Virus record (IMG/VR): IMGVR_UViG_3300007352_000022
Span: 1 to 45,213 of that record
DNA from: a virus
DNA: 45,213 nucleotides
Direction: 5' to 3' (one strand)
Shown here: positions 1-45,213 of the stretch, one piece after another
Layout: every line of letters begins with the position of its first letter
How positions within the stretch are numbered: position 1 is the first letter of the stretch
Notes under the pieces: model-generated
What the model was told of the DNA's origin: nothing
Databases searched by the model: none
Seen by the model: only the letters and a program-made list of their open reading frames with translations
Program-made: the position numbers and the translations under genes

Positions 1-48
1 ACCGCCGATATCGCGGCAGACAGAGAAGCGGACTGACTTAAGCTTCAT
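1..48 (-). CDS. 5' end of SNF2-type helicase gene (split by the window edge)
   Basis: A start ATG reads off the left edge for exactly 16 codons without a stop (begins MKLKSVRFSVCRDIGG). An AAGGAG Shine-Dalgarno lies about nine bases upstream, inside the end of the preceding gene. If the window is circular, the next codon is at 45213, where the large helicase ORF is open in the same frame. I therefore read this as the true N-terminus of the DnaA-like/SNF2 protein. In-frame joining has a one-in-three chance of occurring by accident, so the strong ribosome site and the continuous operon direction are the main support. Otherwise it is the start of an unknown gene outside the window. Confidence 0.6.
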   Translation of the reverse strand, partial: MKLKSVRFSVCRDIGG

Positions 49-53
49 CTCAA

Positions 54-311
54 TCACTCCTTCTCGCTGGGCTTGTGGGGGCGGGGCGGCAAAGCACGCT
101 CTCGGTAGTGTACGGTCATCGCGTATCTGTCGATGCGGTAAACAACGAACTCACGCACCTCCATAGGCGGAAGCATGCCGTCTGGGTCCTGGCTGATGCT
201 CAACGGTGGCGCTAGTGGCACGAACCAGCGCTCTTGCGGACGGTCGATCGGCATCGCTTTCGAGCAGCCGCAGCGCGTGCGGAGGATGGCGGTCCAGCGA
301 TTGCTGTCCAT
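54..311 (-). CDS. Small conserved-type phage protein, function unknown
   Basis: An 85-residue protein beginning MDSNRWTAILRTRCGCSK. It has a CGC cysteine pair near residue 15, a central proline-rich stretch and a charged, proline-rich tail. The ATG overlaps the stop of the upstream gene (TGATG) and is preceded by a strong GGGAGGGGAG Shine-Dalgarno, so I start here rather than at the GTG one codon earlier. It sits late in the leftward early operon, directly before the helicase start. I recall similar 'RTRCGC' proteins in other phages, but no function can be inferred. Confidence 0.75.
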   Translation of the reverse strand: MDSNRWTAILRTRCGCSKAMPIDRPQERWFVPLAPPLSISQDPDGMLPPMEVREFVVYRIDRYAMTVHYRERALPPRPHKPSEKE

Positions 312-997
312 CACTCCCCTCCCTTAGGCGCGTCGGAGGTTGTTTCTTCGAGGTGGGCGAGCAGTACTGAGGCCCGGTCCATGGCCTCTGAGAAGCCGCG
401 TATTGTGTAGAAGCCGGCGCCCACTTGATATGTTGTGTGTTGGGTTAAATCACGCAGCGCCGCAATCAGATCATCGCGGGTTGGTGCCTGCTCCTGCTTC
501 TGGGGCGGGGCTTCGTGAAGACGCGCCAATGCTGCTGCGAGCTTAGCAGCCGTCCCGAGTGGTTGTTTTCCGGTCCCCTCGCAGGCGGCGCACACTCCCC
601 ATTCGTCGGCACACGGCGGCTCGCAATTGCAAAAGTCGAACATACTGTGCCGCTTTCCAGAGCCTTCACACGGACCGCAGTCCTCCGTCTCGCCCCCGGA
701 CTTCGGTTGTTCGACCAACGGAGCGACGGGGCTTGGACGCGACGTCTTCTCGGCCCCTCGGTCTAGCTCTCCGCTCGCGCGGCATATCGCGTTACTGCCG
801 GCTCCCTTGCTGTGTTCTTCGCGCTCCTGGGTGAGTTGCGTTTTCAGCCGCTCCACTTCCGCGAGCGCTGCGGCGTAGGCGTCGAAGAGGCGGTCTTGCT
901 TCTTGTACTCAAGGCTCCGGATCTCGTCGAAGGCAAAGCCAACGGCGTCTCGGAACTCCGCCGCGCTCATCAACTCCGGCTTCGGCTTCGTGGTCAT
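311..997 (-). CDS. Coiled-coil protein with DnaJ-type cysteine-rich zinc motifs
   Basis: A 228-residue protein. Residues about 25-65 are charged and heptad-like (coiled coil). Residues about 105-145 hold CxxCxGxG-type repeats (CGPCEGSG, then CNCEPPC, then CAACEGTG), the spacing seen in DnaJ/HSP40 zinc-binding regions and related phage proteins. The C-terminal third is helical. The start is MTTKPKP, because it overlaps the preceding stop by four bases (ATGA) and has GGAGG six bases upstream; a longer MLEDT start ignores that site. It probably binds zinc and a nucleic acid or protein partner. No J-domain is present, so a chaperone role is not supported. Confidence 0.7.
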   Translation of the reverse strand: MTTKPKPELMSAAEFRDAVGFAFDEIRSLEYKKQDRLFDAYAAALAEVERLKTQLTQEREEHSKGAGSNAICRASGELDRGAEKTSRPSPVAPLVEQPKSGGETEDCGPCEGSGKRHSMFDFCNCEPPCADEWGVCAACEGTGKQPLGTAAKLAAALARLHEAPPQKQEQAPTRDDLIAALRDLTQHTTYQVGAGFYTIRGFSEAMDRASVLLAHLEETTSDAPKGGE

Positions 998-1110
998 CGT
1001 GTCCTCCAGCACATCTCTTGTGCGCTCGCCAACACATGCACACTCGCCTGTTGCGCCACAGGCCCGAACACGCGGAACACGATGGCGACGCCGTCTCGGT
1101 AGATGGTCAT
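994..1110 (-). CDS. Very small protein (38 aa), unknown
   Basis: This short gene begins MTIYRDGVAIVFRVFG and links by ATGA overlaps to both neighbours. Its start overlaps the stop of the 40-residue gene upstream, and its stop overlaps the start of the zinc-motif protein downstream. The N-terminal half alternates like a beta hairpin. The double four-base overlap in a tightly packed operon is the main evidence that it is translated. Confidence 0.5.
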   Translation of the reverse strand: MTIYRDGVAIVFRVFGPVAQQASVHVLASAQEMCWRTR

Positions 1111-1229
1111 CGCGCCAACCTCAAGAAGGGGTCACACGCGATCTGCGCTTCCGCAATGCGCCGCCGCAGGTCCCGGATGGTCATGTCGGACATGAGGCGC
1201 TGGGTGGCATTTTCTTGATGGTGCTTCAT
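1107..1229 (-). CDS. Very small charged helical protein (40 aa), unknown
   Basis: It begins MKHHQENATQRLMSDMTIRD and continues with an arginine/alanine-rich amphipathic helix. Its stop overlaps the next start (ATGA). A GGGAG lies immediately before the ATG, which is too close for ideal spacing. It overlaps, in another frame, a 52-codon ORF that starts at 1290. The two frames together look like one helical protein interrupted by a frame change, so this may be the second half of a frameshifted gene. Confidence 0.4.
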   Translation of the reverse strand: MKHHQENATQRLMSDMTIRDLRRRIAEAQIACDPFLRLAR

Positions 1230-1290
1230 CTCCCAACACCTGCGAGTTGAACCTGAACAGCTCTCGGTAAAGGTCTCCTAGTGCGGTCAT
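1132..1290 (-). CDS. Small ORF overlapping the 40-aa gene; possible frameshift partner
   Basis: It starts with an ATGA overlap on the stop of the upstream 130-aa gene and reads MTALGDLYRELFRFNSQVLG, a good helical beginning. After about residue 25 it becomes histidine/proline-rich and gene-unlike, while the overlapping frame (1229 to 1107) becomes protein-like at that point. This pattern fits either translational coupling of two genes or a frameshift joining the two halves. Confidence 0.35.
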   Translation of the reverse strand: MTALGDLYRELFRFNSQVLGDEAPSRKCHPAPHVRHDHPGPAAAHCGSADRV

Positions 1291-1679
1291 CGCTTCCGCT
1301 CCTGCTTTTGCTGGCCGGCGTATTTCTTCACGAGCGCGGCGTGGTTCGCGCCGGCCGTCTCGGCGTCATTGGCCGGCAACGAGTCGATCTCCGAGTAGTC
1401 TGAGATACGAATGCATCCGCAGTCATATCGGCCACGACCCGCACGAAATACGTACGTCTCGAACGTCCTCCGACATCCGATCTCAACGGGGCCCGGCTGG
1501 CTCGGCGGGTGGTAGTCGCCGACCGTGCTCACGACGTACCGCTTGCGCCCGTTCACGACGAGACTCGCGCGCCAAAACCGGCAACAATCGCCGCCAATGA
1601 AGTGCTGCGGATGCGGTAGCGACAAGTGCTCAACTCGCGGCTTCCGCACGCGCGCGGGCTTCGGCTTGGGGCGGGTCAT
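1287..1679 (-). CDS. Basic protein with cysteine/histidine positions, unknown
   Basis: A 130-residue protein starting MTRPKPKPARVRKPRVEHL, with an ATGA overlap on the membrane-protein gene upstream. The first 25 residues are strongly basic and proline-rich, as in nucleic-acid-binding tails. The body holds GGDCCRFWR, a C near residue 70 and a CGC motif near residue 90, which suggests a small metal-binding fold. The last 30 residues are charged and helical. I do not recognise the family. A start 12 codons upstream is possible but would overlap the neighbour more deeply. Confidence 0.65.
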   Translation of the reverse strand: MTRPKPKPARVRKPRVEHLSLPHPQHFIGGDCCRFWRASLVVNGRKRYVVSTVGDYHPPSQPGPVEIGCRRTFETYVFRAGRGRYDCGCIRISDYSEIDSLPANDAETAGANHAALVKKYAGQQKQERKR

Positions 1680-1903
1680 CGGCGGTCCTCTGGGAGCGAG
1701 GCCCACATGGCGCATGCGAGCATGACGCCTACGGCCGAGATGCCGGTGATTAAATAAAAGCCGCCGACACCAAAGACGCTACAGAACCAGCCCACAAGCG
1801 CCAGCCATGCGACGACGAAACCGACGACAGGCCAGAAGATCACTCCCCACCCCCAGAGAGGAGGCCGGCGGTGCTCACGCGCGCGGCCATCACCGCACCT
1901 CAC
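1676..1903 (-). CDS. Small membrane protein with two transmembrane segments
   Basis: About 75 residues with two hydrophobic segments (about 20-40 and 45-68) separated by a short glycine-containing turn. The N-terminus is basic and proline-rich, and the tail LPEDRR is polar. The start given overlaps the pentapeptide gene by 14 bases. A GTG about 20 codons later follows a GGGGTGGGGA purine run and could be the real start. The protein would sit in the inner membrane. Role unknown; its operon position suggests an early accessory function. Confidence 0.55.
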   Translation of the reverse strand: MRCGDGRAREHRRPPLWGWGVIFWPVVGFVVAWLALVGWFCSVFGVGGFYLITGISAVGVMLACAMWASLPEDRR

Positions 1904-2744
1904 CCGTCGCCGCGTCGTATTCCTTCAGCGCCGCAATGATTTCCGGGTGCTCCGTCCGTCGCGCCGTCTCCACCACGCGCATCAGCGCACCGCGCTCGCG
2001 CTGCCACTCCTCGACCCACTGCACGGTGAGCCTCGTCACCGCGCTCTTCTCCGGCGTGTGCCCTGGGCGGATGAGCATAAACCATTGCTCGGCGGGTCGG
2101 CCGCTGTCTGGGCGGATCCCAAGGTCGCGGTAGTTGCACCCGCGCACCTTGGCGATTGTCCCGACGAGGCACGCGCACTCGCCCTCGTACACAGACCCGT
2201 CAACGCGGCCCTCCTTGAGCGCGGCGAGCAGGCCAGCCACCTCGCGGGGCGCGGCGTCGAGAACGACGCGCAGATCGGCACGCTGTGTCGCGAGGTTGGC
2301 GCCCTCGAGGCTGGCGCCCTCGAGGCTGGCGCGCCCGAGGTTGGCGCCCGCGAGGCTGGCGCCCGCGAGGCTGGCGCCCTCGAGGCTGGCGCGCCCGAGG
2401 TTGGCGCCCTCGAGGCTGGCGCCCTCGAGGCTGGCGCCCTCGAGGCTGGCGCGCCCGAGGTTGGCGCCCTCGAGGCTGGCGCCCTCGAGGTTGGCGCCCG
2501 CGAGGCTGGCGCCCGCGAGGTTGGCGCCCTCGAGGCTGGCGCGCCCGAGGTTGGCGCCCTCGAGGCTGGCGCCCTCGAGGTTGGCGCCCGCGAGGCTGGC
2601 GCCCGCGAGGTTGGCGCCCGCGAGGCTGGCGCCCGCGAGGTTGGCGCGCTTGCGCACAGCCTCCTCGAGCGCCTTCGCGAGCGTCTCGAACTCGCCCTCA
2701 AAGAGGACGGCGCTGGTGTAGCGGTGACGGATTTGGATCTGCAT
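1890..2744 (-). CDS. Pentapeptide-repeat protein with a C-terminal globular domain
   Basis: A 284-residue protein. Residues 35-150 are an almost perfect run of A(N/S)LxG-type pentapeptides (units such as ANLAG, ASLEG, ANLGR), which form a right-handed quadrilateral beta helix. The C-terminal 130 residues are globular, with CACLVGTIAKVRGC and an RPAEQWFMLIRPG segment. Pentapeptide proteins such as Qnr and MfpA mimic DNA and protect or inhibit gyrase. That role here is only a possibility, because this array is unusually uniform. The DNA is a homogeneous 15-bp tandem array, prone to length change. AGGAG lies six bases before the ATG. It follows the recombination genes in the leftward operon. Confidence 0.85.
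   Translation of the reverse strand: MQIQIRHRYTSAVLFEGEFETLAKALEEAVRKRANLAGASLAGANLAGASLAGANLEGASLEGANLGRASLEGANLAGASLAGANLEGASLEGANLGRASLEGASLEGASLEGANLGRASLEGASLAGASLAGANLGRASLEGASLEGANLATQRADLRVVLDAAPREVAGLLAALKEGRVDGSVYEGECACLVGTIAKVRGCNYRDLGIRPDSGRPAEQWFMLIRPGHTPEKSAVTRLTVQWVEEWQRERGALMRVVETARRTEHPEIIAALKEYDAATGEVR
2285..2655. repeat. 15-bp tandem repeat array inside the pentapeptide gene
   Basis: About 24 units of a 15-bp repeat of the form GAGGCTGGCGCCCTC, with variants, many carrying CTCGAG or CCCGAG. Each unit encodes one pentapeptide of the minus-strand gene. Such near-identity at DNA level implies recent expansion or gene conversion within the array. It explains the long artefactual open frames on the other strand. 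Confidence 0.9.
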
Positions 2745-2773
2745 TGCTATCTCCTCTTTGTGGCTGGGCCGCC

Positions 2774-3163
2774 TCAGACGCCCACGAGCAGCTCGATCAC
2801 TGCCCGCGTCGTCGCGGGGCTCGCTTTGAACTGCACCGGCTCAGAGCCTGGCGCCTTGACCGTGATTTCGACGCGCCGCGCTTCTCGCGTAGCCCTGGCC
2901 GGCGCCTCGGGCGTATCACGGGGAGGGGGATTGCGACGCCCGCGGATCCGGCCCTTCGTCAGGCCGCGGCGGTTTTTCCAGTTCTGGCCGGCGCTGTCGC
3001 TGACCCAGGGCCGCGTTTTGCGGATCTCGGGGGTCAGCTCAGCTGTGCTTGCGCCGGAGCGATTCAGTGCCCGGAGCCGGGCTTCCTCGTCGCGTGTGTA
3101 GTTCGGTGGGCGCCCGCTCGGGGCGTGCGTCTCAATAGTGGATTCTGTCCCATTGCCATTCAT
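2774..3163 (-). CDS. Possible SANT/Myb-like DNA-binding protein
   Basis: A 129-residue protein. Residues about 18-70 (YTRDEEARLRALNRSG followed by helices ending in WKNRRGL) resemble a Myb/SANT-type three-helix fold, and the region after it is strongly basic. The C-terminus is short and hydrophobic. I start at MNGNGTEST because GGAGAC lies six bases upstream; longer frames read through a low-quality arginine/alanine stretch. It lies after the RecT-like gene in the leftward operon, separated by hairpin-forming sequence. DNA binding is a fold-based inference. Confidence 0.6.
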   Translation of the reverse strand: MNGNGTESTIETHAPSGRPPNYTRDEEARLRALNRSGASTAELTPEIRKTRPWVSDSAGQNWKNRRGLTKGRIRGRRNPPPRDTPEAPARATREARRVEITVKAPGSEPVQFKASPATTRAVIELLVGV

Positions 3164-3197
3164 CACGATGTCTCCTCGAGTGCGGGCGGCGGTGCCT

Positions 3198-3249
3198 GCC
3201 GGTGTACCGGCCTCGCGTTTCGCCGCCGCCCTGGGCGCACGTTGCGCCC
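3198..3249 (-). terminator. Hairpin pair downstream of the RecT-like gene
   Basis: The 110-bp gap between the RecT-like gene and the next gene contains GCCGGT-GT-ACCGGC (3198-3211) and GGGCGCA-CGT-TGCGCCC (3233-3249), two stable stems. Neither is followed by a clear U tract on the minus strand. They may be partial terminators or RNA-processing sites that reduce expression of downstream genes. Confidence 0.35.
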
Positions 3250-3275
3250 GGTTGTGCCGGGTGACCGGCGAGTGG

Positions 3276-4163
3276 TTAGCCGTCCGAGCCTGGCTCCGGA
3301 GCGTCGTCGAATGACGACTCGTACACCTCGCCAGTTTGGGCATCGTGCGGCGGCTCGGGCTCCAAGAGCTGTTGGCGCTTGGCCTTGTACGCGGCGCGCG
3401 CCTTCTCTTGGTCGGCGCCGCTGAGCTTCTTCGCGTCGGCCGAGACGGCGGCGAGTTCGCGCTCGTTCTCCGCCTCGTCGATACGCAGGAGGATGTTGCC
3501 GAGTTCGACCGTGGCCTCGGATGCGGGCGGCGCGAGCCTACCCTTCACGCGGTCGTTAGGTGACTGCTTCGACGCGGCGGCGACGGGAGGCGTGGCGGCC
3601 TCCGGCTGAACCACCTCGGCGCGCAGCGGGATGTCTGCCTGCTCCTCGGCGCTGTTTAGGCCCTTGAGCGCGTCAGCATAGGCATCGCGCAGAGCGAAGC
3701 CGCGAGCACGCATCTGGCGCATGCGCTTCGGGTAGTTCGACCATGGGCCCTGCTTGCCGAGCAGGCCAGCCTGCTTCGCATCGGCCATCGAAAACGTGCG
3801 CGTGACCGGCGCGCGGCCGCGTCGCTTCACCATGCACGTCGCGGTCTCTCCGTCGTCCGTCTCCTGGATGTCCTCGAAGTCGGGCTGTGCCTGGCAAAGG
3901 CCAAGCAGCGCGTCGCCCCAGACACTTGGGCGGCCGTTTATGACGGCGATATTTTGAAGCGACTGCATCGGAGCCAGGCCGAGCTCGGCGCCCATCTGTA
4001 CGGCGGCAAGCACGTTGCCCGGCTTGCCCTTGTAGTCCTTCGGCACCATGTCGCTGTTCGCGAGCAGCTTCGCGAGCTCCATCGCCTCGGTGAGGCTCTT
4101 GGGGCGCAGCATGTCGCCATACGAGAGGGCCTGGGATTGGACTACGGTGAGTGCGCTGCTCAT
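3276..4163 (-). CDS. recT: RecT/Bet-type single-strand annealing protein
   Basis: A 295-residue protein. Residues 18-165 carry the RecT-family pattern: a helical start (EAMELAKLLANSDMVP), then QMGAELGLAPMQSLQNI, AVINGRPSVWGDALLGL, then GQPW-type GPWSNYPKRMRQMRARG. Family members coat single strands and anneal complementary DNA in phage recombination. The C-terminal 110 residues are acidic and low-complexity, a likely interaction tail. The gene follows the YqaJ exonuclease by five bases with an AAGGAG site, the classic exonuclease/annealase pair. Together they would replace host RecA-type repair during replication. The symbol is by family, not orthology. Confidence 0.85.
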   Translation of the reverse strand: MSSALTVVQSQALSYGDMLRPKSLTEAMELAKLLANSDMVPKDYKGKPGNVLAAVQMGAELGLAPMQSLQNIAVINGRPSVWGDALLGLCQAQPDFEDIQETDDGETATCMVKRRGRAPVTRTFSMADAKQAGLLGKQGPWSNYPKRMRQMRARGFALRDAYADALKGLNSAEEQADIPLRAEVVQPEAATPPVAAASKQSPNDRVKGRLAPPASEATVELGNILLRIDEAENERELAAVSADAKKLSGADQEKARAAYKAKRQQLLEPEPPHDAQTGEVYESSFDDAPEPGSDG

Positions 4164-4168
4164 GGTTG

Positions 4169-5095
4169 CTACTCCTTCGCCCAGGTGGCGCGAAAAACTC
4201 TCGGCCCCGGGCGTTCCTGTGTGTGCTTCGCGATTTGCTGGGGGGTTGCGCCCAACTCGCGGGCCACGGCCTCCCAGTCAACTTTGCTGCTTGGCTTGTT
4301 GTGCTTCCACGAGAGCTTGCCGAACGCCCCGTGAACGCCGTCGGCGTCACCGATGAACGCTTGGATGTGGTTGCGGGCCTCTCGCTCGGCGGACTCAGCG
4401 ACTTCGACCTGTGCCTTGGCGTCGCGCAGGCGAGCGGCCCACTCTTCGATCTCGGGCGTCGCGTGCAGCACGACGCCTGCAGTCTTGGCGAAGCGCTCCT
4501 TGAGCCACTCGCTATAAGAGGTGGACCCATCGGGATCGGGCGGGCGTCCCGTGAGCACGTGGTTGCGCCAGAACTTCTCGATGGCGTCGACGAGCGACGC
4601 GGCGATCTCGGGATCGTACTCGATCGTCTGAATGAGCAACTGCTCGTCGACGTACGCCGCGTTGTCTCCAAGGGGCAGGCCTTCGACGAACATCTGTTGT
4701 TGCATCTGGCAGACGTAGCGGTCGGGGATCCCGTCCTCGTGCCACTCGCGCGCCGTGCGCCAGCTTGGCGACTTGATTTCCACCACGCGCCGCGCGCCGG
4801 CCGAGTCGGAGGCGATGGCGTCGGGCGTAGCGATGACGAGCGGGTGGTCGCGGTGCGCCGAACTCGCGCCGGGCTTGACCGCCAGCCCGGTCTCGTCCGA
4901 GTACCACTCCAAAATGGCGCGCTCGAAGTATCGTCCGCGCTTGGTGTGGCCCGTCTGCTCGGTCTGGTGCTGCTCCACCTTTTTCCTCCAGACGTCGATG
5001 GGGCCGCGGTGGGGATCTAGCCCGACGAGTGCGGCAACTTCAGAGGCGCCGACTCCCTTCGAGCGAATCGCAAGTTGTTCGGTGGTCAAGGCCAT
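4169..5095 (-). CDS. YqaJ/lambda-Exo-type 5'-3' exonuclease
   Basis: A 308-residue protein of the YqaJ viral recombinase family. It shows GVGASEVAALVG near residue 15, E58 in GRYFE, D92 in ATPDAI, E106 and K108 in VEIKSP, and the glutamines of QMQQQMFV near 130. This is a complete PD-(D/E)xK catalytic set. Family enzymes resect one strand of double-stranded ends so that the partner annealase can act. The C-terminal third is helical. GGAGG stands upstream of the start, and the gene is coupled to the RecT-like gene downstream. All key residues look intact. Confidence 0.9.
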   Translation of the reverse strand: MALTTEQLAIRSKGVGASEVAALVGLDPHRGPIDVWRKKVEQHQTEQTGHTKRGRYFERAILEWYSDETGLAVKPGASSAHRDHPLVIATPDAIASDSAGARRVVEIKSPSWRTAREWHEDGIPDRYVCQMQQQMFVEGLPLGDNAAYVDEQLLIQTIEYDPEIAASLVDAIEKFWRNHVLTGRPPDPDGSTSYSEWLKERFAKTAGVVLHATPEIEEWAARLRDAKAQVEVAESAEREARNHIQAFIGDADGVHGAFGKLSWKHNKPSSKVDWEAVARELGATPQQIAKHTQERPGPRVFRATWAKE

Positions 5096-5098
5096 GGC

Positions 5099-5278
5099 TC
5101 ACTCCTCCAGATGTAGAAACTCAATCTCGTAGTCGCGCTGCTCGGCCCGCTCCCGCTCCTGCTCGTCGAGCAACTGCGCCAGCTCAAGCGGCGACGACAC
5201 GGGCTTGCACTCACAGGTAATGCCCGGGATCGTACGCATCCCGCAGCGCGGGCAGTGGAGGCAGGGGTCTGTGATCAC
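5099..5278 (-). CDS. Small zinc-ribbon-like protein (59 aa)
   Basis: GTG start overlapping the upstream stop by four bases (GTGA). The first 23 residues contain CLHCPRCG and CEC, a likely zinc site. The rest is a very acidic helix (LLDEQERERAEQRDYEIEF). A longer frame upstream reads the neighbouring gene out of phase and is rejected. It lies directly before the exonuclease gene, so it may modulate that enzyme, but nothing in the sequence shows this. Confidence 0.65.
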   Translation of the reverse strand: MITDPCLHCPRCGMRTIPGITCECKPVSSPLELAQLLDEQERERAEQRDYEIEFLHLEE

Positions 5279-5451
5279 GGCGCGCCCCCAGCCCGCCAGC
5301 ACATGTAGACAGGCAGCGCCACCGTCGCGATGACGAGCGCCCAGAACGTGAGGCGATCGATAAGCTCCCACCGGCGGGCGGAGATCTCGGCTCGCGAGCG
5401 AGCCTCGCTGCGCGCGATCTCGCGCTCTCGGAGATGAGCATAGTGGCTCAC
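5275..5451 (-). CDS. Small single-span membrane protein (58 aa)
   Basis: GTG start overlapping the upstream stop (GTGA), and a stop overlapping the next start (GTGA). It begins VSHYAHLREREIARSEARSR, a charged helix, followed by one transmembrane segment (LTFWALVIATVALPVYMCW) and a short tail. The double coupling and the clear membrane segment show that this frame is used rather than the two longer overlapping ones. Role unknown. Confidence 0.65.
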   Translation of the reverse strand: MSHYAHLREREIARSEARSRAEISARRWELIDRLTFWALVIATVALPVYMCWRAGGAP

Positions 5452-6233
5452 GCCGCACCTCCGGCTACGGTCACCACCGGCCTCGAGCCACGCCTGTCCA
5501 CGAGCACCGCGTTGTCGCCGAGCGCGATTTTCGGATCACCACGAAACACCACAAGCGTGACGTTGTATTTGGCTCTCACGCTCGCCGAGTCGTAGGCTCT
5601 CACGCTCACCGAGTCGTAGGCGGTCACTCTCGCCGAGCCGGAGGCGTCCACGCTCACCGAGCCGTAGGCGGTCACGCTCACCGAGCCGTAGGCGGTCACC
5701 CTCGCCGAGTCGTAGGCGGTCACGCTCGCCGAGTCGTAGGCGGTCACGCTCGCCGAGCCGTAGGCGGTCACTCTCGCCGAGCCGGAGGCGGTCACCCTCG
5801 CCGAGTCGTAGGCGGTCACTCTCGCCGAGCCGGAGGCGGCGGCCTTGCCGCTGTCGACCTTATGCGAGCCCTCGACAAAGATCCGGAGCGACGCGAGTTC
5901 GGTCGGGTCTGTCACCTGGCGGACAAGGCGCGCAGCGCGGCACAATCCCTTGCGATCGCGCTCGTCCTCTTTGACAATCTCGTCGGGCTCCACCTCGAAG
6001 ATCTGGCAGTTGACGACGTACCACCTCGTGGGGTCGTCCGTGAGGTGGATGCCACGCGAGCACATCGACAGCTCGCCGTCGACGCGTACCCACTCGCCCG
6101 GGCCGTCCGCTGTCGGCATCGGCCATACGAGGCCGCCGCCGTGACAACTCTTGCCGTCGACGACCACCTTGTACCAGCGCTTGGCCGGGGCGACGGGCGC
6201 GGCTTTCTTCCGTGGCTTGCGCTTGGCGGTCAC
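5448..6233 (-). CDS. DUF7666-like protein with octapeptide beta-solenoid repeats
   Basis: A 261-residue protein with a GTG start overlapping the previous stop. After a basic tail, residues about 15-115 resemble the DUF7666 region of phage and actinobacterial proteins (SRGIHLTDDPTRWY, IFEVEPDEIV, LCRAARLVRQ). Residues about 135-225 are roughly eleven repeats of eight residues of the form SA(R/S)VTAY(D/G), like ice-nucleation or polymer-type beta solenoids. A valine-rich cap closes the chain. The repeats suggest an ordered flat beta helix that could bind a repetitive ligand. The function of the family is not known to me. Confidence 0.75.
   Translation of the reverse strand: MTAKRKPRKKAAPVAPAKRWYKVVVDGKSCHGGGLVWPMPTADGPGEWVRVDGELSMCSRGIHLTDDPTRWYVVNCQIFEVEPDEIVKEDERDRKGLCRAARLVRQVTDPTELASLRIFVEGSHKVDSGKAAASGSARVTAYDSARVTASGSARVTAYGSASVTAYDSASVTAYDSARVTAYGSVSVTAYGSVSVDASGSARVTAYDSVSVRAYDSASVRAKYNVTLVVFRGDPKIALGDNAVLVDRRGSRPVVTVAGGAA
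5578..5840. repeat. 24-bp tandem repeats coding the octapeptide solenoid
   Basis: About eleven units of a 24-bp repeat (for example GCCGAGTCGTAGGCGGTCAC, then CCTC or GCTC) with one- to three-base variants that switch tyrosine/serine and aspartate/glycine positions. The units lie in the coding frame of the minus-strand gene and have no spacers. Confidence 0.85.
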
Positions 6234-6391
6234 CGTGCACCACCCTTCGCCCCAGCGCGGCTCATCGCGAGCGGCTTCGACTTGCCGAACAACGCTCGCT
6301 CGGCGCTCGAACGAATCGCGTCGCACGAGCACGCTCCGCCACTGCGGCTGGCGCACGTGCGGTAGTGGAACTTGCGCTTTGGGGCCTTCAC
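6230..6391 (-). CDS. Small basic cysteine-containing protein (53 aa)
   Basis: GTG start (VKAPKRKFHYRTCASRSGG) overlapping the previous stop by four bases; its own stop overlaps the GTG of the DUF7666-like gene. It contains a C, then CSC, as a possible small metal site, and is rich in lysine and arginine. Both couplings match the style of this operon, so I accept it despite its size. Function unknown. Confidence 0.55.
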   Translation of the reverse strand: MKAPKRKFHYRTCASRSGGACSCDAIRSSAERALFGKSKPLAMSRAGAKGGAR

Positions 6392-6732
6392 GCTGCACCG
6401 CCCTTCGCCTTAGCGATGGCGGCGCGGGCCGCAACCAACGCCGCGCGCCAGTCCGTCTCTGTGGGCCGATTAGGGCGCTCCGCCGTGCCCGGCTTGCCGT
6501 TCGCCCCCGGCCGCTCGCTGGCTTCGACGAACAGGGCACATGCCCGGAGAAGGTCCGGCGCGGCGGCGATGAGGCGGGCGTTTGCCTCTGCCTGTCCCGG
6601 GACACCGCCATCGCGCACGTGGGCAAGCTCAAACCCGGTCTCCTGCTCTGCCCACACGTACTGGTCATCCAGCCCGCCGGATCCAGCGCGCCCGTGAAGC
6701 CAACGCCCCGGCGTGTACCTGGCCCCGCTCAT
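6388..6732 (-). CDS. Conserved-type phage protein with AAAPDLL motif
   Basis: A 114-residue protein starting MSGARYTPGRWLHGR with an ATGA overlap on the receiver gene. It contains ANARLIAAAPDLLRACALF near the middle, a signature of a very common phage early protein, and a conserved DWRAAL-type helix at the end. These proteins are widespread in phage early operons, but I know of no established function. A much longer upstream frame exists but reads the receiver gene out of phase. Confidence 0.75.
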   Translation of the reverse strand: MSGARYTPGRWLHGRAGSGGLDDQYVWAEQETGFELAHVRDGGVPGQAEANARLIAAAPDLLRACALFVEASERPGANGKPGTAERPNRPTETDWRAALVAARAAIAKAKGGAA

Positions 6733-7196
6733 CGCGACACCTCGGTACCAAGCGCACCAGCCACAAGCGGAAGCCCCTCGTGCATCACTTCTTCGTCGAC
6801 GCACCGAAGCATCTCCTTGAGCGCCGTACTGATGCGCTCGGGGAGAGAGGGCGTGCACTTCTCGAAGACCTGGCGCGACTGCTTCACGCGGGCCGGGATG
6901 TCCTCCGGGCGCGCCGTGTAGAACACGACGGGGAGCGGGCACTCCGCGAACACCGCGAGGCCGCCACCGTCGGGCATGCTCCAGTCGCTCAGCACGGCGT
7001 CGGCGTGCGCGTACTGCTCGCGTGCGCTCACCGGGCCGTCGGCGAGGAGTACCTCCCAGCTCTTGCGGCTGAACACGCGGGCCATCGCCGACGCCAGCAT
7101 CGCGTCGTCGTCGACGATTAGGAGGCGGGGCTTACGGTCGGTGGCTTCTGGCTGGGCGGCGAGGCGGTCGATCTCGGCGTAGCTTCGGGCGTTCAT
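6729..7196 (-). CDS. Stand-alone response-regulator receiver protein
   Basis: A 155-residue protein. Residues 23-125 form a CheY-like receiver fold with a full active site: acidic cluster D29-D31 (LLIVDDDAM), phospho-acceptor D71 (VLSDWSMPDGGG), T94 (VVFYTA) and K113 (FEKC). No DNA-binding or output domain follows. It is the first gene of the leftward early operon, the slot held by the N antiterminator in lambda. A phosphorylatable switch here could sense a host kinase or titrate phosphate from it. The Shine-Dalgarno GGAGG lies in a perfect dyad (7194-7222). Host-acquired origin is likely. Confidence 0.9.
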   Translation of the reverse strand: MNARSYAEIDRLAAQPEATDRKPRLLIVDDDAMLASAMARVFSRKSWEVLLADGPVSAREQYAHADAVLSDWSMPDGGGLAVFAECPLPVVFYTARPEDIPARVKQSRQVFEKCTPSLPERISTALKEMLRCVDEEVMHEGLPLVAGALGTEVSR

Positions 7197-7222
7197 GTTG
7201 TCCTCCGGTCAGAGACAACATG
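7194..7222 (-). promoter_or_regulatory. Dyad enclosing the receiver gene's ribosome site
   Basis: CATGTTGTC and GACAACATG form perfect 9-base arms around an 11-base centre that includes the GGAGG of the receiver gene, with the start codon inside one arm. In the mRNA this hairpin would hide the Shine-Dalgarno and the AUG. As DNA it could instead be a protein-binding site between promoter and gene. Confidence 0.5.
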
Positions 7223-7251
7223 AGCTTACGAAATGTAAGAATTGGAGTCAA
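7223..7251 (-). promoter_or_regulatory. Leftward early promoter (PL-like)
   Basis: On the minus strand TTGACT (7246-7251) and TAAGCT (7223-7228) are separated by 17 bases, a good primary-sigma promoter, with an A/T-rich tract upstream. The operator CTTACGAAATGTAAG occupies the spacer and part of the -10, so repressor binding should block it. Transcription would start near 7216 and read the receiver gene first. Confidence 0.6.
7225..7239. promoter_or_regulatory. Operator 1 (left early promoter)
   Basis: CTTACGAAATGTAAG, a perfect CTTAC/GTAAG dyad with a five-base centre. The same sequence recurs beside the Cro-like gene, which marks it as the phage repressor/Cro operator. Confidence 0.7.
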
Positions 7252-7259
7252 ACAAAAAA

Positions 7260-7274
7260 TTAACATGTCGTAAG
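7260..7274. promoter_or_regulatory. Operator 2 (left, half-degenerate)
   Basis: On the minus strand CTTACGACATGTTAA matches the operator in its first half and centre. It sits about 35 bases from operator 1, upstream of the -35 element, and could support cooperative binding. Confidence 0.5.
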
Positions 7275-7469
7275 TTTTTTCCTGCGGCGTCGCCTACGGC
7301 GCACTGACGCGATCGCGACAAGGGCACGCTCGGCGTTCATGGACGCGTCTCCCGTGTCAGCGACGAACACGGTTAGTCCGACCACAACGGCGCCGGGGCC
7401 GTCGAGCGAGGGGCAGACGACAAGGCGATGGCCTTCTACGGCCGGCGTGCGTTCCGTCATTGTGGACAT
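7260..7469 (-). CDS. Small protein ending in an arginine-rich tail, unknown
   Basis: A 69-residue protein starting MSTMTERTPAVEGHRLVV, chosen because GGAGAG lies seven bases before that ATG. The middle is hydrophobic (PGAVVVGLTVFVADTG) and the end is a run of seven arginines and two lysines. The stop lies inside operator 2, so its transcript would run into the left promoter region. The basic tail suggests nucleic-acid binding. Codon-level support is modest. Confidence 0.4.
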   Translation of the reverse strand: MSTMTERTPAVEGHRLVVCPSLDGPGAVVVGLTVFVADTGDASMNAERALVAIASVRRRRRRRKKLTTC

Positions 7470-7500
7470 CCAATAACTCTCCACGTGATCGCGAGTTCCG

Positions 7501-7509
7501 TGGTATACT
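7501..7509 (+). promoter_or_regulatory. Extended -10 promoter for the lipoprotein gene
   Basis: TGGTATACT is a TGn-TATACT extended -10 element, about 95 bases before the lipoprotein start. The -35 region is poor. The promoter faces away from the left early operon and carries no operator, so the gene could be expressed in the lysogen. Confidence 0.45.
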
Positions 7510-7609
7510 CGCCTGTGGTGAGATATCGGCTCACCCTAGATCCGTGGTCCGACAAATCAGCCTGGTCACGTGTTCAGTGTCAGGCAGGCCCTTGAAGCGA
7601 GGAGCTGTC

Positions 7610-8299
7610 ATGCGCGGGATGGTGCTCTTGCTGGCGTCGATGCTCGGGTGTGGAACTGGCGCCGATGGGACGGCGAAACAAGCCGATGACGCGGACGCCT
7701 CAGACGGTGACGGCGCCGCGACTGGTTGCCCAACGGGCGACATGGTGATCGAGTCAGACGCCGACGCGGCCGCTCTCGCGGGGTGCAACAGAATCTACGG
7801 CAACGTCACCATCGAAGGCACGAACATGGCCGCCGTCGAACTTCCCGATATACACACGATCGACGGAGCGCTGATGGTGGTGAACAACATGAGCCTCGAG
7901 ACACTCACGCTTGCGTCAATTTCATGGGCTCAGGAGATCCGCATCGAAAACAGCCCGGCACTGACGACCATATCCCTTCCGAATCTCGCCGCAGTCTGGG
8001 AAATCAGCATCGTGAACAACGACGCGCTGACCGAGCTATCGCTGCCATCTCTGGTGAAGGTTGAGCATGTGTTTCGTGTGAGCGAGAATGCGATCTTGTC
8101 TACGCCATCCTTCCCGGCGCTGACCTGCTTGGGCGACCTTATGGAGATTGAAAACAACCCCGTCGTGCGGAGCTGCGAGATCTGGGTGCGCATGCTCCCG
8201 GTCATTGACGTGGATCGTTCAAGCTGCCCCGAGGGCGCGGGAGTGGTTTGGGGAGCTGGGCTGCACCTAGGCGGCAACGACGAAGCGCCATGCAACTAG
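7610..8299 (+). CDS. Surface lipoprotein with receptor-L-type leucine-rich repeats (cargo gene)
   Basis: A 229-residue protein. Residues 1-13 are a lipoprotein signal ending LASMLG before C14, followed by an aspartate-rich linker. From about residue 40 come repeats such as IYGNVTIEGTN, IDGALMVVNN, EIRIENSPALTTISLPNL and EISIVNNDALTELSLPSL, the pattern of receptor-L domains in many myxobacterial lipoproteins. It would be anchored in the membrane facing outward or the periplasm. It has its own extended -10 promoter and a GAGGAG site, and lies between the two arms of the immunity region, like a lysogenic-conversion 'moron'. A surface exclusion or receptor-masking role is possible but unproven. 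Confidence 0.75.
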   Translation: MRGMVLLLASMLGCGTGADGTAKQADDADASDGDGAATGCPTGDMVIESDADAAALAGCNRIYGNVTIEGTNMAAVELPDIHTIDGALMVVNNMSLETLTLASISWAQEIRIENSPALTTISLPNLAAVWEISIVNNDALTELSLPSLVKVEHVFRVSENAILSTPSFPALTCLGDLMEIENNPVVRSCEIWVRMLPVIDVDRSSCPEGAGVVWGAGLHLGGNDEAPCN

Positions 8300-8310
8300 C
8301 ATGGGGCACC

Positions 8311-8646
8311 CTAGGGCGAATACGACACGGTGAAGTCCTGCGTGCACTTGGTGCACCGCTGAACAATGAGCGCTCGCCGGATCGTCGTGGCCTGGCCGCA
8401 AAGCGGGCAGGGGTGCTTTAACTGCGTCGCGTTTTGGTGTGCCGCGAAACAAAGGAGGCTGAAGACAAAAATGGGGAGGCCAACCCACGGCGAAAATCCG
8501 CAAGCCGCGCACGACCCCAGCGCGAGACAAACCGCCCCAACAAGCACGATCGTGGAGACGACCTGGCTCGCGATGCCCTGTTGCCGCACTCGGAGATACA
8601 GGTCGATCGGCGGGCGCTGGCCCGACGGCGACGGCGGGTGGTTCAT
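8311..8646 (-). CDS. Membrane protein with C-terminal zinc ribbon, co-expressed with the repressor
   Basis: A 111-residue protein. Two transmembrane segments (about 27-48 and 53-70) are followed by CPLCG and CTKC spaced as a zinc ribbon in the cytoplasmic tail. Its start overlaps the repressor stop (ATGA), so the two are one transcription unit and it should be made in the lysogen. In lambda-like phages this place often holds exclusion genes. Superinfection exclusion or signalling to the repressor are reasonable guesses only. It converges on the lipoprotein gene with an 11-bp gap. Confidence 0.7.
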   Translation of the reverse strand: MNHPPSPSGQRPPIDLYLRVRQQGIASQVVSTIVLVGAVCLALGSCAACGFSPWVGLPIFVFSLLCFAAHQNATQLKHPCPLCGQATTIRRALIVQRCTKCTQDFTVSYSP

Positions 8647-9149
8647 TTCGTGGCCTCGTCATTGCTCGCGGCGGCTTGGCCCGCGATTGACTCGGGCTCC
8701 GTGGCGCGCAGCGACTCGAACAAATGCATCCACGAACGCGCCGATGGCTGGCGGCCTGCGGGCCACTCGGCTTGTCGCATCAGGAAGCGCTCGACGGATG
8801 ATGCGGTCCGTCCAACCGGAGTGCTGAGAAACTCTTGTAGGGCGCGCTCCGCCTCCTCCGACAGCCGCGATGGCGGCCCCGAGCGGAGGTCGCGCGCCGT
8901 CACTTCGTAGCCGAGGCGCCTTGAGAAGGCGCTCGCGAGCTTCTCGAGCGTATCATCGCGCGGATTCTTCCGCAGTCCTGCCTCGATCAGGGCGACGGTG
9001 GAGACATCAGCCGCGCGGGCGAGCTCGTCCTGCGTCCATCCGGCGAGGCGCCTATACGCCTTGATGGACTCGGCGGCATCCGACAGTTCGCGCGGTGGCT
9101 CCCGGTCCTTGTATGGGCGGCGTTTTCCCACAGGCGAAGAGTAAAACAT
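8643..9149 (-). CDS. XRE-family repressor (CI-like)
   Basis: A 168-residue protein with a helix-turn-helix at about 26-80 (ESIKAYRRLAGWTQDELARAADVSTVALIEAG, in two parts). The C-terminal half is helical and lacks the serine-lysine protease motif of LexA/CI, so induction is not by RecA-type self-cleavage. It is transcribed away from a Cro-like gene, with operator sites between them and one operator over its own start codon, which implies autoregulation. No Shine-Dalgarno precedes the ATG, so a leaderless message is possible. It is the best candidate for the lysogeny master repressor. Confidence 0.85.
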   Translation of the reverse strand: MFYSSPVGKRRPYKDREPPRELSDAAESIKAYRRLAGWTQDELARAADVSTVALIEAGLRKNPRDDTLEKLASAFSRRLGYEVTARDLRSGPPSRLSEEAERALQEFLSTPVGRTASSVERFLMRQAEWPAGRQPSARSWMHLFESLRATEPESIAGQAAASNDEATK

Positions 9150-9157
9150 TTCGTAAG
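9143..9157. promoter_or_regulatory. Operator 3 (repressor start)
   Basis: On the minus strand CTTACGAAATGTTTT matches the operator left half and centre. The repressor ATG lies inside it, so bound protein would shut off repressor synthesis. Confidence 0.55.
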
Positions 9158-9165
9158 TCCAGGCA

Positions 9166-9182
9166 CTTATCGGTTCGTTAAG
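9166..9182. promoter_or_regulatory. Operator-like imperfect dyad (middle site)
   Basis: CTTATCGGTTCGTTAAG has CTTA/TAAG ends and internal CG pairs but a longer centre than the other sites. Its position midway between operators 3 and 4 suggests a weaker third site of a lambda-like right operator cluster. Confidence 0.4.
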
Positions 9183-9189
9183 AATATCC

Positions 9190-9219
9190 TTGCATCGTTA
9201 TCCTTACGAAGTGTAAGAA
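9190..9219 (+). promoter_or_regulatory. Rightward early promoter (PR-like)
   Basis: TTGCAT (9190-9195) and TAAGAA (9214-9219) with an 18-base spacer face the Cro-like gene. The -10 begins with the TAAG of operator 4, the same design as the left promoter. The start point would fall at or next to the ATG, so the Cro-like message may be leaderless. Confidence 0.45.
9203..9217. promoter_or_regulatory. Operator 4 (right early promoter)
   Basis: CTTACGAAGTGTAAG differs from operator 1 by one base and keeps the perfect CTTAC/GTAAG dyad. It overlaps the rightward promoter and lies 11 bases before the Cro-like start. Confidence 0.7.
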
Positions 9220-9227
9220 TTTGTGGC

Positions 9228-9488
9228 ATGCGCCGAATCAAGGACTCGCCCGAGCGACTTGCAAAGCGCCTAGCCCGCAGGCGCGGGCTGAAGCAGGCGT
9301 TCGCCGCGCGACTGTCGCAGCGCCTTGGTCGCAGCATCGAGCCGTCCAGCGTGTCGCAGTGGATTCATCGCTATCGGCGCCCGCGGGAGGAGATCCGGCC
9401 GGACATCGAAGCCGTCGCTCGAGAGATGCTCGGCGTTGGCGTGCCCGCCGACGGATGGCCGCCGGTTGGCAAGGGGGCCGCGCGGTGA
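9228..9488 (+). CDS. Cro-like DNA-binding protein
   Basis: An 86-residue, strongly basic protein. Residues about 20-65 (KQAFAARLSQRLGRSIEPSS, then VSQWIHRYRRP) form a helix-turn-helix with a W-containing recognition helix, as in Cro/CI relatives. It is the first gene of the rightward operon and diverges from the repressor across shared operators. This is the expected place for a Cro that ends repressor synthesis and commits to lysis. No ribosome site precedes the ATG. Confidence 0.75.
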   Translation: MRRIKDSPERLAKRLARRRGLKQAFAARLSQRLGRSIEPSSVSQWIHRYRRPREEIRPDIEAVAREMLGVGVPADGWPPVGKGAAR

Positions 9489-9544
9489 GTCTCTGTTTTT
9501 TGTCATCGGGCGCCTGGCCCTCCTCCCTCCATCATCGCCGAGTT

Positions 9545-9579
9545 CTCTGCGGACATCCGCGGACAAAGGGTCCGCAGAG
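9545..9579 (+). promoter_or_regulatory. Hairpin between the Cro-like gene and next gene
   Basis: CTCTGCGGAC pairs perfectly with GTCCGCAGAG around a 15-base loop that contains another GCGGAC copy, so two foldings compete. No U tract follows. It lies in the 110-bp gap after the Cro-like gene, where lambda has its nut/terminator signals, and could be an antitermination or attenuation site. A 40-codon arginine-rich GTG frame also spans this gap but is not convincing. Confidence 0.45.
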
Positions 9580-9599
9580 GACCGCACGGGGGGTGGCGC

Positions 9600-9809
9600 A
9601 TGGTTGACGCCCCCCTCGAGCGCCTCCGAGCGCTCTCGGATGAGATCGACGCGATGATCCGGTTGCCCGGAGGCATCGGTCAAGAACGTCTTGTCGCGCG
9701 CTACCAGGAACTCGCCGCCGACTTCGACCGTGAGGCGTTCGTCATGGCGCTAGCCTTCGCCGCGGTCTCGCTGCGCCTCCGTCTCGATGGAACGAGGACT
9801 GGGCCATGA
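9600..9809 (+). CDS. Small helical protein, unknown
   Basis: A 69-residue protein starting MVDAPLERLRALSDEIDAMI: three predicted helices, acidic first, ending in a basic tail. A G-rich GGGGGGTGG run precedes the ATG. The stop overlaps the start of the next gene. It is the second credible gene of the rightward operon. Not recognised. Confidence 0.6.
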   Translation: MVDAPLERLRALSDEIDAMIRLPGGIGQERLVARYQELAADFDREAFVMALAFAAVSLRLRLDGTRTGP

Positions 9810-10051
9810 CCGTGCGCCACGCATTGGCGGTGAACCTGCGAGTGCGGCCGGCCTATCTGTGGCGGTCGTTGGTGTGGCTATCGCTGGCTCTCGCCGCGAC
9901 CGGGTGGCGCCGCGCCTCGTACTTGGTGGCCTCGTTGGTGCGTTTCGACGCCAGTGTTGATCGCGGGCCGTGGGTTCCGATGACGCACCTGTCGGCGGCT
10001 GTTGACCAAACCGCCGCGCAGTATCGCGACGGGACGCGGGGTGCGCCGTGA
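9806..10051 (+). CDS. Small basic/hydrophobic protein, copy A of a duplicated gene
   Basis: An 81-residue protein with ATGA coupling to the previous gene. It is a clear paralogue of the gene at 10607: both share LR(V/M)RP-LWR-LVWL, then GW-RA-Y-(V)A S-VRFDA, then a W-P-LS-A-DQ block. The central hydrophobic stretch (LWRSLVWLSLALAATGW) could lie in or on the membrane. Function unknown, but its duplication together with flanking elements suggests a mobile or amplified accessory unit. Confidence 0.65.
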   Translation: MTVRHALAVNLRVRPAYLWRSLVWLSLALAATGWRRASYLVASLVRFDASVDRGPWVPMTHLSAAVDQTAAQYRDGTRGAP

Positions 10052-10284
10052 CGCCTCCTCTCGGCTCGCGCGCCGCTGCCGAGATCCTCGGCACGATGCT
10101 GCGCCTAGCGCTCAGTCGGCGCGCGGGAGCGCCTCGGGCGGTGGTTGCCATGGGTACGGGTGCTCATCCCGCCACCGCGCCAGCACCCGCTCGGCCGTCG
10201 ACAAGAGTGGCGATTCTGACAGCGGACCTGAACGAAACCTGGCGACTATTGATGCAACTCGCTCGATCGCGAGGCGCTCAATGA
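10048..10284 (+). CDS. Weak small ORF following duplicated gene copy A
   Basis: GTG start overlapping the previous stop (GTGA), in the same place that the 89-aa gene occupies in copy B. The first 20 residues are plausible; the rest is alanine/proline-rich and overlaps the 3' end of the opposite-strand 114-aa gene. It may be a decayed counterpart of the copy-B gene or not translated. Confidence 0.25.
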   Translation: MTPPLGSRAAAEILGTMLRLALSRRAGAPRAVVAMGTGAHPATAPAPARPSTRVAILTADLNETWRLLMQLARSRGAQ

Positions 10285-10456
10285 CCGCAATCTCCTCTGC
10301 ATCGAGATCCTGCGTCGGTGCGACCGATCTCCTAATGCCGTACAGCGACAGCGTCTGCGTATCCACCGCCACCTGCACGACCAGAGACACGAGATGTGCA
10401 GCATCATCCTCCGTCAGCTTCGCGATAGGGCGGAGCTTGGGTCTCCAGTCTTCCAT
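10112..10456 (-). CDS. Opposite-strand small protein with switch-like leader (unit A)
   Basis: A 114-residue, well-balanced helical protein beginning MEDWRPKLRPIAKLTEDDA, with an acidic centre and a tryptophan/proline-rich end (YPWQPPPEALP). It runs against the surrounding rightward operon. Its GGAGACC Shine-Dalgarno and leader are repeated before the opposite-strand gene of unit B. Antisense placement means its transcription could oppose the operon. Family not recognised. Confidence 0.6.
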   Translation of the reverse strand: MEDWRPKLRPIAKLTEDDAAHLVSLVVQVAVDTQTLSLYGIRRSVAPTQDLDAEEIAVIERLAIERVASIVARFRSGPLSESPLLSTAERVLARWRDEHPYPWQPPPEALPRAD

Positions 10457-10459
10457 GCT

Positions 10460-10516
10460 GGTCTCCTCTTCGTGGGGTCTTGGTTTCCTCGCCCCGCTTT
10501 CGACGGGGAGGAGACC
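10460..10516 (-). promoter_or_regulatory. Leader A: mutually exclusive hairpins over the ribosome site
   Basis: On the minus strand an upstream GGTCTCCTC (from 10508-10516) can pair either with GAGGAAACC (10482-10490), extended by CGGGG/CCCCG, or with GAGGAGACC (10460-10468), which is the Shine-Dalgarno of the gene at 10456. One fold frees and the other hides the ribosome site. The same design occurs at 11435-11491. Confidence 0.55.
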
Positions 10517-10606
10517 CCTTTCGACTCAGATAGATCCCGGTGCCCATCGATGGCCACATGGCATGGCCCAGAAAGCGCAGCGCCGCGATCGCGCCCGAGG
10601 TGCGGC

Positions 10607-10855
10607 ATGAGTGGCGCCGCGGTGTCCATCGAGGTGCGGCTACGCATGCGGCCCGTGCTGCTATGGCGCCCGCTCGTATGGCTTGCGTGTCGGCTTACGG
10701 AAGCTGGCTGGCATCGGGCCGCGTACGTGGCGGCGTCGATGGTGCGCTTTGATGCCCGCGCCGGTCGGGCCTCGTGGCGCCCGTTGATTCGCCTGTCGAA
10801 GGCCATCGACCAAGCACCGGCACCGCATCTCGACGGAACGGGAGGTGCGTCGTGA
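10607..10855 (+). CDS. Small basic/hydrophobic protein, copy B of a duplicated gene
   Basis: An 82-residue paralogue of the gene at 9806, with about half the residues identical in the aligned core (LLWRPLVWL, then GWHRAAYVAASMVRFDA). Start MSGAAVS is preceded by GAGGTGC; the long upstream frame passes through the leader element and is rejected. It is followed by a GTGA-coupled gene, as copy A is. Function unknown. Confidence 0.65.
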   Translation: MSGAAVSIEVRLRMRPVLLWRPLVWLACRLTEAGWHRAAYVAASMVRFDARAGRASWRPLIRLSKAIDQAPAPHLDGTGGAS

Positions 10856-11121
10856 CGATCGAGGAACGCGTGGCCGCGCTCGAGAAGGGGGTCGCGGAGA
10901 TCAATGAGGGGCTCAACCGCTACTTTGCCGCGCCAGCGCCGGGCGAGGGCGCGACGCCCATCAAGGCGTACATTGCCGCGACGAACCCGCAGGAGATCGC
11001 AAAGACGCTACTGGAGATGGCGGAGCGGAGGGCCTACGTGTCAGCGGGTCGGATACTGCCGACTAAGCCCGCCGGGCTGTGGCGTCGCCTGGCGCGCTGG
11101 GCGCGTGGGTTGTGGCGATGA
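10852..11121 (+). CDS. Early small protein carrying the tape-measure C-terminal module
   Basis: An 89-residue protein with a GTG start overlapping the previous stop. Residues 1-22 form a short coiled coil (VTIEERVAALEKGVAEI). Residues 37-71 (IKAYIAATNPQEIA, then LLEMAERRAYVSAGRILP) match the end of the tape-measure protein (ITAYITSTNPQEIA, then LLSMAERKSYLARGTVLP) at about 21 of 34 positions. The tail is tryptophan/arginine-rich and amphipathic. An early protein that mimics the tail component could bind the same membrane or chaperone partner, for example to block superinfecting tails. That role is inference. Confidence 0.7.
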   Translation: MTIEERVAALEKGVAEINEGLNRYFAAPAPGEGATPIKAYIAATNPQEIAKTLLEMAERRAYVSAGRILPTKPAGLWRRLARWARGLWR

Positions 11122-11125
11122 GCTC

Positions 11126-11431
11126 TTACTCTTCCTCGTCGTCTCGAACAATGCGCAGCGTCGGTGGGCGCTGCGATCTGTTGCCAGCCACGTACTCGGT
11201 CATCTCACGTTCGATGTGGTCGATGGCCGGACCGCCGTTGCCCGACTCCCGCACACTGCGACAGGCCACGAGCAGGGGCCGCGCGATGTACTCGCGCGCC
11301 TTGTCGAGCGGCATCTCTGAACCATTGCCGATTAGTTCAAGAAGCGACTGCATCTCTGCGCGCGTCGCGATCACACTGCTCAAAAGCACCTGCAGCGCGC
11401 CATCGATGGCGCGCGCTTGTTCACCGTTCAT
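11126..11431 (-). CDS. Opposite-strand small protein with switch-like leader (unit B)
   Basis: A 101-residue helical protein starting MNGEQARAIDGALQVLLSSV and ending in an acidic DDEEE tail. Start chosen by the GGAGACC site six bases upstream. It converges on the tape-measure-like early gene with a four-base gap. It shares with the unit A antisense gene its orientation, leader and ribosome site, but I see no clear protein similarity between them. Confidence 0.6.
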   Translation of the reverse strand: MNGEQARAIDGALQVLLSSVIATRAEMQSLLELIGNGSEMPLDKAREYIARPLLVACRSVRESGNGGPAIDHIEREMTEYVAGNRSQRPPTLRIVRDDEEE

Positions 11432-11434
11432 GTT

Positions 11435-11491
11435 GGTCTCCTTCTCGTGGGGCTCTGGTCTCCTTGCCCCGCGTTCAACGGGAAGGAGACC
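11435..11491 (-). promoter_or_regulatory. Leader B: mutually exclusive hairpins over the ribosome site
   Basis: On the minus strand GGTCTCCTT (from 11483-11491) can pair perfectly with either of two AAGGAGACC copies: 11457-11465, extended by a C-G stem, or 11435-11443, the Shine-Dalgarno of the gene starting at 11431. The pairing is conserved with leader A despite base changes. Confidence 0.55.
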
Positions 11492-11580
11492 TCTCACGAC
11501 CCAATTTGTCTTGTTCGCTTGCGGTGTCTACGCAAAGCGCAGGCAAAAGTGCATCGTCGCGATCGCGTCCGAGGTGCTCC

Positions 11581-11973
11581 ATGCGTGAGCAACTCGTGCT
11601 CAGCCTCAACGACCGCTACCTCGACGAGCGCGACTTTCACCGCATCGTCGGCGGCATGGCCTCGGCGGCGAAGGACATCGGCCGGAAACGCATCGAGTCC
11701 GAGCTCGAGATACCGCACTCCACGCTGACACAGCAGCTCCGCGACGTGAACCGGCACGAGCCGAAGGTTCGCCTGTTGCTCTACATGTTGCGCCGACGCC
11801 CGGATGGCGAGCTCCCGAAGCTGCTCGCGGCGGTGTCCGGTCACGACGTAGCGCCCAAGACTGCGCTCACCAAAGAGCAGTGCTGGGACCGCGTCGATGA
11901 GTTCTGCAAGCGCAATCCGAAGCAGGGCGAGGTTCTCCTTCGCCTGTTCGGGCTCGTTCCGGAGGGCGCTTGA
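11581..11973 (+). CDS. Possible CII/CP76-like regulatory protein
   Basis: A 130-residue protein. The order of elements (helices, GRKRIESELEIPHSTLTQQL as a helix-turn-helix-like segment, then a helix with PDGELPKLLAAVSG) resembles the phage CII-type CP76 family, which activates or represses phage promoters. The C-terminal 35 residues (KEQCWDRVDEFCKRNPKQG) are separate and charged. GAGGTGC lies upstream. It sits just after the duplicated units and before the replication genes, where a CII would be expected. Assignment rests on layout and loose similarity. Confidence 0.5.
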   Translation: MREQLVLSLNDRYLDERDFHRIVGGMASAAKDIGRKRIESELEIPHSTLTQQLRDVNRHEPKVRLLLYMLRRRPDGELPKLLAAVSGHDVAPKTALTKEQCWDRVDEFCKRNPKQGEVLLRLFGLVPEGA

Positions 11974-12230
11974 TGTTCGACCAGATGACGAGAGCAGAGA
12001 CCGTCCTCGGCGTGCTCTGGTTGTGCGCCGTCGCATGCTGGGTGAGCTTCGCGCTTGGTCGCGACCTCACGTCACGACGCGCCCAGGACTACGGGCGCCG
12101 TCTCGTAGACTGGCTCGTTGCCACGCAGCGCGTGCTGCCGGGGCCGCGCGCCAACGAGGAGTACGGACCTGTCGATCGAGCGCTGGTGGATGAGGCGAAT
12201 CGAAGCAGTACGTTGCGCAGGAGTCGATGA
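11973..12230 (+). CDS. Single-span membrane protein, unknown
   Basis: An 85-residue protein with start MFDQMTRAE overlapping the previous stop (TGATG) and GGAGGGC upstream. One transmembrane helix (about 10-29, VLGVLWLCAVACWVSFALG) is followed by a charged cytoplasmic or periplasmic helix. It ends just before a strong hairpin, so it is the last gene of the first segment of the rightward operon. Confidence 0.6.
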   Translation: MFDQMTRAETVLGVLWLCAVACWVSFALGRDLTSRRAQDYGRRLVDWLVATQRVLPGPRANEEYGPVDRALVDEANRSSTLRRSR

Positions 12231-12236
12231 AGTAAC

Positions 12237-12275
12237 GAGGCCCGCCGCGCTCGCTCCCCGGGCGCGGCGGGCCTC
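12237..12275 (+). terminator. Strong GC hairpin, probable terminator or attenuator
   Basis: GAGGCCCGCCGCG pairs perfectly with CGCGGCGGGCCTC, 13 base pairs around a 13-base loop, followed by AGCGTTTCG with a short T run. It separates the regulatory genes from the replication genes, as tR signals do in lambdoid phages. Confidence 0.6.
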
Positions 12276-12331
12276 AGCGTTTCGAGAATGTGGGCGGCGG
12301 TGGTTCTCGGGGGAGAAAGAAAAAGTCACGT

Positions 12332-13249
12332 ATGGCTCTGCTGCGCGTCAAGAACTGGAAGAAGTACCAGCACTACACCGACCGCAAGCCGGCCTGGATC
12401 AAGCTCCACCGCGAGCTGTTGGACGACCTCGACTTTCATCTGTTGCCGCTTGCTAGCAGAGCGCTAGCGCCATTGTTCTGGCTGCTAGCAAGCGAACACG
12501 ATGGCGGTGCGGTTCCGTACGACGTGCGCCGAATAGCGTTCCGCCTGCGTGCGAGCGAGGCCGATGTTATGGCGGCGCTCACGCCACTAATCGAGTCCGG
12601 GTTTCTGGAGGTCATTAGGGAAACCACAGAGGAAAAACAACCAGTTACCGCAACCGCTAGCGAGCCGCTAGCAGGCGTAAAGCAAGCTGCTAGCCCAGAG
12701 AGAGAGAGAGAGACAGAGGAAGAGAGAGAGAGAGAACGCGCGCGCGGCGCGCCTGCGGCGGGGGAGTTCCGTACGGGCTCGGAGATTGGCGAAGCCCTCA
12801 GAGCCAGCGGGTTCGCGAGGATCCCGCTCGGTGCAGACACGCAACTTCAGCGCCTCAAGCCACTCACGGCAGAGCATCTCAGGGCCCTGATCGACGACAT
12901 CGACGGGCGCGGAAAACCTCGAGAATCGTGCTCGCTGAACTACCTCAGGCCAATCCTCGAAGATCTGCGCGCCGGACGGCACACGAGCCAGCGCCAGGCC
13001 CCCACTCGCCGCTCCACCGCACCACCCGGCGGACCGGCCCCGGCCCCAGAGAAATCCCCCGAGCGCAAGCGCCTGGAGGCGCTCGGCCTGGACCACGGCG
13101 TGGCAGCACCGACCCCAGCCGAGGCGGCCGCGGTGCTCGACGGCGCTCCACCGGACGAGTGGCTGAACAAGATCCTGGCTGAGCCCGATGCCTCGTGGGC
13201 CACCATCGTGGCGCGACTCCCCGAACTGACTGCGCAGGTGATCCCATGA
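12332..13249 (+). CDS. Replication initiation protein (O-like) with internal origin repeats
   Basis: A 305-residue protein starting MALLRVKNWKKYQHYTDRKP with GGGAGAAAG upstream. Residues 1-100 form the winged-helix domain seen in many phage replication proteins (PAWIKLHRELLDD, then LPLASRALAPLFWLLASEHDG, then a second helix-turn-helix-like part). A charged ERERE linker of about 20 residues follows, then a C-terminal part with a helicase-loader-like helix (ADASWATIVARLPEL-type end). DnaB follows with an ATGA overlap, so this protein probably loads it. Its own gene holds six GCTAGC palindromes, as lambda O holds its origin. Confidence 0.75.
   Translation: MALLRVKNWKKYQHYTDRKPAWIKLHRELLDDLDFHLLPLASRALAPLFWLLASEHDGGAVPYDVRRIAFRLRASEADVMAALTPLIESGFLEVIRETTEEKQPVTATASEPLAGVKQAASPERERETEEERERERARGAPAAGEFRTGSEIGEALRASGFARIPLGADTQLQRLKPLTAEHLRALIDDIDGRGKPRESCSLNYLRPILEDLRAGRHTSQRQAPTRRSTAPPGGPAPAPEKSPERKRLEALGLDHGVAAPTPAEAAAVLDGAPPDEWLNKILAEPDASWATIVARLPELTAQVIP
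12452..12694. repeat. Phased GCTAGC iterons, candidate replication origin
   Basis: Six GCTAGC palindromes at 12452, 12463, 12484, 12656, 12667 and 12689. They form two groups of three with nearly identical spacings (11 and 21, then 11 and 22), multiples of a helical turn. An A-rich stretch (12615-12650) lies between the groups and a purine tract follows. The arrangement suits initiator binding and unwinding. Confidence 0.6.
12697..12736 (+). repeat. GA-rich purine tract next to the iterons
   Basis: A 40-base run of almost only AG dinucleotides encoding the ERE-rich linker. It has mirror symmetry, so it could form triplex or easily bent DNA beside the candidate origin, or be a neutral microsatellite. 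Confidence 0.6.
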
Positions 13250-14610
13250 GCCGCATTCCTCCCCATGACCTGGATGCCGAACGCGGTGTTCTCGGCGGTG
13301 CCATGCTCGAGGCCTCGGCTGCCGACGAGGCTCTGTCGATGCTCACCGACGAGTGCTTTTACGACCCGAAGCACCGCGCAATCTTCGCCGCGATCCGCGA
13401 GGTGGCGCTGCGCAACGAGGCCGTGGACGAGCTCACGGTGGGCGCCGTGATCAAGGGCGAATCAATCTACCTCTCGAACCTCACGCTGAACACGCCCACG
13501 GCGGTCAACGTGCCATACTATGCCAAGATCGTGCTCGAGACCGCGATGCAACGGCAACTCATCGCCGCAGCGTCCGAGATCCAGCGCGAGGCGTACAACC
13601 TCCCGGAGGGCGGCGCCGCGGCTCTTGTCGACCGCGCCGGGGCGCGCATCTCGCAGATCTCGCTGGATCACGAAGAGCCGATCGTGGCGTCGGGTCGCGA
13701 CATCGCCAAGGAGCAAATCAAGCGCGTCGAAGCAGCTCGAGCGGGCGGCGGTGCTCGAGGACTAAAGACGGGCTTTGCTGATCTCGACGACAAGCTCGGA
13801 GGCCTGCTCCCGTCAAACTTCGTAGTGCTCGCCGCGCGCCCGTCCATGGGCAAGACGGCCCTCGCCACGAACATCGTTTCGCACGTCGCCGGCGAGGGGC
13901 GATCGGCGCTGTTTTTCTCCCTCGAGATGTCCACCGACGAGGTGGGAGAACGCATCCTGTCGGCGGACTCGAGGATCGATCTTAACCGGCTGCGGCACGG
14001 CCACCTGGGTGCGAATGACTGGCCGCGGCTCGCCGCTGCGAGCAACCGTCTGCATCTCTCGGGAACCTACGTGGTGGACAAGCCGTCGCTCGGCATCCTC
14101 GAGATTCGGGCGCTGTCGCGCAGGCACAAGGCCCGCCATGGGCTGGACCTGGTCGTGGTGGATTACCTGCAACTCGTCACCGCCGGCAAAGGCGAGACCC
14201 GAGAGCAAGAGGTTGCGGCCATCTCGCGCGGGCTCAAGGCGCTAGCCAAAGAGCTTTCGATCCCGGTCATCGCCCTGAGCCAGCTCAATCGAGGCGTCGA
14301 GTCCCGCGAGGACAGGCGCCCCCGTCTGAGCGACCTGAGAGAGAGCGGCGCCGTGGAGCAAGACGCCGACGTCGTGCTGTTCGTCTATCGCGACGACTAC
14401 TACTACGGCGAGCGCTCACAGGACCCGGGCGTCGCCGAAATTATCATCGGCAAGAACCGCAACGGCTCAACCGAGGGACCGGTTCGACTCAAGTGGTCGG
14501 GCAACTTCACGCGGTTCGACAATCTGACGAAGACCGAAGTTGGTCGTACAAGCCGAGCGGCTGCTTCGCCCGGAGCGCGTTATGCGGCTCAGGAGGAGGC
14601 GCGCTCGTGA
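13246..14610 (+). CDS. dnaB: Replicative DNA helicase (DnaB family)
   Basis: A 454-residue protein with both DnaB domains. The N-terminal helical domain starts PPHDLDAERGVLGGAML. The RecA-like domain has Walker A ARPSMGKTA near residue 200, Walker B LVVVDYLQLV near 305, SQLNRGVESR and LRESGAVEQDADVV near 350-375. It is a hexameric 5'-3' helicase that opens the fork. The start overlaps the O-like gene stop by four bases. Length and motifs match bacterial DnaB, so the phage brings its own helicase instead of hijacking the host's. Confidence 0.95.
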   Translation: MSRIPPHDLDAERGVLGGAMLEASAADEALSMLTDECFYDPKHRAIFAAIREVALRNEAVDELTVGAVIKGESIYLSNLTLNTPTAVNVPYYAKIVLETAMQRQLIAAASEIQREAYNLPEGGAAALVDRAGARISQISLDHEEPIVASGRDIAKEQIKRVEAARAGGGARGLKTGFADLDDKLGGLLPSNFVVLAARPSMGKTALATNIVSHVAGEGRSALFFSLEMSTDEVGERILSADSRIDLNRLRHGHLGANDWPRLAAASNRLHLSGTYVVDKPSLGILEIRALSRRHKARHGLDLVVVDYLQLVTAGKGETREQEVAAISRGLKALAKELSIPVIALSQLNRGVESREDRRPRLSDLRESGAVEQDADVVLFVYRDDYYYGERSQDPGVAEIIIGKNRNGSTEGPVRLKWSGNFTRFDNLTKTEVGRTSRAAASPGARYAAQEEARS

Positions 14611-14653
14611 AAGCCCACAGGGGCCACCGGCCCCAACCTCAGGAGAACCCAGA

Positions 14654-15022
14654 ATGGCAGTCATGCGGAAATTGAAGTGCAAGCTCACCGAGATCGAGGT
14701 CACGCAACGCGGCGAGAAGCTGGCCGCGAAGCTCGGCGAGAAGGCGGAACTCGAGCGGGAGATGAAGGACGAGCAGGCGCGGCGAAAGCTCGTGATCGCG
14801 GAGGTGACGAAGGAGATTGGGCAACTCGCCGTGGAGGTTCACGAGCGCGCCGCCGAGCGGCCGGTTCGCTGCACGTGGTCGAAGGACTCGACCCGGGTGT
14901 GGGCCGAACTCGTTCGCGATGACACCGGCGAGATCGTGGAGTCGCGACCGCTCACTCCAGAGGAGAGGCAGGGCGCGCTGTTTGTGGTTGGTGATGATGG
15001 CGGCGCCGGGGTTGGCGCATGA
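14654..15022 (+). CDS. Coiled-coil protein, unknown
   Basis: A 122-residue protein starting MAVMRKLKCKLTEIEVTQRG with AGGAG upstream. Residues 15-70 form a long charged helix, and the C-terminal half is a small beta-rich part (RCTWSKDSTRVWAELV) ending in glycine. The stop overlaps the nuclease start (ATGA). I recall similar helix-plus-beta proteins near phage helicase genes, but no function. A 22-codon frame in the 40-bp gap before it is not convincing. Confidence 0.65.
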   Translation: MAVMRKLKCKLTEIEVTQRGEKLAAKLGEKAELEREMKDEQARRKLVIAEVTKEIGQLAVEVHERAAERPVRCTWSKDSTRVWAELVRDDTGEIVESRPLTPEERQGALFVVGDDGGAGVGA

Positions 15023-15393
15023 GGGCAGCGGGCGCCTCACCGCTTGAGAAGCACGAACAGGTTGCGCTGGCGGCGTGGCTCGATTTTCACGGCGTCGTCT
15101 GGACGCACGTGCCAAATGGCGGGTCGCGCGACCGGCGGGAGGCCAGCAATCTGAAGCGACAGGGCGTCCGAGCCGGTATTCCAGACGTGCTCGTGTTCAG
15201 CCACGCCCCGCTTCGCCCGGACGCCCGCGGTGTTGCGATCGAACTCAAGCGGGAGCGCGGGGGGCGCACGTCGGCGGAGCAGCGAGCATGGCTCGATCGT
15301 ATGACGGGGCTGGGGTGGGTCACGTACATCGCCCACGGCTCGCGCGACGCCATCCGGTTCCTGGAGTCCGTCGGGTTCGGGAGGCCTCGCTGA
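15019..15393 (+). CDS. VRR-NUC domain nuclease
   Basis: A 124-residue protein covering one VRR-NUC fold: EKHEQVALAAWLDFHG (helix), THVPNGG, RAGIPDVLVF (catalytic D), GVAIELKRERGG (ExK) and a closing helix plus strand. Stand-alone phage VRR-NUC enzymes cut branched or structured DNA such as Holliday junctions. Position after DnaB suggests resolution of replication or recombination intermediates before packaging. The catalytic residues are intact, unlike those of the paralogue at 16377. Confidence 0.85.
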   Translation: MRAAGASPLEKHEQVALAAWLDFHGVVWTHVPNGGSRDRREASNLKRQGVRAGIPDVLVFSHAPLRPDARGVAIELKRERGGRTSAEQRAWLDRMTGLGWVTYIAHGSRDAIRFLESVGFGRPR

Positions 15394-15569
15394 TGGCCGC
15401 CCGCGTCCCTCGCCAGATGACGCTGCCGCCGACGCGGAAACCTCGTCGTGCGGCAACGAAGCAGCAGGTTATCCATGCCCTCGAGCGCAAGGTGATGGTC
15501 CAGAGCATCACGATTGAGGCGCTGCGCAAGGAGTTGTCCGAAGCCAAGCGGCGGAGCGGGCGCACATGA
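15393..15569 (+). CDS. Small basic helical protein
   Basis: A 58-residue protein starting MAARVPRQMTLPPTRKPRRA with TGATG coupling to the nuclease stop. A basic N-terminal tail is followed by a leucine-zipper-like helix. Its stop overlaps the sigma-factor start. It may bind DNA or the sigma factor. Not recognised. Confidence 0.55.
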   Translation: MAARVPRQMTLPPTRKPRRAATKQQVIHALERKVMVQSITIEALRKELSEAKRRSGRT

Positions 15570-16390
15570 AGAGCCGGACCGCCGACGCCTTCGCCGAGCG
15601 GGCATACCGATATCCGCCGCTCTCCGCGCGAGAGGAGTTCGACGTCGCCACGCGTGCCGCCGCTGGAGACCAGGAGGCCCGCCACAAGCTCGTGTTGCAC
15701 AACCAGCTCTTCGCGCTGAAGCAGGCCAACCGCCGCCGTCTCTACGGTCACCCGCTCGAAGAACTCCTGCAGGAGGCGAACCTCGGACTCGTGCTTGCAT
15801 CGAGGTACTTCGATCCCACGAAGGGCTTTCGATTCATCTCCTACGCCGTGTGGTGGATTGGCGCACGGCTCAACGCGTATTGCATGGACCAGCACTCGCT
15901 CGTGCGGATTGGAACCACCGATCGGAAGAGGCGGCTCTTCAGCCGCGTCGTCGCCGCGCACATGCGCCTGCGCGCCGAGAATCCGGAGGACGACGAGGGC
16001 GAGGTGTTCGCACGGGTCGCCGAGCACCTTGGCGAGGACCTCGATGACGTGATCGAGATGTACCACCGGGCGAGCAAGCGGGACGTGTCGCTCAATGAGG
16101 CGGTGTTCGAGGGCGCGCGCGAGGCCCGGGTAGACCGCCTGCCGGCGCCGAGCGTGGACGCCGATGCTGCGATCGACGACGCACGGCGAGACGCGGATGT
16201 TCGGGCCGTCGTAAGGCGATGGGCCCGCAGCGCGCAAGAGCGGCTCATCGTGGAGCGTCGTGTGCTGTGCCGAACACCGGAGACGCTCGAGAAGATCGGC
16301 GGTCGGCTCGGGGTCACTCGCGAGCGTGCGCGGCAGATCGAGGCGAGGCTTGTTTCACGGCTGAAGGAGGACCTGCATGCGGTGCTCTAG
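15566..16390 (+). CDS. Sigma-70-family (RpoH-like) phage sigma factor
   Basis: A 274-residue protein. Region 2 spans about 40-115 (HNQLFALKQANRRRLYGHP, then LLQEANLGLVLASRYFDP, then GFRFISYAVWWIGARL). Region 4 spans about 235-270, ending LGVTRERARQIEARLVSRL. Region 3 is shortened, and the layout is closest to heat-shock RpoH-type sigma factors. It lies at the end of the early rightward operon just before the late genes, so it most likely redirects host RNA polymerase to phage late promoters. The paired TGACAAC elements before the capsid and fibre operons are candidate targets, though unproven. Confidence 0.9.
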   Translation: MKSRTADAFAERAYRYPPLSAREEFDVATRAAAGDQEARHKLVLHNQLFALKQANRRRLYGHPLEELLQEANLGLVLASRYFDPTKGFRFISYAVWWIGARLNAYCMDQHSLVRIGTTDRKRRLFSRVVAAHMRLRAENPEDDEGEVFARVAEHLGEDLDDVIEMYHRASKRDVSLNEAVFEGAREARVDRLPAPSVDADAAIDDARRDADVRAVVRRWARSAQERLIVERRVLCRTPETLEKIGGRLGVTRERARQIEARLVSRLKEDLHAVL

Positions 16391-16742
16391 CGCGATGGCG
16401 TTCCCCCGCGACCCGACACCGACGCAGGCTGCGATCGAGGACGCCGTCGTGGCATGGCTTCGCGACCGAGACCTCGTTCTCGTGCGACCGATCGAAGCGG
16501 GGCGCCTCCAGCGTGACCAGCGCACGGCGAGCGGGGCGCCGAATATCCTCGTGCTCGTGACGCCACCATGCGACCCGTCGTCGAAGGGCGTGGCCATCAA
16601 GCTGCATCGCCCGACCGGCTATCGCATCAAGCAACGCGAGCTCGAGTGGATGCACAGACTCGCGTTCCTCAACTTCCGCACCGTCGTCGCTTTCTCGGTC
16701 GACGAAGCCGTGCGGTCACTTGGAGACCTCGGATGGAAGTGA
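16377..16742 (+). CDS. Degenerate VRR-NUC paralogue, probably catalytically dead
   Basis: A 121-residue protein aligning with the nuclease at 15019 along its length (PTQAAIEDAVVAWLRDRDL; SGAPNILVLV; GVAIKLHRPTGY; closing helix with FSVDEAVRSLGDLGW). The catalytic PD is PN, and the ExK is KLH, so metal binding should be lost. The start MRCSSAMAF has AAGGAGG six bases upstream and overlaps the sigma gene. A dead nuclease fold may bind DNA structures or the active nuclease as regulator. The overlap with the sigma gene keeps it in the same operon. Confidence 0.75.
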   Translation: MRCSSAMAFPRDPTPTQAAIEDAVVAWLRDRDLVLVRPIEAGRLQRDQRTASGAPNILVLVTPPCDPSSKGVAIKLHRPTGYRIKQRELEWMHRLAFLNFRTVVAFSVDEAVRSLGDLGWK

Positions 16743-17203
16743 AGCCATGGAGAGCGCCGGACGACGTCATGCTCGTCGCCAAACAACAATCGCCGACGAT
16801 GCGCCTGCTTGGTGTCTTTCTGGGCGCGCGGTTCATGACGCATTTCTGGACAACGTATCGCTTACCGTTTCAACGCCGCGTGCGAATCTCGTACCCGATG
16901 AATGCGCGCGGCATGGGCACGGTGATTGACGGCGCCGGGCCCGTCATCGAGCACGAGATGCACCACGTCGAGCAGTTCCGCCCGTGGTGGGGCCCGTGGG
17001 TCTTCATCGCGCTCGCGGTGCTGCTCCCGCTCCCGGTGCTCTTCTCGGGCCGCTGGTTCATTGAGCGCCGCGCGTACCTCAACGACATCCGCAAGGGGCG
17101 GTGCACCGTAGAGCAGGCGGCGGACATGCTCTGGCGCAGCTACGGCTGGTGCTGGCCGCGACCGCTCATGAGGCGCTGGCTGCGAAAGGAACTTGGCCAA
17201 TGA
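16733..17203 (+). CDS. Membrane protein with HExxH zinc-protease motif
   Basis: A 156-residue protein. H74-E75-x-x-H78 (VIEHEMHHVEQF) is a metallopeptidase-type zinc site. A transmembrane segment follows (about 89-105, WVFIALAVLLPLPVLF), then E111 in WFIERRAYLND, a good third ligand. Another hydrophobic part at about 25-40 may touch the membrane. This order (HExxH, membrane, ExxA-like helix) resembles small membrane-associated proteases. It starts inside the end of the preceding gene. Targets are unknown: host membrane signalling, lysis timing or a tail component are options. Confidence 0.6.
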   Translation: MEVKPWRAPDDVMLVAKQQSPTMRLLGVFLGARFMTHFWTTYRLPFQRRVRISYPMNARGMGTVIDGAGPVIEHEMHHVEQFRPWWGPWVFIALAVLLPLPVLFSGRWFIERRAYLNDIRKGRCTVEQAADMLWRSYGWCWPRPLMRRWLRKELGQ

Positions 17204-17385
17204 CGATGGCAGAACGCATCTACGTTGCGCTTGTGGTTGAGCATGCACGCCGCGGGCTCATCGACATCGAGTCGCACGACTGGGCCGCGAGAGTCGCTCG
17301 AGAGGCAGCCAGAGCGTGGGCCGCCTCGATACCGAGGCCGCCACCGACGCCAGTGCCGAGCGCCGGCTGGCCGAGGACGCCATGA
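17200..17385 (+). CDS. Small alanine/proline-rich protein
   Basis: A 61-residue protein starting MTMAERIYVALVVEHARRG with ATGA overlap on the previous stop: a helical N-terminal two-thirds and a proline-rich tail. Its stop overlaps the next start. Not recognised. Confidence 0.5.
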   Translation: MTMAERIYVALVVEHARRGLIDIESHDWAARVAREAARAWAASIPRPPPTPVPSAGWPRTP

Positions 17386-17594
17386 AGCGCGATGCAGCGC
17401 AGGCCGCCGGAGAGTCGTTGCTCAGGATTGAGCGCGAAACTCGTCTGCTCGGACCAGGGCCGAGGTGGTTCGCAATAGATGAGGCGGAGCCGGAATCGGT
17501 GTCAAGCGCCCAGTTGTCAGGCGGCTCGCCTCCAGCGCCGGAGTCCGCGCCGCAACACGAGAATTCTTGTTGTCAGGACAGCGGTCCAGAATAG
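17382..17594 (+). CDS. Small acidic protein before the terminase genes
   Basis: A 70-residue protein starting MKRDAAQAAGESLLRIERE with ATGA coupling, ending in a serine/proline-rich, cysteine-containing tail (CCQDSGPE). A start 22 codons upstream is possible. Its 3' half contains the paired GTTGTCA element (17514-17576), so coding and regulatory functions overlap here. Confidence 0.5.
   Translation: MKRDAAQAAGESLLRIERETRLLGPGPRWFAIDEAEPESVSSAQLSGGSPPAPESAPQHENSCCQDSGPE
17513..17576 (-). repeat. Paired TGACAAC element, reverse copy before terminase
   Basis: On the minus strand TGACAAC occurs twice, 56 bases apart, and the second copy is preceded by CGAGCCGCC. The minus-strand CGAGCCGCCTGACAAC matches CGAGCCACATGACAAC of the copy at 35585-35651 at 14 of 16 positions. 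It lies just before the terminase small-subunit gene but points the other way. Confidence 0.45.
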
Positions 17595-17625
17595 GGCTCG
17601 TGCTTGAGCATCGGGAGTTGAAGTC

Positions 17626-18054
17626 ATGCCGAGAGGACAGAGCAAGACCAGCAAGCGACGCGTCATCACCCGCGATCGCGAGCAGCTGGCGTTCGAGCTC
17701 CGCAAGCAGGGTCTCGGCTACGCCGCCATCGGCACGAAGCTCGGGGTGTCCATGCAGGCCGCCCACCAGATGGTCCAGCGCAAGCTGGCGGAGATAGCCG
17801 AGCTCACGAACAAGGATGCGGAGAAGGTGCTCGAGATGGAGCTCGAGCGACTCGACGCGCTGTGGAACGGGCTCTGGCCCAAGGCGAAAAAGGGGAACAC
17901 CCAGGCGGTGGAGAAGGCCGTGAAGGTGATGGCTCGGCGCGCGGCGCTGCTCGGTCTCGATGCGCCCACGAAATCCGACGTGAATCACAACGTCAACGCC
18001 GAGATGACCACGTACCAAATTCCGGACAATGGACGCGGGCCCAAACCAACATGA
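17626..18054 (+). CDS. terS: Terminase small subunit
   Basis: A 142-residue protein. Residues about 18-55 hold a helix-turn-helix (LRKQGLGYAAIGTKLGVS then QAAHQMVQRKL). The centre is helical for oligomerisation, and the C-terminus is polar and would contact the large subunit. It recognises the packaging site and feeds DNA to the motor. It overlaps the large-subunit gene by 26 bases. The nearby paired TGACAAC element is a candidate recognition site, but nothing confirms it. Confidence 0.8.
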   Translation: MPRGQSKTSKRRVITRDREQLAFELRKQGLGYAAIGTKLGVSMQAAHQMVQRKLAEIAELTNKDAEKVLEMELERLDALWNGLWPKAKKGNTQAVEKAVKVMARRAALLGLDAPTKSDVNHNVNAEMTTYQIPDNGRGPKPT

Positions 18055-19420
18055 GCGCGCCGTGCGCGTCGTGCGGCCGCAGCCGGGCCCGCAGGAGCTC
18101 TTTCTCGGAACGCCCGCGGACATCGCCTTCTATGGGGGCTCGGCTGGCGGTGGAAAGTCCTGGGCTATGTGCGTCGACCCGTTGCGGTGGCACGGCGTCG
18201 CCGACTTCACGGGCATCATCTTCCGCCGCCTCTCAACGGAGATTCGCGGCGGGGGCGGCATCTGGCAGGAGTCGCGCCGCCTCTACCCGGCCACGGGGGG
18301 CGTTGCGCGCGAGAGTCCCGCGATGGAGTGGCGGTGGCCATCGGGCGCGACGATCGAGTTCAGCCACCTGCAGCACGAGAGCGACGTCCATGACCACCAG
18401 TCAAAACAGTACGCCTTTGTCGGGTTCGAGGAGCTCACGGGGTTCACGGCGAAGCAGTTCTGGTACATGGTCTCGCGAAATCGCTCGACGTGCGGCGTGC
18501 GACCGTACACGCGCGCGACGCTCAACCCCGACCCCGACCACTTCTCGAGAGACATGGTCGACTGGTGGATTGGGCCCGACGGCTACGCCATCCCGGAGCG
18601 CAGCGGCGTCATTCGGTGGCTCGTCCGCCTCGACGACGACACGCTCGAGTGGGCGGACACGCGCGAGGAACTCGTCGCGAAGTACCCCGACGCCGAGCCC
18701 ATCAGCTTCACGTTCATCATGGCGCGCCTCAAGGACAATCCGGCGCTCACCAAGAAAGACCCGACGTACAAATCGAAGCTCAAGGTGCTCGCCAAGGTGG
18801 ACCGCGAGCGTCTGCTCGGCGACGAAGAGCGTGGTGGAAACTGGAACATCAGGCCGGCTGCCGGGGACTACTTCAAGCGCAGCTATTTCCCCGTCGTCGA
18901 CGTCATGCCGGCGGATGTCGTGCGGCGAGTCCGTGGCTGGGACAAGGCAGCGACGAAGCCGACCCCGCAGAACCCCGACCCCGACTGGACGGCAGGTGTG
19001 CGCGTGAGCAAGGACGCACAGGGGCGCTACTACATCGAGCACGTGGAATTCTTCCGGGAGTCCCCGGGCGAAAACGAGGTGCGCATCAGGCGCATTGCCG
19101 AGTCGGACGGAGCGGCCTGCGAGATCGCGCAGTGGCAAGACCCAGGCAGCGGAGGCAAGAGCGATGCGCATCACTACGCGACATCGGTGCTCGCCGGGTT
19201 CGCCGTCCACACCCACCCGGCCGGTCAAAGCAAAGAGACGTATGCGAAGCCGTGGAGTTCACAGGCCGAACACGGAAACATCTACCTCGTGCGCGGGCCC
19301 TGGAATGACAGGTACCTGTCGGTGCTCGAGGGATTCCCGTCGGCGGCCCACGAGGACGAGGTCGATGCAACGAGTGTTGCTTTCTTAGAGCTTGCTGGTC
19401 CAGGATTCTATCTCGTCTAG
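18029..19420 (+). CDS. terL: Terminase large subunit
   Basis: A 463-residue packaging motor. The ATPase has Walker A GGSAGGGKS at 36-44, Walker B YAFVGFEEL near 135, and a C-motif region after RATLNPDP. The RNase-H-like nuclease has GWDKA near 302 and closes with HEDEVDA near 440. Length is typical of the family. The small gap to the portal gene and the order terS-terL-portal are standard. It pumps DNA into proheads and cuts concatemers; a headful mode would fit the apparent circular permutation of the window. Confidence 0.95.
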   Translation: MDAGPNQHERAVRVVRPQPGPQELFLGTPADIAFYGGSAGGGKSWAMCVDPLRWHGVADFTGIIFRRLSTEIRGGGGIWQESRRLYPATGGVARESPAMEWRWPSGATIEFSHLQHESDVHDHQSKQYAFVGFEELTGFTAKQFWYMVSRNRSTCGVRPYTRATLNPDPDHFSRDMVDWWIGPDGYAIPERSGVIRWLVRLDDDTLEWADTREELVAKYPDAEPISFTFIMARLKDNPALTKKDPTYKSKLKVLAKVDRERLLGDEERGGNWNIRPAAGDYFKRSYFPVVDVMPADVVRRVRGWDKAATKPTPQNPDPDWTAGVRVSKDAQGRYYIEHVEFFRESPGENEVRIRRIAESDGAACEIAQWQDPGSGGKSDAHHYATSVLAGFAVHTHPAGQSKETYAKPWSSQAEHGNIYLVRGPWNDRYLSVLEGFPSAAHEDEVDATSVAFLELAGPGFYLV

Positions 19421-19451
19421 CCGGTGCGCGCCGGAGGACTCGGAGGAACGA

Positions 19452-20807
19452 ATGCTCGAGCGCGCGCGCCAGGTACTCGCAGGGTGGCTCCTGCCCAAGA
19501 CTTACGGCTCCGACAGCCCGCGTGGGCCGGTGCTCACCATGACGAACCGCGGAGAGGCGCCGCGCCGCGGGTCCGCCGAGCTACTCGACGCGTATCGCAC
19601 GAGCCCATGGCTGCGCGCGGTGACGAGTCGCATCGCGATGTCCGTGGCGGCCGTGCCGTGGAAGCTCTACGCGGTGAAGCGCGGGGGCAAGCCGGTGCGG
19701 TCGAAGGCGCTGCAATTCGGAGACCTCGCCACGCGGACGAAGCTCATGGCGCAGGCGAAGGCCAAGGGCGAGCTCGTCGAACTCGAGGACCACCCGATGC
19801 TCGACCTCCTGGAGAATGCGAACCCGCTCATGACGGGGCTCCGCGCGCGCCAACTCACGCAGCTCCACCTCGACATCAAGGGCGAGTCGTACTGGGTGAT
19901 TGAGCGCAACGGACTCGGCAAGCCGGCGGAGTTCTGGCCGGTGCCGCCATCGTGGGTAATGAAGACTCCGTCGCTCGAGGAGCCCTACTACCAGGTGCAG
20001 TTCCGCGGAGCGCGCGTGAACGTGCCGGCGGGCGATGTGTTCTGCATGAAGGAGCCCGACCCGGCGAATCCGTACGGGCGCGGCGTTGGCATCGGTGAGT
20101 CGCTGGCGGACGAGATTGGCACGGACGAGTTCGCGTCGAAGTACGTCAACGCGTTCTTCTACAACCGCGCCAAGCCCGACCTCATCATCGGCGTGGAGGG
20201 TCTATCGAAGGCGGATGCCGAAGCAGCCAAGGCGAAGTTCGAGCAGGAGAACCGCGGCTTCCGCAAGGCGCACCGCACGCATTGGCTGGGCGGCAAGTTC
20301 ACCATCCAGCAACTAGACCAGACGTTTCACGACATCCAGATGACGGAGCTCCGAAGCTGGGAGCGCGACTGCTTCATCTCGGTGTACGGCATTCCTCCGG
20401 AGAAGGTTGGCGTGCTGCAGAACAGCAACCGCGCCACCATCGACGCGTCGACGTACATCTATGCGAGCGATGTGCTGGTGCCCCGTCTCGAGGTCACCCG
20501 CACCGAGTACCAGGCGCGACTCGCTCCTGAGTTCGACGACCGCATCATCGTGGGCTACGTGTCGCCAGTTCCCGACGACAAGGAGTTCCAGCTCAAAGCG
20601 CTCCAGGCGGCGAGTCACACCGCAACCGTCGGCGAGTGGCGCGCCCTCCAGGGTCTATCGGATCGCGGCGAGCAAGACGACGTGCACATGGTGCCGTACA
20701 CGCTGATGCCGGTGCGCCCGAGCGAACTCGGTGACGATGACGAGCCAGTTCCGCCGGCGGGCGAGCCAACCAAGCGGAGGTCACTTCGGCGTCGTCAAAG
20801 ACCGTGA
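19452..20807 (+). CDS. Portal protein (HK97 type)
   Basis: A 451-residue protein with HK97-portal features: PWLRAVTSRIAMSVAAVPWKL near 55, HPMLDLLENANPLMTG near 115, IKGESYWVIER, then NPYGRGVGIGESLADEI, and SVYGIPPEKVGVLQNSNRA near 315. The start MLERARQ has GGAGG eight bases upstream; an earlier ATG lies within the terminase end. It forms the dodecameric ring through which DNA enters. The C-terminal 50 residues are polar and overlap the next gene. Confidence 0.92.
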   Translation: MLERARQVLAGWLLPKTYGSDSPRGPVLTMTNRGEAPRRGSAELLDAYRTSPWLRAVTSRIAMSVAAVPWKLYAVKRGGKPVRSKALQFGDLATRTKLMAQAKAKGELVELEDHPMLDLLENANPLMTGLRARQLTQLHLDIKGESYWVIERNGLGKPAEFWPVPPSWVMKTPSLEEPYYQVQFRGARVNVPAGDVFCMKEPDPANPYGRGVGIGESLADEIGTDEFASKYVNAFFYNRAKPDLIIGVEGLSKADAEAAKAKFEQENRGFRKAHRTHWLGGKFTIQQLDQTFHDIQMTELRSWERDCFISVYGIPPEKVGVLQNSNRATIDASTYIYASDVLVPRLEVTRTEYQARLAPEFDDRIIVGYVSPVPDDKEFQLKALQAASHTATVGEWRALQGLSDRGEQDDVHMVPYTLMPVRPSELGDDDEPVPPAGEPTKRRSLRRRQRP

Positions 20808-21558
20808 GGATGATGGCGATGTCGAGAACGTCCTCGAGTCGCTGCGCCCCGAGCGCCTGACGAAGGAGCTTGACCCTATCTGGCGTGAGCGCGTCGAGGA
20901 GTGGGGCGACGCGGAGCTCGAGGACCTGGGACTTGAGCCGAGCTTCGACATGCTCAACCCGCGCGTCGTGCGACACCTTGAGGAGTTCGCTGGCGATCGC
21001 ATTGAGGGACTCGTCGACGACACCACGCGCTCGGCGCTGCGCGAGTCTCTCGTCGATGGCGTGCGTGCTGGCGAGGGCATTCGTGAATTGAAGGCGCGCG
21101 TGTCGGAGGTGTTTGACGGGGCTACGGGCTACCGCGCAGAACGCATCGCACGCACAGAGGTACTCCGCTCCAGCAACTTCGCGACGACCGAGGCGCAGCG
21201 CATGAGCGGCATCGTGAGCAAGCGGCAGTGGGTCTCAACGCTCGACGACCGCACGCGCGAGACGCATGCTGAGCTCAGCGGGCAGGAGCGTGGCATCGAC
21301 GAGCCTTTCGAGGTCGACGGCAAGCAAGCGATGCACCCGGGGGACTTCGGCGATCCATCTGAGGACTGCTCGTGTCGTTGCACAACTGTAGCGATTATCG
21401 ACGAGCCGAAGAGCGCCGAGACACTGGCTGCGGTATGGAAGGCCTACGATCGCAAGCTCCTGCCGTGGGAGCGTCAGGCGAAGCGTGCACTGAAGCGCGG
21501 GTTCAAGAAGCAGCGGGCTGACGTGCTCGCGGCGCTCGAGGAGGTGTTCGGTGGCTAG
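20737..21558 (+). CDS. Minor head protein (SPP1 gp7 / Mu F-like)
   Basis: About 273 residues. Residues 110-240 contain the F-like fold signatures: ARTEVLRSSNFATTEAQR, KRQWVSTLDDRTRETHAEL, and DPSEDCSCRCTTVAII with three close cysteines. Family members are ejected or internal head proteins bound to the portal and help DNA exit. It overlaps the portal by 71 bases in another frame; GTG six bases before the chosen ATG is an alternative start. Confidence 0.85.
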   Translation: MTSQFRRRASQPSGGHFGVVKDREDDGDVENVLESLRPERLTKELDPIWRERVEEWGDAELEDLGLEPSFDMLNPRVVRHLEEFAGDRIEGLVDDTTRSALRESLVDGVRAGEGIRELKARVSEVFDGATGYRAERIARTEVLRSSNFATTEAQRMSGIVSKRQWVSTLDDRTRETHAELSGQERGIDEPFEVDGKQAMHPGDFGDPSEDCSCRCTTVAIIDEPKSAETLAAVWKAYDRKLLPWERQAKRALKRGFKKQRADVLAALEEVFGG

Positions 21559-21772
21559 CATGCCTCACAAGTTCCACATCGTGTTGAACGCGGTGGGTCG
21601 AGGGCGAGTGGAGATAGATGGCAAGCCGATGCGCGGCGTCGTCGGGATCTCGCTGGATGCGGACGCCGGGAGCATGCCGACCGTGGTGCTGAAGTTTTTC
21701 GCTGGCGACGTGGACCTCGAAGTGCATGGCGATGTCACGACAACGGTGGAGCCCCAGACACACCCGAAATGA
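21551..21772 (+). CDS. Small beta-rich virion-region protein
   Basis: A 73-residue protein with a GTG start overlapping the previous stop. It reads HKFHIVLNAVGRGRVEIDGK and GVVGISLDADAGSMPTVVLKF, a single beta sheet domain that I recall as a common unnamed protein between minor head and protease genes. The stop codon lies in the first half of a paired TGACAAC element. Confidence 0.6.
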   Translation: MASMPHKFHIVLNAVGRGRVEIDGKPMRGVVGISLDADAGSMPTVVLKFFAGDVDLEVHGDVTTTVEPQTHPK

Positions 21773-21835
21773 CAACGCCGCATCCCCGCGCCACGACTAG
21801 CGAACGAGGCACGGCGCCCATGCACATGACAACGC
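21769..21835 (+). repeat. Paired ATGACAACGC element before the head protease
   Basis: ATGACAACGC occurs at 21769 and 21826, 57 bases apart, with a conserved ACGGCGCC between. An almost identical pair, also 57 bases apart, stands at 35585 and 35642. It fills the 107-bp gap before the capsid operon and is a candidate late promoter or activator site. Confidence 0.6.
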
Positions 21836-21879
21836 GACCGTAGAAAACGCTCCGCGCCCGCCCGTACCGTCAGCGGGCC

Positions 21880-23061
21880 ATGAGCAAGCGCCGCGTAGAC
21901 CTCGCCTCGTTCAAGAAGGCTCTCGAGTCCGGCGCAGCCATCCCCGACGCGATCATCGCGAAGCAGTTCGTCTCCGAGGTCACCAAGGCCGAAGGGCAGG
22001 GTGACCGCGTTCTCGAGTTCACGATCTCGACGGACGACGTGGACCGGGCTGGCGATAGCGTCGCCGTCGATGGCTGGGATTTCGCTTCGTACCTCAAGAA
22101 CCCTGTCGTCCTCTGGTGCCACAACTCGGGCTACGACCCGTCCACCGCGATGCCGGTCGCTCAGGCACTGGCCACGTGGGTCGAGGGCGGCAAGCTCAAG
22201 TCTCGCAGCGAGTTCGCCACGCGCGAGCTCTATCCGTTCGCCGACACGGTGTACCGCATGCTGCTCGGAGGCTTCCTCCGCGCGGTGAGCGTTGGGTTCA
22301 TCCCGAAGGAATGGACCATCGCCGAGGACCGTCCCGGCTGGATGCCGATGAACTTCATCCGGCAGGAACTACTCGAGTACAGCGTCGTCCCCGTCCCCGC
22401 GAACCCGAACGCACTGCTTGAGGCGAAGGCCGCAGGAATCGAGCTCGCCCCGCTGGTCGACTGGGCCGAGAAGGTTCTCGACGACGCGAGTGGCCCCGGG
22501 CTCTGGGTGCCACGCGACTCCATCGAGGGCATCGTCAAGACGCTCTCCACCAAGACCACGGTCGTGGTCACCGCTCCAATCGAAAGCTCTGCCAAGGGGA
22601 GCGCCGCCGGCGAGGGCTCCGAGACTTCGTCGGCGGCCAACACCCCCGAAGCGACTGACGCCGTGGCCGCCACGAGCCCCGCGGCGCCGGTCGCTGCGGA
22701 GGCGGCGCTCGACGAGAACCCTGACGAGGTCACCGAGTCCATCATCAGCAAGCTTGAGCAGCACTGCGACCATGCTGTTCAGCTCGCGACGGCGCTCAAG
22801 GCTGGGCGCGTGCTCTCCGCGGCGAACGAGAATCGCTTGCGCCAGGCGCGCGACCTGATGAGCGAAGTGATCGCTCAGGTCGAGTCGCAGGACGACGACG
22901 CCGACGACAAGGGCGTCGACCAGCTCGAAATCGAAACGGCCAACGAGGGCGCGGACGAAGAGTTCATCGAGCTCGACGACGAGGCCCTCGAAACCATCAA
23001 GCAGTCCGTGCGCGCGGCTGTGGACGACCAAATCCGGACATTCTCCGGGGAACTGGTGTGA
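21880..23061 (+). CDS. Prohead protease with C-terminal scaffold (HK97 type)
   Basis: A 393-residue protein. Residues about 1-185 are the serine protease: FASYLKNPVVLWCHNS (catalytic H), then GGKLKSRSEFATRELYP and FLRAVSVGFIPKEW (catalytic S). Residues 220-393 are acidic, alanine-rich and coiled, as in a fused scaffold that the protease destroys on maturation. Position before the capsid gene, five bases apart, fits. The Shine-Dalgarno is weak, so initiation may depend on coupling or on an unseen start. Confidence 0.9.
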   Translation: MSKRRVDLASFKKALESGAAIPDAIIAKQFVSEVTKAEGQGDRVLEFTISTDDVDRAGDSVAVDGWDFASYLKNPVVLWCHNSGYDPSTAMPVAQALATWVEGGKLKSRSEFATRELYPFADTVYRMLLGGFLRAVSVGFIPKEWTIAEDRPGWMPMNFIRQELLEYSVVPVPANPNALLEAKAAGIELAPLVDWAEKVLDDASGPGLWVPRDSIEGIVKTLSTKTTVVVTAPIESSAKGSAAGEGSETSSAANTPEATDAVAATSPAAPVAAEAALDENPDEVTESIISKLEQHCDHAVQLATALKAGRVLSAANENRLRQARDLMSEVIAQVESQDDDADDKGVDQLEIETANEGADEEFIELDDEALETIKQSVRAAVDDQIRTFSGELV

Positions 23062-23065
23062 CGCC

Positions 23066-24268
23066 ATGGCGCTGAAGATCACCCTCAAAGACCTCCAGAA
23101 GATCATCCGGGATACGGCCGGCGAAGCGGCTGCGGAGGCCGTCGAGAAGGCGCGGCACCCCCAGCGCAAGCACATGCCGACCATCGTCGGCGCGGCGAAC
23201 GGGGACGGCGAGCAGGCCAACGGCGACAAGAAGGAGCGCGGCACCAAGAACACGAACGTCGGTGCTGCGATTCGCTTCCTCGCCAAGTCGAAGGGCGATT
23301 ATAGCAAGGCGGCTCACCTCGCCGAGAAGGAGGGCTACCTCCAGGTCGCGAAGGCGCTGAGCGCGAGCGACTTCACCGACGGCGGAGCGCTGCTCCAGGC
23401 CGAGATGGCCGACGGCATCATCCCATTGCTCGAGGCCACGTCGGTGGTTCGCTCGATGGGCATCACCGTGCTGCCGATGAAGGGCTCTCTCACGTTGCCC
23501 TTCCAGTCGGCCGGAGCGACTGCATCCTACGTCGCCGAGAACGAGGTCATCACCGCGAGCCAGCCAAGCTTCGGGCAACTCCAGTTGTCCGACAAGAAGC
23601 TCGCGGCGCTGGTGCCCATCTCGAACGACCTGCTCCGCAACGCCGGCCCCAAGGTCGACGCCATGATCCAGGCGGACGCCGCGAAGAAGGTGGCGCTGCG
23701 CCAGGACCTCGCGTTCATGCGCGGCATCGCAGCCGCGGGCGAGCCGAAGGGCATGGAGACCTGGGTTCAGGCGGCCAATCGTTTCAACGCCAACACCTCG
23801 CCGACCGTCGCGACGGTCACCGAGGAGCTCGGTCGCGCCATCCAGAAGGTGGAGGAGGCAAACGTCCTCATCACCAAGGGCGGATGGCTCTTCGGACCGC
23901 GTGCGAAGAAGTACCTGATGACGGCGCGGGACGGGAACAACAACCTCGTCTTCGAGCCCGAGATGAAGAACGGCACCCTGATGGGCTTCCCGTTCAAGAT
24001 CTCCACCCAGATCCCGCAGAACCTCGGTGGCTCGTCGAACGAGTCGAAGATCTACTTCGCCAACTTCCCCGATCTCATCCTCGGTGAGAACGAGGACCTG
24101 ATCATCGACGTGTTCCCCGGCGCGGCCTACGTGGACTCGGGCGGCACCATGCGGTCGGGCGTGAGTTCTGACCAGACCATCGTGCGCGTCATCTCGCTGC
24201 ACGACTTCGGCGCGAGCTTCCGAGGCAACGAGATCGCGCTCATCGAGACCGTTCGCTACGGCGTCTGA
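23066..24268 (+). CDS. Major capsid protein (HK97 fold)
   Basis: A 400-residue protein. After an N-terminal delta-like coiled region (1-75, lysine-rich), the HK97 core shows GGALLQAEMADGIIPLLE, KGSLTLPFQSAGATASYV and QLSDKKLAALVPISNDLLR, then DLAFMRGIAAAGEPKGM and the C-terminal P-domain. It builds the icosahedral head. The upstream protease would remove the delta region near residue 75-95. The gene is followed by a hairpin GGGGC/GCCCC in the gap. Confidence 0.93.
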   Translation: MALKITLKDLQKIIRDTAGEAAAEAVEKARHPQRKHMPTIVGAANGDGEQANGDKKERGTKNTNVGAAIRFLAKSKGDYSKAAHLAEKEGYLQVAKALSASDFTDGGALLQAEMADGIIPLLEATSVVRSMGITVLPMKGSLTLPFQSAGATASYVAENEVITASQPSFGQLQLSDKKLAALVPISNDLLRNAGPKVDAMIQADAAKKVALRQDLAFMRGIAAAGEPKGMETWVQAANRFNANTSPTVATVTEELGRAIQKVEEANVLITKGGWLFGPRAKKYLMTARDGNNNLVFEPEMKNGTLMGFPFKISTQIPQNLGGSSNESKIYFANFPDLILGENEDLIIDVFPGAAYVDSGGTMRSGVSSDQTIVRVISLHDFGASFRGNEIALIETVRYGV

Positions 24269-24324
24269 GCCGGGTGACCTGAACGACTAGCCGGGGCCCG
24301 AGTTGCCCCAGGAGCCACCGAACA

Positions 24325-24795
24325 ATGTTGAGCACCAAGAAGGATATCGGGTCGCACATCAAGGCGGCTGTCGCTGGGGCGAGCGTCGCATCGTCGGCCC
24401 CCGCCATCGTCACCGCTGGCGGCGCCGGCGATGCCACGAAGGTCACCGGCCAGTCGATCGACCGGCAGGGCTATGAGAGCCTGAGCCTGCTCATCCCGTT
24501 CTACGCGGAGCTGGCCGACACCAAGACCTTCGCGCTGGCTGTCGAGTACCAGGAGAGTTCCGACAACTCCAACTGGGACACGGCGGTCGTGGTCCAGGCG
24601 TCGACCGTGAAGGCTACGGGCGCGACGCCGACGACCGATTACCATGGCGTCGCGAAGTACGACTTGGACCTGCAGGCGAAGAAGCGCTACATCCGCTTCA
24701 ACGTCACCCCCGACCTCAACGCCGCGAACACGGACATCGCCGTGTGGACGGCGGTAGCGGTGCTCGGCGGCGCCGACGTCCTGCCGGCGGCGTAA
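24325..24795 (+). CDS. Putative head decoration or stabilisation protein
   Basis: A 156-residue beta-rich protein with alternating strands (SLSLLIPFYAELADTKTFAL, VEYQESSDNSNWDTAVVVQ, RYIRFNVTPDLN). It follows the capsid gene, where cement or decoration proteins are encoded. The YQESSDNSNW signature is frequent in such phage virion proteins, as I recall. CAGGAG precedes the ATG. Not proven structural. Confidence 0.6.
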   Translation: MLSTKKDIGSHIKAAVAGASVASSAPAIVTAGGAGDATKVTGQSIDRQGYESLSLLIPFYAELADTKTFALAVEYQESSDNSNWDTAVVVQASTVKATGATPTTDYHGVAKYDLDLQAKKRYIRFNVTPDLNAANTDIAVWTAVAVLGGADVLPAA

Positions 24796-24798
24796 CGC

Positions 24799-25059
24799 AT
24801 GTCGGCGCTCGTCACCGTGAAGTTGGTCTACGGTCACCGCAGCAACAACGCGGGCGAGGTGTGCGGCTTTCCGCCGGACGAGGCCGCGGCGCTCCTCGCA
24901 CGCAAGGCCGCCGTGCCGTGGCCTGAGCAGGCGAGCGTCGTCGAGAAGAGTGGCGAGCCTGCCCCCGCGGCGCCATCGCCAGAGAACGAGTCGAGCGAGC
25001 CGCAAGGTGAGCTCAAGCCTGCCGGCGGCCCGGGGCGCGCACCCCGCGGTCGTCGGTAG
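24799..25059 (+). CDS. Small head-region protein with disordered tail
   Basis: An 86-residue protein. The first 45 residues form a small fold (VTVKLVYGHRSNNAGEVCGF then helix AALLARKAAVPW). The rest is a proline/acid-rich disordered tail ending in arginines. The type resembles small proteins between capsid and connector genes that bind the membrane or connector. The 3-bp gap from the previous gene supports a coupled operon. Confidence 0.6.
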   Translation: MSALVTVKLVYGHRSNNAGEVCGFPPDEAAALLARKAAVPWPEQASVVEKSGEPAPAAPSPENESSEPQGELKPAGGPGRAPRGRR

Positions 25060-25091
25060 GCCCGATCGAAAGATGAGGAGCTGCCAGGAAC

Positions 25092-25721
25092 ATGGGTGTC
25101 GCTGCGAACGCGCTGACCGCTCTAGCTACCGTGAAGACGGAGCTCGGCATCAGTGCGTCGACAGATGACGCCTACCTTGAGCGGCTCATCAACGCGGCGT
25201 CGGACTTCATCGAGCGCTACTGCAGCAGGCAGTTCCAGAGGGCGTCTGTAACCGAGAAGGTTCAGGGCTACGGTGATTCGTTTCTCCGCCTGGGCCGCCG
25301 GCCCATCGACACGGCCGTGGCCATCACCATCACGCTCGATGGAGCGGCCGTGGACTCCATCTCGTACGAGGTCCACGACGCCGAGGCCGGCTTGCTCATC
25401 GGCAAGAGCGGCTGGGCGGATACGACGAGCCTCTTCGAGGGGCCGGCGTGGGACGGTCACGCCGGCTCGGAGCGCAAGCTCTACAGCGTGACCTACACCG
25501 GCGGCTACGTACTGCCGGGAGATGGCGGCACGCGGACGCTGCCGTACGACCTTGAGGACGCCTGCGTCGGTCTCGTCGTGTCGCGATACAGGTCAAGAGG
25601 CCAGGACCAGCGAATCAAGAGCGAGAGCCTGCTCAGTTACTCCGTTACCTTCGGCGAAGCCGAGATTCCGGCGCCCATTTTGGCTGTGCTCGACCGCCAC
25701 AAGACGTTGGTGCAGGCATGA
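25092..25721 (+). CDS. Head-tail connector (HK97 gp6 / DNA-packaging type)
   Basis: A 209-residue protein with the gp6-like start: TALATVKTELGISASTDDAY and LERLINAASDFIERYCSRQF, then beta strands with YSVTYTGGYVLP and a final helix block LEDACVGLVVSRYRSRG. Such adaptors dock on the portal and close the head. AGGAGCTG precedes the start. Confidence 0.88.
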   Translation: MGVAANALTALATVKTELGISASTDDAYLERLINAASDFIERYCSRQFQRASVTEKVQGYGDSFLRLGRRPIDTAVAITITLDGAAVDSISYEVHDAEAGLLIGKSGWADTTSLFEGPAWDGHAGSERKLYSVTYTGGYVLPGDGGTRTLPYDLEDACVGLVVSRYRSRGQDQRIKSESLLSYSVTFGEAEIPAPILAVLDRHKTLVQA

Positions 25722-26035
25722 ACGTCGCACGGATGCTCACGGACACCGTCAGCGTGGCCCTCAGAACTGGAGCCAGTTCGTACGGTGACCCGATCTTCGG
25801 CTCGGTGGCGTCCATGAAGGCACGCGTCGAGCAGAAGAACGAAGAGGTCGCGGCGTCCGATGGGTCCACATTCGTCGCATCTCACGTTGTCGTCACCGAG
25901 ACAGAAATCTCGATCGGATCGCGCGTCTGGCTATCCGGCGAGAGCACCTCTGACACCAACATCGCGAAGTACGTTCGTGGAGCCAAGCGCGCGTCGACGC
26001 CAGGCGGATACACCCTCTTCGAGGCCTACCTGTGA
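25718..26035 (+). CDS. Head-tail joining / head-closure protein
   Basis: A 105-residue beta-barrel-like protein (MLTDTVSVALRTGASSYGDP; MKARVEQKNEEVAASDGS; VTETEISIGSRVWL), the pattern of SPP1 gp16/HK97 gp7-like stopper proteins. It overlaps the connector stop by four bases and precedes the gp10-like gene, the usual order. Confidence 0.75.
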   Translation: MNVARMLTDTVSVALRTGASSYGDPIFGSVASMKARVEQKNEEVAASDGSTFVASHVVVTETEISIGSRVWLSGESTSDTNIAKYVRGAKRASTPGGYTLFEAYL

Positions 26036-26457
26036 GCGCCTCGGTCGTAAGTGGCGTGCACGAGACCATGGCAGCACTTGGCGTTGCGCGCGATGACTAC
26101 AAGCGAGCACTGGCCGCCGCCATCTACCAGGAGGGCTTCGCGCTTCTTGCCGAGTCCGTGAAGGAGTGCCCGGTCGACAAAGGACGCCTGAGAGCGTCGG
26201 GCTATGTTTCTCCGCCGGTCGACGCGGAGAACCCCGCCGCGACGGTCGGCTACGGCACTGACTACGCCATCTATGTGCACGAGCGCACCGAGCTACGCCA
26301 TCCGGTCGGCAAAGCGAAGTTCCTCTCCGACCCCATGAACCGACGTCTGTCGGGTTACCAGCAACGTATAGCGGCGCGCACGCAGGAGAACTATCGGAGC
26401 GGTGTCGGCGTCGACGCCATTCCGGTCGAAGCACCGACGACTCCAGGGGGTGGGTGA
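26032..26457 (+). CDS. HK97 gp10-like head-tail protein
   Basis: A 141-residue protein with GTG start overlapping the previous stop. Family signature: ECPVDKGRLRASGYV followed by VGYGTDYAIYVHERTELRHP and GKAKFL. These form the ring between the stopper and the tail terminator. The end is a disordered proline/glycine tail. Confidence 0.85.
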   Translation: MSASVVSGVHETMAALGVARDDYKRALAAAIYQEGFALLAESVKECPVDKGRLRASGYVSPPVDAENPAATVGYGTDYAIYVHERTELRHPVGKAKFLSDPMNRRLSGYQQRIAARTQENYRSGVGVDAIPVEAPTTPGGG

Positions 26458-26867
26458 TGGCGATGCCAAACCCAGCCTCCGACGTAGCCACGCGCATCGC
26501 GAGCGCCTTGAGCCTCGTTGTTGGGACCACGGTGTTCGTCGGACCTGTGCGCGCAGCCAAGGACGGGGTGCCATCCAAGGCCGTCTTCTGTCTCAACCGT
26601 GGAGGTCCTGGGCCAGAGCCCTACACTGACGGTGGCGTCGGCGCCGACTTCTGGACGAGCGAGGTTCAGGTGCGCGTTCGTGGCGAGGCACGCAAGACAG
26701 AGTCGGGAGAGACGTTCGCCCGCTCTGTGCGCGACGCCATACACACCGCCAGCATCGCCCCGTACTTCGAGATCCGCGTGCTCGAGAGCGAGCCAATCTA
26801 CCTGGCTGAGGACGACGCCGGCTGTCCCGAGTGGTCGATCAACGTGCAGCTCAGGTTCAAGGAGTGA
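26457..26867 (+). CDS. Tail terminator/completion protein
   Basis: A 136-residue protein of the minor-capsid/tail-completion type: helix start (ASDVATRIASALSLVVGTTV), strands FWTSEVQVRVRGEARKTE and WSINVQLRFKE at the end. This is the usual gpU-like position before the tube. ATG overlaps the previous stop; a GTG one codon before is also possible. Confidence 0.72.
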   Translation: MAMPNPASDVATRIASALSLVVGTTVFVGPVRAAKDGVPSKAVFCLNRGGPGPEPYTDGGVGADFWTSEVQVRVRGEARKTESGETFARSVRDAIHTASIAPYFEIRVLESEPIYLAEDDAGCPEWSINVQLRFKE

Positions 26868-26872
26868 CCGCG

Positions 26873-27127
26873 ATGAAGATCGTGATGAAGGGCTCGCTCA
26901 CGCTGCCCAAGCCTCCGGGCGGGACCATCAGCCTGCTCGCCAGAGAGCACTACGAACTCGATGACGAGATGGCGAACATGCTGCTCGGGTGTGGCGCCGC
27001 CGTGCTCGCGTCCGATGTCGGCGTGACCATCGACCCAAAGACGCTTGAGCCGTATCCGCCGCCACCCGAGCCTGAAGCGGATGCACAGCCAAGCGCCGAT
27101 GTCGGCGAACCAGCGAAGGAGGACTGA
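26873..27127 (+). CDS. Small tail-region protein, unknown
   Basis: An 84-residue protein starting MKIVMKGSLTLPKPPGG with AAGGAG upstream. It has a small fold with YELDDEMANMLLGCGAAVLAS, then a proline/acid-rich tail. It resembles the small protein at 24799 in layout (fold plus disordered tail). Function unknown. Confidence 0.6.
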   Translation: MKIVMKGSLTLPKPPGGTISLLAREHYELDDEMANMLLGCGAAVLASDVGVTIDPKTLEPYPPPPEPEADAQPSADVGEPAKED

Positions 27128-27130
27128 GCG

Positions 27131-27499
27131 ATGGCGCGCACCAACGTACCAGTGCAGGCGCTGACCCCATTCGGGAGTGCCATTGCCGCGCTGTCGTGGA
27201 CGAACGCCGATCAGGCGAACGACCACTACTTCATCAACAGCGGGAGAGAGGTGCTGCTTATCCGGTCAATCTCCGGATCTGGTCAGGTGGTCACCGCCAT
27301 CAGCGTCACCGATCGGTATGGACGCTCGGGTGACATTCCCGTCACGACCGTCGCCGATGGCGTCGCCGCCGTTGGCCCGTTTCCGGCCGAGTTGTGGAAC
27401 CAGCGCGGGGCCGGCGACGAGAACCGAGTCTTCTTCAACCTCACCGACAACACGGGTCTGCAGTTCGCGGTCCTCCAAGTGCCCTTGGCGGCACCGTAA
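27131..27499 (+). CDS. Beta-rich virion-region protein
   Basis: A 122-residue protein starting MARTNVPVQALTPFGSAIA. The NDHYFINSGREVLLIRSI, TDRYGRSGDIPVTTV and NLTDNTGLQFAVLQVP segments are typical of small structural proteins beside the tail tube or capsid. Four-base gap from the previous gene. I recall the NDHxFxNxGRE pattern in phage structural genes but not a name. Confidence 0.6.
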   Translation: MARTNVPVQALTPFGSAIAALSWTNADQANDHYFINSGREVLLIRSISGSGQVVTAISVTDRYGRSGDIPVTTVADGVAAVGPFPAELWNQRGAGDENRVFFNLTDNTGLQFAVLQVPLAAP

Positions 27500-27511
27500 G
27501 GAGAAAGAGTC

Positions 27512-27919
27512 ATGGCAGAATTCATCGCACGAGGCGGAACGCTCAAGGTCAGCGACGGCTCGGAATCCACTGTCGGCGGCATCGTGAGCATGGGACTCAC
27601 CGGCACGCACGACATGATCGACAAGACGGACTTCGACTCCTCTGGCTACAAGGAGTCGGAGTACGGCGAGACACAGCTCAAAATTAGCGCCGAGGTGAAC
27701 CTCAACGAGGCCGACGCCGGCCAGGCGAAGATCCTGACGGCGTTCCGCACCAAGGCGACTTTGACCGTGCGCTACCGCCCGCTCGATGGAACTGGCGCGC
27801 GTCAGTACGTCGCCACCGGCCTCGTGACGAGCTTCAACTTCCCCAACGCCCGCAACGCGATGGGGAAAGCTACGTTCGAGATCACGCTGAGCGGCACGAT
27901 CACCGACAGCACGCAGTAA
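27512..27919 (+). CDS. Major tail tube protein
   Basis: A 135-residue protein with the tube-protein beta-sandwich pattern: GGTLKVSDGSESTVGGIV, MIDKTDFDSSGYKESEYG, and a final strand block RNAMGKATFEITLSGTI. AAGGAGAAAG precedes the start. Position right before the frameshifting chaperone pair and tape measure is diagnostic. It is the repeating unit of the long tail tube, so a long non-contractile tail is likely. Confidence 0.85.
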   Translation: MAEFIARGGTLKVSDGSESTVGGIVSMGLTGTHDMIDKTDFDSSGYKESEYGETQLKISAEVNLNEADAGQAKILTAFRTKATLTVRYRPLDGTGARQYVATGLVTSFNFPNARNAMGKATFEITLSGTITDSTQ

Positions 27920-28032
27920 GCAGACCGTCGTGGGTCGGGGCCTTGTCGAAGGGGTTTGAGCTTTACCCTTCCAGAGGCCCGAACCTCAGCGCGGCCCCGG
28001 CCTGCGGCGGAATCACATGGAAGGGAAGGCGC

Positions 28033-28443
28033 ATGGCAAACGATTTGGCGGGTGAGTTTTCGGTCAAGCTGGCTGACGGCAAGGAGCATGTCGTCGCGTT
28101 TGGCGCGCGCGGTCTGCGCGAGCTCGAGCGGGTGTTCAAGCGGCCGGTGCTGCAGTTCCTCGACGACGCGCGCAAGAACATGGTCGCGACCTGGGGCTAC
28201 GAGATGGTTCACGGGGCGCTGCTCGCCGGGCTCAGACACAAGAGGCCTGGGGTGGATGAAGCCTGGCTTGACCAGCGGTTCTCCACGCGCATGGTCGACA
28301 TGATCGGCTACGCCCAGGTCGTGACGGATGCCATCCTCGCGGCGACCTTCGGCCCAGAAGAGCTCCGCGGCGACGAGCTGAAGAAGGAGGCCCCTTCGGA
28401 GGGCCCGCGCCCTTCGAGCACTTCCCCTGGCGGGACTGGCTGA
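28033..28443 (+). CDS. Tail assembly chaperone, short form (gpG-like)
   Basis: A 136-residue protein: EFSVKLADGKEHVVAF strand pair, then GARGLRELERVFKRPVLQFL and helical rest. The start is MANDLAGE with GAAGGCGC before it; the frame upstream is not gene-like. It binds the tape measure during assembly. At 28401-28407 GGGCCCG forms a -1 slippery heptamer in this frame, and the chain terminates 36 bases later at 28443. Confidence 0.8.
   Translation: MANDLAGEFSVKLADGKEHVVAFGARGLRELERVFKRPVLQFLDDARKNMVATWGYEMVHGALLAGLRHKRPGVDEAWLDQRFSTRMVDMIGYAQVVTDAILAATFGPEELRGDELKKEAPSEGPRPSSTSPGGTG
28401..28407 (+). promoter_or_regulatory. -1 ribosomal frameshift heptamer GGGCCCG
   Basis: G GGC CCG in the chaperone frame matches the X XXY YYZ slippery pattern, with the next frame open on both sides and downstream hairpin-capable GC sequence. 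It explains production of the long G-T chaperone. Confidence 0.7.
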
Positions 28444-28715
28444 TCGCGGCACTTAGGTGCGGCTACACGCCGCAGGAGTTCTGGAGCATGAGCCCGTTCG
28501 AGTTGAGGTTGGCGGTTCAGGCTCGCGGGCTCGAGCGCGAGGCGGACCTCGAGCTCTCCGCCGTGCACGCGGCGTGGACGATGGCGCCTCATTTGAAGAC
28601 GCCGACGAGCGCCGACGAACTCCTAGGGCGACACACCATCAGCATGGAGCAATTCGCCACCATCGGCGAGGCGCTGGAGTACCAGCGCAAGCTTCACGGG
28701 GTAGACGATGAGTGA
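28404..28715 (+). CDS. Tail chaperone extension (T part of gpG-T, by -1 frameshift)
   Basis: After slipping at GGGCCCG the -1 frame reads APFEHFPWRDWLIAALRCG, then YTPQEFWSMSPFELRLAVQ and 65 more residues to a stop at 28713. The peptide before any ATG (EHFPWRDWLIAALRCGY) is clearly coding, so the product must be made by fusion. The first in-frame ATG (28488) sits inside it. The tape measure starts eight bases before its stop. This G-T fusion is the long chaperone, made at low frequency in most long-tailed phages. Confidence 0.8.
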   Translation, partial: PAPFEHFPWRDWLIAALRCGYTPQEFWSMSPFELRLAVQARGLEREADLELSAVHAAWTMAPHLKTPTSADELLGRHTISMEQFATIGEALEYQRKLHGVDDE

Positions 28716-31053
28716 CGCTGTCGTCGGGAGCATCGAGGTAGCGCTCCGCGCCAATACTGCGGAGTTCGACCGCGGCATGCGCGCCGTAGTCGAGAAGCTC
28801 GGCGGCATCGAGGCGGCCCTTGGCAAGATGGGGTCGAAGACGAGCGAGGCGACTGAGGCGACAGGCAGAGCCACGGCAAAGTGGGCCTCGCTCTACGATG
28901 TTGCGATCAAGGGCGCCATGAAGCTGGTGAGTGTCGCCATGGAGGGGGTCGATCAGGCCCGTGCTCAGGCCGAGGCCAACACGCGTCTCGGCAACGTCCT
29001 GCGATCCATCGGTGCTGACGTTGACGCGGTAACCGACCTCTACGGGAAGCAAGCCGACACCATAGAGCGCCTCACCGGCATGGATGACACCCAGATCACG
29101 AACATGCAGCGCCTCGCGCTCAACTACGGAGTGCAGGCCGACAAGGTGACTACGCTGATCGACGCGTCGGTGGCGTTGTCCGAGGCCACTGGTCAGGACG
29201 TCAATGCGGCGATGATGTCGCTCATCAAGAGCATGGACGGGACAATCGACAGAAGTCTTCGTCTGGTCCCTGGCGTGAAAGACCTTACCGAGGCGCAGTT
29301 GCGCCACGGAGATGCGCTGAGCGTCGTATCCGATAAGTATGGCGACGTCGTGGGCAACAAGGACTCGTTTAACCGCGCCGTCACTGACATGACCGTCGCA
29401 TGGGGGGACTTCACGAAAGCCCTCGGGAAGGCGATCATCGAGTTCGGCCCGTTGATCCGATACATCAGCGGACTGGCCGTCGAACTCAATGTTCTCATCG
29501 ACAGCATCGCGGAGTTCGGGGCGATCCGCGGCATGTTCATTACTGCCGTTGCAGCGGTGAACCCTGACCTCGCGGCGGACTACGTCGAAGGCGCGAGATT
29601 CAACGCGGCTGTCGGGCGCTTCGGGCAAGGAGGCTCACGACCGGCAGCCTCGCCGGTCGACTATGGCCGCAACGCCGGCGTCGGAAGCGGCCCGAAAGAC
29701 AGGTTCGATCTCAAGATCGGAGCACCTCAGTTCGGTGACTGGAACGCAGTGGACATCACCGAGATGCCCGACATGGACCTCTCGAAGCAGCTCGAGCAGG
29801 CCGCGCTCGACATCCACGGCATCGAGCAGTTCGTCGACATCTCCGAACAACTCGCTACCGCCGCTGACGAGATGTACCGGCAGGACTTTGCGAAAAGGTT
29901 TGGTGACGGGATCGAGTGGGGCACCAGGAACTATGTCGACGGACTTAAGCTTGCGACCGACAAGGCGACCAAGGACGCCGCCATCTGGGAGGCGGCACGA
30001 AAGAAGATTGCCGATGCCGTGGTAAGTGTAGCCGGCGGAATCAAGGACGTCATCGGATCCGCGTTGTCACAGGCGACGTCTGCGTTCACGTCCGGCGTCA
30101 GCAGTTCGGCATCAAGCTACGAGGCTCTGGCTGAGCAGCGTCGTGCTGCGGGCGATACGACAGGAGCGGCGGAGGCTAAATACCAGGCCGAAGTTCGAAA
30201 GAAAGCGGCTCAGGATGGCCAGGCATTCTCCAGGGCGATGTCGGCGACGCTCAGCGGCGGCCCAATGGCTGGCCTGCAGGCTGTTCTTTCGGAGGCCTTC
30301 GGGCGCTCGCAGGCGTTCCAGCGCATCGCGGAGATAGGCTCAAGAATGATGGGACGACTCATCGCCGCCGTTGAGCCACTTGCGTCTGCGCTTGAGCCTC
30401 TGGCGGCTGTCTTCGGGGAGATCGTCAGCGCTATCGCTGATTCACTTGCGCCAGTGCTCGAGCATGTCAAGCCAGTGATCGAGATGTTTGGCGAAGTCGT
30501 GCGCGGGTTCGCCCTGGTGCACGCCTACGTAATCAAGGGGCTGGGCTCAGCATGGAACGCCATCATTTCGGCGATCCAATGGGTCCTCCGGAAGATCGAC
30601 AAGATCGTGCCGGGCGACAAGCTCAACGACCTCGCCGACTCCATGGGCAACGCCAAGGTCAACATGGACGGGCTCAACGAGACGATCGAGAACCTGAAGC
30701 ATCCGAAGATCGACGACGGACTCGGCCTCCTGGATGACCTCCCTGGCACGCTCGATGACATCAATGACTCTGGTGAAGACCTCGGCGACACGCTCGACAA
30801 GGTCAACGCCTCACTCACCAACGTTCCTGAGGGCTTCAAAGTAGCCCGCTCCCGCTACATGGCTTCCGACCCAACGCGCTCTGGGTTCGAGGGCGTGGCT
30901 GCTGGCAACACCATCACGGCGTACATCACTTCGACCAACCCGCAGGAGATCGCGCAGGTCCTCCTATCGATGGCCGAGCGCAAGTCGTACCTCGCGCGTG
31001 GCACCGTCCTCCCAGGCATCGGCCCGTACGGCGCCCAGAAGGCGGCGGGGTAG
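28708..31053 (+). CDS. Tape measure protein
   Basis: A 781-residue helical protein starting MSDAVVGSIEVALRANTAEF, with the family's N-terminal block (AEFDRGMRAVVEKLGGIEAAL), a long helical middle and a hydrophobic region at about 560-630. It sets tail length and is ejected with DNA; 781 residues predict a tail of roughly 110-120 nm. Its last 50 residues (ITAYITSTNPQEIA; LLSMAERKSYLARGTVLP) match the early protein at 10852, an unexpected sharing. It overlaps the chaperone stop by eight bases. Confidence 0.92.
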   Translation: MSDAVVGSIEVALRANTAEFDRGMRAVVEKLGGIEAALGKMGSKTSEATEATGRATAKWASLYDVAIKGAMKLVSVAMEGVDQARAQAEANTRLGNVLRSIGADVDAVTDLYGKQADTIERLTGMDDTQITNMQRLALNYGVQADKVTTLIDASVALSEATGQDVNAAMMSLIKSMDGTIDRSLRLVPGVKDLTEAQLRHGDALSVVSDKYGDVVGNKDSFNRAVTDMTVAWGDFTKALGKAIIEFGPLIRYISGLAVELNVLIDSIAEFGAIRGMFITAVAAVNPDLAADYVEGARFNAAVGRFGQGGSRPAASPVDYGRNAGVGSGPKDRFDLKIGAPQFGDWNAVDITEMPDMDLSKQLEQAALDIHGIEQFVDISEQLATAADEMYRQDFAKRFGDGIEWGTRNYVDGLKLATDKATKDAAIWEAARKKIADAVVSVAGGIKDVIGSALSQATSAFTSGVSSSASSYEALAEQRRAAGDTTGAAEAKYQAEVRKKAAQDGQAFSRAMSATLSGGPMAGLQAVLSEAFGRSQAFQRIAEIGSRMMGRLIAAVEPLASALEPLAAVFGEIVSAIADSLAPVLEHVKPVIEMFGEVVRGFALVHAYVIKGLGSAWNAIISAIQWVLRKIDKIVPGDKLNDLADSMGNAKVNMDGLNETIENLKHPKIDDGLGLLDDLPGTLDDINDSGEDLGDTLDKVNASLTNVPEGFKVARSRYMASDPTRSGFEGVAAGNTITAYITSTNPQEIAQVLLSMAERKSYLARGTVLPGIGPYGAQKAAG

Positions 31054-31056
31054 GCC

Positions 31057-32634
31057 ATGGCGTTCCTCGAGCTCCACGGCAGGCAGGTGCGTGCCGCGTC
31101 GCTGGACATCGAGACCGAGGAGATCGGGAACCGTGACCGCGCGTACTCCGGCGCCGCGCGCCTCACACGCCGGGCGATCAAGGACTCGTGGAGGCTACAG
31201 GGCCCGCCGCAACTCAAGGAGGATGCCGACGCCGAGCGCGCTCTTCTGCTCACGCAGGGGTACCACGGATGGCCATTCAACGAAGTCGCCGGCATCCGGA
31301 CATACACATCCAAGGGGCTTGGCCCGTCGACGGATGCGACGAACGGCATCGAGTCGGCGCTGAGTGCTGACGGCCTCGAGGTCTACTACGCGAAGAGCGA
31401 CGGCACTCAGTTCAAGTGGAGCCGTCACGCTGCAGCGCTGCACCTGCGAAACAACGTCGCGAACATCCTCACGGCCAACCAGTCGAACGTGGAGACGAAC
31501 ACCACGGGCTTCACGGTCACGGCTGGAGGCATAGTTACTCGCACCACGTCCCACAAATGGCAGGGGTCGGCGAGCCTGCTGTGCGACACATCGTTCACCG
31601 ACGGCCTAGGCGTTAACGGAGGCTTTTACGTCCAGGCCACGGCGGCATCTACCGCGGCGCACTCGGGCAGCCTCTACCTCAAGCTGGTGACCGATGGTTT
31701 CGGCGGTGACCGCGACGTGCGCGTGCGCCTGCGCAACGAGACTCTCTCGACCGAAGTGTCAATCACCGTGACCTTGGCCCCGGGACGATGGACCCGGGTG
31801 CGGTGCAACAACCTGGCGTGCAACTCGGGCAACACGCTCAGGCTGTACGCGGAGGACACCCAGGACTTGGGCCTCATATTCGCCGCCGACGGTCTCCAGA
31901 TTGAGGCCAATGCCTACGCCACGCGCTGGGTGCAGGGCGGGACGAGCACCGGCAACGAGACGCTGGACTTCAGCCCGAGCGCGGTGATGAACGCGCCGCC
32001 GACCTCGGACGTCGGCTTTACGATCGCTGGGTGGGTGGGCTGGGGCTCGGCTCCGGCGAGCCTGGACCTTCCAGTGCTGTTCCTCGGCAAGGACGACTCC
32101 ACGCACTACCTGCTGGTCACCTGGAACGTGAACACGTCCACCTTCTCCGCCAAGGTCAGGGGGAGTTCGGCGGACGTCACAGTGACCGGCGCTGCAGCGG
32201 CCGGCATGCACCACTTCGCCATCACGTACGCTGGAGGAACCTTCGCGCTGTACATCAACGGGGCCCTGGCGGACAGCGATACGCCCGGAACTACGGCACA
32301 GCCCGACTTCAGCCAGGCCACGGTGATGCGATTCGCGCAGGCGTTCACCGGGTCCACGCGCTTCAACGGCTACTTGGCCGATATCGTCTACATGCCGTGG
32401 GAGGCGACGGCGAACGAAGTCGACAACCTGTATCAGTTGGTCTCCGGCACGACGGGGCTGACGCCGAAGCACCTCGCCATCTTCCCATTCCTTTGGATGG
32501 CCGGCGACATCCGAGGGCAAGAGGAGCCGGTCAAGGTGCTGCCAAAGCTCAACGGAGCGCGGAACGTCCAGTTCGCCCGCAGCGGGTGGAACAACAACGG
32601 CCGTGCGCTGAGCTTCTCTCTCGAGGAGGCGTGA
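31057..32634 (+). CDS. Tail-tip protein with LamG-like domain
   Basis: A 525-residue protein. The first 110 residues are a tail-fold start (RQVRAASLDIETEEIGNRDR; TQGYHGWPFNEVAG). Residues about 130-290 are a carbohydrate-binding-like beta sandwich (GGIVTRTTSHKWQGSASLL). Residues about 310-470 match LamG/concanavalin folds (FTIAGWVGWGSAP, HYLLVTWNVNTSTFSA, MHHFAITYAGGTFALYING, FNGYLADIVYMPWEA). It may bind surface sugars of the host. Position after the tape measure fits a distal-tail protein. Confidence 0.8.
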   Translation: MAFLELHGRQVRAASLDIETEEIGNRDRAYSGAARLTRRAIKDSWRLQGPPQLKEDADAERALLLTQGYHGWPFNEVAGIRTYTSKGLGPSTDATNGIESALSADGLEVYYAKSDGTQFKWSRHAAALHLRNNVANILTANQSNVETNTTGFTVTAGGIVTRTTSHKWQGSASLLCDTSFTDGLGVNGGFYVQATAASTAAHSGSLYLKLVTDGFGGDRDVRVRLRNETLSTEVSITVTLAPGRWTRVRCNNLACNSGNTLRLYAEDTQDLGLIFAADGLQIEANAYATRWVQGGTSTGNETLDFSPSAVMNAPPTSDVGFTIAGWVGWGSAPASLDLPVLFLGKDDSTHYLLVTWNVNTSTFSAKVRGSSADVTVTGAAAAGMHHFAITYAGGTFALYINGALADSDTPGTTAQPDFSQATVMRFAQAFTGSTRFNGYLADIVYMPWEATANEVDNLYQLVSGTTGLTPKHLAIFPFLWMAGDIRGQEEPVKVLPKLNGARNVQFARSGWNNNGRALSFSLEEA

Positions 32635-32635
32635 C

Positions 32636-35161
32636 GTGCGTACGCTATCGACGCGCGACGCCGCGATTCACTCTCTACCAGGCGAGGCGCGCTCCGTTCA
32701 CTACCGCTTCGAGATCGACCGCGACGGCAACGACACCTTCATCGACCTGACGAATTTCCTCGGCTTCGACTGGGTGAACGACATCGAGGTTAGCGAGGAC
32801 GTCGACAACGCCGTTGTCGATATGCGTGTGACACTGCACGAGGCGGTTGAAAACGTCAGGCTGTCACCTTTCGAGCAGACGAGCGTGGCCAACATCTTCG
32901 GCGGCTCGTACGTGCCAGCAGTCTACGTGCACAGGAAGGTGCGCCTGTACACCGCGACGGTGGGTCTCGAGGAGACGCCCATCGCCGCCGATTGGAAGCT
33001 CCGGTTCCAGGGACGCGTTGACTCGTTCGACTTCGCCAACGGCATCGTCCTCCAGTGTCGCGACGATGCCGGCGACCTGATGAGCAAGTTCATCGAGTCC
33101 ATCAACCAGTACGGTGCGGGCGATGTCCGCACGGCGATGCAGGACATCCTCGATGACCACGCGACCGCGCCAGCTCCGACGCTCTACGTGCCGACCAACC
33201 CGAGTTGGAACATCATGTCCTATCTCCAGCAGAAGGAGCCGGTGCTCGAGGCCATTCGGAAGCTAGCGCAGCAGCTCGGCTGGGACATCCGCTACTTCTG
33301 GGACAACGGCACGTCGGCGTTTCGGCTGACCTTGATGGACATCGAGACGCTGCGCACGAAGACCGCGCTCGACTACACGTTCACGGCCGATAGCCAGCTC
33401 GCGATCCAGCGCCTCGCGTTGTCGAAGGCCGGCGTGCGCAACAAGGTTTGCATCACGTACACGGACGGTGCCGGCGCGCGGCAGACCTACGTGGCGGCCG
33501 ATTCGCCATCGCAGACCGCTTACGGTGTGCAGTACATGGAGATTGCCGAAGAGGCGAACTCACAGATCGACACGCTCGCCGAAGCCACGCGCATGGGTGA
33601 CGGCATCCTCGCCGACCTGAAGGACCCCGTGGCGGACTACGCCGTCGACTGCCCGTACTTCTTCGCGGCGCAGCTCGGAGACCTCTATCGATTCCCCGCC
33701 GTGGCCGGCCGGAGCTCGGCGATCGATACGGCAATCGTCGTGATCCGGGACACCTTCTCGAAGGGCAACGCGCGCACGTCGTTCATCACGCGCGCGAAGC
33801 CGTCCGGTGGCCGCCGTCGTTGGCTCGAGATGGAGGCTCGGCCTGGTCTCAACCCGGGCACGGACCCGAGCGGTCCGGCGCAGCCGAGCAACGTCGTCGT
33901 CACGCCGTCGCTCGGTGGCTTCGAGATTTCGTACGACACGCCGACCGATATCGATTGGGTCACGTCGGAGTGCCACGTCTCTACGGTCAACGGGTTCACG
34001 CCGAGCGTGGCGACACTCAAGGCGGTGGGCAAGACGACCAAGTTCGTGATCGCTGGTCTCGTCGTGGCGACTACCTACTACGTGAAGATCGTGGCGCGCG
34101 ACCGCCACGGGAATGCCAGCGTCGTGAGTTCACAGGTCGTGAAGGCTACGGCGAACGTTGGGCCGTATCACCAGAACCTCGACACGCAAATCGGCAACAT
34201 CGTTCCGAACGGCGACTTCGGCGTGTGGTCGCTACCTAACGACAAGACTACGCATCCGCCTGACCAATGGGAATGCTGGTACTCTGACGATGGTGTGACC
34301 CTTGTGGTCGACAACACTCTGTGGACCAACGTCGGGAACGACAAGATCTACTTCGACGCTACGGAATCTGATCAGGGGGGGTACTCCGTAAAAGCGAACA
34401 AGAACAACACTGGCAAGTTTGTTCGTGGCATCAAGAACAAGGAGTTCTTCCCAATAGCGGCCGAGCAGCTTCACCTGTTTTCCTTCACGGTGATGATGGA
34501 CGTGTCGACCGACCAGGTCATCTCGGTTAACTTCTACGAGGCAGACAAGACGACTGTGACCGGCGGTCTGGCAAGGACGGGGACGCTGCCGGTAAGCACG
34601 AATGTTTGGTACCGCCACACCGAGGCCAAATTCACGCCGGCGCTCACTGCGTATGCGATGATCTTCTTTACTGTCGACAACAGCGGCGGAGTCGGAAACG
34701 TATTCTGGGATAGAGCTGAGATCTGGCGCGCGCTGCCGAGTTTCTCGGCCTATCGCAATGGCGATCAGACCGGCGGCGATGCGGCTGCGTCGGGTTCGTA
34801 TACCAAGGTGCAGATAGATGCGGAGCTCCACGACCACGGAAGCAACTTCAGTTCATTCAAATTCGTTGCGCCTCACGATGGCGACTACCAATTCTCCGGG
34901 TGCGTTGGTCTTGTCGGGCTCTCCACGTCAAAATGCATGGTCGCGTCCATTTTTTTGAACGGCAGTGTCGTCAAGGATGGCGCCAGCTCTCCGGGGTCGT
35001 CATTCACGGCGACGCGCGCAGTGGTCGACATCAAATCGATAACTCTGGTGCGTGGCGACTACGTTGAGCTTCACGTGTTCCACGACCACGGTTCAGCTCG
35101 AGACATTGCCGGCGGATCTGCCGTCACATACTTCACGGGCTCGTGCCTGCGCATGGGGTGA
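32636..35161 (+). CDS. Tail hub/tip protein with FN3 and C1q-like domains
   Basis: An 841-residue protein with a GTG start. Residues 1-400 resemble a tail hub (GRVDSFDFANGIVLQCRDDAGDL; LRTKTALDYTFTADSQLAIQ). A fibronectin-III-like domain follows (about 425-510, PSNVVVTPSLGGFEISYD; TTYYVKIVARDRHGNASVV). A jelly-roll-like binding part comes next (NIVPNGDFGVWSLP). The final 125 residues look C1q/TNF-like (GDYQFSGCVGL, SIFLNGSVVKDG, RGDYVELHVFHDHGSARD). These are typical host-adhesion modules. It is the last classical structural gene before the exported-protein cluster. Confidence 0.75.
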   Translation: MRTLSTRDAAIHSLPGEARSVHYRFEIDRDGNDTFIDLTNFLGFDWVNDIEVSEDVDNAVVDMRVTLHEAVENVRLSPFEQTSVANIFGGSYVPAVYVHRKVRLYTATVGLEETPIAADWKLRFQGRVDSFDFANGIVLQCRDDAGDLMSKFIESINQYGAGDVRTAMQDILDDHATAPAPTLYVPTNPSWNIMSYLQQKEPVLEAIRKLAQQLGWDIRYFWDNGTSAFRLTLMDIETLRTKTALDYTFTADSQLAIQRLALSKAGVRNKVCITYTDGAGARQTYVAADSPSQTAYGVQYMEIAEEANSQIDTLAEATRMGDGILADLKDPVADYAVDCPYFFAAQLGDLYRFPAVAGRSSAIDTAIVVIRDTFSKGNARTSFITRAKPSGGRRRWLEMEARPGLNPGTDPSGPAQPSNVVVTPSLGGFEISYDTPTDIDWVTSECHVSTVNGFTPSVATLKAVGKTTKFVIAGLVVATTYYVKIVARDRHGNASVVSSQVVKATANVGPYHQNLDTQIGNIVPNGDFGVWSLPNDKTTHPPDQWECWYSDDGVTLVVDNTLWTNVGNDKIYFDATESDQGGYSVKANKNNTGKFVRGIKNKEFFPIAAEQLHLFSFTVMMDVSTDQVISVNFYEADKTTVTGGLARTGTLPVSTNVWYRHTEAKFTPALTAYAMIFFTVDNSGGVGNVFWDRAEIWRALPSFSAYRNGDQTGGDAAASGSYTKVQIDAELHDHGSNFSSFKFVAPHDGDYQFSGCVGLVGLSTSKCMVASIFLNGSVVKDGASSPGSSFTATRAVVDIKSITLVRGDYVELHVFHDHGSARDIAGGSAVTYFTGSCLRMG

Positions 35162-35167
35162 CTGAAC

Positions 35168-35599
35168 ATGGGTGAAACGTTCGCGCTCAACCAGAAGAAG
35201 CGTCACACGACGCTCGACGTGCACGTCGCCGACAACCGGACGTGCGGAACTCGAATGCAACTATTCACGGCGATGCTCGCGAAGGCCGTCAGCGCGGATC
35301 GTGGTGGTCGTGGCGTGACCGTTGGATGGAACCGAGACCCAGAGAGCCCGACGAGGGTCGAGGTTTGGATCCTGCCCGATGCGGATCCCAACGAGCCATC
35401 GCAGCGGCTGCGGCCCAGACAGATTGAGAACGTTCGCCAGGCGTTCCTGGACGCCGGCTTCGCCGAGTCCGCCGAGATGACGGTTGAGCCCGAGGCGCCA
35501 TCGAAGGTCGACATGGTCGAGCACATGAAGACGCTGCGCAAGGAGGAGCCGAAGAAGGGCGACCATCCCGCCGAACGCGCCGACATGACAACGCCATAA
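35168..35599 (+). CDS. Protein of unknown function ending the structural operon
   Basis: A 143-residue protein starting MGETFALNQKKRHTTLDVHV: a mixed alpha/beta part (RVEVWILPDADPNEPSQRLR) and a highly charged lysine/glutamate-rich tail. The stop lies next to the first half of a paired TGACAAC element. Not recognised. Confidence 0.6.
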   Translation: MGETFALNQKKRHTTLDVHVADNRTCGTRMQLFTAMLAKAVSADRGGRGVTVGWNRDPESPTRVEVWILPDADPNEPSQRLRPRQIENVRQAFLDAGFAESAEMTVEPEAPSKVDMVEHMKTLRKEEPKKGDHPAERADMTTP

Positions 35600-35651
35600 C
35601 TCAGCGCACCGGCGCACGAATTTCCAACGGCGCCGAGCCACATGACAACGC
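35585..35651 (+). repeat. Paired ATGACAACGC element before the exported-protein operon
   Basis: ATGACAACGC occurs at 35585 and 35642, again 57 bases apart, with ACGGCGCC between, matching the pair before the head protease. The second copy is part of a perfect dyad GACAACG-CGGT-CGTTGTC. It lies in the 129-bp gap before the exported-protein genes. Confidence 0.6.
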
Positions 35652-35728
35652 GGTCGTTGTCGAATGCCACCCGCCATCGGGACAATCGCGGCTCTTGGCC
35701 CGCCCCGTGTCGCGGAGGTGCGTTCGGC

Positions 35729-37039
35729 ATGCGCTTTCTAGGATCGATCCTCGCAGTCCTTGTGGTCCTCGGCGGCGCGCCGTCCTGCGGCCCCTACGAG
35801 CAGCTCGGAGCCGACGTCTACGACTCCGCCTTTCGGTCCGACTCCACCGACGAGGCGCTGACGCTGACGGTGGACCCGAACGCCATCGGCATCCGCACAG
35901 TGCAGCCTGGGATCAAGTTCACCAGGCAGATCCAGATCGACAACTGGGGGTCGTTCGCCTCGTTCGCCGACGCCGAGCGGGTGGTGCCATCGAACATCGA
36001 ACACGCTGTGCGATTGGTCCACGCCGCGGGCTCGTTCTCGGTGAGCGACTCGTACTTCGGCTCCCTCGATCGATTCACCTTCGGGTCATCGGGGTCTCTG
36101 GCGCTCGAGGGAGCTGGCATTGCGCAGGTGAGCGGCACGTCGACGCTCACCGTCGAATCGTTGGCAGATGACTTCGCGGTCACGACTACCGCCGACCCAG
36201 GCTACGCCGATGACCTCTATGTCGACGACTTCATCGTGGCTACGGGCGGCACTGGCGCTGGCGATGTTCGCGTGGCAGCGGCGTGGGTCGATGACGTCGT
36301 AAAAATCGCCGGCTACGTAACCTGGGACGACACAACCACCGTGCAGGTGCAGCGGCCCACCACCACGCTGTCGCTCACGGGGACGAGCACCATCGCGATC
36401 CCCTTGCCTGGAGCGGTGAAGTACCATCCCGACGGCAACTTTGTGACGTTCAAGAATCTGCGCATCGACTCGGCTTCGGCGCGGGTCATCTCGCTCACTG
36501 GAGGGCGGGCGTACTTCGACAAGGTGCAGATTCGGAATGCTCGCCTGCAGGTTCTCGACGCGGCGCTTATCTACGGCGCTCTCGCGATGAACGGGGTGAC
36601 GGGTAACACTGCTAACGCAGCCATAGCTGGCGGATTCCTGCGCGCGAGCGGATACACGGCGCCTGGATTCTGGCGCAACTGGATCGCCGCATATAGCGCG
36701 TCCGGAAGTTTCGCAGCCACACCTTCGCATGCGTGGCTCGCCGGCGGACTCGTCCGCGCGTGCTCGTTCGTGGCTGTGGTTGGTTGGTTCAACGACTTCG
36801 TGGCAATCGACCAAATGTTCCGCACGATCAGTGTTTCTGACGCCGTTGTGGAGGTGAGCTTTGGCGGCAGAGCCGCTTGTGCCAAGGCGTGGTGCATCAG
36901 CGGGTCGACGCCGCCGACGGCTACGAGTGGCGAGGTTAAGGCGTACGGCGGTTACCACTCGTGGGCAGACATCGACGCTGAGACGGATTTCGCCGACACG
37001 ATGCTTCTAGCTAACGGCAGTGTCGTGAGCCTCTACTGA
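35729..37039 (+). CDS. Exported virion-region protein 1 (signal peptide, beta-rich)
   Basis: A 436-residue protein starting MRFLGSILAVLVVLGGAPSC, a hydrophobic signal with a lipobox-like APSC before a polar sequence; it could be a lipoprotein or a Sec substrate. The rest is beta-rich with threonine/serine repeats (AVTTTADPGYADDLYVDD; GYVTWDDTTTVQVQRPTTTL), like a beta-helix or fibre. The start is chosen because it begins the export signal. It follows the paired TGACAAC element. Similar proteins are not known to me. Confidence 0.7.
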   Translation: MRFLGSILAVLVVLGGAPSCGPYEQLGADVYDSAFRSDSTDEALTLTVDPNAIGIRTVQPGIKFTRQIQIDNWGSFASFADAERVVPSNIEHAVRLVHAAGSFSVSDSYFGSLDRFTFGSSGSLALEGAGIAQVSGTSTLTVESLADDFAVTTTADPGYADDLYVDDFIVATGGTGAGDVRVAAAWVDDVVKIAGYVTWDDTTTVQVQRPTTTLSLTGTSTIAIPLPGAVKYHPDGNFVTFKNLRIDSASARVISLTGGRAYFDKVQIRNARLQVLDAALIYGALAMNGVTGNTANAAIAGGFLRASGYTAPGFWRNWIAAYSASGSFAATPSHAWLAGGLVRACSFVAVVGWFNDFVAIDQMFRTISVSDAVVEVSFGGRAACAKAWCISGSTPPTATSGEVKAYGGYHSWADIDAETDFADTMLLANGSVVSLY

Positions 37040-37053
37040 GTATGGAGTGAGTG

Positions 37054-37515
37054 ATGCGAATGCGTATCCTTCTGGCACTTGCACTCGGCATCCTTCCAGG
37101 CGCAGCGCGCGCTGATGGCGACTTCGCCATTCTGAAAAGCGGCGAGAACCTTCTCTCGGCTGACAACGTTGCGTTGAACGGAACGCAGGCGGCGCTGACG
37201 ACAATCTCCATCGCCACGGCCGGACACACTTGCCTCCGCCTCACGCCCAAGGTCACGATGGGCGGTGCGGCCGCGAACCTCAAGATGTTCTGCGAGGAGT
37301 CGGACGACGAGTCGACGTGGCGGCAGATTCATCCTCCCGACGCCAGCGGGACGGTGACGCCCAGCCAGCCGATCTACAAGTGGGACAGCGGCAGCGACGT
37401 CAACACATCGTGGCGCGTCAACGTTGCGGCTTACCGATTCGTGCGTTGCTACTTCTCTGGCGACAGCGCGAACGCGAGCGATATCGTGAACAAGGTGACA
37501 GGGGCGATCCAATGA
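37054..37515 (+). CDS. Exported virion-region protein 2 (signal peptide)
   Basis: A 153-residue protein with a classic Sec signal (MRMRILLALALGILPGAARA, cleavage before DGDF). The mature part is beta-rich (ALNGTQAALTTISIATAGHT; RLTPKVTMGGAAANLKMFC). GGAG lies before the ATG; GTG one codon earlier is possible. Coupled by ATGA to the next gene. Function unknown. Confidence 0.7.
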   Translation: MRMRILLALALGILPGAARADGDFAILKSGENLLSADNVALNGTQAALTTISIATAGHTCLRLTPKVTMGGAAANLKMFCEESDDESTWRQIHPPDASGTVTPSQPIYKWDSGSDVNTSWRVNVAAYRFVRCYFSGDSANASDIVNKVTGAIQ

Positions 37516-38549
37516 CCCTGCGCTCTCTTGTTGCTGTTGCGCTGTTCGCGCCATCCGCGGCGCTCGCGCAGTATACTCCGCCTATTCGTGTTGACGCTCA
37601 GGCCGGGTACAACGGCGGCGCCATCACTTCGCCAGCCCTTGTTCCCGATGGAACGGCCGCGGCGCCCGGTGTGGCGTACTCTGCCGCCGCGAACTGGGGC
37701 TTCTTCCGCGACGCCAGTACAGGGATCAACGTGGCGATCTCAGGTAATGGATCGCTGGCACTCTCTGGCGGCGGCGTCTACTACCCCAGTGATTCGACGC
37801 TCAGGTGGACCGGCACGGCGAAGACGACAGGGGCTGTTGGTGGGTCCGTCGACACGACCATTAGCCGTCCAGCCGCCGGTGTGGTGCGCATCTCGACGGT
37901 CGACGCGACGACGCCTGGAGTTCTGCAGTTCGGCAACGCGACGCTGGTCGATACGAATGCCACCGATGGCGCGGTCCGCATTCGCAATGCAGCCGCTACG
38001 CTGGCGCGTACTATCACGGTAATCACCGGCAGCGAGCTAGACCTAGGCTCGGGAAACGCGCGGATCACCGGCGACTTCAACGTGCGCGGAAGTAGTTCGG
38101 TTCTGCTGGGGAACGACAACGCGTTCGCCATCTCATATGCAGGAAACAACTACTCGACGATCGGTGTAAACACGGGCAACCCGCTGGTGATCATCCAGAA
38201 GGCCGACACGGGCACGAACTGGTCTCACGCGGACACAGGCCACCCCGCTGTGTACGTGCAATCCGAGGACGCGGCACAGGTCAACGACTACGTGCGGATA
38301 CAGCACGACGCGACAGACGGATTCGTGCAAGCCGGCAACGGATATCTGACGCTTGGCGGTGGGTCGGGCGTGAAGATGGACGGCACTAGTTACATCGAGT
38401 TCACGCGTCAGGGGGCCGGCGCTCCGACCGCCGGCGACTGCGACGCTGACGCTGAGCGCACGCGACTCTACCTCGATACAACGAATCATCGTGTTTACGT
38501 CTGCAACGGCGCATCACGCGCGTGGGACTACGTAGACCTCACCAATTGA
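37512..38549 (+). CDS. Exported tail-fibre-like protein 3 (signal peptide)
   Basis: A 345-residue protein with a Sec signal (MTLRSLVAVALFAPSAALAQ, cut ALA-Q). The mature chain is made of fibre-like repeats (GNGSLALSGGGVYYPSDSTL; GVLQFGNATLVDTNATDG). It ends with the common phage fibre tip TRLYLDTTNHRVYVCNGASR followed by AWDYVDLTN. A fibre tip behind an export signal is highly unusual for a virion protein. It begins by ATGA overlap. Confidence 0.75.
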   Translation: MTLRSLVAVALFAPSAALAQYTPPIRVDAQAGYNGGAITSPALVPDGTAAAPGVAYSAAANWGFFRDASTGINVAISGNGSLALSGGGVYYPSDSTLRWTGTAKTTGAVGGSVDTTISRPAAGVVRISTVDATTPGVLQFGNATLVDTNATDGAVRIRNAAATLARTITVITGSELDLGSGNARITGDFNVRGSSSVLLGNDNAFAISYAGNNYSTIGVNTGNPLVIIQKADTGTNWSHADTGHPAVYVQSEDAAQVNDYVRIQHDATDGFVQAGNGYLTLGGGSGVKMDGTSYIEFTRQGAGAPTAGDCDADAERTRLYLDTTNHRVYVCNGASRAWDYVDLTN

Positions 38550-38563
38550 TGGAGTCATCTTTG

Positions 38564-39202
38564 ATGAGCCGCACCGTCATCGTAGCGCTGCTCCTCTTCG
38601 CTGCTCCGGCGCTTGCACAGGAGCGTGCATGGTCCGAACTCGTCGGTCCGTCCCAGGCCACAGGAGTAAAGCTCTCGGCGCTGACGACGTTCGTCAGTGG
38701 CATCGGGATCAACCGGGTCGCGAACTTTACGCGGCTATCATGCACGAGCAAGCTCGAGGGAAGCCCCGCCGTGCGCGTGTGGGACTGCGGCGACTTGCAG
38801 ATGGCGCGCTGCGCCGACGAGGCACAGTACGATTCGCTCGCTGGTAGCGGTCGCCTGGTGCAGCCAATAGGCATCATGGGTGATGCGCAGAGGCCGCCGC
38901 CGGCGTGGTTTCAGTCTACGGGGTGTGCGTCGACCGAGTGGGTCGTCATCGCGCGTGTGAATCAACGGCGGGTCGCTGGCATCGACATGCTCAACATGGC
39001 CGCCTTCCTCGTTGAGGCATGGGGCATCGACGCGGAGAAGGCTCGTGGCTTCGTCGTCGAGCGCGACGTAGCCACAGGCACCGCGTATATCACGACGAAG
39101 GGCGTCCGACTTGGGACGCGGGCAGAGTTTCGAGCGGCATGGAAGGCCAACAAGCCGCAAGAGCAATACATCGTCGGCGTGGCGCCGGATCTCGTTGACT
39201 AG
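38564..39202 (+). CDS. Exported protein 4 (signal peptide, cysteine-containing)
   Basis: A 212-residue protein with a Sec signal (MSRTVIVALLLFAAPALAQ). The mature part has cysteines near 47, 61, 69 and 108 that could form disulfides in the periplasm (TRLSCTSKLEG; RVWDCGDLQMARCAD; FQSTGCASTEW). The end is alpha/beta. GGAG lies nine bases before the ATG. It completes the run of four exported products. Not recognised. Confidence 0.68.
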   Translation: MSRTVIVALLLFAAPALAQERAWSELVGPSQATGVKLSALTTFVSGIGINRVANFTRLSCTSKLEGSPAVRVWDCGDLQMARCADEAQYDSLAGSGRLVQPIGIMGDAQRPPPAWFQSTGCASTEWVVIARVNQRRVAGIDMLNMAAFLVEAWGIDAEKARGFVVERDVATGTAYITTKGVRLGTRAEFRAAWKANKPQEQYIVGVAPDLVD

Positions 39203-39205
39203 GAC

Positions 39206-39523
39206 ATGGACGATGTTCTCGGCACAGCCCCCGGCGATATGACCTGGGCCCAGATCATCCAACAGGGTGGCTCAGCTCTGGCGGCCGTGTTGCTCGTTGC
39301 GGTTGTAGTGCTCTGGCGCGCGTGGGCAGCGGAGCGCAGGGAGCGTCTCGAGGAGGGACGCCGCCATGCGGACGAGCTCGATCGGCACAATGGTTCGCTG
39401 ATGTCCCTCGCTACGGCGAGCGTCCAGAACACGACGAAGGTGGAGGCGACGCTGTCCCGCGTGACCGACGTGCTCGAGCGGCTGGACGACAGCGTGCGTG
39501 ACCTGGAGGCGGGCCGTGGGTGA
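39206..39523 (+). CDS. Membrane-anchored coiled-coil protein (holin/spanin-like)
   Basis: A 105-residue protein. One transmembrane helix at about 22-42 (GGSALAAVLLVAVVVLW) is followed by a long charged coiled coil (AAERRERLEEGRRHADELD; VTDVLERLDDSVRDLE). A type of this order can be an inner-membrane spanin (Rz-like) or an XhlA-like holin partner. Start three bases after the previous stop. Role in lysis is inferred from position upstream of the endolysin. Confidence 0.6.
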   Translation: MDDVLGTAPGDMTWAQIIQQGGSALAAVLLVAVVVLWRAWAAERRERLEEGRRHADELDRHNGSLMSLATASVQNTTKVEATLSRVTDVLERLDDSVRDLEAGRG

Positions 39524-39788
39524 AAGCAAGGTGCTGAGCCAGGCGGAGTTCACGGAGGCTGTGTATAGCGGTCGAAGGGTCACGCTGCTCATCCATGATG
39601 CGGCCTTCCGCTCCCTCGCTAAGCGCATGGCGGATGAACTCATGCGCTGCGCGTACAACGGCGCTGGCTCGGATGGCGATTGCCAGGAGTGCGGACGACC
39701 CTACGCGACGCATGAGCCCGACTGCTACTCAGGCAGGTTGCTCGGGGATGCGGCCTCCGTGTTCGGAAAGGAGCCCGACGGTGGGTGA
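39516..39788 (+). CDS. Small cysteine-motif protein
   Basis: A 90-residue protein with a GTG start overlapping the previous stop and GGAGG just upstream. It has a helical first half (QAEFTEAVYSGRRVTLLIH) and a CQECGRPYATHEPDC segment, a likely zinc site. Unknown function; lies in the lysis region. Confidence 0.55.
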   Translation: MGESKVLSQAEFTEAVYSGRRVTLLIHDAAFRSLAKRMADELMRCAYNGAGSDGDCQECGRPYATHEPDCYSGRLLGDAASVFGKEPDGG

Positions 39789-40065
39789 CGACTTCGCCAT
39801 CGGCAACCTACTCCGCGAGCTCGGCGTGACGCAGGCGCAACTCGATGCCGCTGTGGCCGAGCAGAAGAAGCGTCCGGGTCTTCGCATCGGCGAAGCGCTA
39901 GTGGACCTAGGCGCCATCTCGCATGGCGCCCTGGACGCGTATCTGATGAAGCAGCAAGCGAAGCGCACGCGGAGGACTACGGACGTACACCGTTTCGCCA
40001 ACGCGGCGGAGCTCCATGCCATCGCAGTCGGTGCGACGGCGGAGAAACTCGGAGGCGGACGTTGA
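39781..40065 (+). CDS. MshEN-like small protein, possible c-di-GMP binding
   Basis: A 94-residue protein with a GTG start overlapping the previous stop. It carries two linked copies of the MshEN pattern RLGxxL-x3-G-x6-L-x3-L-x2-Q: (A)IGNLLRELGVTQAQLDAAVA then EQ, and RIGEALVDLGAISHGALDAY then LMKQ. In type II secretion and pilus ATPases this motif binds cyclic di-GMP. A phage copy without an ATPase is unusual. It may sense the host signal or be a fold only. Residue spacing is good, including R49-like and Q positions. Confidence 0.6.
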   Translation: MGDDFAIGNLLRELGVTQAQLDAAVAEQKKRPGLRIGEALVDLGAISHGALDAYLMKQQAKRTRRTTDVHRFANAAELHAIAVGATAEKLGGGR

Positions 40066-40379
40066 CGATCGCAGAACGAGAGCAGGCGGAGTTCGAGGAG
40101 AAGAACATCTTCAGGAACGGCCGCGGCGAGCGAGTCGTGCGTGTGCCGTCTCTCTGGATGGCGACGTGCTCGAGTTGCTTCCTCCGGAACTTCGCCATGA
40201 GCCCCTATGACGCGCACGTGTGCCACCGCTGCAAGGCGCCGCTGCCAAAGCCGGGCGAGTGGGGGCGCATCGAGGTTGTGGCCTTCGTTCCCGAGGAGAC
40301 GTTCTTGCCGGGCCGCGCCGGAGCCAAGGTCGAAGTCATTCATTCGCCGACGGAGATCGGCGGGCCGCAAGGAGGCTGA
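40062..40379 (+). CDS. Zinc-ribbon protein, unknown
   Basis: A 105-residue protein with a TTG start overlapping the previous stop and GGAGGCGG upstream. CSSC and CHRC in the middle form a zinc ribbon (ATCSSCFLRNF; HVCHRCKAPLPKPGEWG). The C-terminal part is beta-rich. Function unknown. Confidence 0.58.
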   Translation: MTIAEREQAEFEEKNIFRNGRGERVVRVPSLWMATCSSCFLRNFAMSPYDAHVCHRCKAPLPKPGEWGRIEVVAFVPEETFLPGRAGAKVEVIHSPTEIGGPQGG

Positions 40380-40380
40380 G

Positions 40381-40980
40381 ATGCGCTTGTCTTCGAAGAC
40401 CCGCGACGTTCTGAATGATGTCGTTGACATGGTGGCGATGGCGGCGTTCATGCTTCTGTCTCTGGCGAGCGTCGCTCGAGCCGCAGAGGAAGCAATCGTC
40501 GAGCCCACATGGGTCGAGCGCATGTTCGCGCTCGGCTCGCCTCAATTGCTCGGCGGCCTCGCGGTCGGCGTCGCGATGCTGTGGGGTCTCTACAAGACCA
40601 AGCTCGGGAGCACTGTCCGAGCCGCGCTGAAGTTCCCCTTCGTGCAGCGCGTCTACGACCGGCTCATCCAATACTGCGAGTTGAAGGCGGCGCACTTCGA
40701 GGCGACGCACGTGCCGCGATTGAGGGCCAAGCTCGTTGCCGCCGGCTCCGACGGGCGCTTCACCAAGGCCGAGGTGGACGAGTTGCGCGTGCTCTTCTTC
40801 GCCGCGGTGAAGGACGAGTTCGCTTTGTTCCCGCTGCTGCAGTTCCTCGCAGGCTGGAGCGACGATGATGCTGCCTCGCACGTGGCCCAGATTCAGGACG
40901 CCGTGGCGCTCAAGGTATCGACGGCGAGCGCGGTCAAAGAGTCCGCTAAAGCCGGGGCACTCGCTGCTGCGGGCCCTTAG
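40381..40980 (+). CDS. Membrane protein before the endolysin, holin candidate
   Basis: A 199-residue protein starting MRLSSKTRDVLNDVVDMVAM with GGAGG upstream. The first hydrophobic segment (14-34) ends ARA-AEE and could be a signal or membrane helix; a second is at 55-73 (LLGGLAVGVAMLWGLYKT). A long cytoplasmic-type helical domain with FTKAEVDELRVLFFAAVKDE follows. It could be a holin or a membrane-associated regulator. It is followed by a short weak ORF and the amidase. Confidence 0.55.
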   Translation: MRLSSKTRDVLNDVVDMVAMAAFMLLSLASVARAAEEAIVEPTWVERMFALGSPQLLGGLAVGVAMLWGLYKTKLGSTVRAALKFPFVQRVYDRLIQYCELKAAHFEATHVPRLRAKLVAAGSDGRFTKAEVDELRVLFFAAVKDEFALFPLLQFLAGWSDDDAASHVAQIQDAVALKVSTASAVKESAKAGALAAAGP

Positions 40981-41015
40981 ATGCCCTTCGTTCTGGCCTC
41001 GCAGCGGCGGCGTCT

Positions 41016-41201
41016 TTGCCGTCCGGACGAGGGGCGTTTGAGCTTGGCTTGTGGGCGACGCCGGCCGGCGGCGGAGGCAGTGCTCGCGCTCTCAGACGAT
41101 GGGGTTCGATCTTTGGCTTCGTCGAAGGAAGGGCCGGCGTGAGCTTACCGGCGATGACGCCCGACGCGTCGGTGCTGCTCGGGCTCGGCGGGAGGTTCTG
41201 A
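41016..41201 (+). CDS. Weak ORF resembling the C-terminal strand of an outer-membrane barrel
   Basis: A TTG-started 61-codon frame reading FELGLWATPAGGGG and ending VLLGLGGRF, with alternating residues and a terminal phenylalanine, as in outer-membrane barrel ends. No ribosome site is clear and it begins inside another frame. It may be a fragment of a host-like gene or not coding; it fills the 220-bp gap before the amidase. Confidence 0.25.
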   Translation: MPSGRGAFELGLWATPAGGGGSARALRRWGSIFGFVEGRAGVSLPAMTPDASVLLGLGGRF

Positions 41202-41804
41202 GTGCTCATTTCATTAGATCCAGGCCACGGTGGCGGTGACATCGGCTGCAACGCCTCCGGCATCTGCGAGAAGGACATCGTGTTGCAGGTGGCGCAGGCG
41301 CTCCGTGCTACCGCGGCCGCTCTGCCGTGGCTCGACATCACGGCGAAGCTGGCGCGGGACTCCGATCGCAACCTCGGCCTGTCGGAGGCTGGCGCTCTCA
41401 GCCGAGCGCACAGGTCTGAACTCGTCCTGTGTCTGCACGTCGACGCAGCGATCGACGCCTCCGCTACAGGCCTGCGCGCCTACGTGATGCCTGACTCACG
41501 CAACGCCGTGCTCGAACTCGCCATCGCGAAAGCGCTGCAAGCGAGCGCGCCGGCTCCACTGCGTCAGGTGGCGGCGCCGTTCGAAGCAACCCCAGCGCGG
41601 GCAGTCACCGAGAAATTCGTCCAGCACGTGCGCCACGTCATCGGCCCGCACGCCGAGCACACGCCGACGGTGCTGCTTGAGCTCGGGTTCATCACGAACC
41701 CGATGGACCGCACCTACCTCGCGTCTCGAGTCGGCCAGGGCGAGCTCGCGCTTTCGCTGCTCTCCGGCCTCTCGAGGGCGCGCGCCATCAGGGGAGGCTC
41801 GTAG
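41202..41804 (+). CDS. N-acetylmuramoyl-L-alanine amidase (endolysin)
   Basis: A 200-residue Amidase_3-type enzyme covering only the catalytic domain. LDPGHGG at 5-11 gives H9; E23, H near 79 (LHVDA) and E near 162 (VLLELGFITNP) complete the zinc/catalytic set. It cuts the bond between muramic acid and the peptide. No signal peptide, so it depends on a holin to cross the membrane. GTG start with GGGAGG upstream. Confidence 0.85.
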   Translation: MLISLDPGHGGGDIGCNASGICEKDIVLQVAQALRATAAALPWLDITAKLARDSDRNLGLSEAGALSRAHRSELVLCLHVDAAIDASATGLRAYVMPDSRNAVLELAIAKALQASAPAPLRQVAAPFEATPARAVTEKFVQHVRHVIGPHAEHTPTVLLELGFITNPMDRTYLASRVGQGELALSLLSGLSRARAIRGGS

Positions 41805-42190
41805 TGCTCTGGTTCGATCGCATTTTCTTCACGCTGCTAGCCGTGATCATCGAGTGCACGCTGCTCGTGTACACGTGGAAGTTCTACCGTCGCACGTGGC
41901 GCGGCTGGCTCTTCTGCGCGATGGGCGCGGCCGTCTTCTACTTCGTTCTTAAGTGGGCCTGGTTAGAGCACCCGGGGATGGTCGGCTCTTCGGCCGCCCG
42001 CGTGGCTGCGCGTGCTTCGCGTGGAGCTCCGCGAGGCCCGTCGACTCGACGACCCGTTGCAGCGTGCTGCGCTGCACACCGAGGTCTCGCGCTGCCGCGC
42101 TCAGGCTCCAGGCGTTGCGCTCGAGCGCCGCCAGTACAAGCCGGCGCTCCTCCGCCCGGTGCCGCTTGCGCATCTCCGGGATGGTCTTGA
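41804..42190 (+). CDS. Two-span membrane protein after the endolysin, holin candidate
   Basis: GTG start overlapping the amidase stop. The first 56 residues contain two membrane helices (FDRIFFTLLAVIIECTLLVY; GWLFCAMGAAVFYFVLKWAW), a short holin-like hairpin. From about residue 58 the frame runs over the 3' end of the opposite-strand HTH gene and becomes arginine/serine-rich and gene-unlike. The natural stop is at 42190, so the tail may be poorly conserved or non-functional. Confidence 0.6.
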   Translation: MLWFDRIFFTLLAVIIECTLLVYTWKFYRRTWRGWLFCAMGAAVFYFVLKWAWLEHPGMVGSSAARVAARASRGAPRGPSTRRPVAACCAAHRGLALPRSGSRRCARAPPVQAGAPPPGAACASPGWS

Positions 42191-42200
42191 CGGATCTCAT
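41949..42200 (-). CDS. Fis-type HTH protein
   Basis: An 83-residue protein starting MRSVKTIPEMRKRHRAEERR by ATGA overlap on the previous stop. Residues 20-50 (LVLAALERNAWSLSAAARDL, then GVQRSTLQRVV) are a Fis/HTH_8-type helix-turn-helix; the tail is basic. Last gene of the three-gene operon, probably its regulator. It overlaps the membrane gene on the other strand by about 240 bases. Confidence 0.75.
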   Translation of the reverse strand: MRSVKTIPEMRKRHRAEERRLVLAALERNAWSLSAAARDLGVQRSTLQRVVESTGLAELHAKHAQPRGRPKSRPSPGALTRPT

Positions 42201-42727
42201 ACGACCCCCAGAGACTCTCGGATCGACGCGCCACGCACCATCTCGTCCGCGGTCTGCGTGTACGCGCGCGCGATAGCAGCGTCGTACGCGACCCTGTCCC
42301 ACGGCGCTGTTAGCTGGTCTCGCACCCCGGCATAGATCGCAGCCGCGAGTTCGGGGCTCATCGATAGCGCGCGCAGAGCCCTGACGATGCCGCTACCCGC
42401 GTCGACCAGAATGACGTGCAGCAACGTACGTCGCGACTCGGGCGGAGGGGAGACGCGCTCGCCAGCGGGCACGAGGTGGATCGAGTACGGAGCGTCGGAC
42501 CACCCGCACGCGCCCTCGATCCGATAGAGCATGTATAGCACCGGCCTGGCATAGAGCGGCGCGAGCTCGACCTCTCCCCTGCGCACGGCGGCGATGTCCT
42601 GCGCGCTCGGGGCGAGCCAGAACAGTGCGAGCTCGTGTTCGCCGCCGCGATAATTATACTGGACACACTCAGGCCACGAGACCCTGTTTGGATTGTACGG
42701 TCGACCGACGGAGTACTTGTTGGTCAT
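42197..42727 (-). CDS. Middle protein of the right-hand operon, unknown
   Basis: A 176-residue protein starting MTNKYSVGRPYNPNRVSW, one codon after a GTG. It has a beta-rich first half (LALFWLAPSAQDIAAVRRGEV-type helix, then RPVLYMLYRIEGACGWSDAP) and a helical end (LSMSPELAAAIYAGVRDQLT). Coupled on both sides by four-base overlaps. I do not recognise a family; the YSIHLVPAGERV strand pair is notable. Confidence 0.6.
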   Translation of the reverse strand: MTNKYSVGRPYNPNRVSWPECVQYNYRGGEHELALFWLAPSAQDIAAVRRGEVELAPLYARPVLYMLYRIEGACGWSDAPYSIHLVPAGERVSPPPESRRTLLHVILVDAGSGIVRALRALSMSPELAAAIYAGVRDQLTAPWDRVAYDAAIARAYTQTADEMVRGASIRESLGVV

Positions 42728-43347
42728 CACCGCACCTCGATCATGCGCTCAATCAGCGATACGGCCGACGCCTGTAGGCGCTCGACAGTGGGGCGGAGGA
42801 ATTTTTTGGCTGCGTCCCCCGCTGCGGCCCATTTCGCTGCGTCTCCCGCTGCGGCCCACGCTGCATCCCATTCCGCTGTGGCCCACGCTGCATCTCTCGC
42901 TGCATCTCTCGCTGCGTAGGCGGCCTCGCTCGCCGCGTTCAGTGGTAAGATTGCCGCCTTGAAGGCCGTCAGATCTGTGATGACTGGCAATGCCCGCAGC
43001 GTCGCGCCGTGCTCCGTGAGCCCGGTGCTGAGCTCGAGCCACGCCGGCGTCCATTCGCGCACCAGCCAGTCGATGATGAGCCAAACCCGCCTCTCTTCGG
43101 TCGCTGGGCCGTGCGCTGTGCCGATGAGCGTCTGGAGTAGGGGCTTCAGGATCCGGTCACGGTCCGCGGCGTCGAGCTGGGCGCTCCAGCCGAACGCGAA
43201 GGCGGCGATGACCGGGCACGCGCATGTGGGGTGGTCGCTGTGCGGCTCGCCCGCCATGTAGGCCACCATCTCCATCGCACAGACCCCCTGTGTGCACGTG
43301 CCGTGGGCGCCCTTCTTCGGGTGGATCTCATTCAGGTCGATTTGCAT
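42727..43347 (-). CDS. Alanine-rich repeat protein, first gene of the right-hand operon
   Basis: A 206-residue protein starting MQIDLNEIHPKKGAHGTC with GGAG six bases before that ATG (an ATG two codons earlier is too close). The first 60 residues have a C/H-rich signature (CTQGVCAMEMVAYMAGEPHS, then CACP) widespread in phages and bacteria. Residues about 142-185 are short alanine repeats (AARDAAWATAEWDAAWAAAG). Function unknown; similar alanine-rich ends occur in proteins described as Imm-5-like immunity proteins, as I recall. Confidence 0.7.
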   Translation of the reverse strand: MQIDLNEIHPKKGAHGTCTQGVCAMEMVAYMAGEPHSDHPTCACPVIAAFAFGWSAQLDAADRDRILKPLLQTLIGTAHGPATEERRVWLIIDWLVREWTPAWLELSTGLTEHGATLRALPVITDLTAFKAAILPLNAASEAAYAARDAARDAAWATAEWDAAWAAAGDAAKWAAAGDAAKKFLRPTVERLQASAVSLIERMIEVR

Positions 43348-43394
43348 TGCCATCTCCTAGGACATGGGCGCCACCGTGGCGACCCGATAGATTG

Positions 43395-43423
43395 AGTATC
43401 GTCTATAGACGCGAGTGCGTCAA
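43395..43423 (-). promoter_or_regulatory. Promoter of the right-hand operon with palindromic operator
   Basis: On the minus strand TTGACG (43418-43423) and GATACT (43395-43400) are 17 bases apart. A perfect palindrome CGTCTATAGACG (43400-43411) fills the spacer next to the -10. A repressor binding there would block the operon; the Fis-type protein is a candidate. Confidence 0.55.
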
Positions 43424-43466
43424 TAAAAAACGACGCCGGTGCGTTAAATAGTAGCGCGGTGCGTTA
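43414..43466. repeat. Triple direct repeat (A/G)GTGCGT(C/T)A
   Basis: AGTGCGTCA at 43414 and GGTGCGTTA at 43438 and 43458, spaced 24 and 20 bases, in an A/T-rich gap between the helicase-end genes and the right-hand operon. The first overlaps the -35. Probably activator or iteron-like sites. Confidence 0.45.
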
Positions 43467-43481
43467 TGTTGAGTGGGTGGG

Positions 43482-43601
43482 CTAGCGGTCGGACGATTCG
43501 AGCGCGCGCACGCCGTCGGCCACGACCTCGCTCGCGCTCTTTCCCCGCTCGAGGGCGAGTTCGCTGATGCGCTTGCTCACCTCGGCGGGCAGGCTGAACA
43601 T
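43482..43601 (-). CDS. Ribbon-helix-helix DNA-binding protein (start uncertain)
   Basis: The core (TVKRMFSLPAEVSKRISELA, then LERGKSASEVVADGVRAL) is a typical ribbon-helix-helix fold, as in antitoxins and partition proteins. The only ATG in a suitable place gives 39 residues and omits the first strand residues TVK; the fold appears to begin about 20 codons earlier, within the end of the helicase gene, without an ATG or GTG. A non-standard start or a frameshift from the helicase is possible. No toxin partner is seen. Confidence 0.5.
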   Translation of the reverse strand: MFSLPAEVSKRISELALERGKSASEVVADGVRALESSDR

Positions 43602-43647
43602 CCGCTTGACCGTTCCGCCAGGTCGTCCGGTCCCCGCTGGTCGCGCG

Positions 43648-45213
43648 TCAGTGTCCCCTGCGTGCCAGATACGCTTCCGCCAGGCGTTTGATGTTGTCCC
43701 CGCCTGTCTCAAGCTTCTCGACGAGTTCGGCGTTCGGATCACGGAGCCCTTCGATCTGCGATCGTTTAAGCCCAAGCACGTCCGCAATCACGGGATCTGA
43801 GCCGCTATCCGAGAGGAGGAAGTACGCTACGACCTTCTCCGTCTGCCCGTCGCGGTGGACGCGTCCGATGGCCTGCTCATGCACGCCTGGGCTCCAGTCG
43901 AGTTCGCCGAACACGACGGTGCGGCAGCATCCCTGAAGACCGTCGAGCCCTGCACCAGCACGCAGTGACATCAAGAGCACCTTCGATGCTCCGGAAACGA
44001 ACGCCTCCTTGGCCGCCTTCTTCTGCGCTGGGCTCTCACTGCCCGTGAACATCACGGGGGACAGGTCCTTGAGCCGCTCCATCCACAGATCGTAGACGAC
44101 GCGGTGCCATCCGTAGAGGACGACGCGCTCGTCGCTCTCGACGAGCAGGCGCACGAACTCAGCGACGTACGGCGCCTTGGCGATGCCGGTGGCCTGGCGC
44201 AGCAGCATGCTGATCTCCTCGGCCGCGCGCATCCTCTCGCCCTTCACCAGCTGCGGGCCTTGGGCGAGCAGGATCCTGGCGAGCTCGGACGCGCGGTCCT
44301 CGACTGCGTCGAGCGCATCGGCGTCCGAGTCGACGTGGTGGATCGCCTTCGTCAGGTCGGGCAGCTCGCGGCCGACGTCCTCGCGCGTGCGCCTGAGCAT
44401 GAGGCCCTCCGCACGCAAGAACGAACCGAAGGACTTCGGATCCTTGATGAGCAGGCGGTCGTTGCTCATTGTGCTGCACCATTCGCGCGAGAACTCTCCC
44501 CGAGTGCCGAGCGAGTCGGGCCGGACGATGTTCAGCACCGAGTGCATCTCGCCGCCGTAGTTGTAGATGGGCGTCGCGCTGAGCCCGGTGCGGAAGTCGG
44601 CCTGGTCGGCGATGTGCTTTGCCGACTTGTATTTGTCGCTGTCGTGGTGCCGGAGATCCTGGACCTCGTCGAAGATGACGCTCTTGACGCGCCCGGCGAG
44701 GACGTCCGCCCAGCCGGCGAGCTTATGATAGTTCGTGATGATGACGTCGGGCAGATCGTCGACACCGGGCAGCGCTAGGTTGGGCTCTTCCTTCCGCTTC
44801 CGGCTCATCGCTTTCTTGATGTCGTAAGGCGTGCCCTTCCGGAGAATGTGCGTGGTTAGCTGCGGCGCGAACCGCTTGATCTCGGCCTGCCACTGACGTG
44901 GCAGGTGCGTGAGCGTCACGACAAGCGCCGGCCTGGTGCGCGGGTCGGTGAGCGTGCAGATGGCGGTGGCCGTCTTGCCCAGGCCGACGTCCGAGTAGAG
45001 GAAGAGCGGGTTGTACGCCGTCGCCGGATTCTCTGCGACCGCGTGGCACGTCGCAAAGGCGAAGTTGTTGCGCTCGCCGACGATGAACGTCTCGAACGTG
45101 TAGTCCGGCACGAGGCGAAAGCCCACCGTCTCCGCGCTCGAGCCCGGCGCGGCAGCGGCGCCCGGACCCAGCTCGCGCCCCACGCGCGCCGAGATGTGCT
45201 TGTCCGCCAGCTG
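43648..45213 (-). CDS. SNF2-type helicase with DnaA-like N-terminal AAA+ segment (partial at edge)
   Basis: At least 521 residues, open to the window edge and probably joined to the start at 48. [20 protein letters not shown] and [15 protein letters not shown] match the start of the DnaA AAA+ domain up to Walker A. From there the chain is SNF2-like: [24 protein letters not shown] (motif II), GLSATPI (motif III), [15 protein letters not shown] and [16 protein letters not shown] (motifs V-VI). DnaA's own later motifs are absent. An ATP-dependent remodeller targeted by a DnaA-like part is possible. It belongs to the leftward early operon if the genome is circular. Confidence 0.85.

Follow-up and report, generated by a model that had tools for sequence, protein, structure and literature searches.

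The viral DNA analysed here (45,213 nucleotides, hereafter the window) encodes a short protein which shares a segment with the C-terminal end of the tail tape measure protein (TMP) of the same window. The question raised by this locus is what such a segment might do when it is encoded apart from the tail.

A composite protein encoded in the probable early region

The gene in question, designated P0001, and its parts are located as follows:

10852..11121 (+): P0001, 89 aa; coiled coil (aa 3-25), linker (26-35), module most likely representing a TMP tip (36-70) and amphipathic cationic C-terminus (73-89)
10957..11061 (+): the module in P0001 (PIKAYIAATNPQEIAKTLLEMAERRAYVSAGRILP), aa 36-70; from BLASTP, Smith-Waterman and codon comparison
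11068..11118 (+): amphipathic cationic tail of P0001 (PAGLWRRLARWARGLWR); from the hydrophobic moment

P0001 has a GTG start codon that overlaps the stop codon of the preceding gene at 10607 (GTGA), a ribosome-site-like sequence of its own upstream (GGGAGG) and a coding signal (GC3 of 0.83 and a positive codon score). From N- to C-terminus, its product reads VTIEERVAALEKGVAEINEGLNRYF-AAPAPGEGAT-PIKAYIAATNPQEIAKTLLEMAERRAYVSAGRILP-TKPAGLWRRLARWARGLWR. The N-terminal coiled coil consists of three heptads, with a perfect a/d pattern across residues 3-21 (I3, V7, L10, V14, I17 and L21), and these same residues were predicted to be helical with a pLDDT near 80. The final 15 residues (GLWRRLARWARGLWR), which include six arginines and no acidic residue, were shown to have a hydrophobic moment of 0.76, a value equalled by 0.35% of shuffles. 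The short coiled coil and cationic tail described in the earlier note are both genuine features of the P0001 sequence. Membrane-binding amphipathic helices have a similar high-moment, arginine-rich and acid-free make-up. Inspection of P0001 by eye revealed neither a signal peptide nor a transmembrane segment. AlphaFold models were poor: the one for the whole of P0001 was weak (pLDDT of 67) and the one for the TMP end could not be used (41). The strand and helix ascribed to the P0001 module below were read from the sequence, and the weak P0001 model does not include the strand.

The genes that define the surroundings of P0001 are the following:

8643..9149 (-): cI-like HTH repressor (HTH_3, 3.8e-10)
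9228..9488 (+): cro-like small HTH protein, first gene of the probable rightward operon (weak match; phrog_4, 9.5e-4)
10607..10855 (+): gene directly upstream of P0001, overlapping it by GTGA, of no known family; paralogue of 9806-10051
12290..13249 (+): replication initiation protein, downstream of P0001 (phrog_26426, 3.4e-25)
13195..14610 (+): DnaB-like helicase (family match)

The cI-like repressor gene is divergent from the cro-like gene, from which the plus-strand order runs through 9228, 9600, 9806, 10607, P0001, 11581 and 11973 to the replication gene (12290) and the DnaB-like helicase gene (13195), with two minus-strand ORFs interleaved among the plus-strand genes. This layout probably represents an early rightward operon extending from cro to replication, and P0001 is considered early on the basis of gene order.

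The same region contains repeated elements. The ORFs at 9806-10051 and 10607-10855 (+) are paralogues of no known family whose proteins are 49% identical, and at the end of each a GTGA junction leads into the following ORF. An inverted-repeat leader of 75 nt (GGTCTCC...GGAGACC) occurs at 10454-10528 and 11429-11503 in copies that are 80% identical; these leaders separate minus-strand ORFs 10112-10456 and 11126-11431, which have good Shine-Dalgarno sequences, from the plus-strand genes, and an arm of the leader can pair with the ribosome site of the minus-strand gene. A G+C stem of 17 bp (12237-12275; -43 kcal/mol, z -5.4) lies directly before the replication gene. Elsewhere in the window, a phage sigma-70-type factor (15566-16390, +; phrog_351, 4e-36) is encoded between the replication and head genes. 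The ORFs at 15019-15393 and 16377-16742 (+) encode related proteins (30% over 116 aa), the former of which matches endonuclease/resolvase families. The ORF at 43648-45183 (-) encodes a SNF2-type helicase, residues 26-71 of which strongly match the Pfam DnaA ATPase profile, and a pentapeptide-repeat protein (1890-2744, -) is encoded adjacent to RecT/RecE-type recombination genes.

A module common to P0001 and the tape measure protein

The tail features relevant to the comparison are listed here:

27943..28715 (+): tail assembly chaperone, directly upstream of the TMP gene, with a -1 frameshift site (GGGCCCG) at 28401
28708..31053 (+): TMP, 781 aa (phrog_1535, 5e-6; gene order)
30910..31014 (+): the module in TMP (TITAYITSTNPQEIAQVLLSMAERKSYLARGTVLP), aa 735-769 of 781; from BLASTP and Smith-Waterman

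The assignment of 28708-31053 as TMP is weak but consistent, as two further TMP families match at 1e-3. The gene is preceded by that of the major tail protein and then by the chaperone gene, the slip site of which is canonical, in the proper frame and opens into a second frame that extends to the start of the TMP gene; major tail protein, frameshifted chaperone and TMP is the usual siphophage order. A further tail protein gene (31057) follows directly 3' of the TMP gene.

BLASTP aligned P0001 with TMP residues 736-769 without gaps, 21 of 34 positions being identical (62%) and 28 similar (E 6e-13, 50 bits), in agreement with the ORF coordinates and residue counts previously given in the earlier note. 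The Smith-Waterman score of the two proteins was 115, whereas shuffles (n=1000) averaged 33 and never exceeded 56, and an ungapped six-frame scan of the window gave a score of 112 for the module match and 28 for the next-best place. In an all-against-all comparison of ORFs in the window, P0001 and TMP formed a significant pair without overlap (E 1e-9), of which there were only a few.

Comparison of the two modules at the DNA level showed that codon positions 1, 2 and 3 are equal at 23, 29 and 17 of 35 codons, respectively. The NG86 method yielded a dN of 0.28 and a dS of 1.46, i.e. synonymous sites are saturated, and 11 identical codons were observed versus 11.7 expected from codon usage. Because silent sites are saturated, yet 62% protein identity has been retained, the similarity is old and under protein-level constraint. 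A recent DNA duplication of the module is ruled out by the saturated synonymous sites. The combination of constraint and saturated silent sites suggests that both copies may still serve the same function or partner, with convergence on a short motif as a possible alternative. The presence of other duplications in the early region (9806/10607 and 10454/11429) would be compatible with a neutral leftover, in which recombination copied the module and the copy has persisted with no function; however, the dN and dS values indicate that the module has long been kept at the protein level, which makes such a leftover very improbable.

Corresponding segments in other phages

No close relative of P0001, TMP or the module was found in viral contigs, genome contigs, phages, plasmids, PDB, Pfam, PHROGs or PADLOC; records that closely resemble the window may be absent from the collections searched, and the uniqueness of the pair is thus relative to few genomes. 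The best foreign matches of P0001 reached 30-32 bits among 50,697 phage and 72,556 plasmid records, compared with 50 bits for its own TMP. Searches with capsid and tail proteins found no sister phage. Terminase searches identified 11 distant relatives (39-53% identity), and no module was found in the seven longest of these records. A match in Escherichia coli phiA2-1 (H36) was dismissed as chance.

When viral contigs were scanned with a DNA pattern encoding Y-I-x-x-[ST]-N-P-x-E-I-A, three matches were obtained, of which two were due to chance and one was real, the latter corresponding to a TMP-like protein of 1391 aa on an unrelated viral contig (L035) that ends in ...NNFYITGSNPQEIANAVIAKMAMINKSNGERR*. 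Another degenerate DNA pattern gave zero matches. The L035 protein (5024-9199, -) also has a peptidase-like stretch (VTGRALDL...HLHVV, identified by eye) just before its tip element. When used as a query, the L035 tip retrieved Burkholderia phage KS14, the TMP of which ends in ...YVFHITGNDPKEIANQVRQVLADIERKK..., and the KS14 tip in turn retrieved, weak E-values included, the TMPs of FLC5, Smp131, Milagro, Musica and SNW-1, as well as an unannotated phage in which a 1437-aa frame carries ...FNIMGSNPKEIAEEVSNII... at its C-terminus. The element that recurs in the last ~30-45 residues of these TMPs consists of a strand, [N/D]-P-x-E-I-A and a helix, and the same arrangement is present in P0001 (IKAYIAATNPQEIAKTLLEM).

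A tip profile built from nine rows and compared with 15 phage records was matched in eight (KS14, FLC5, Smp131, Milagro, SNW-1, L035, L060 and G001), once each and in every case at the C-terminus of a frame 604-1437 aa long. Most of the matching records had supplied profile rows, which renders these matches circular; the informative part is that no second protein matching the profile was found within any of those records. The profile, which is uncalibrated for negatives, had zero matches in 111 bacterial genomes of one phylum. It did not match lambda, HK97, PY54 and others, and several of the unmatched phage TMPs end in comparable strand-plus-helix segments. Four other phages were examined for a second copy of their TMP end and none was detected, and the pairing of an early protein with TMP, for which the earlier note had proposed a search in other phages, was not encountered in a second phage among the few genomes tested.

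Cryo-EM of lambda shows the C-terminal TMP helix (residues 818-842 of 853) within the tail tip as a coiled coil of three helices (PMC10721106), and the last 30 TMP residues of TP901-1 are essential (PMC5099701). The module is most likely a TMP tip element, because the profile matches only at TMP C-termini, the lambda tip helix occupies the corresponding position and the TP901-1 TMP end is essential. This agrees with the proposal in the earlier note that the module is a tail element, and its occurrence in many proteins with no tail link, which would have spoken against that proposal, was not found, with the caution of the look-alike discussed below. Like the TMP tip elements of lambda gpH (818-842), KS14 gp12, Smp131 T and SNW-1 TMP, the P0001 module comprises a strand, an [N/D]-P turn and a helix, although gpH is comparable by position only, as the tip profile does not match it. 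In contrast to these tips, the element in P0001 stands apart from any tape measure; it is joined to a short coiled coil and a cationic helix, and its gene lies among the probable early genes. The window TMP carries the module at the C-terminus of a long protein, whereas P0001 is only 89 aa in length and has 19 residues after the module. P0001 scored 22.5 bits on the TMP-tip profile with its own TMP included and only 8.1 bits without it.

The look-alike is a motif of Ead/Ea22-like early proteins (FIAAANPxAILxLIAEVExL / YIAAANPxxILxLIAExExLR; PF13935), which resemble P0001 in their early-region place and, superficially, in a strand-NP-helix motif similar to the module. P0001 might, therefore, be a short Ead/Ea22-like early protein whose TMP likeness is partly or wholly convergent, since both motifs are NP-capped helices preceded by a strand. 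On an ad hoc profile of seven Ead-like proteins, P0001 scored 15.0 bits, above the 8.1 bits that it reached on the TMP-tip profile once its own TMP was removed from that profile, while the window TMP scored 7.3 and 12.6 bits on the Ead-like and TMP-tip profiles, respectively. The best foreign phage match of P0001 was ORF22 of Tr60_Ab31 (30.8 bits pairwise), itself weakly assigned to Ead_Ea22 in Pfam, and the early location of P0001 suits this explanation. However, the Ead-like profile was picked after the fact, and P0001 (at E<=1) and its module (at E<=10) have no match to Pfam Ead_Ea22, which sets P0001 apart from these proteins. In addition, P0001 matches its own TMP with 20 bits more, over a stretch that continues through MAERxxYxxxGxxLP, past both the TMP-tip and the Ead-like motif, and is explained by neither. 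We consider an Ead-like identity unlikely, but deserving of some weight. Conversely, common descent of the P0001 module with the TMP tip is very probable, because the own-TMP score of 50 bits exceeds the 30-32 bits of foreign matches and the likeness extends through MAERxxYxxxGxxLP.

A possible role in superinfection exclusion

The preferred reading, to which we assign a probability of roughly one in three, is that P0001 is an early, membrane-tethered mimic of the TMP tip that blocks injection by related phages. P0001 would be cytoplasmic and made early, its N-terminal coiled coil would oligomerise it in the manner of the TMP trimer, its module would imitate the strand-NP-helix tip element and its amphipathic, positively charged end would anchor it to the inner leaflet of the cytoplasmic membrane. 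At this site, P0001 may occupy the host partner on which the TMP tip docks, such that later injections by phages with the same tip would be blocked, much as the earlier note had suggested for an inner-membrane partner; alternatively, P0001 could enter the coiled coil of the incoming tip.

Several known systems are relevant to this proposal. During injection, lambda TMP meets ManYZ at the inner membrane, where the host membrane defence SNIPE, which acts through TMP, contacts siphophage TMPs (PMC13190303). Ltp excludes phages by binding the C-terminal region of TMP (PMC3952083), and hybrids that have received the tail tube and TMP genes of a different phage escape exclusion by HK97 gp15 (PMC10883804). 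Exclusion proteins are expressed early by many phages (PMC9586334). TMP-directed exclusion at the membrane is an established principle (Ltp and HK97 gp15), and because such exclusion and a TMP-based host defence (SNIPE) are known, an injection block by P0001 is plausible by analogy.

P0001 resembles TP-J34 Ltp and HK97 gp15 in being a small phage protein with a proposed membrane site and a proposed TMP-linked target. Ltp, however, is a lipoprotein, and gp15 is predicted to reside in the inner membrane; neither is described as carrying a TMP segment in the consulted passages, whereas P0001 lacks both a signal sequence and a transmembrane segment as judged by eye. T5 Llp is likewise a small phage protein that causes exclusion during infection, but this lipoprotein blocks the outer-membrane receptor FhuA rather than a TMP partner. 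SNIPE shares with the proposed role of P0001 an inner-membrane action through TMP; it is, however, a host nuclease, and P0001 matches no nuclease or defence family. Comparison of P0001 with exclusion and defence families gave no match in PADLOC, PHROGs or Pfam.

The contacts between SNIPE and siphophage TMPs also bear on a different role, in which P0001 would act as an anti-defence decoy, offering a TMP-like tip to a SNIPE-like membrane sensor of TMP and thereby sparing later steps. A TMP element combined with a likely membrane-binding tail would suit such a decoy, but TMP-sensing defences act during injection, before early-gene expression is possible, and SNIPE-escape changes in Bas14 map to TMP residues 100-150 rather than to the C-terminus (PMC13190303); a decoy function is accordingly regarded as highly improbable. 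P0001 could also be a tail-assembly factor that binds its own Dit/hub proteins or TMP in the cytoplasm, holding back tail initiation in the manner of a placeholder or chaperone. The location of the module at the same, C-terminal, end of TMP and the tail protein gene directly after the TMP gene are consistent with this function, yet an assembly factor would not be expected in an early operon (by gene order) 20 kb from the tail genes, and the amphipathic tail has no role in such a scheme, so that we view this as a rather unlikely explanation.

Significance

As a general proposition, that phages can make a stand-alone early decoy of their own tape measure tip at the inner membrane and thereby exclude phages with the same tip, achieving self-directed superinfection exclusion by mimicry of the injection machine, is less likely than not. 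The TMP C-terminal motif could help to annotate tape measure ends. The host-membrane contacts of siphophage tape measure tips are known mainly from a few coliphages; a tip decoy, if true, would also point to the host docking partner of the tip, and a separately encoded natural copy of the tip would represent a ready-made bait for this membrane partner. If P0001 excludes related phages, it would represent a new exclusion mechanism, namely mimicry of the invader's own injection element.

Follow-up and report, generated by a model that had tools for sequence, protein, structure and literature searches.

Tail fibres are generally regarded as virion parts of the cytoplasm, and tools and experiments alike treat fibre matches as virion receptor-binding proteins. 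A phage protein with a different destination is Llp of T5, a small early-expressed lipoprotein that acts from the periplasmic side to jam FhuA and is the precedent for blocking both superinfection and adsorption to lysed fragments (PMC9586334). Phages of Porphyromonas gingivalis carry Sec-signal genes without a known role, put forward as potential outer-membrane modifiers (PMC10367356); the passages of that report concerned with them do not identify them as fibre-type and give them a host rule of their own, cleavage before Q.

The nearest counterparts of the locus described here are gp19 of Burkholderia phage BcepC6B (YP_024939.1) and orf035 of Xanthomonas phage PBR31 (QIN95346.1), annotated as tail fiber or putative structural protein. 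Each has a signal peptide and a fibre tip and is encoded between tail fibre/spike and holin/endolysin/spanin genes. No description of signal-bearing tail fibres was found in the open-access papers searched, and the PBR31 paper makes no mention of gp35. A C-terminal tip domain homologous to that of the signal-bearing class is present in fibres of the families phrog_11393 (Klebsiella phage Kp2, ALJ98146.1) and phrog_863. The Kp2 fibre differs from this class in having an N-terminal virion anchor (Phage_T7_tail) and no signal peptide.

Here, we describe four adjacent late genes, p1-p4, in a window of 45,213 nucleotides, which is the whole stretch of DNA analysed (IMG/VR virus record IMGVR_UViG_3300007352_000022, positions 1 to 45,213). 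They share with gp19 and orf035 the signal peptide, the fibre tip and the site between fibre and lysis genes, but there are four genes instead of one, and no sequence homology to the two proteins is detectable. Like Llp, they encode predicted exported proteins, and they are likewise proposed to put receptors out of reach of progeny and of further phage. Whereas Llp is early and small, p1-p4 are larger, fibre-type and situated in a late-looking operon. With the P. gingivalis phage genes they have in common a Sec signal without a known role.

Organization of the p1-p4 Operon

The four genes (35729-39202) run straight into the lysis genes (Table 1). The gaps along the operon are 14-20, -4, 14 and 3 bp, the last being that to the gene after p4, and the start of p3 overlaps the stop of p2 by four bases (ATGA). 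Shine-Dalgarno-like sites were found for p1, p2 and p4, and an alternative start of p2 is possible at 37060. The sequence-only reading had placed the operon at 35600-39202; the end of this span is correct, and its start falls in the gap 5' of p1. That reading had also noted a common element upstream, which is real: paired copies of ATGACAACGC precede both p1 (35580-35657) and the capsid operon (21764-21841), and p1-p4 form an operon downstream of the former pair. Because there are no sigma-70 consensus promoters in the region, the element was identified from its repeats. The sigma-70-like factor of the phage is a candidate for the protein that reads it.

Table 1. Position of p1-p4, neighbouring genes and the shared upstream element in the window
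Feature	Position	Strand	Description
Phage sigma-70-like factor	15566-16390	+	Sigma70_r2, 6e-10; r4, 3e-7
Shared element, second copy	21764-21841	+	Upstream of protease/major capsid operon; same 57-bp spacing
Baseplate-hub/tail protein	32636-35161	+	C1q-like tip by eye; no signal; neighbour of p1-p4
p0	35168-35599	+	143 aa; no signal, no assigned role
Shared element, copy before p1	35580-35657	+	78 nt; two perfect ATGACAACGC, 57 bp apart
p1	35729-37039	+	436 aa; N terminus MRFLGSILAVLVVLGGAPS|CGPYEQ; SPase II (APS|C) or SPase I
p1 signal sequence	35729-35785	+	19 codons before Cys20; signal score 9.8
p2	37054-37515	+	153 aa; MRMRILLALALGILPGAARA|DGDF; ARA|D signal peptide; small beta-type protein
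p3	37512-38549	+	345 aa; MTLRSLVAVALFAPSAALA|QYTPP; ALA|Q signal peptide; fibre-like body
p4	38564-39202	+	212 aa; MSRTVIVALLLFAAPALA|QERAW; ALA|Q signal peptide; 4 Cys in mature part
TM and coiled-coil protein	39206-39523	+	Weakly Rz/i-spanin-like; begins 3 bp after p4
Lysis-region protein	40381-40980	+	N-terminal hydrophobic/signal-like segment; second TM
Endolysin	41202-41804	+	Amidase_3, 1e-24

Export Signals of p1-p4

Signal peptides were scored with a home-made heuristic in the 64 called genes of the genome. The four proteins take the top four places with scores of 8.1-9.8, and six exported E. coli proteins used as a control scored 6.4-8.3. A score above 8 occurred in 0.04% of trials with shuffled N termini (a null of 4e-4 per gene) and in 1 of 131 non-gene ORFs. 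By this heuristic, p1-p4 have the n-region charge and the hydrophobic core of Sec substrates, with small residues at -3/-1 or a lipobox. Four consecutive products with export signals had been claimed from the letters alone, and this claim stands for Sec-type signals; the lipoprotein signal read in p1 is uncertain. Its APSC lipobox is weak, with Pro at -2, so that p1 may be an ordinary substrate of signal peptidase I, and its identity as a lipoprotein is doubtful.

Family and Fold of p1-p4

No Pfam or NCBIfam family accounts for any of the four proteins, and p1 has no match in Pfam, PHROG or NCBIfam. Searches of Pfam and PHROG revealed neither a match to known tail-fibre families nor a virion-anchoring domain in p1-p4, and none of the four matches a lysis family (spanin, holin or endolysin). 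A PDB sequence search with p1, p3 and p4 gave no credible match. Close relatives were absent from IMG/VR for p2, p3, p4, the baseplate hub and the amidase, and from cultured phages for p3, p4 and the baseplate hub. Single-sequence AF2 prediction, without an alignment, gave a pLDDT of 30 for p1 and 39 for p4, too low for a usable model.

The description of all four products as fibre-like holds in part. For p3 it is based on composition and the C terminus only, where the tip carries a Cys pair (GDCDA..YVCNG..W), and p1 is beta-helix-like by eye only. The fold of p4 is not recognizable; neither p2 nor p4 is a recognizable fibre, and they need not be fibres. A marginal match links p2 to phrog_5707, the family of the protein whose gene follows that of the major capsid protein in this phage; at E = 0.025, and E = 0.1 by BLAST, the relationship was not accepted and is kept as a lead. 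The four proteins also do not conform to superinfection exclusion proteins of the Llp/Cor type, as they are 153-436 aa long, are encoded in a late operon, match no family and include one possible lipoprotein, p1.

Signal-bearing Fibre-type Proteins in Other Phages

The trait seen in p1-p4 is not unique to this phage. Several unrelated phages from metagenomes encode signal-bearing fibre-type proteins beside their lysis genes, as do BcepC6B, PBR31 and many Burkholderiaceae prophages. Three consecutive signal-bearing genes lie between a 1802-aa fibre gene and holin-like genes in L129 (5531-8956). Two in tandem are followed by TM proteins and a GH108 endolysin in L263 (473-3102), and L259 has two in tandem with an endolysin downstream. 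The trait also recurs in the metagenomic phages L018 (9629-10204) and L030 (10456-15600). A relative of gp19 is present in 26 of 300 Burkholderiaceae genomes, with the signal in most of those inspected. Analogues in other phages retain the signal: of 19 ORFs that carry the most frequent N-terminal module (module A), 18 have one. In a signal-blind sample, 2-3 of 73 fibre-type genes have a signal. Four in a row may be the extreme case of a recurrent phage trait, tips with a signal peptide and without a virion anchor; we give this view slightly less than an even chance.

The clearest analogues match tail-fibre families over their C-terminal half only, with the signal in place of the virion-anchoring half. 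Residues 93-357 of gp19 align to positions 281-538 of the 538 in phrog_11393, and residues 36-269 of orf035 align to positions 319-538. By contrast, the Kp2 fibre, which lacks a signal, spans positions 1-538. Homology to known fibre families was found for gp19, orf035, L317 and L129. As the collections searched contain no homologues of p1-p4, the loss of the anchor is seen in other members of the class and not in p1-p4 themselves. Export signals had been called unexpected on the ground that virion proteins are assembled in the cytoplasm. On virion-type proteins they are indeed unexpected, and the best-resolved analogues answer the point by lacking the anchoring half.

The cysteine content is 0.99% in signal-bearing and 0.28% in signal-less fibre-repeat proteins (3.5 times; p = 4e-12), and the excess is also found in a 14-member reduced set (p = 6e-7). 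Even numbers of cysteines occur in 34 of 43 signal-bearing proteins versus 13 of 44 signal-less ones (p = 3e-6). An excess with mostly even counts is as expected if the proteins fold in an oxidizing compartment. Judged from sequence, Sec export of the signal-bearing fibre-type proteins is well supported.

A Possible Role at Lysis

We propose that p1-p4 are a late set of Sec-exported, unanchored fibre-type receptor-binding tips that would cover receptors around lysis, a tentative explanation that we place just below the halfway mark. The sequence-only reading had named a receptor-blocking coat as one possibility, beside decoy fibres and adhesins of the infected cell. Sec would carry the proteins across the inner membrane, disulphides would form as they fold in the periplasm, and they would be there at lysis, which would release them. 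The released tips would bind a host surface receptor (e.g. LPS) on the dying cell, on debris and perhaps on neighbours. With receptors covered, progeny would not be wasted on re-adsorption, and competing phages would be shut out. The mode is likened to that of Llp, except that a binding tip would take the place of the lipoprotein that jams the receptor. Several points count against this explanation. A tip in the periplasm cannot get to a surface receptor unless the cell lyses or some other path exists, and the late-looking genes contrast with the early action of Llp. In addition, a signal-bearing tip may not correspond to the virion receptor-binding protein of the same phage: gp18 and gp19 of BcepC6B match different fibre families.

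The proteins may instead be late-added virion parts, exported for periplasmic disulphides and joined to fibres or capsids as an extra adhesin when lysis mixes periplasm and cytoplasm. A parallel is gp38 of the T-even phages, a separate adhesin tip. That the tips belong to genuine fibre families, that cysteine counts are even and that the genes adjoin fibre genes in BcepC6B, PBR31 and this phage all agree with such a part, as do the small signal-bearing proteins of two phages whose genes directly follow that of the capsid and the faint likeness of p2 to the post-capsid protein family. However, the known virion-anchoring half is missing in the cases that can be assigned to a family, and several prophages have the gene at the end of the lysis cassette that is farther from the tail genes; we regard late addition to the virion as unlikely, though well above negligible. 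Ordinary virion fibres with hydrophobic N termini that are not used as signals would suit the annotations of gp19 and orf035. This is very improbable in view of the full n-h-c architecture of a signal across unrelated families, its retention in 18 of the 19 module-A ORFs, the cysteine excess with even counts, and 67 signal-less fibre-repeat ORFs, which show that such N termini are not required in fibres.

Holin, endolysin and spanin genes are constantly nearby and p1 is possibly a lipoprotein, as would befit envelope or lysis accessories that bind LPS or peptidoglycan and either aid outer-membrane rupture or stop debris from aggregating. Annotated spanins are already present in BcepC6B and PBR31, however, and the variety of the tips (Gly-rich, beta-helix, ARR-type) resembles receptor specificity and not a fixed lysis job, which makes this function improbable. 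The signal peptides and the prophage context would also accord with surface or biofilm adhesins of an infected cell or a lysogen, that is, morons altering host behaviour, as would the proposal of outer-membrane modifiers in the pertinent passages on Porphyromonas phages (PMC10367356). Against a moron stand the location of the genes within a late/lysis operon, not in an independently expressed position, and the upstream element that p1-p4 have in common with the capsid operon; its probability is low.

Extended to the class, the receptor-covering explanation suggests that occupying receptors at lysis may be a general strategy, for which many phages of Gram-negative bacteria would make, in addition to virion fibres, a secreted edition of a receptor-binding tip, with a signal for the anchor, stabilized by disulphides and encoded next to the lysis genes. 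This phage would then have a four-protein version under the control element of the capsid genes. We consider this broader proposal possible, at clearly less than an even chance. If true, it would be a new way to protect progeny or exclude rivals, testable in cultured BcepC6B and PBR31, and should a few per cent of the fibre-type genes encode tips that are exported and unanchored, the annotation of some receptor-binding proteins would be wrong. Also in keeping with receptor covering, the signal-bearing fibre gene is adjoined in three prophages by genes of Acyl_transf_3, whose members include O-antigen acyltransferases.

Export signals of p1 to p4

The window (45,213 bases of an IMG/VR virus record, G+C 65%) belongs to a tailed phage whose gene order can be recognised, and four adjacent genes, p1 to p4, follow the signal-less gene p0. 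These four have the highest signal-peptide scores among the 64 genes called in the window, on a home-made score calibrated only on six exported Escherichia coli proteins and a few controls; values above 8 are reached by 0.04% of shuffled N termini and by 1 of 131 non-gene ORFs. The genes are tightly spaced, with gaps of 14–20, −4, and 14 bp, and only 3 bp separate p4 from a transmembrane/coiled-coil gene of the lysis region. The lipobox of p1, APSC, is poor, with a proline at −2, and p1 may be a plain signal-peptidase-I substrate.

Gene order of the window and two signal-bearing proteins of other phage records
Feature	Position	Remark
Sigma factor	15566	
Terminase	18029	
Portal	19452	
Protease	21880	
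Major capsid	23066	connectors next
Major tail protein	27512	
Tape measure	28708	
Two large tail proteins	up to 35161	then p0 and p1–p4
p1	35729–37039	
p2	37054–37515	
p3	37512–38549	
p4	38564–39202	
Lysis genes	after p1–p4	Amidase_3 endolysin at 41202
L018	9629–10204	further signal-bearing virion-type protein
L030	10456–15600	further signal-bearing virion-type protein, 1714 aa

Pfam and NCBIfam contain no family for p1–p4, and PHROG gives marginal matches only. A post-capsid protein (24325–24795) matches phrog_5707 at 3e-16 and the exported-type p2 matches it at E = 0.025; the two may share a fold, the similarity being too weak to claim it.

The proposal, made from the sequence-only reading, of a shared element upstream of these genes was borne out. 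A stretch of 78 nt at 35580–35657 is 71% identical to 21764–21841, which is situated just upstream of the protease/capsid operon. Each copy contains two perfect ATGACAACGC motifs spaced by exactly 57 bp, and these four are the only perfect occurrences in the window. The two copies may be a common control site for late genes, which the sigma factor encoded by the phage might recognise.

Recurrence of signal-bearing fibre proteins

Close relatives were not found in the collections searched, the queries being p2, p3, and p4. Because these searches gave no homologues, recurrence of the trait itself was examined in three ways, using small samples with partly related members. Scoring of about 30 phage records from IMG/VR that have the terminase in common showed signal-bearing virion-type proteins in several. 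In one of them (L129, 5531–8956), three signal-bearing genes in a row lie between a 1802-aa fibre gene and holin-like genes; the first encodes a Gly-rich fibre tip (phrog_863, 4e-12; Gly_rich_2, 7e-11). A signal-blind IMG/VR scan for a fibre-repeat motif yielded 73 ORFs whose 5' ends are intact, and two to three of these have clear signals. Both clear cases, L263 and L259, are consecutive pairs of signal-bearing genes adjoining lysis genes. The two tandem L259 proteins then served as a route to Burkholderiaceae prophages and cultured phages. Of 300 Burkholderiaceae genomes, 26 contain a relative of gp19 of Burkholderia phage BcepC6B; among the loci inspected, most have a signal at the start. 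Other members from cultured phages are orf035 (gp35) of Xanthomonas phage PBR31 and, from Shewanella phage vB_Sb_QDWS, a gene whose start is misannotated. We place p1–p4 in this signal-fibre class by features, not by homology.

The annotated start of the vB_Sb_QDWS gene (L321, 4998–7061; UEP18758.1) omits about 270 residues, including the signal peptide. A record of equal length, "Hujiaoplasma phage zrk29-1," yields identical matches; as the relatives are Burkholderiaceae prophages, the host labels call for verification. Small signal-bearing proteins are also encoded directly or shortly 3' of the capsid gene in two other records (L123, 15854–16776; L128, 5479–5967); could these be exported versions of capsid-type accessory proteins? 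Another metagenomic phage gene (L026, 10829–12043) combines a strong signal with a dockerin-like start (FDINGDNVMDIRDV).

Domain structure and cysteine content

The Klebsiella phage Kp2 fibre covers positions 1–538 of the tail-fibre family phrog_11393, with a Phage_T7_tail anchor domain and no signal. BcepC6B gp19 (residues 93–357) aligns to positions 281–538 only, PBR31 orf035 to 319–538, and L309 to 216–538. Judged by these alignments, the half of the fibre that would hold it to the virion is gone from all three, and a predicted signal peptide stands in its place. The signal is followed by one of a few recurring N-terminal modules and by exchangeable tips (ARR-type, Gly-rich, or β-helix), in which the proteins resemble ordinary fibres. 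The commonest module has a signal in 18 of 19 ORFs; the remaining one also reads as signal-like, without a normal start in the available DNA.

The signal-bearing class is richer in cysteine, at 0.99% of residues, than 67 fibre-repeat proteins without signals, at 0.28% (p = 4e-12). The fairer figure, because family members are not independent, is p = 6e-7, from a set reduced to 14. An even number of cysteines is present in 34 of 43 signal-bearing versus 13 of 44 signal-less proteins (p = 3e-6). Within the window, the four mature p1–p4 proteins contain 13 cysteines in 1070 residues, whereas the head-tail module has 26 in 5597 (p = 0.006). Such an excess is a prediction of folding in an oxidizing compartment, and this evidence is independent of the N-terminal signal score.

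Gene neighbourhood and possible role

Two layouts recur. The order fibre/spike, signal-fibre, holin, endolysin, spanin is found in BcepC6B, PBR31, and the window, and partly in L338 and L345; in L325, L332, L344, and L347, a holin, an endolysin, and a holin-like gene precede the signal-fibre, which is last in the late operon. An Acyl_transf_3 gene follows the signal-fibre in L306, L325, and L332, a family that takes in O-antigen-modifying enzymes, and a putative O-antigen deacetylase gene is near that of PBR31. These neighbours weakly suggest a receptor connection.

Taken on sequence evidence, the members of the class are very probably fibre-type proteins that are really exported, and the same reading is slightly less secure for p1–p4. 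As a possible role, an unanchored, disulphide-bonded receptor-binding tip, if located in the periplasm at the moment of lysis, would occupy receptors on that cell and its fragments. The accepted precedent is Llp of phage T5, which blocks superinfection as well as adsorption to the fragments left by lysis (PMC9586334). The main rival explanation is that the proteins attach to virions after lysis and act as extra adhesins.

Among the open-access papers searched, none was found that describes signal-bearing tail fibres. The paper on PBR31 mentions a signal for the neighbouring esterase and says nothing of gp35, and a survey of DGR proteins describes those of phages as without signals (PMC6199706). 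A study of Porphyromonas phages notes genes with signals and assigns no function to them (PMC10367356). The parts are of known kinds; it is their combination, and how widely it occurs, that seems new.

Other features of the window

An odd fusion encoded at 43648–45183 (−) combines a short N-terminal stretch of DnaA type (Bac_DnaA, residues 26–71, 2e-15) with an SNF2 helicase (residues 61–287 and the C-terminal half). An 80-nt repeat (10958–11037 and 30911–30990, 75% identity) corresponds to a C-terminal part of the tape measure (..TNPQEIA..L..MAER..Y), which occurs again in a small early ORF (10852–11121). Among the early genes, 7619–8299 (+) has a product that resembles a lipoprotein and contains a Receptor L domain; it looks host-derived and is a possible clue to the host. 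The gene at 1890–2744 (−), for a pentapeptide-repeat protein, contains a regular repeat of 15 nt, and a second gene at 5448–6326 (−) contains 24-nt tandem repeats.
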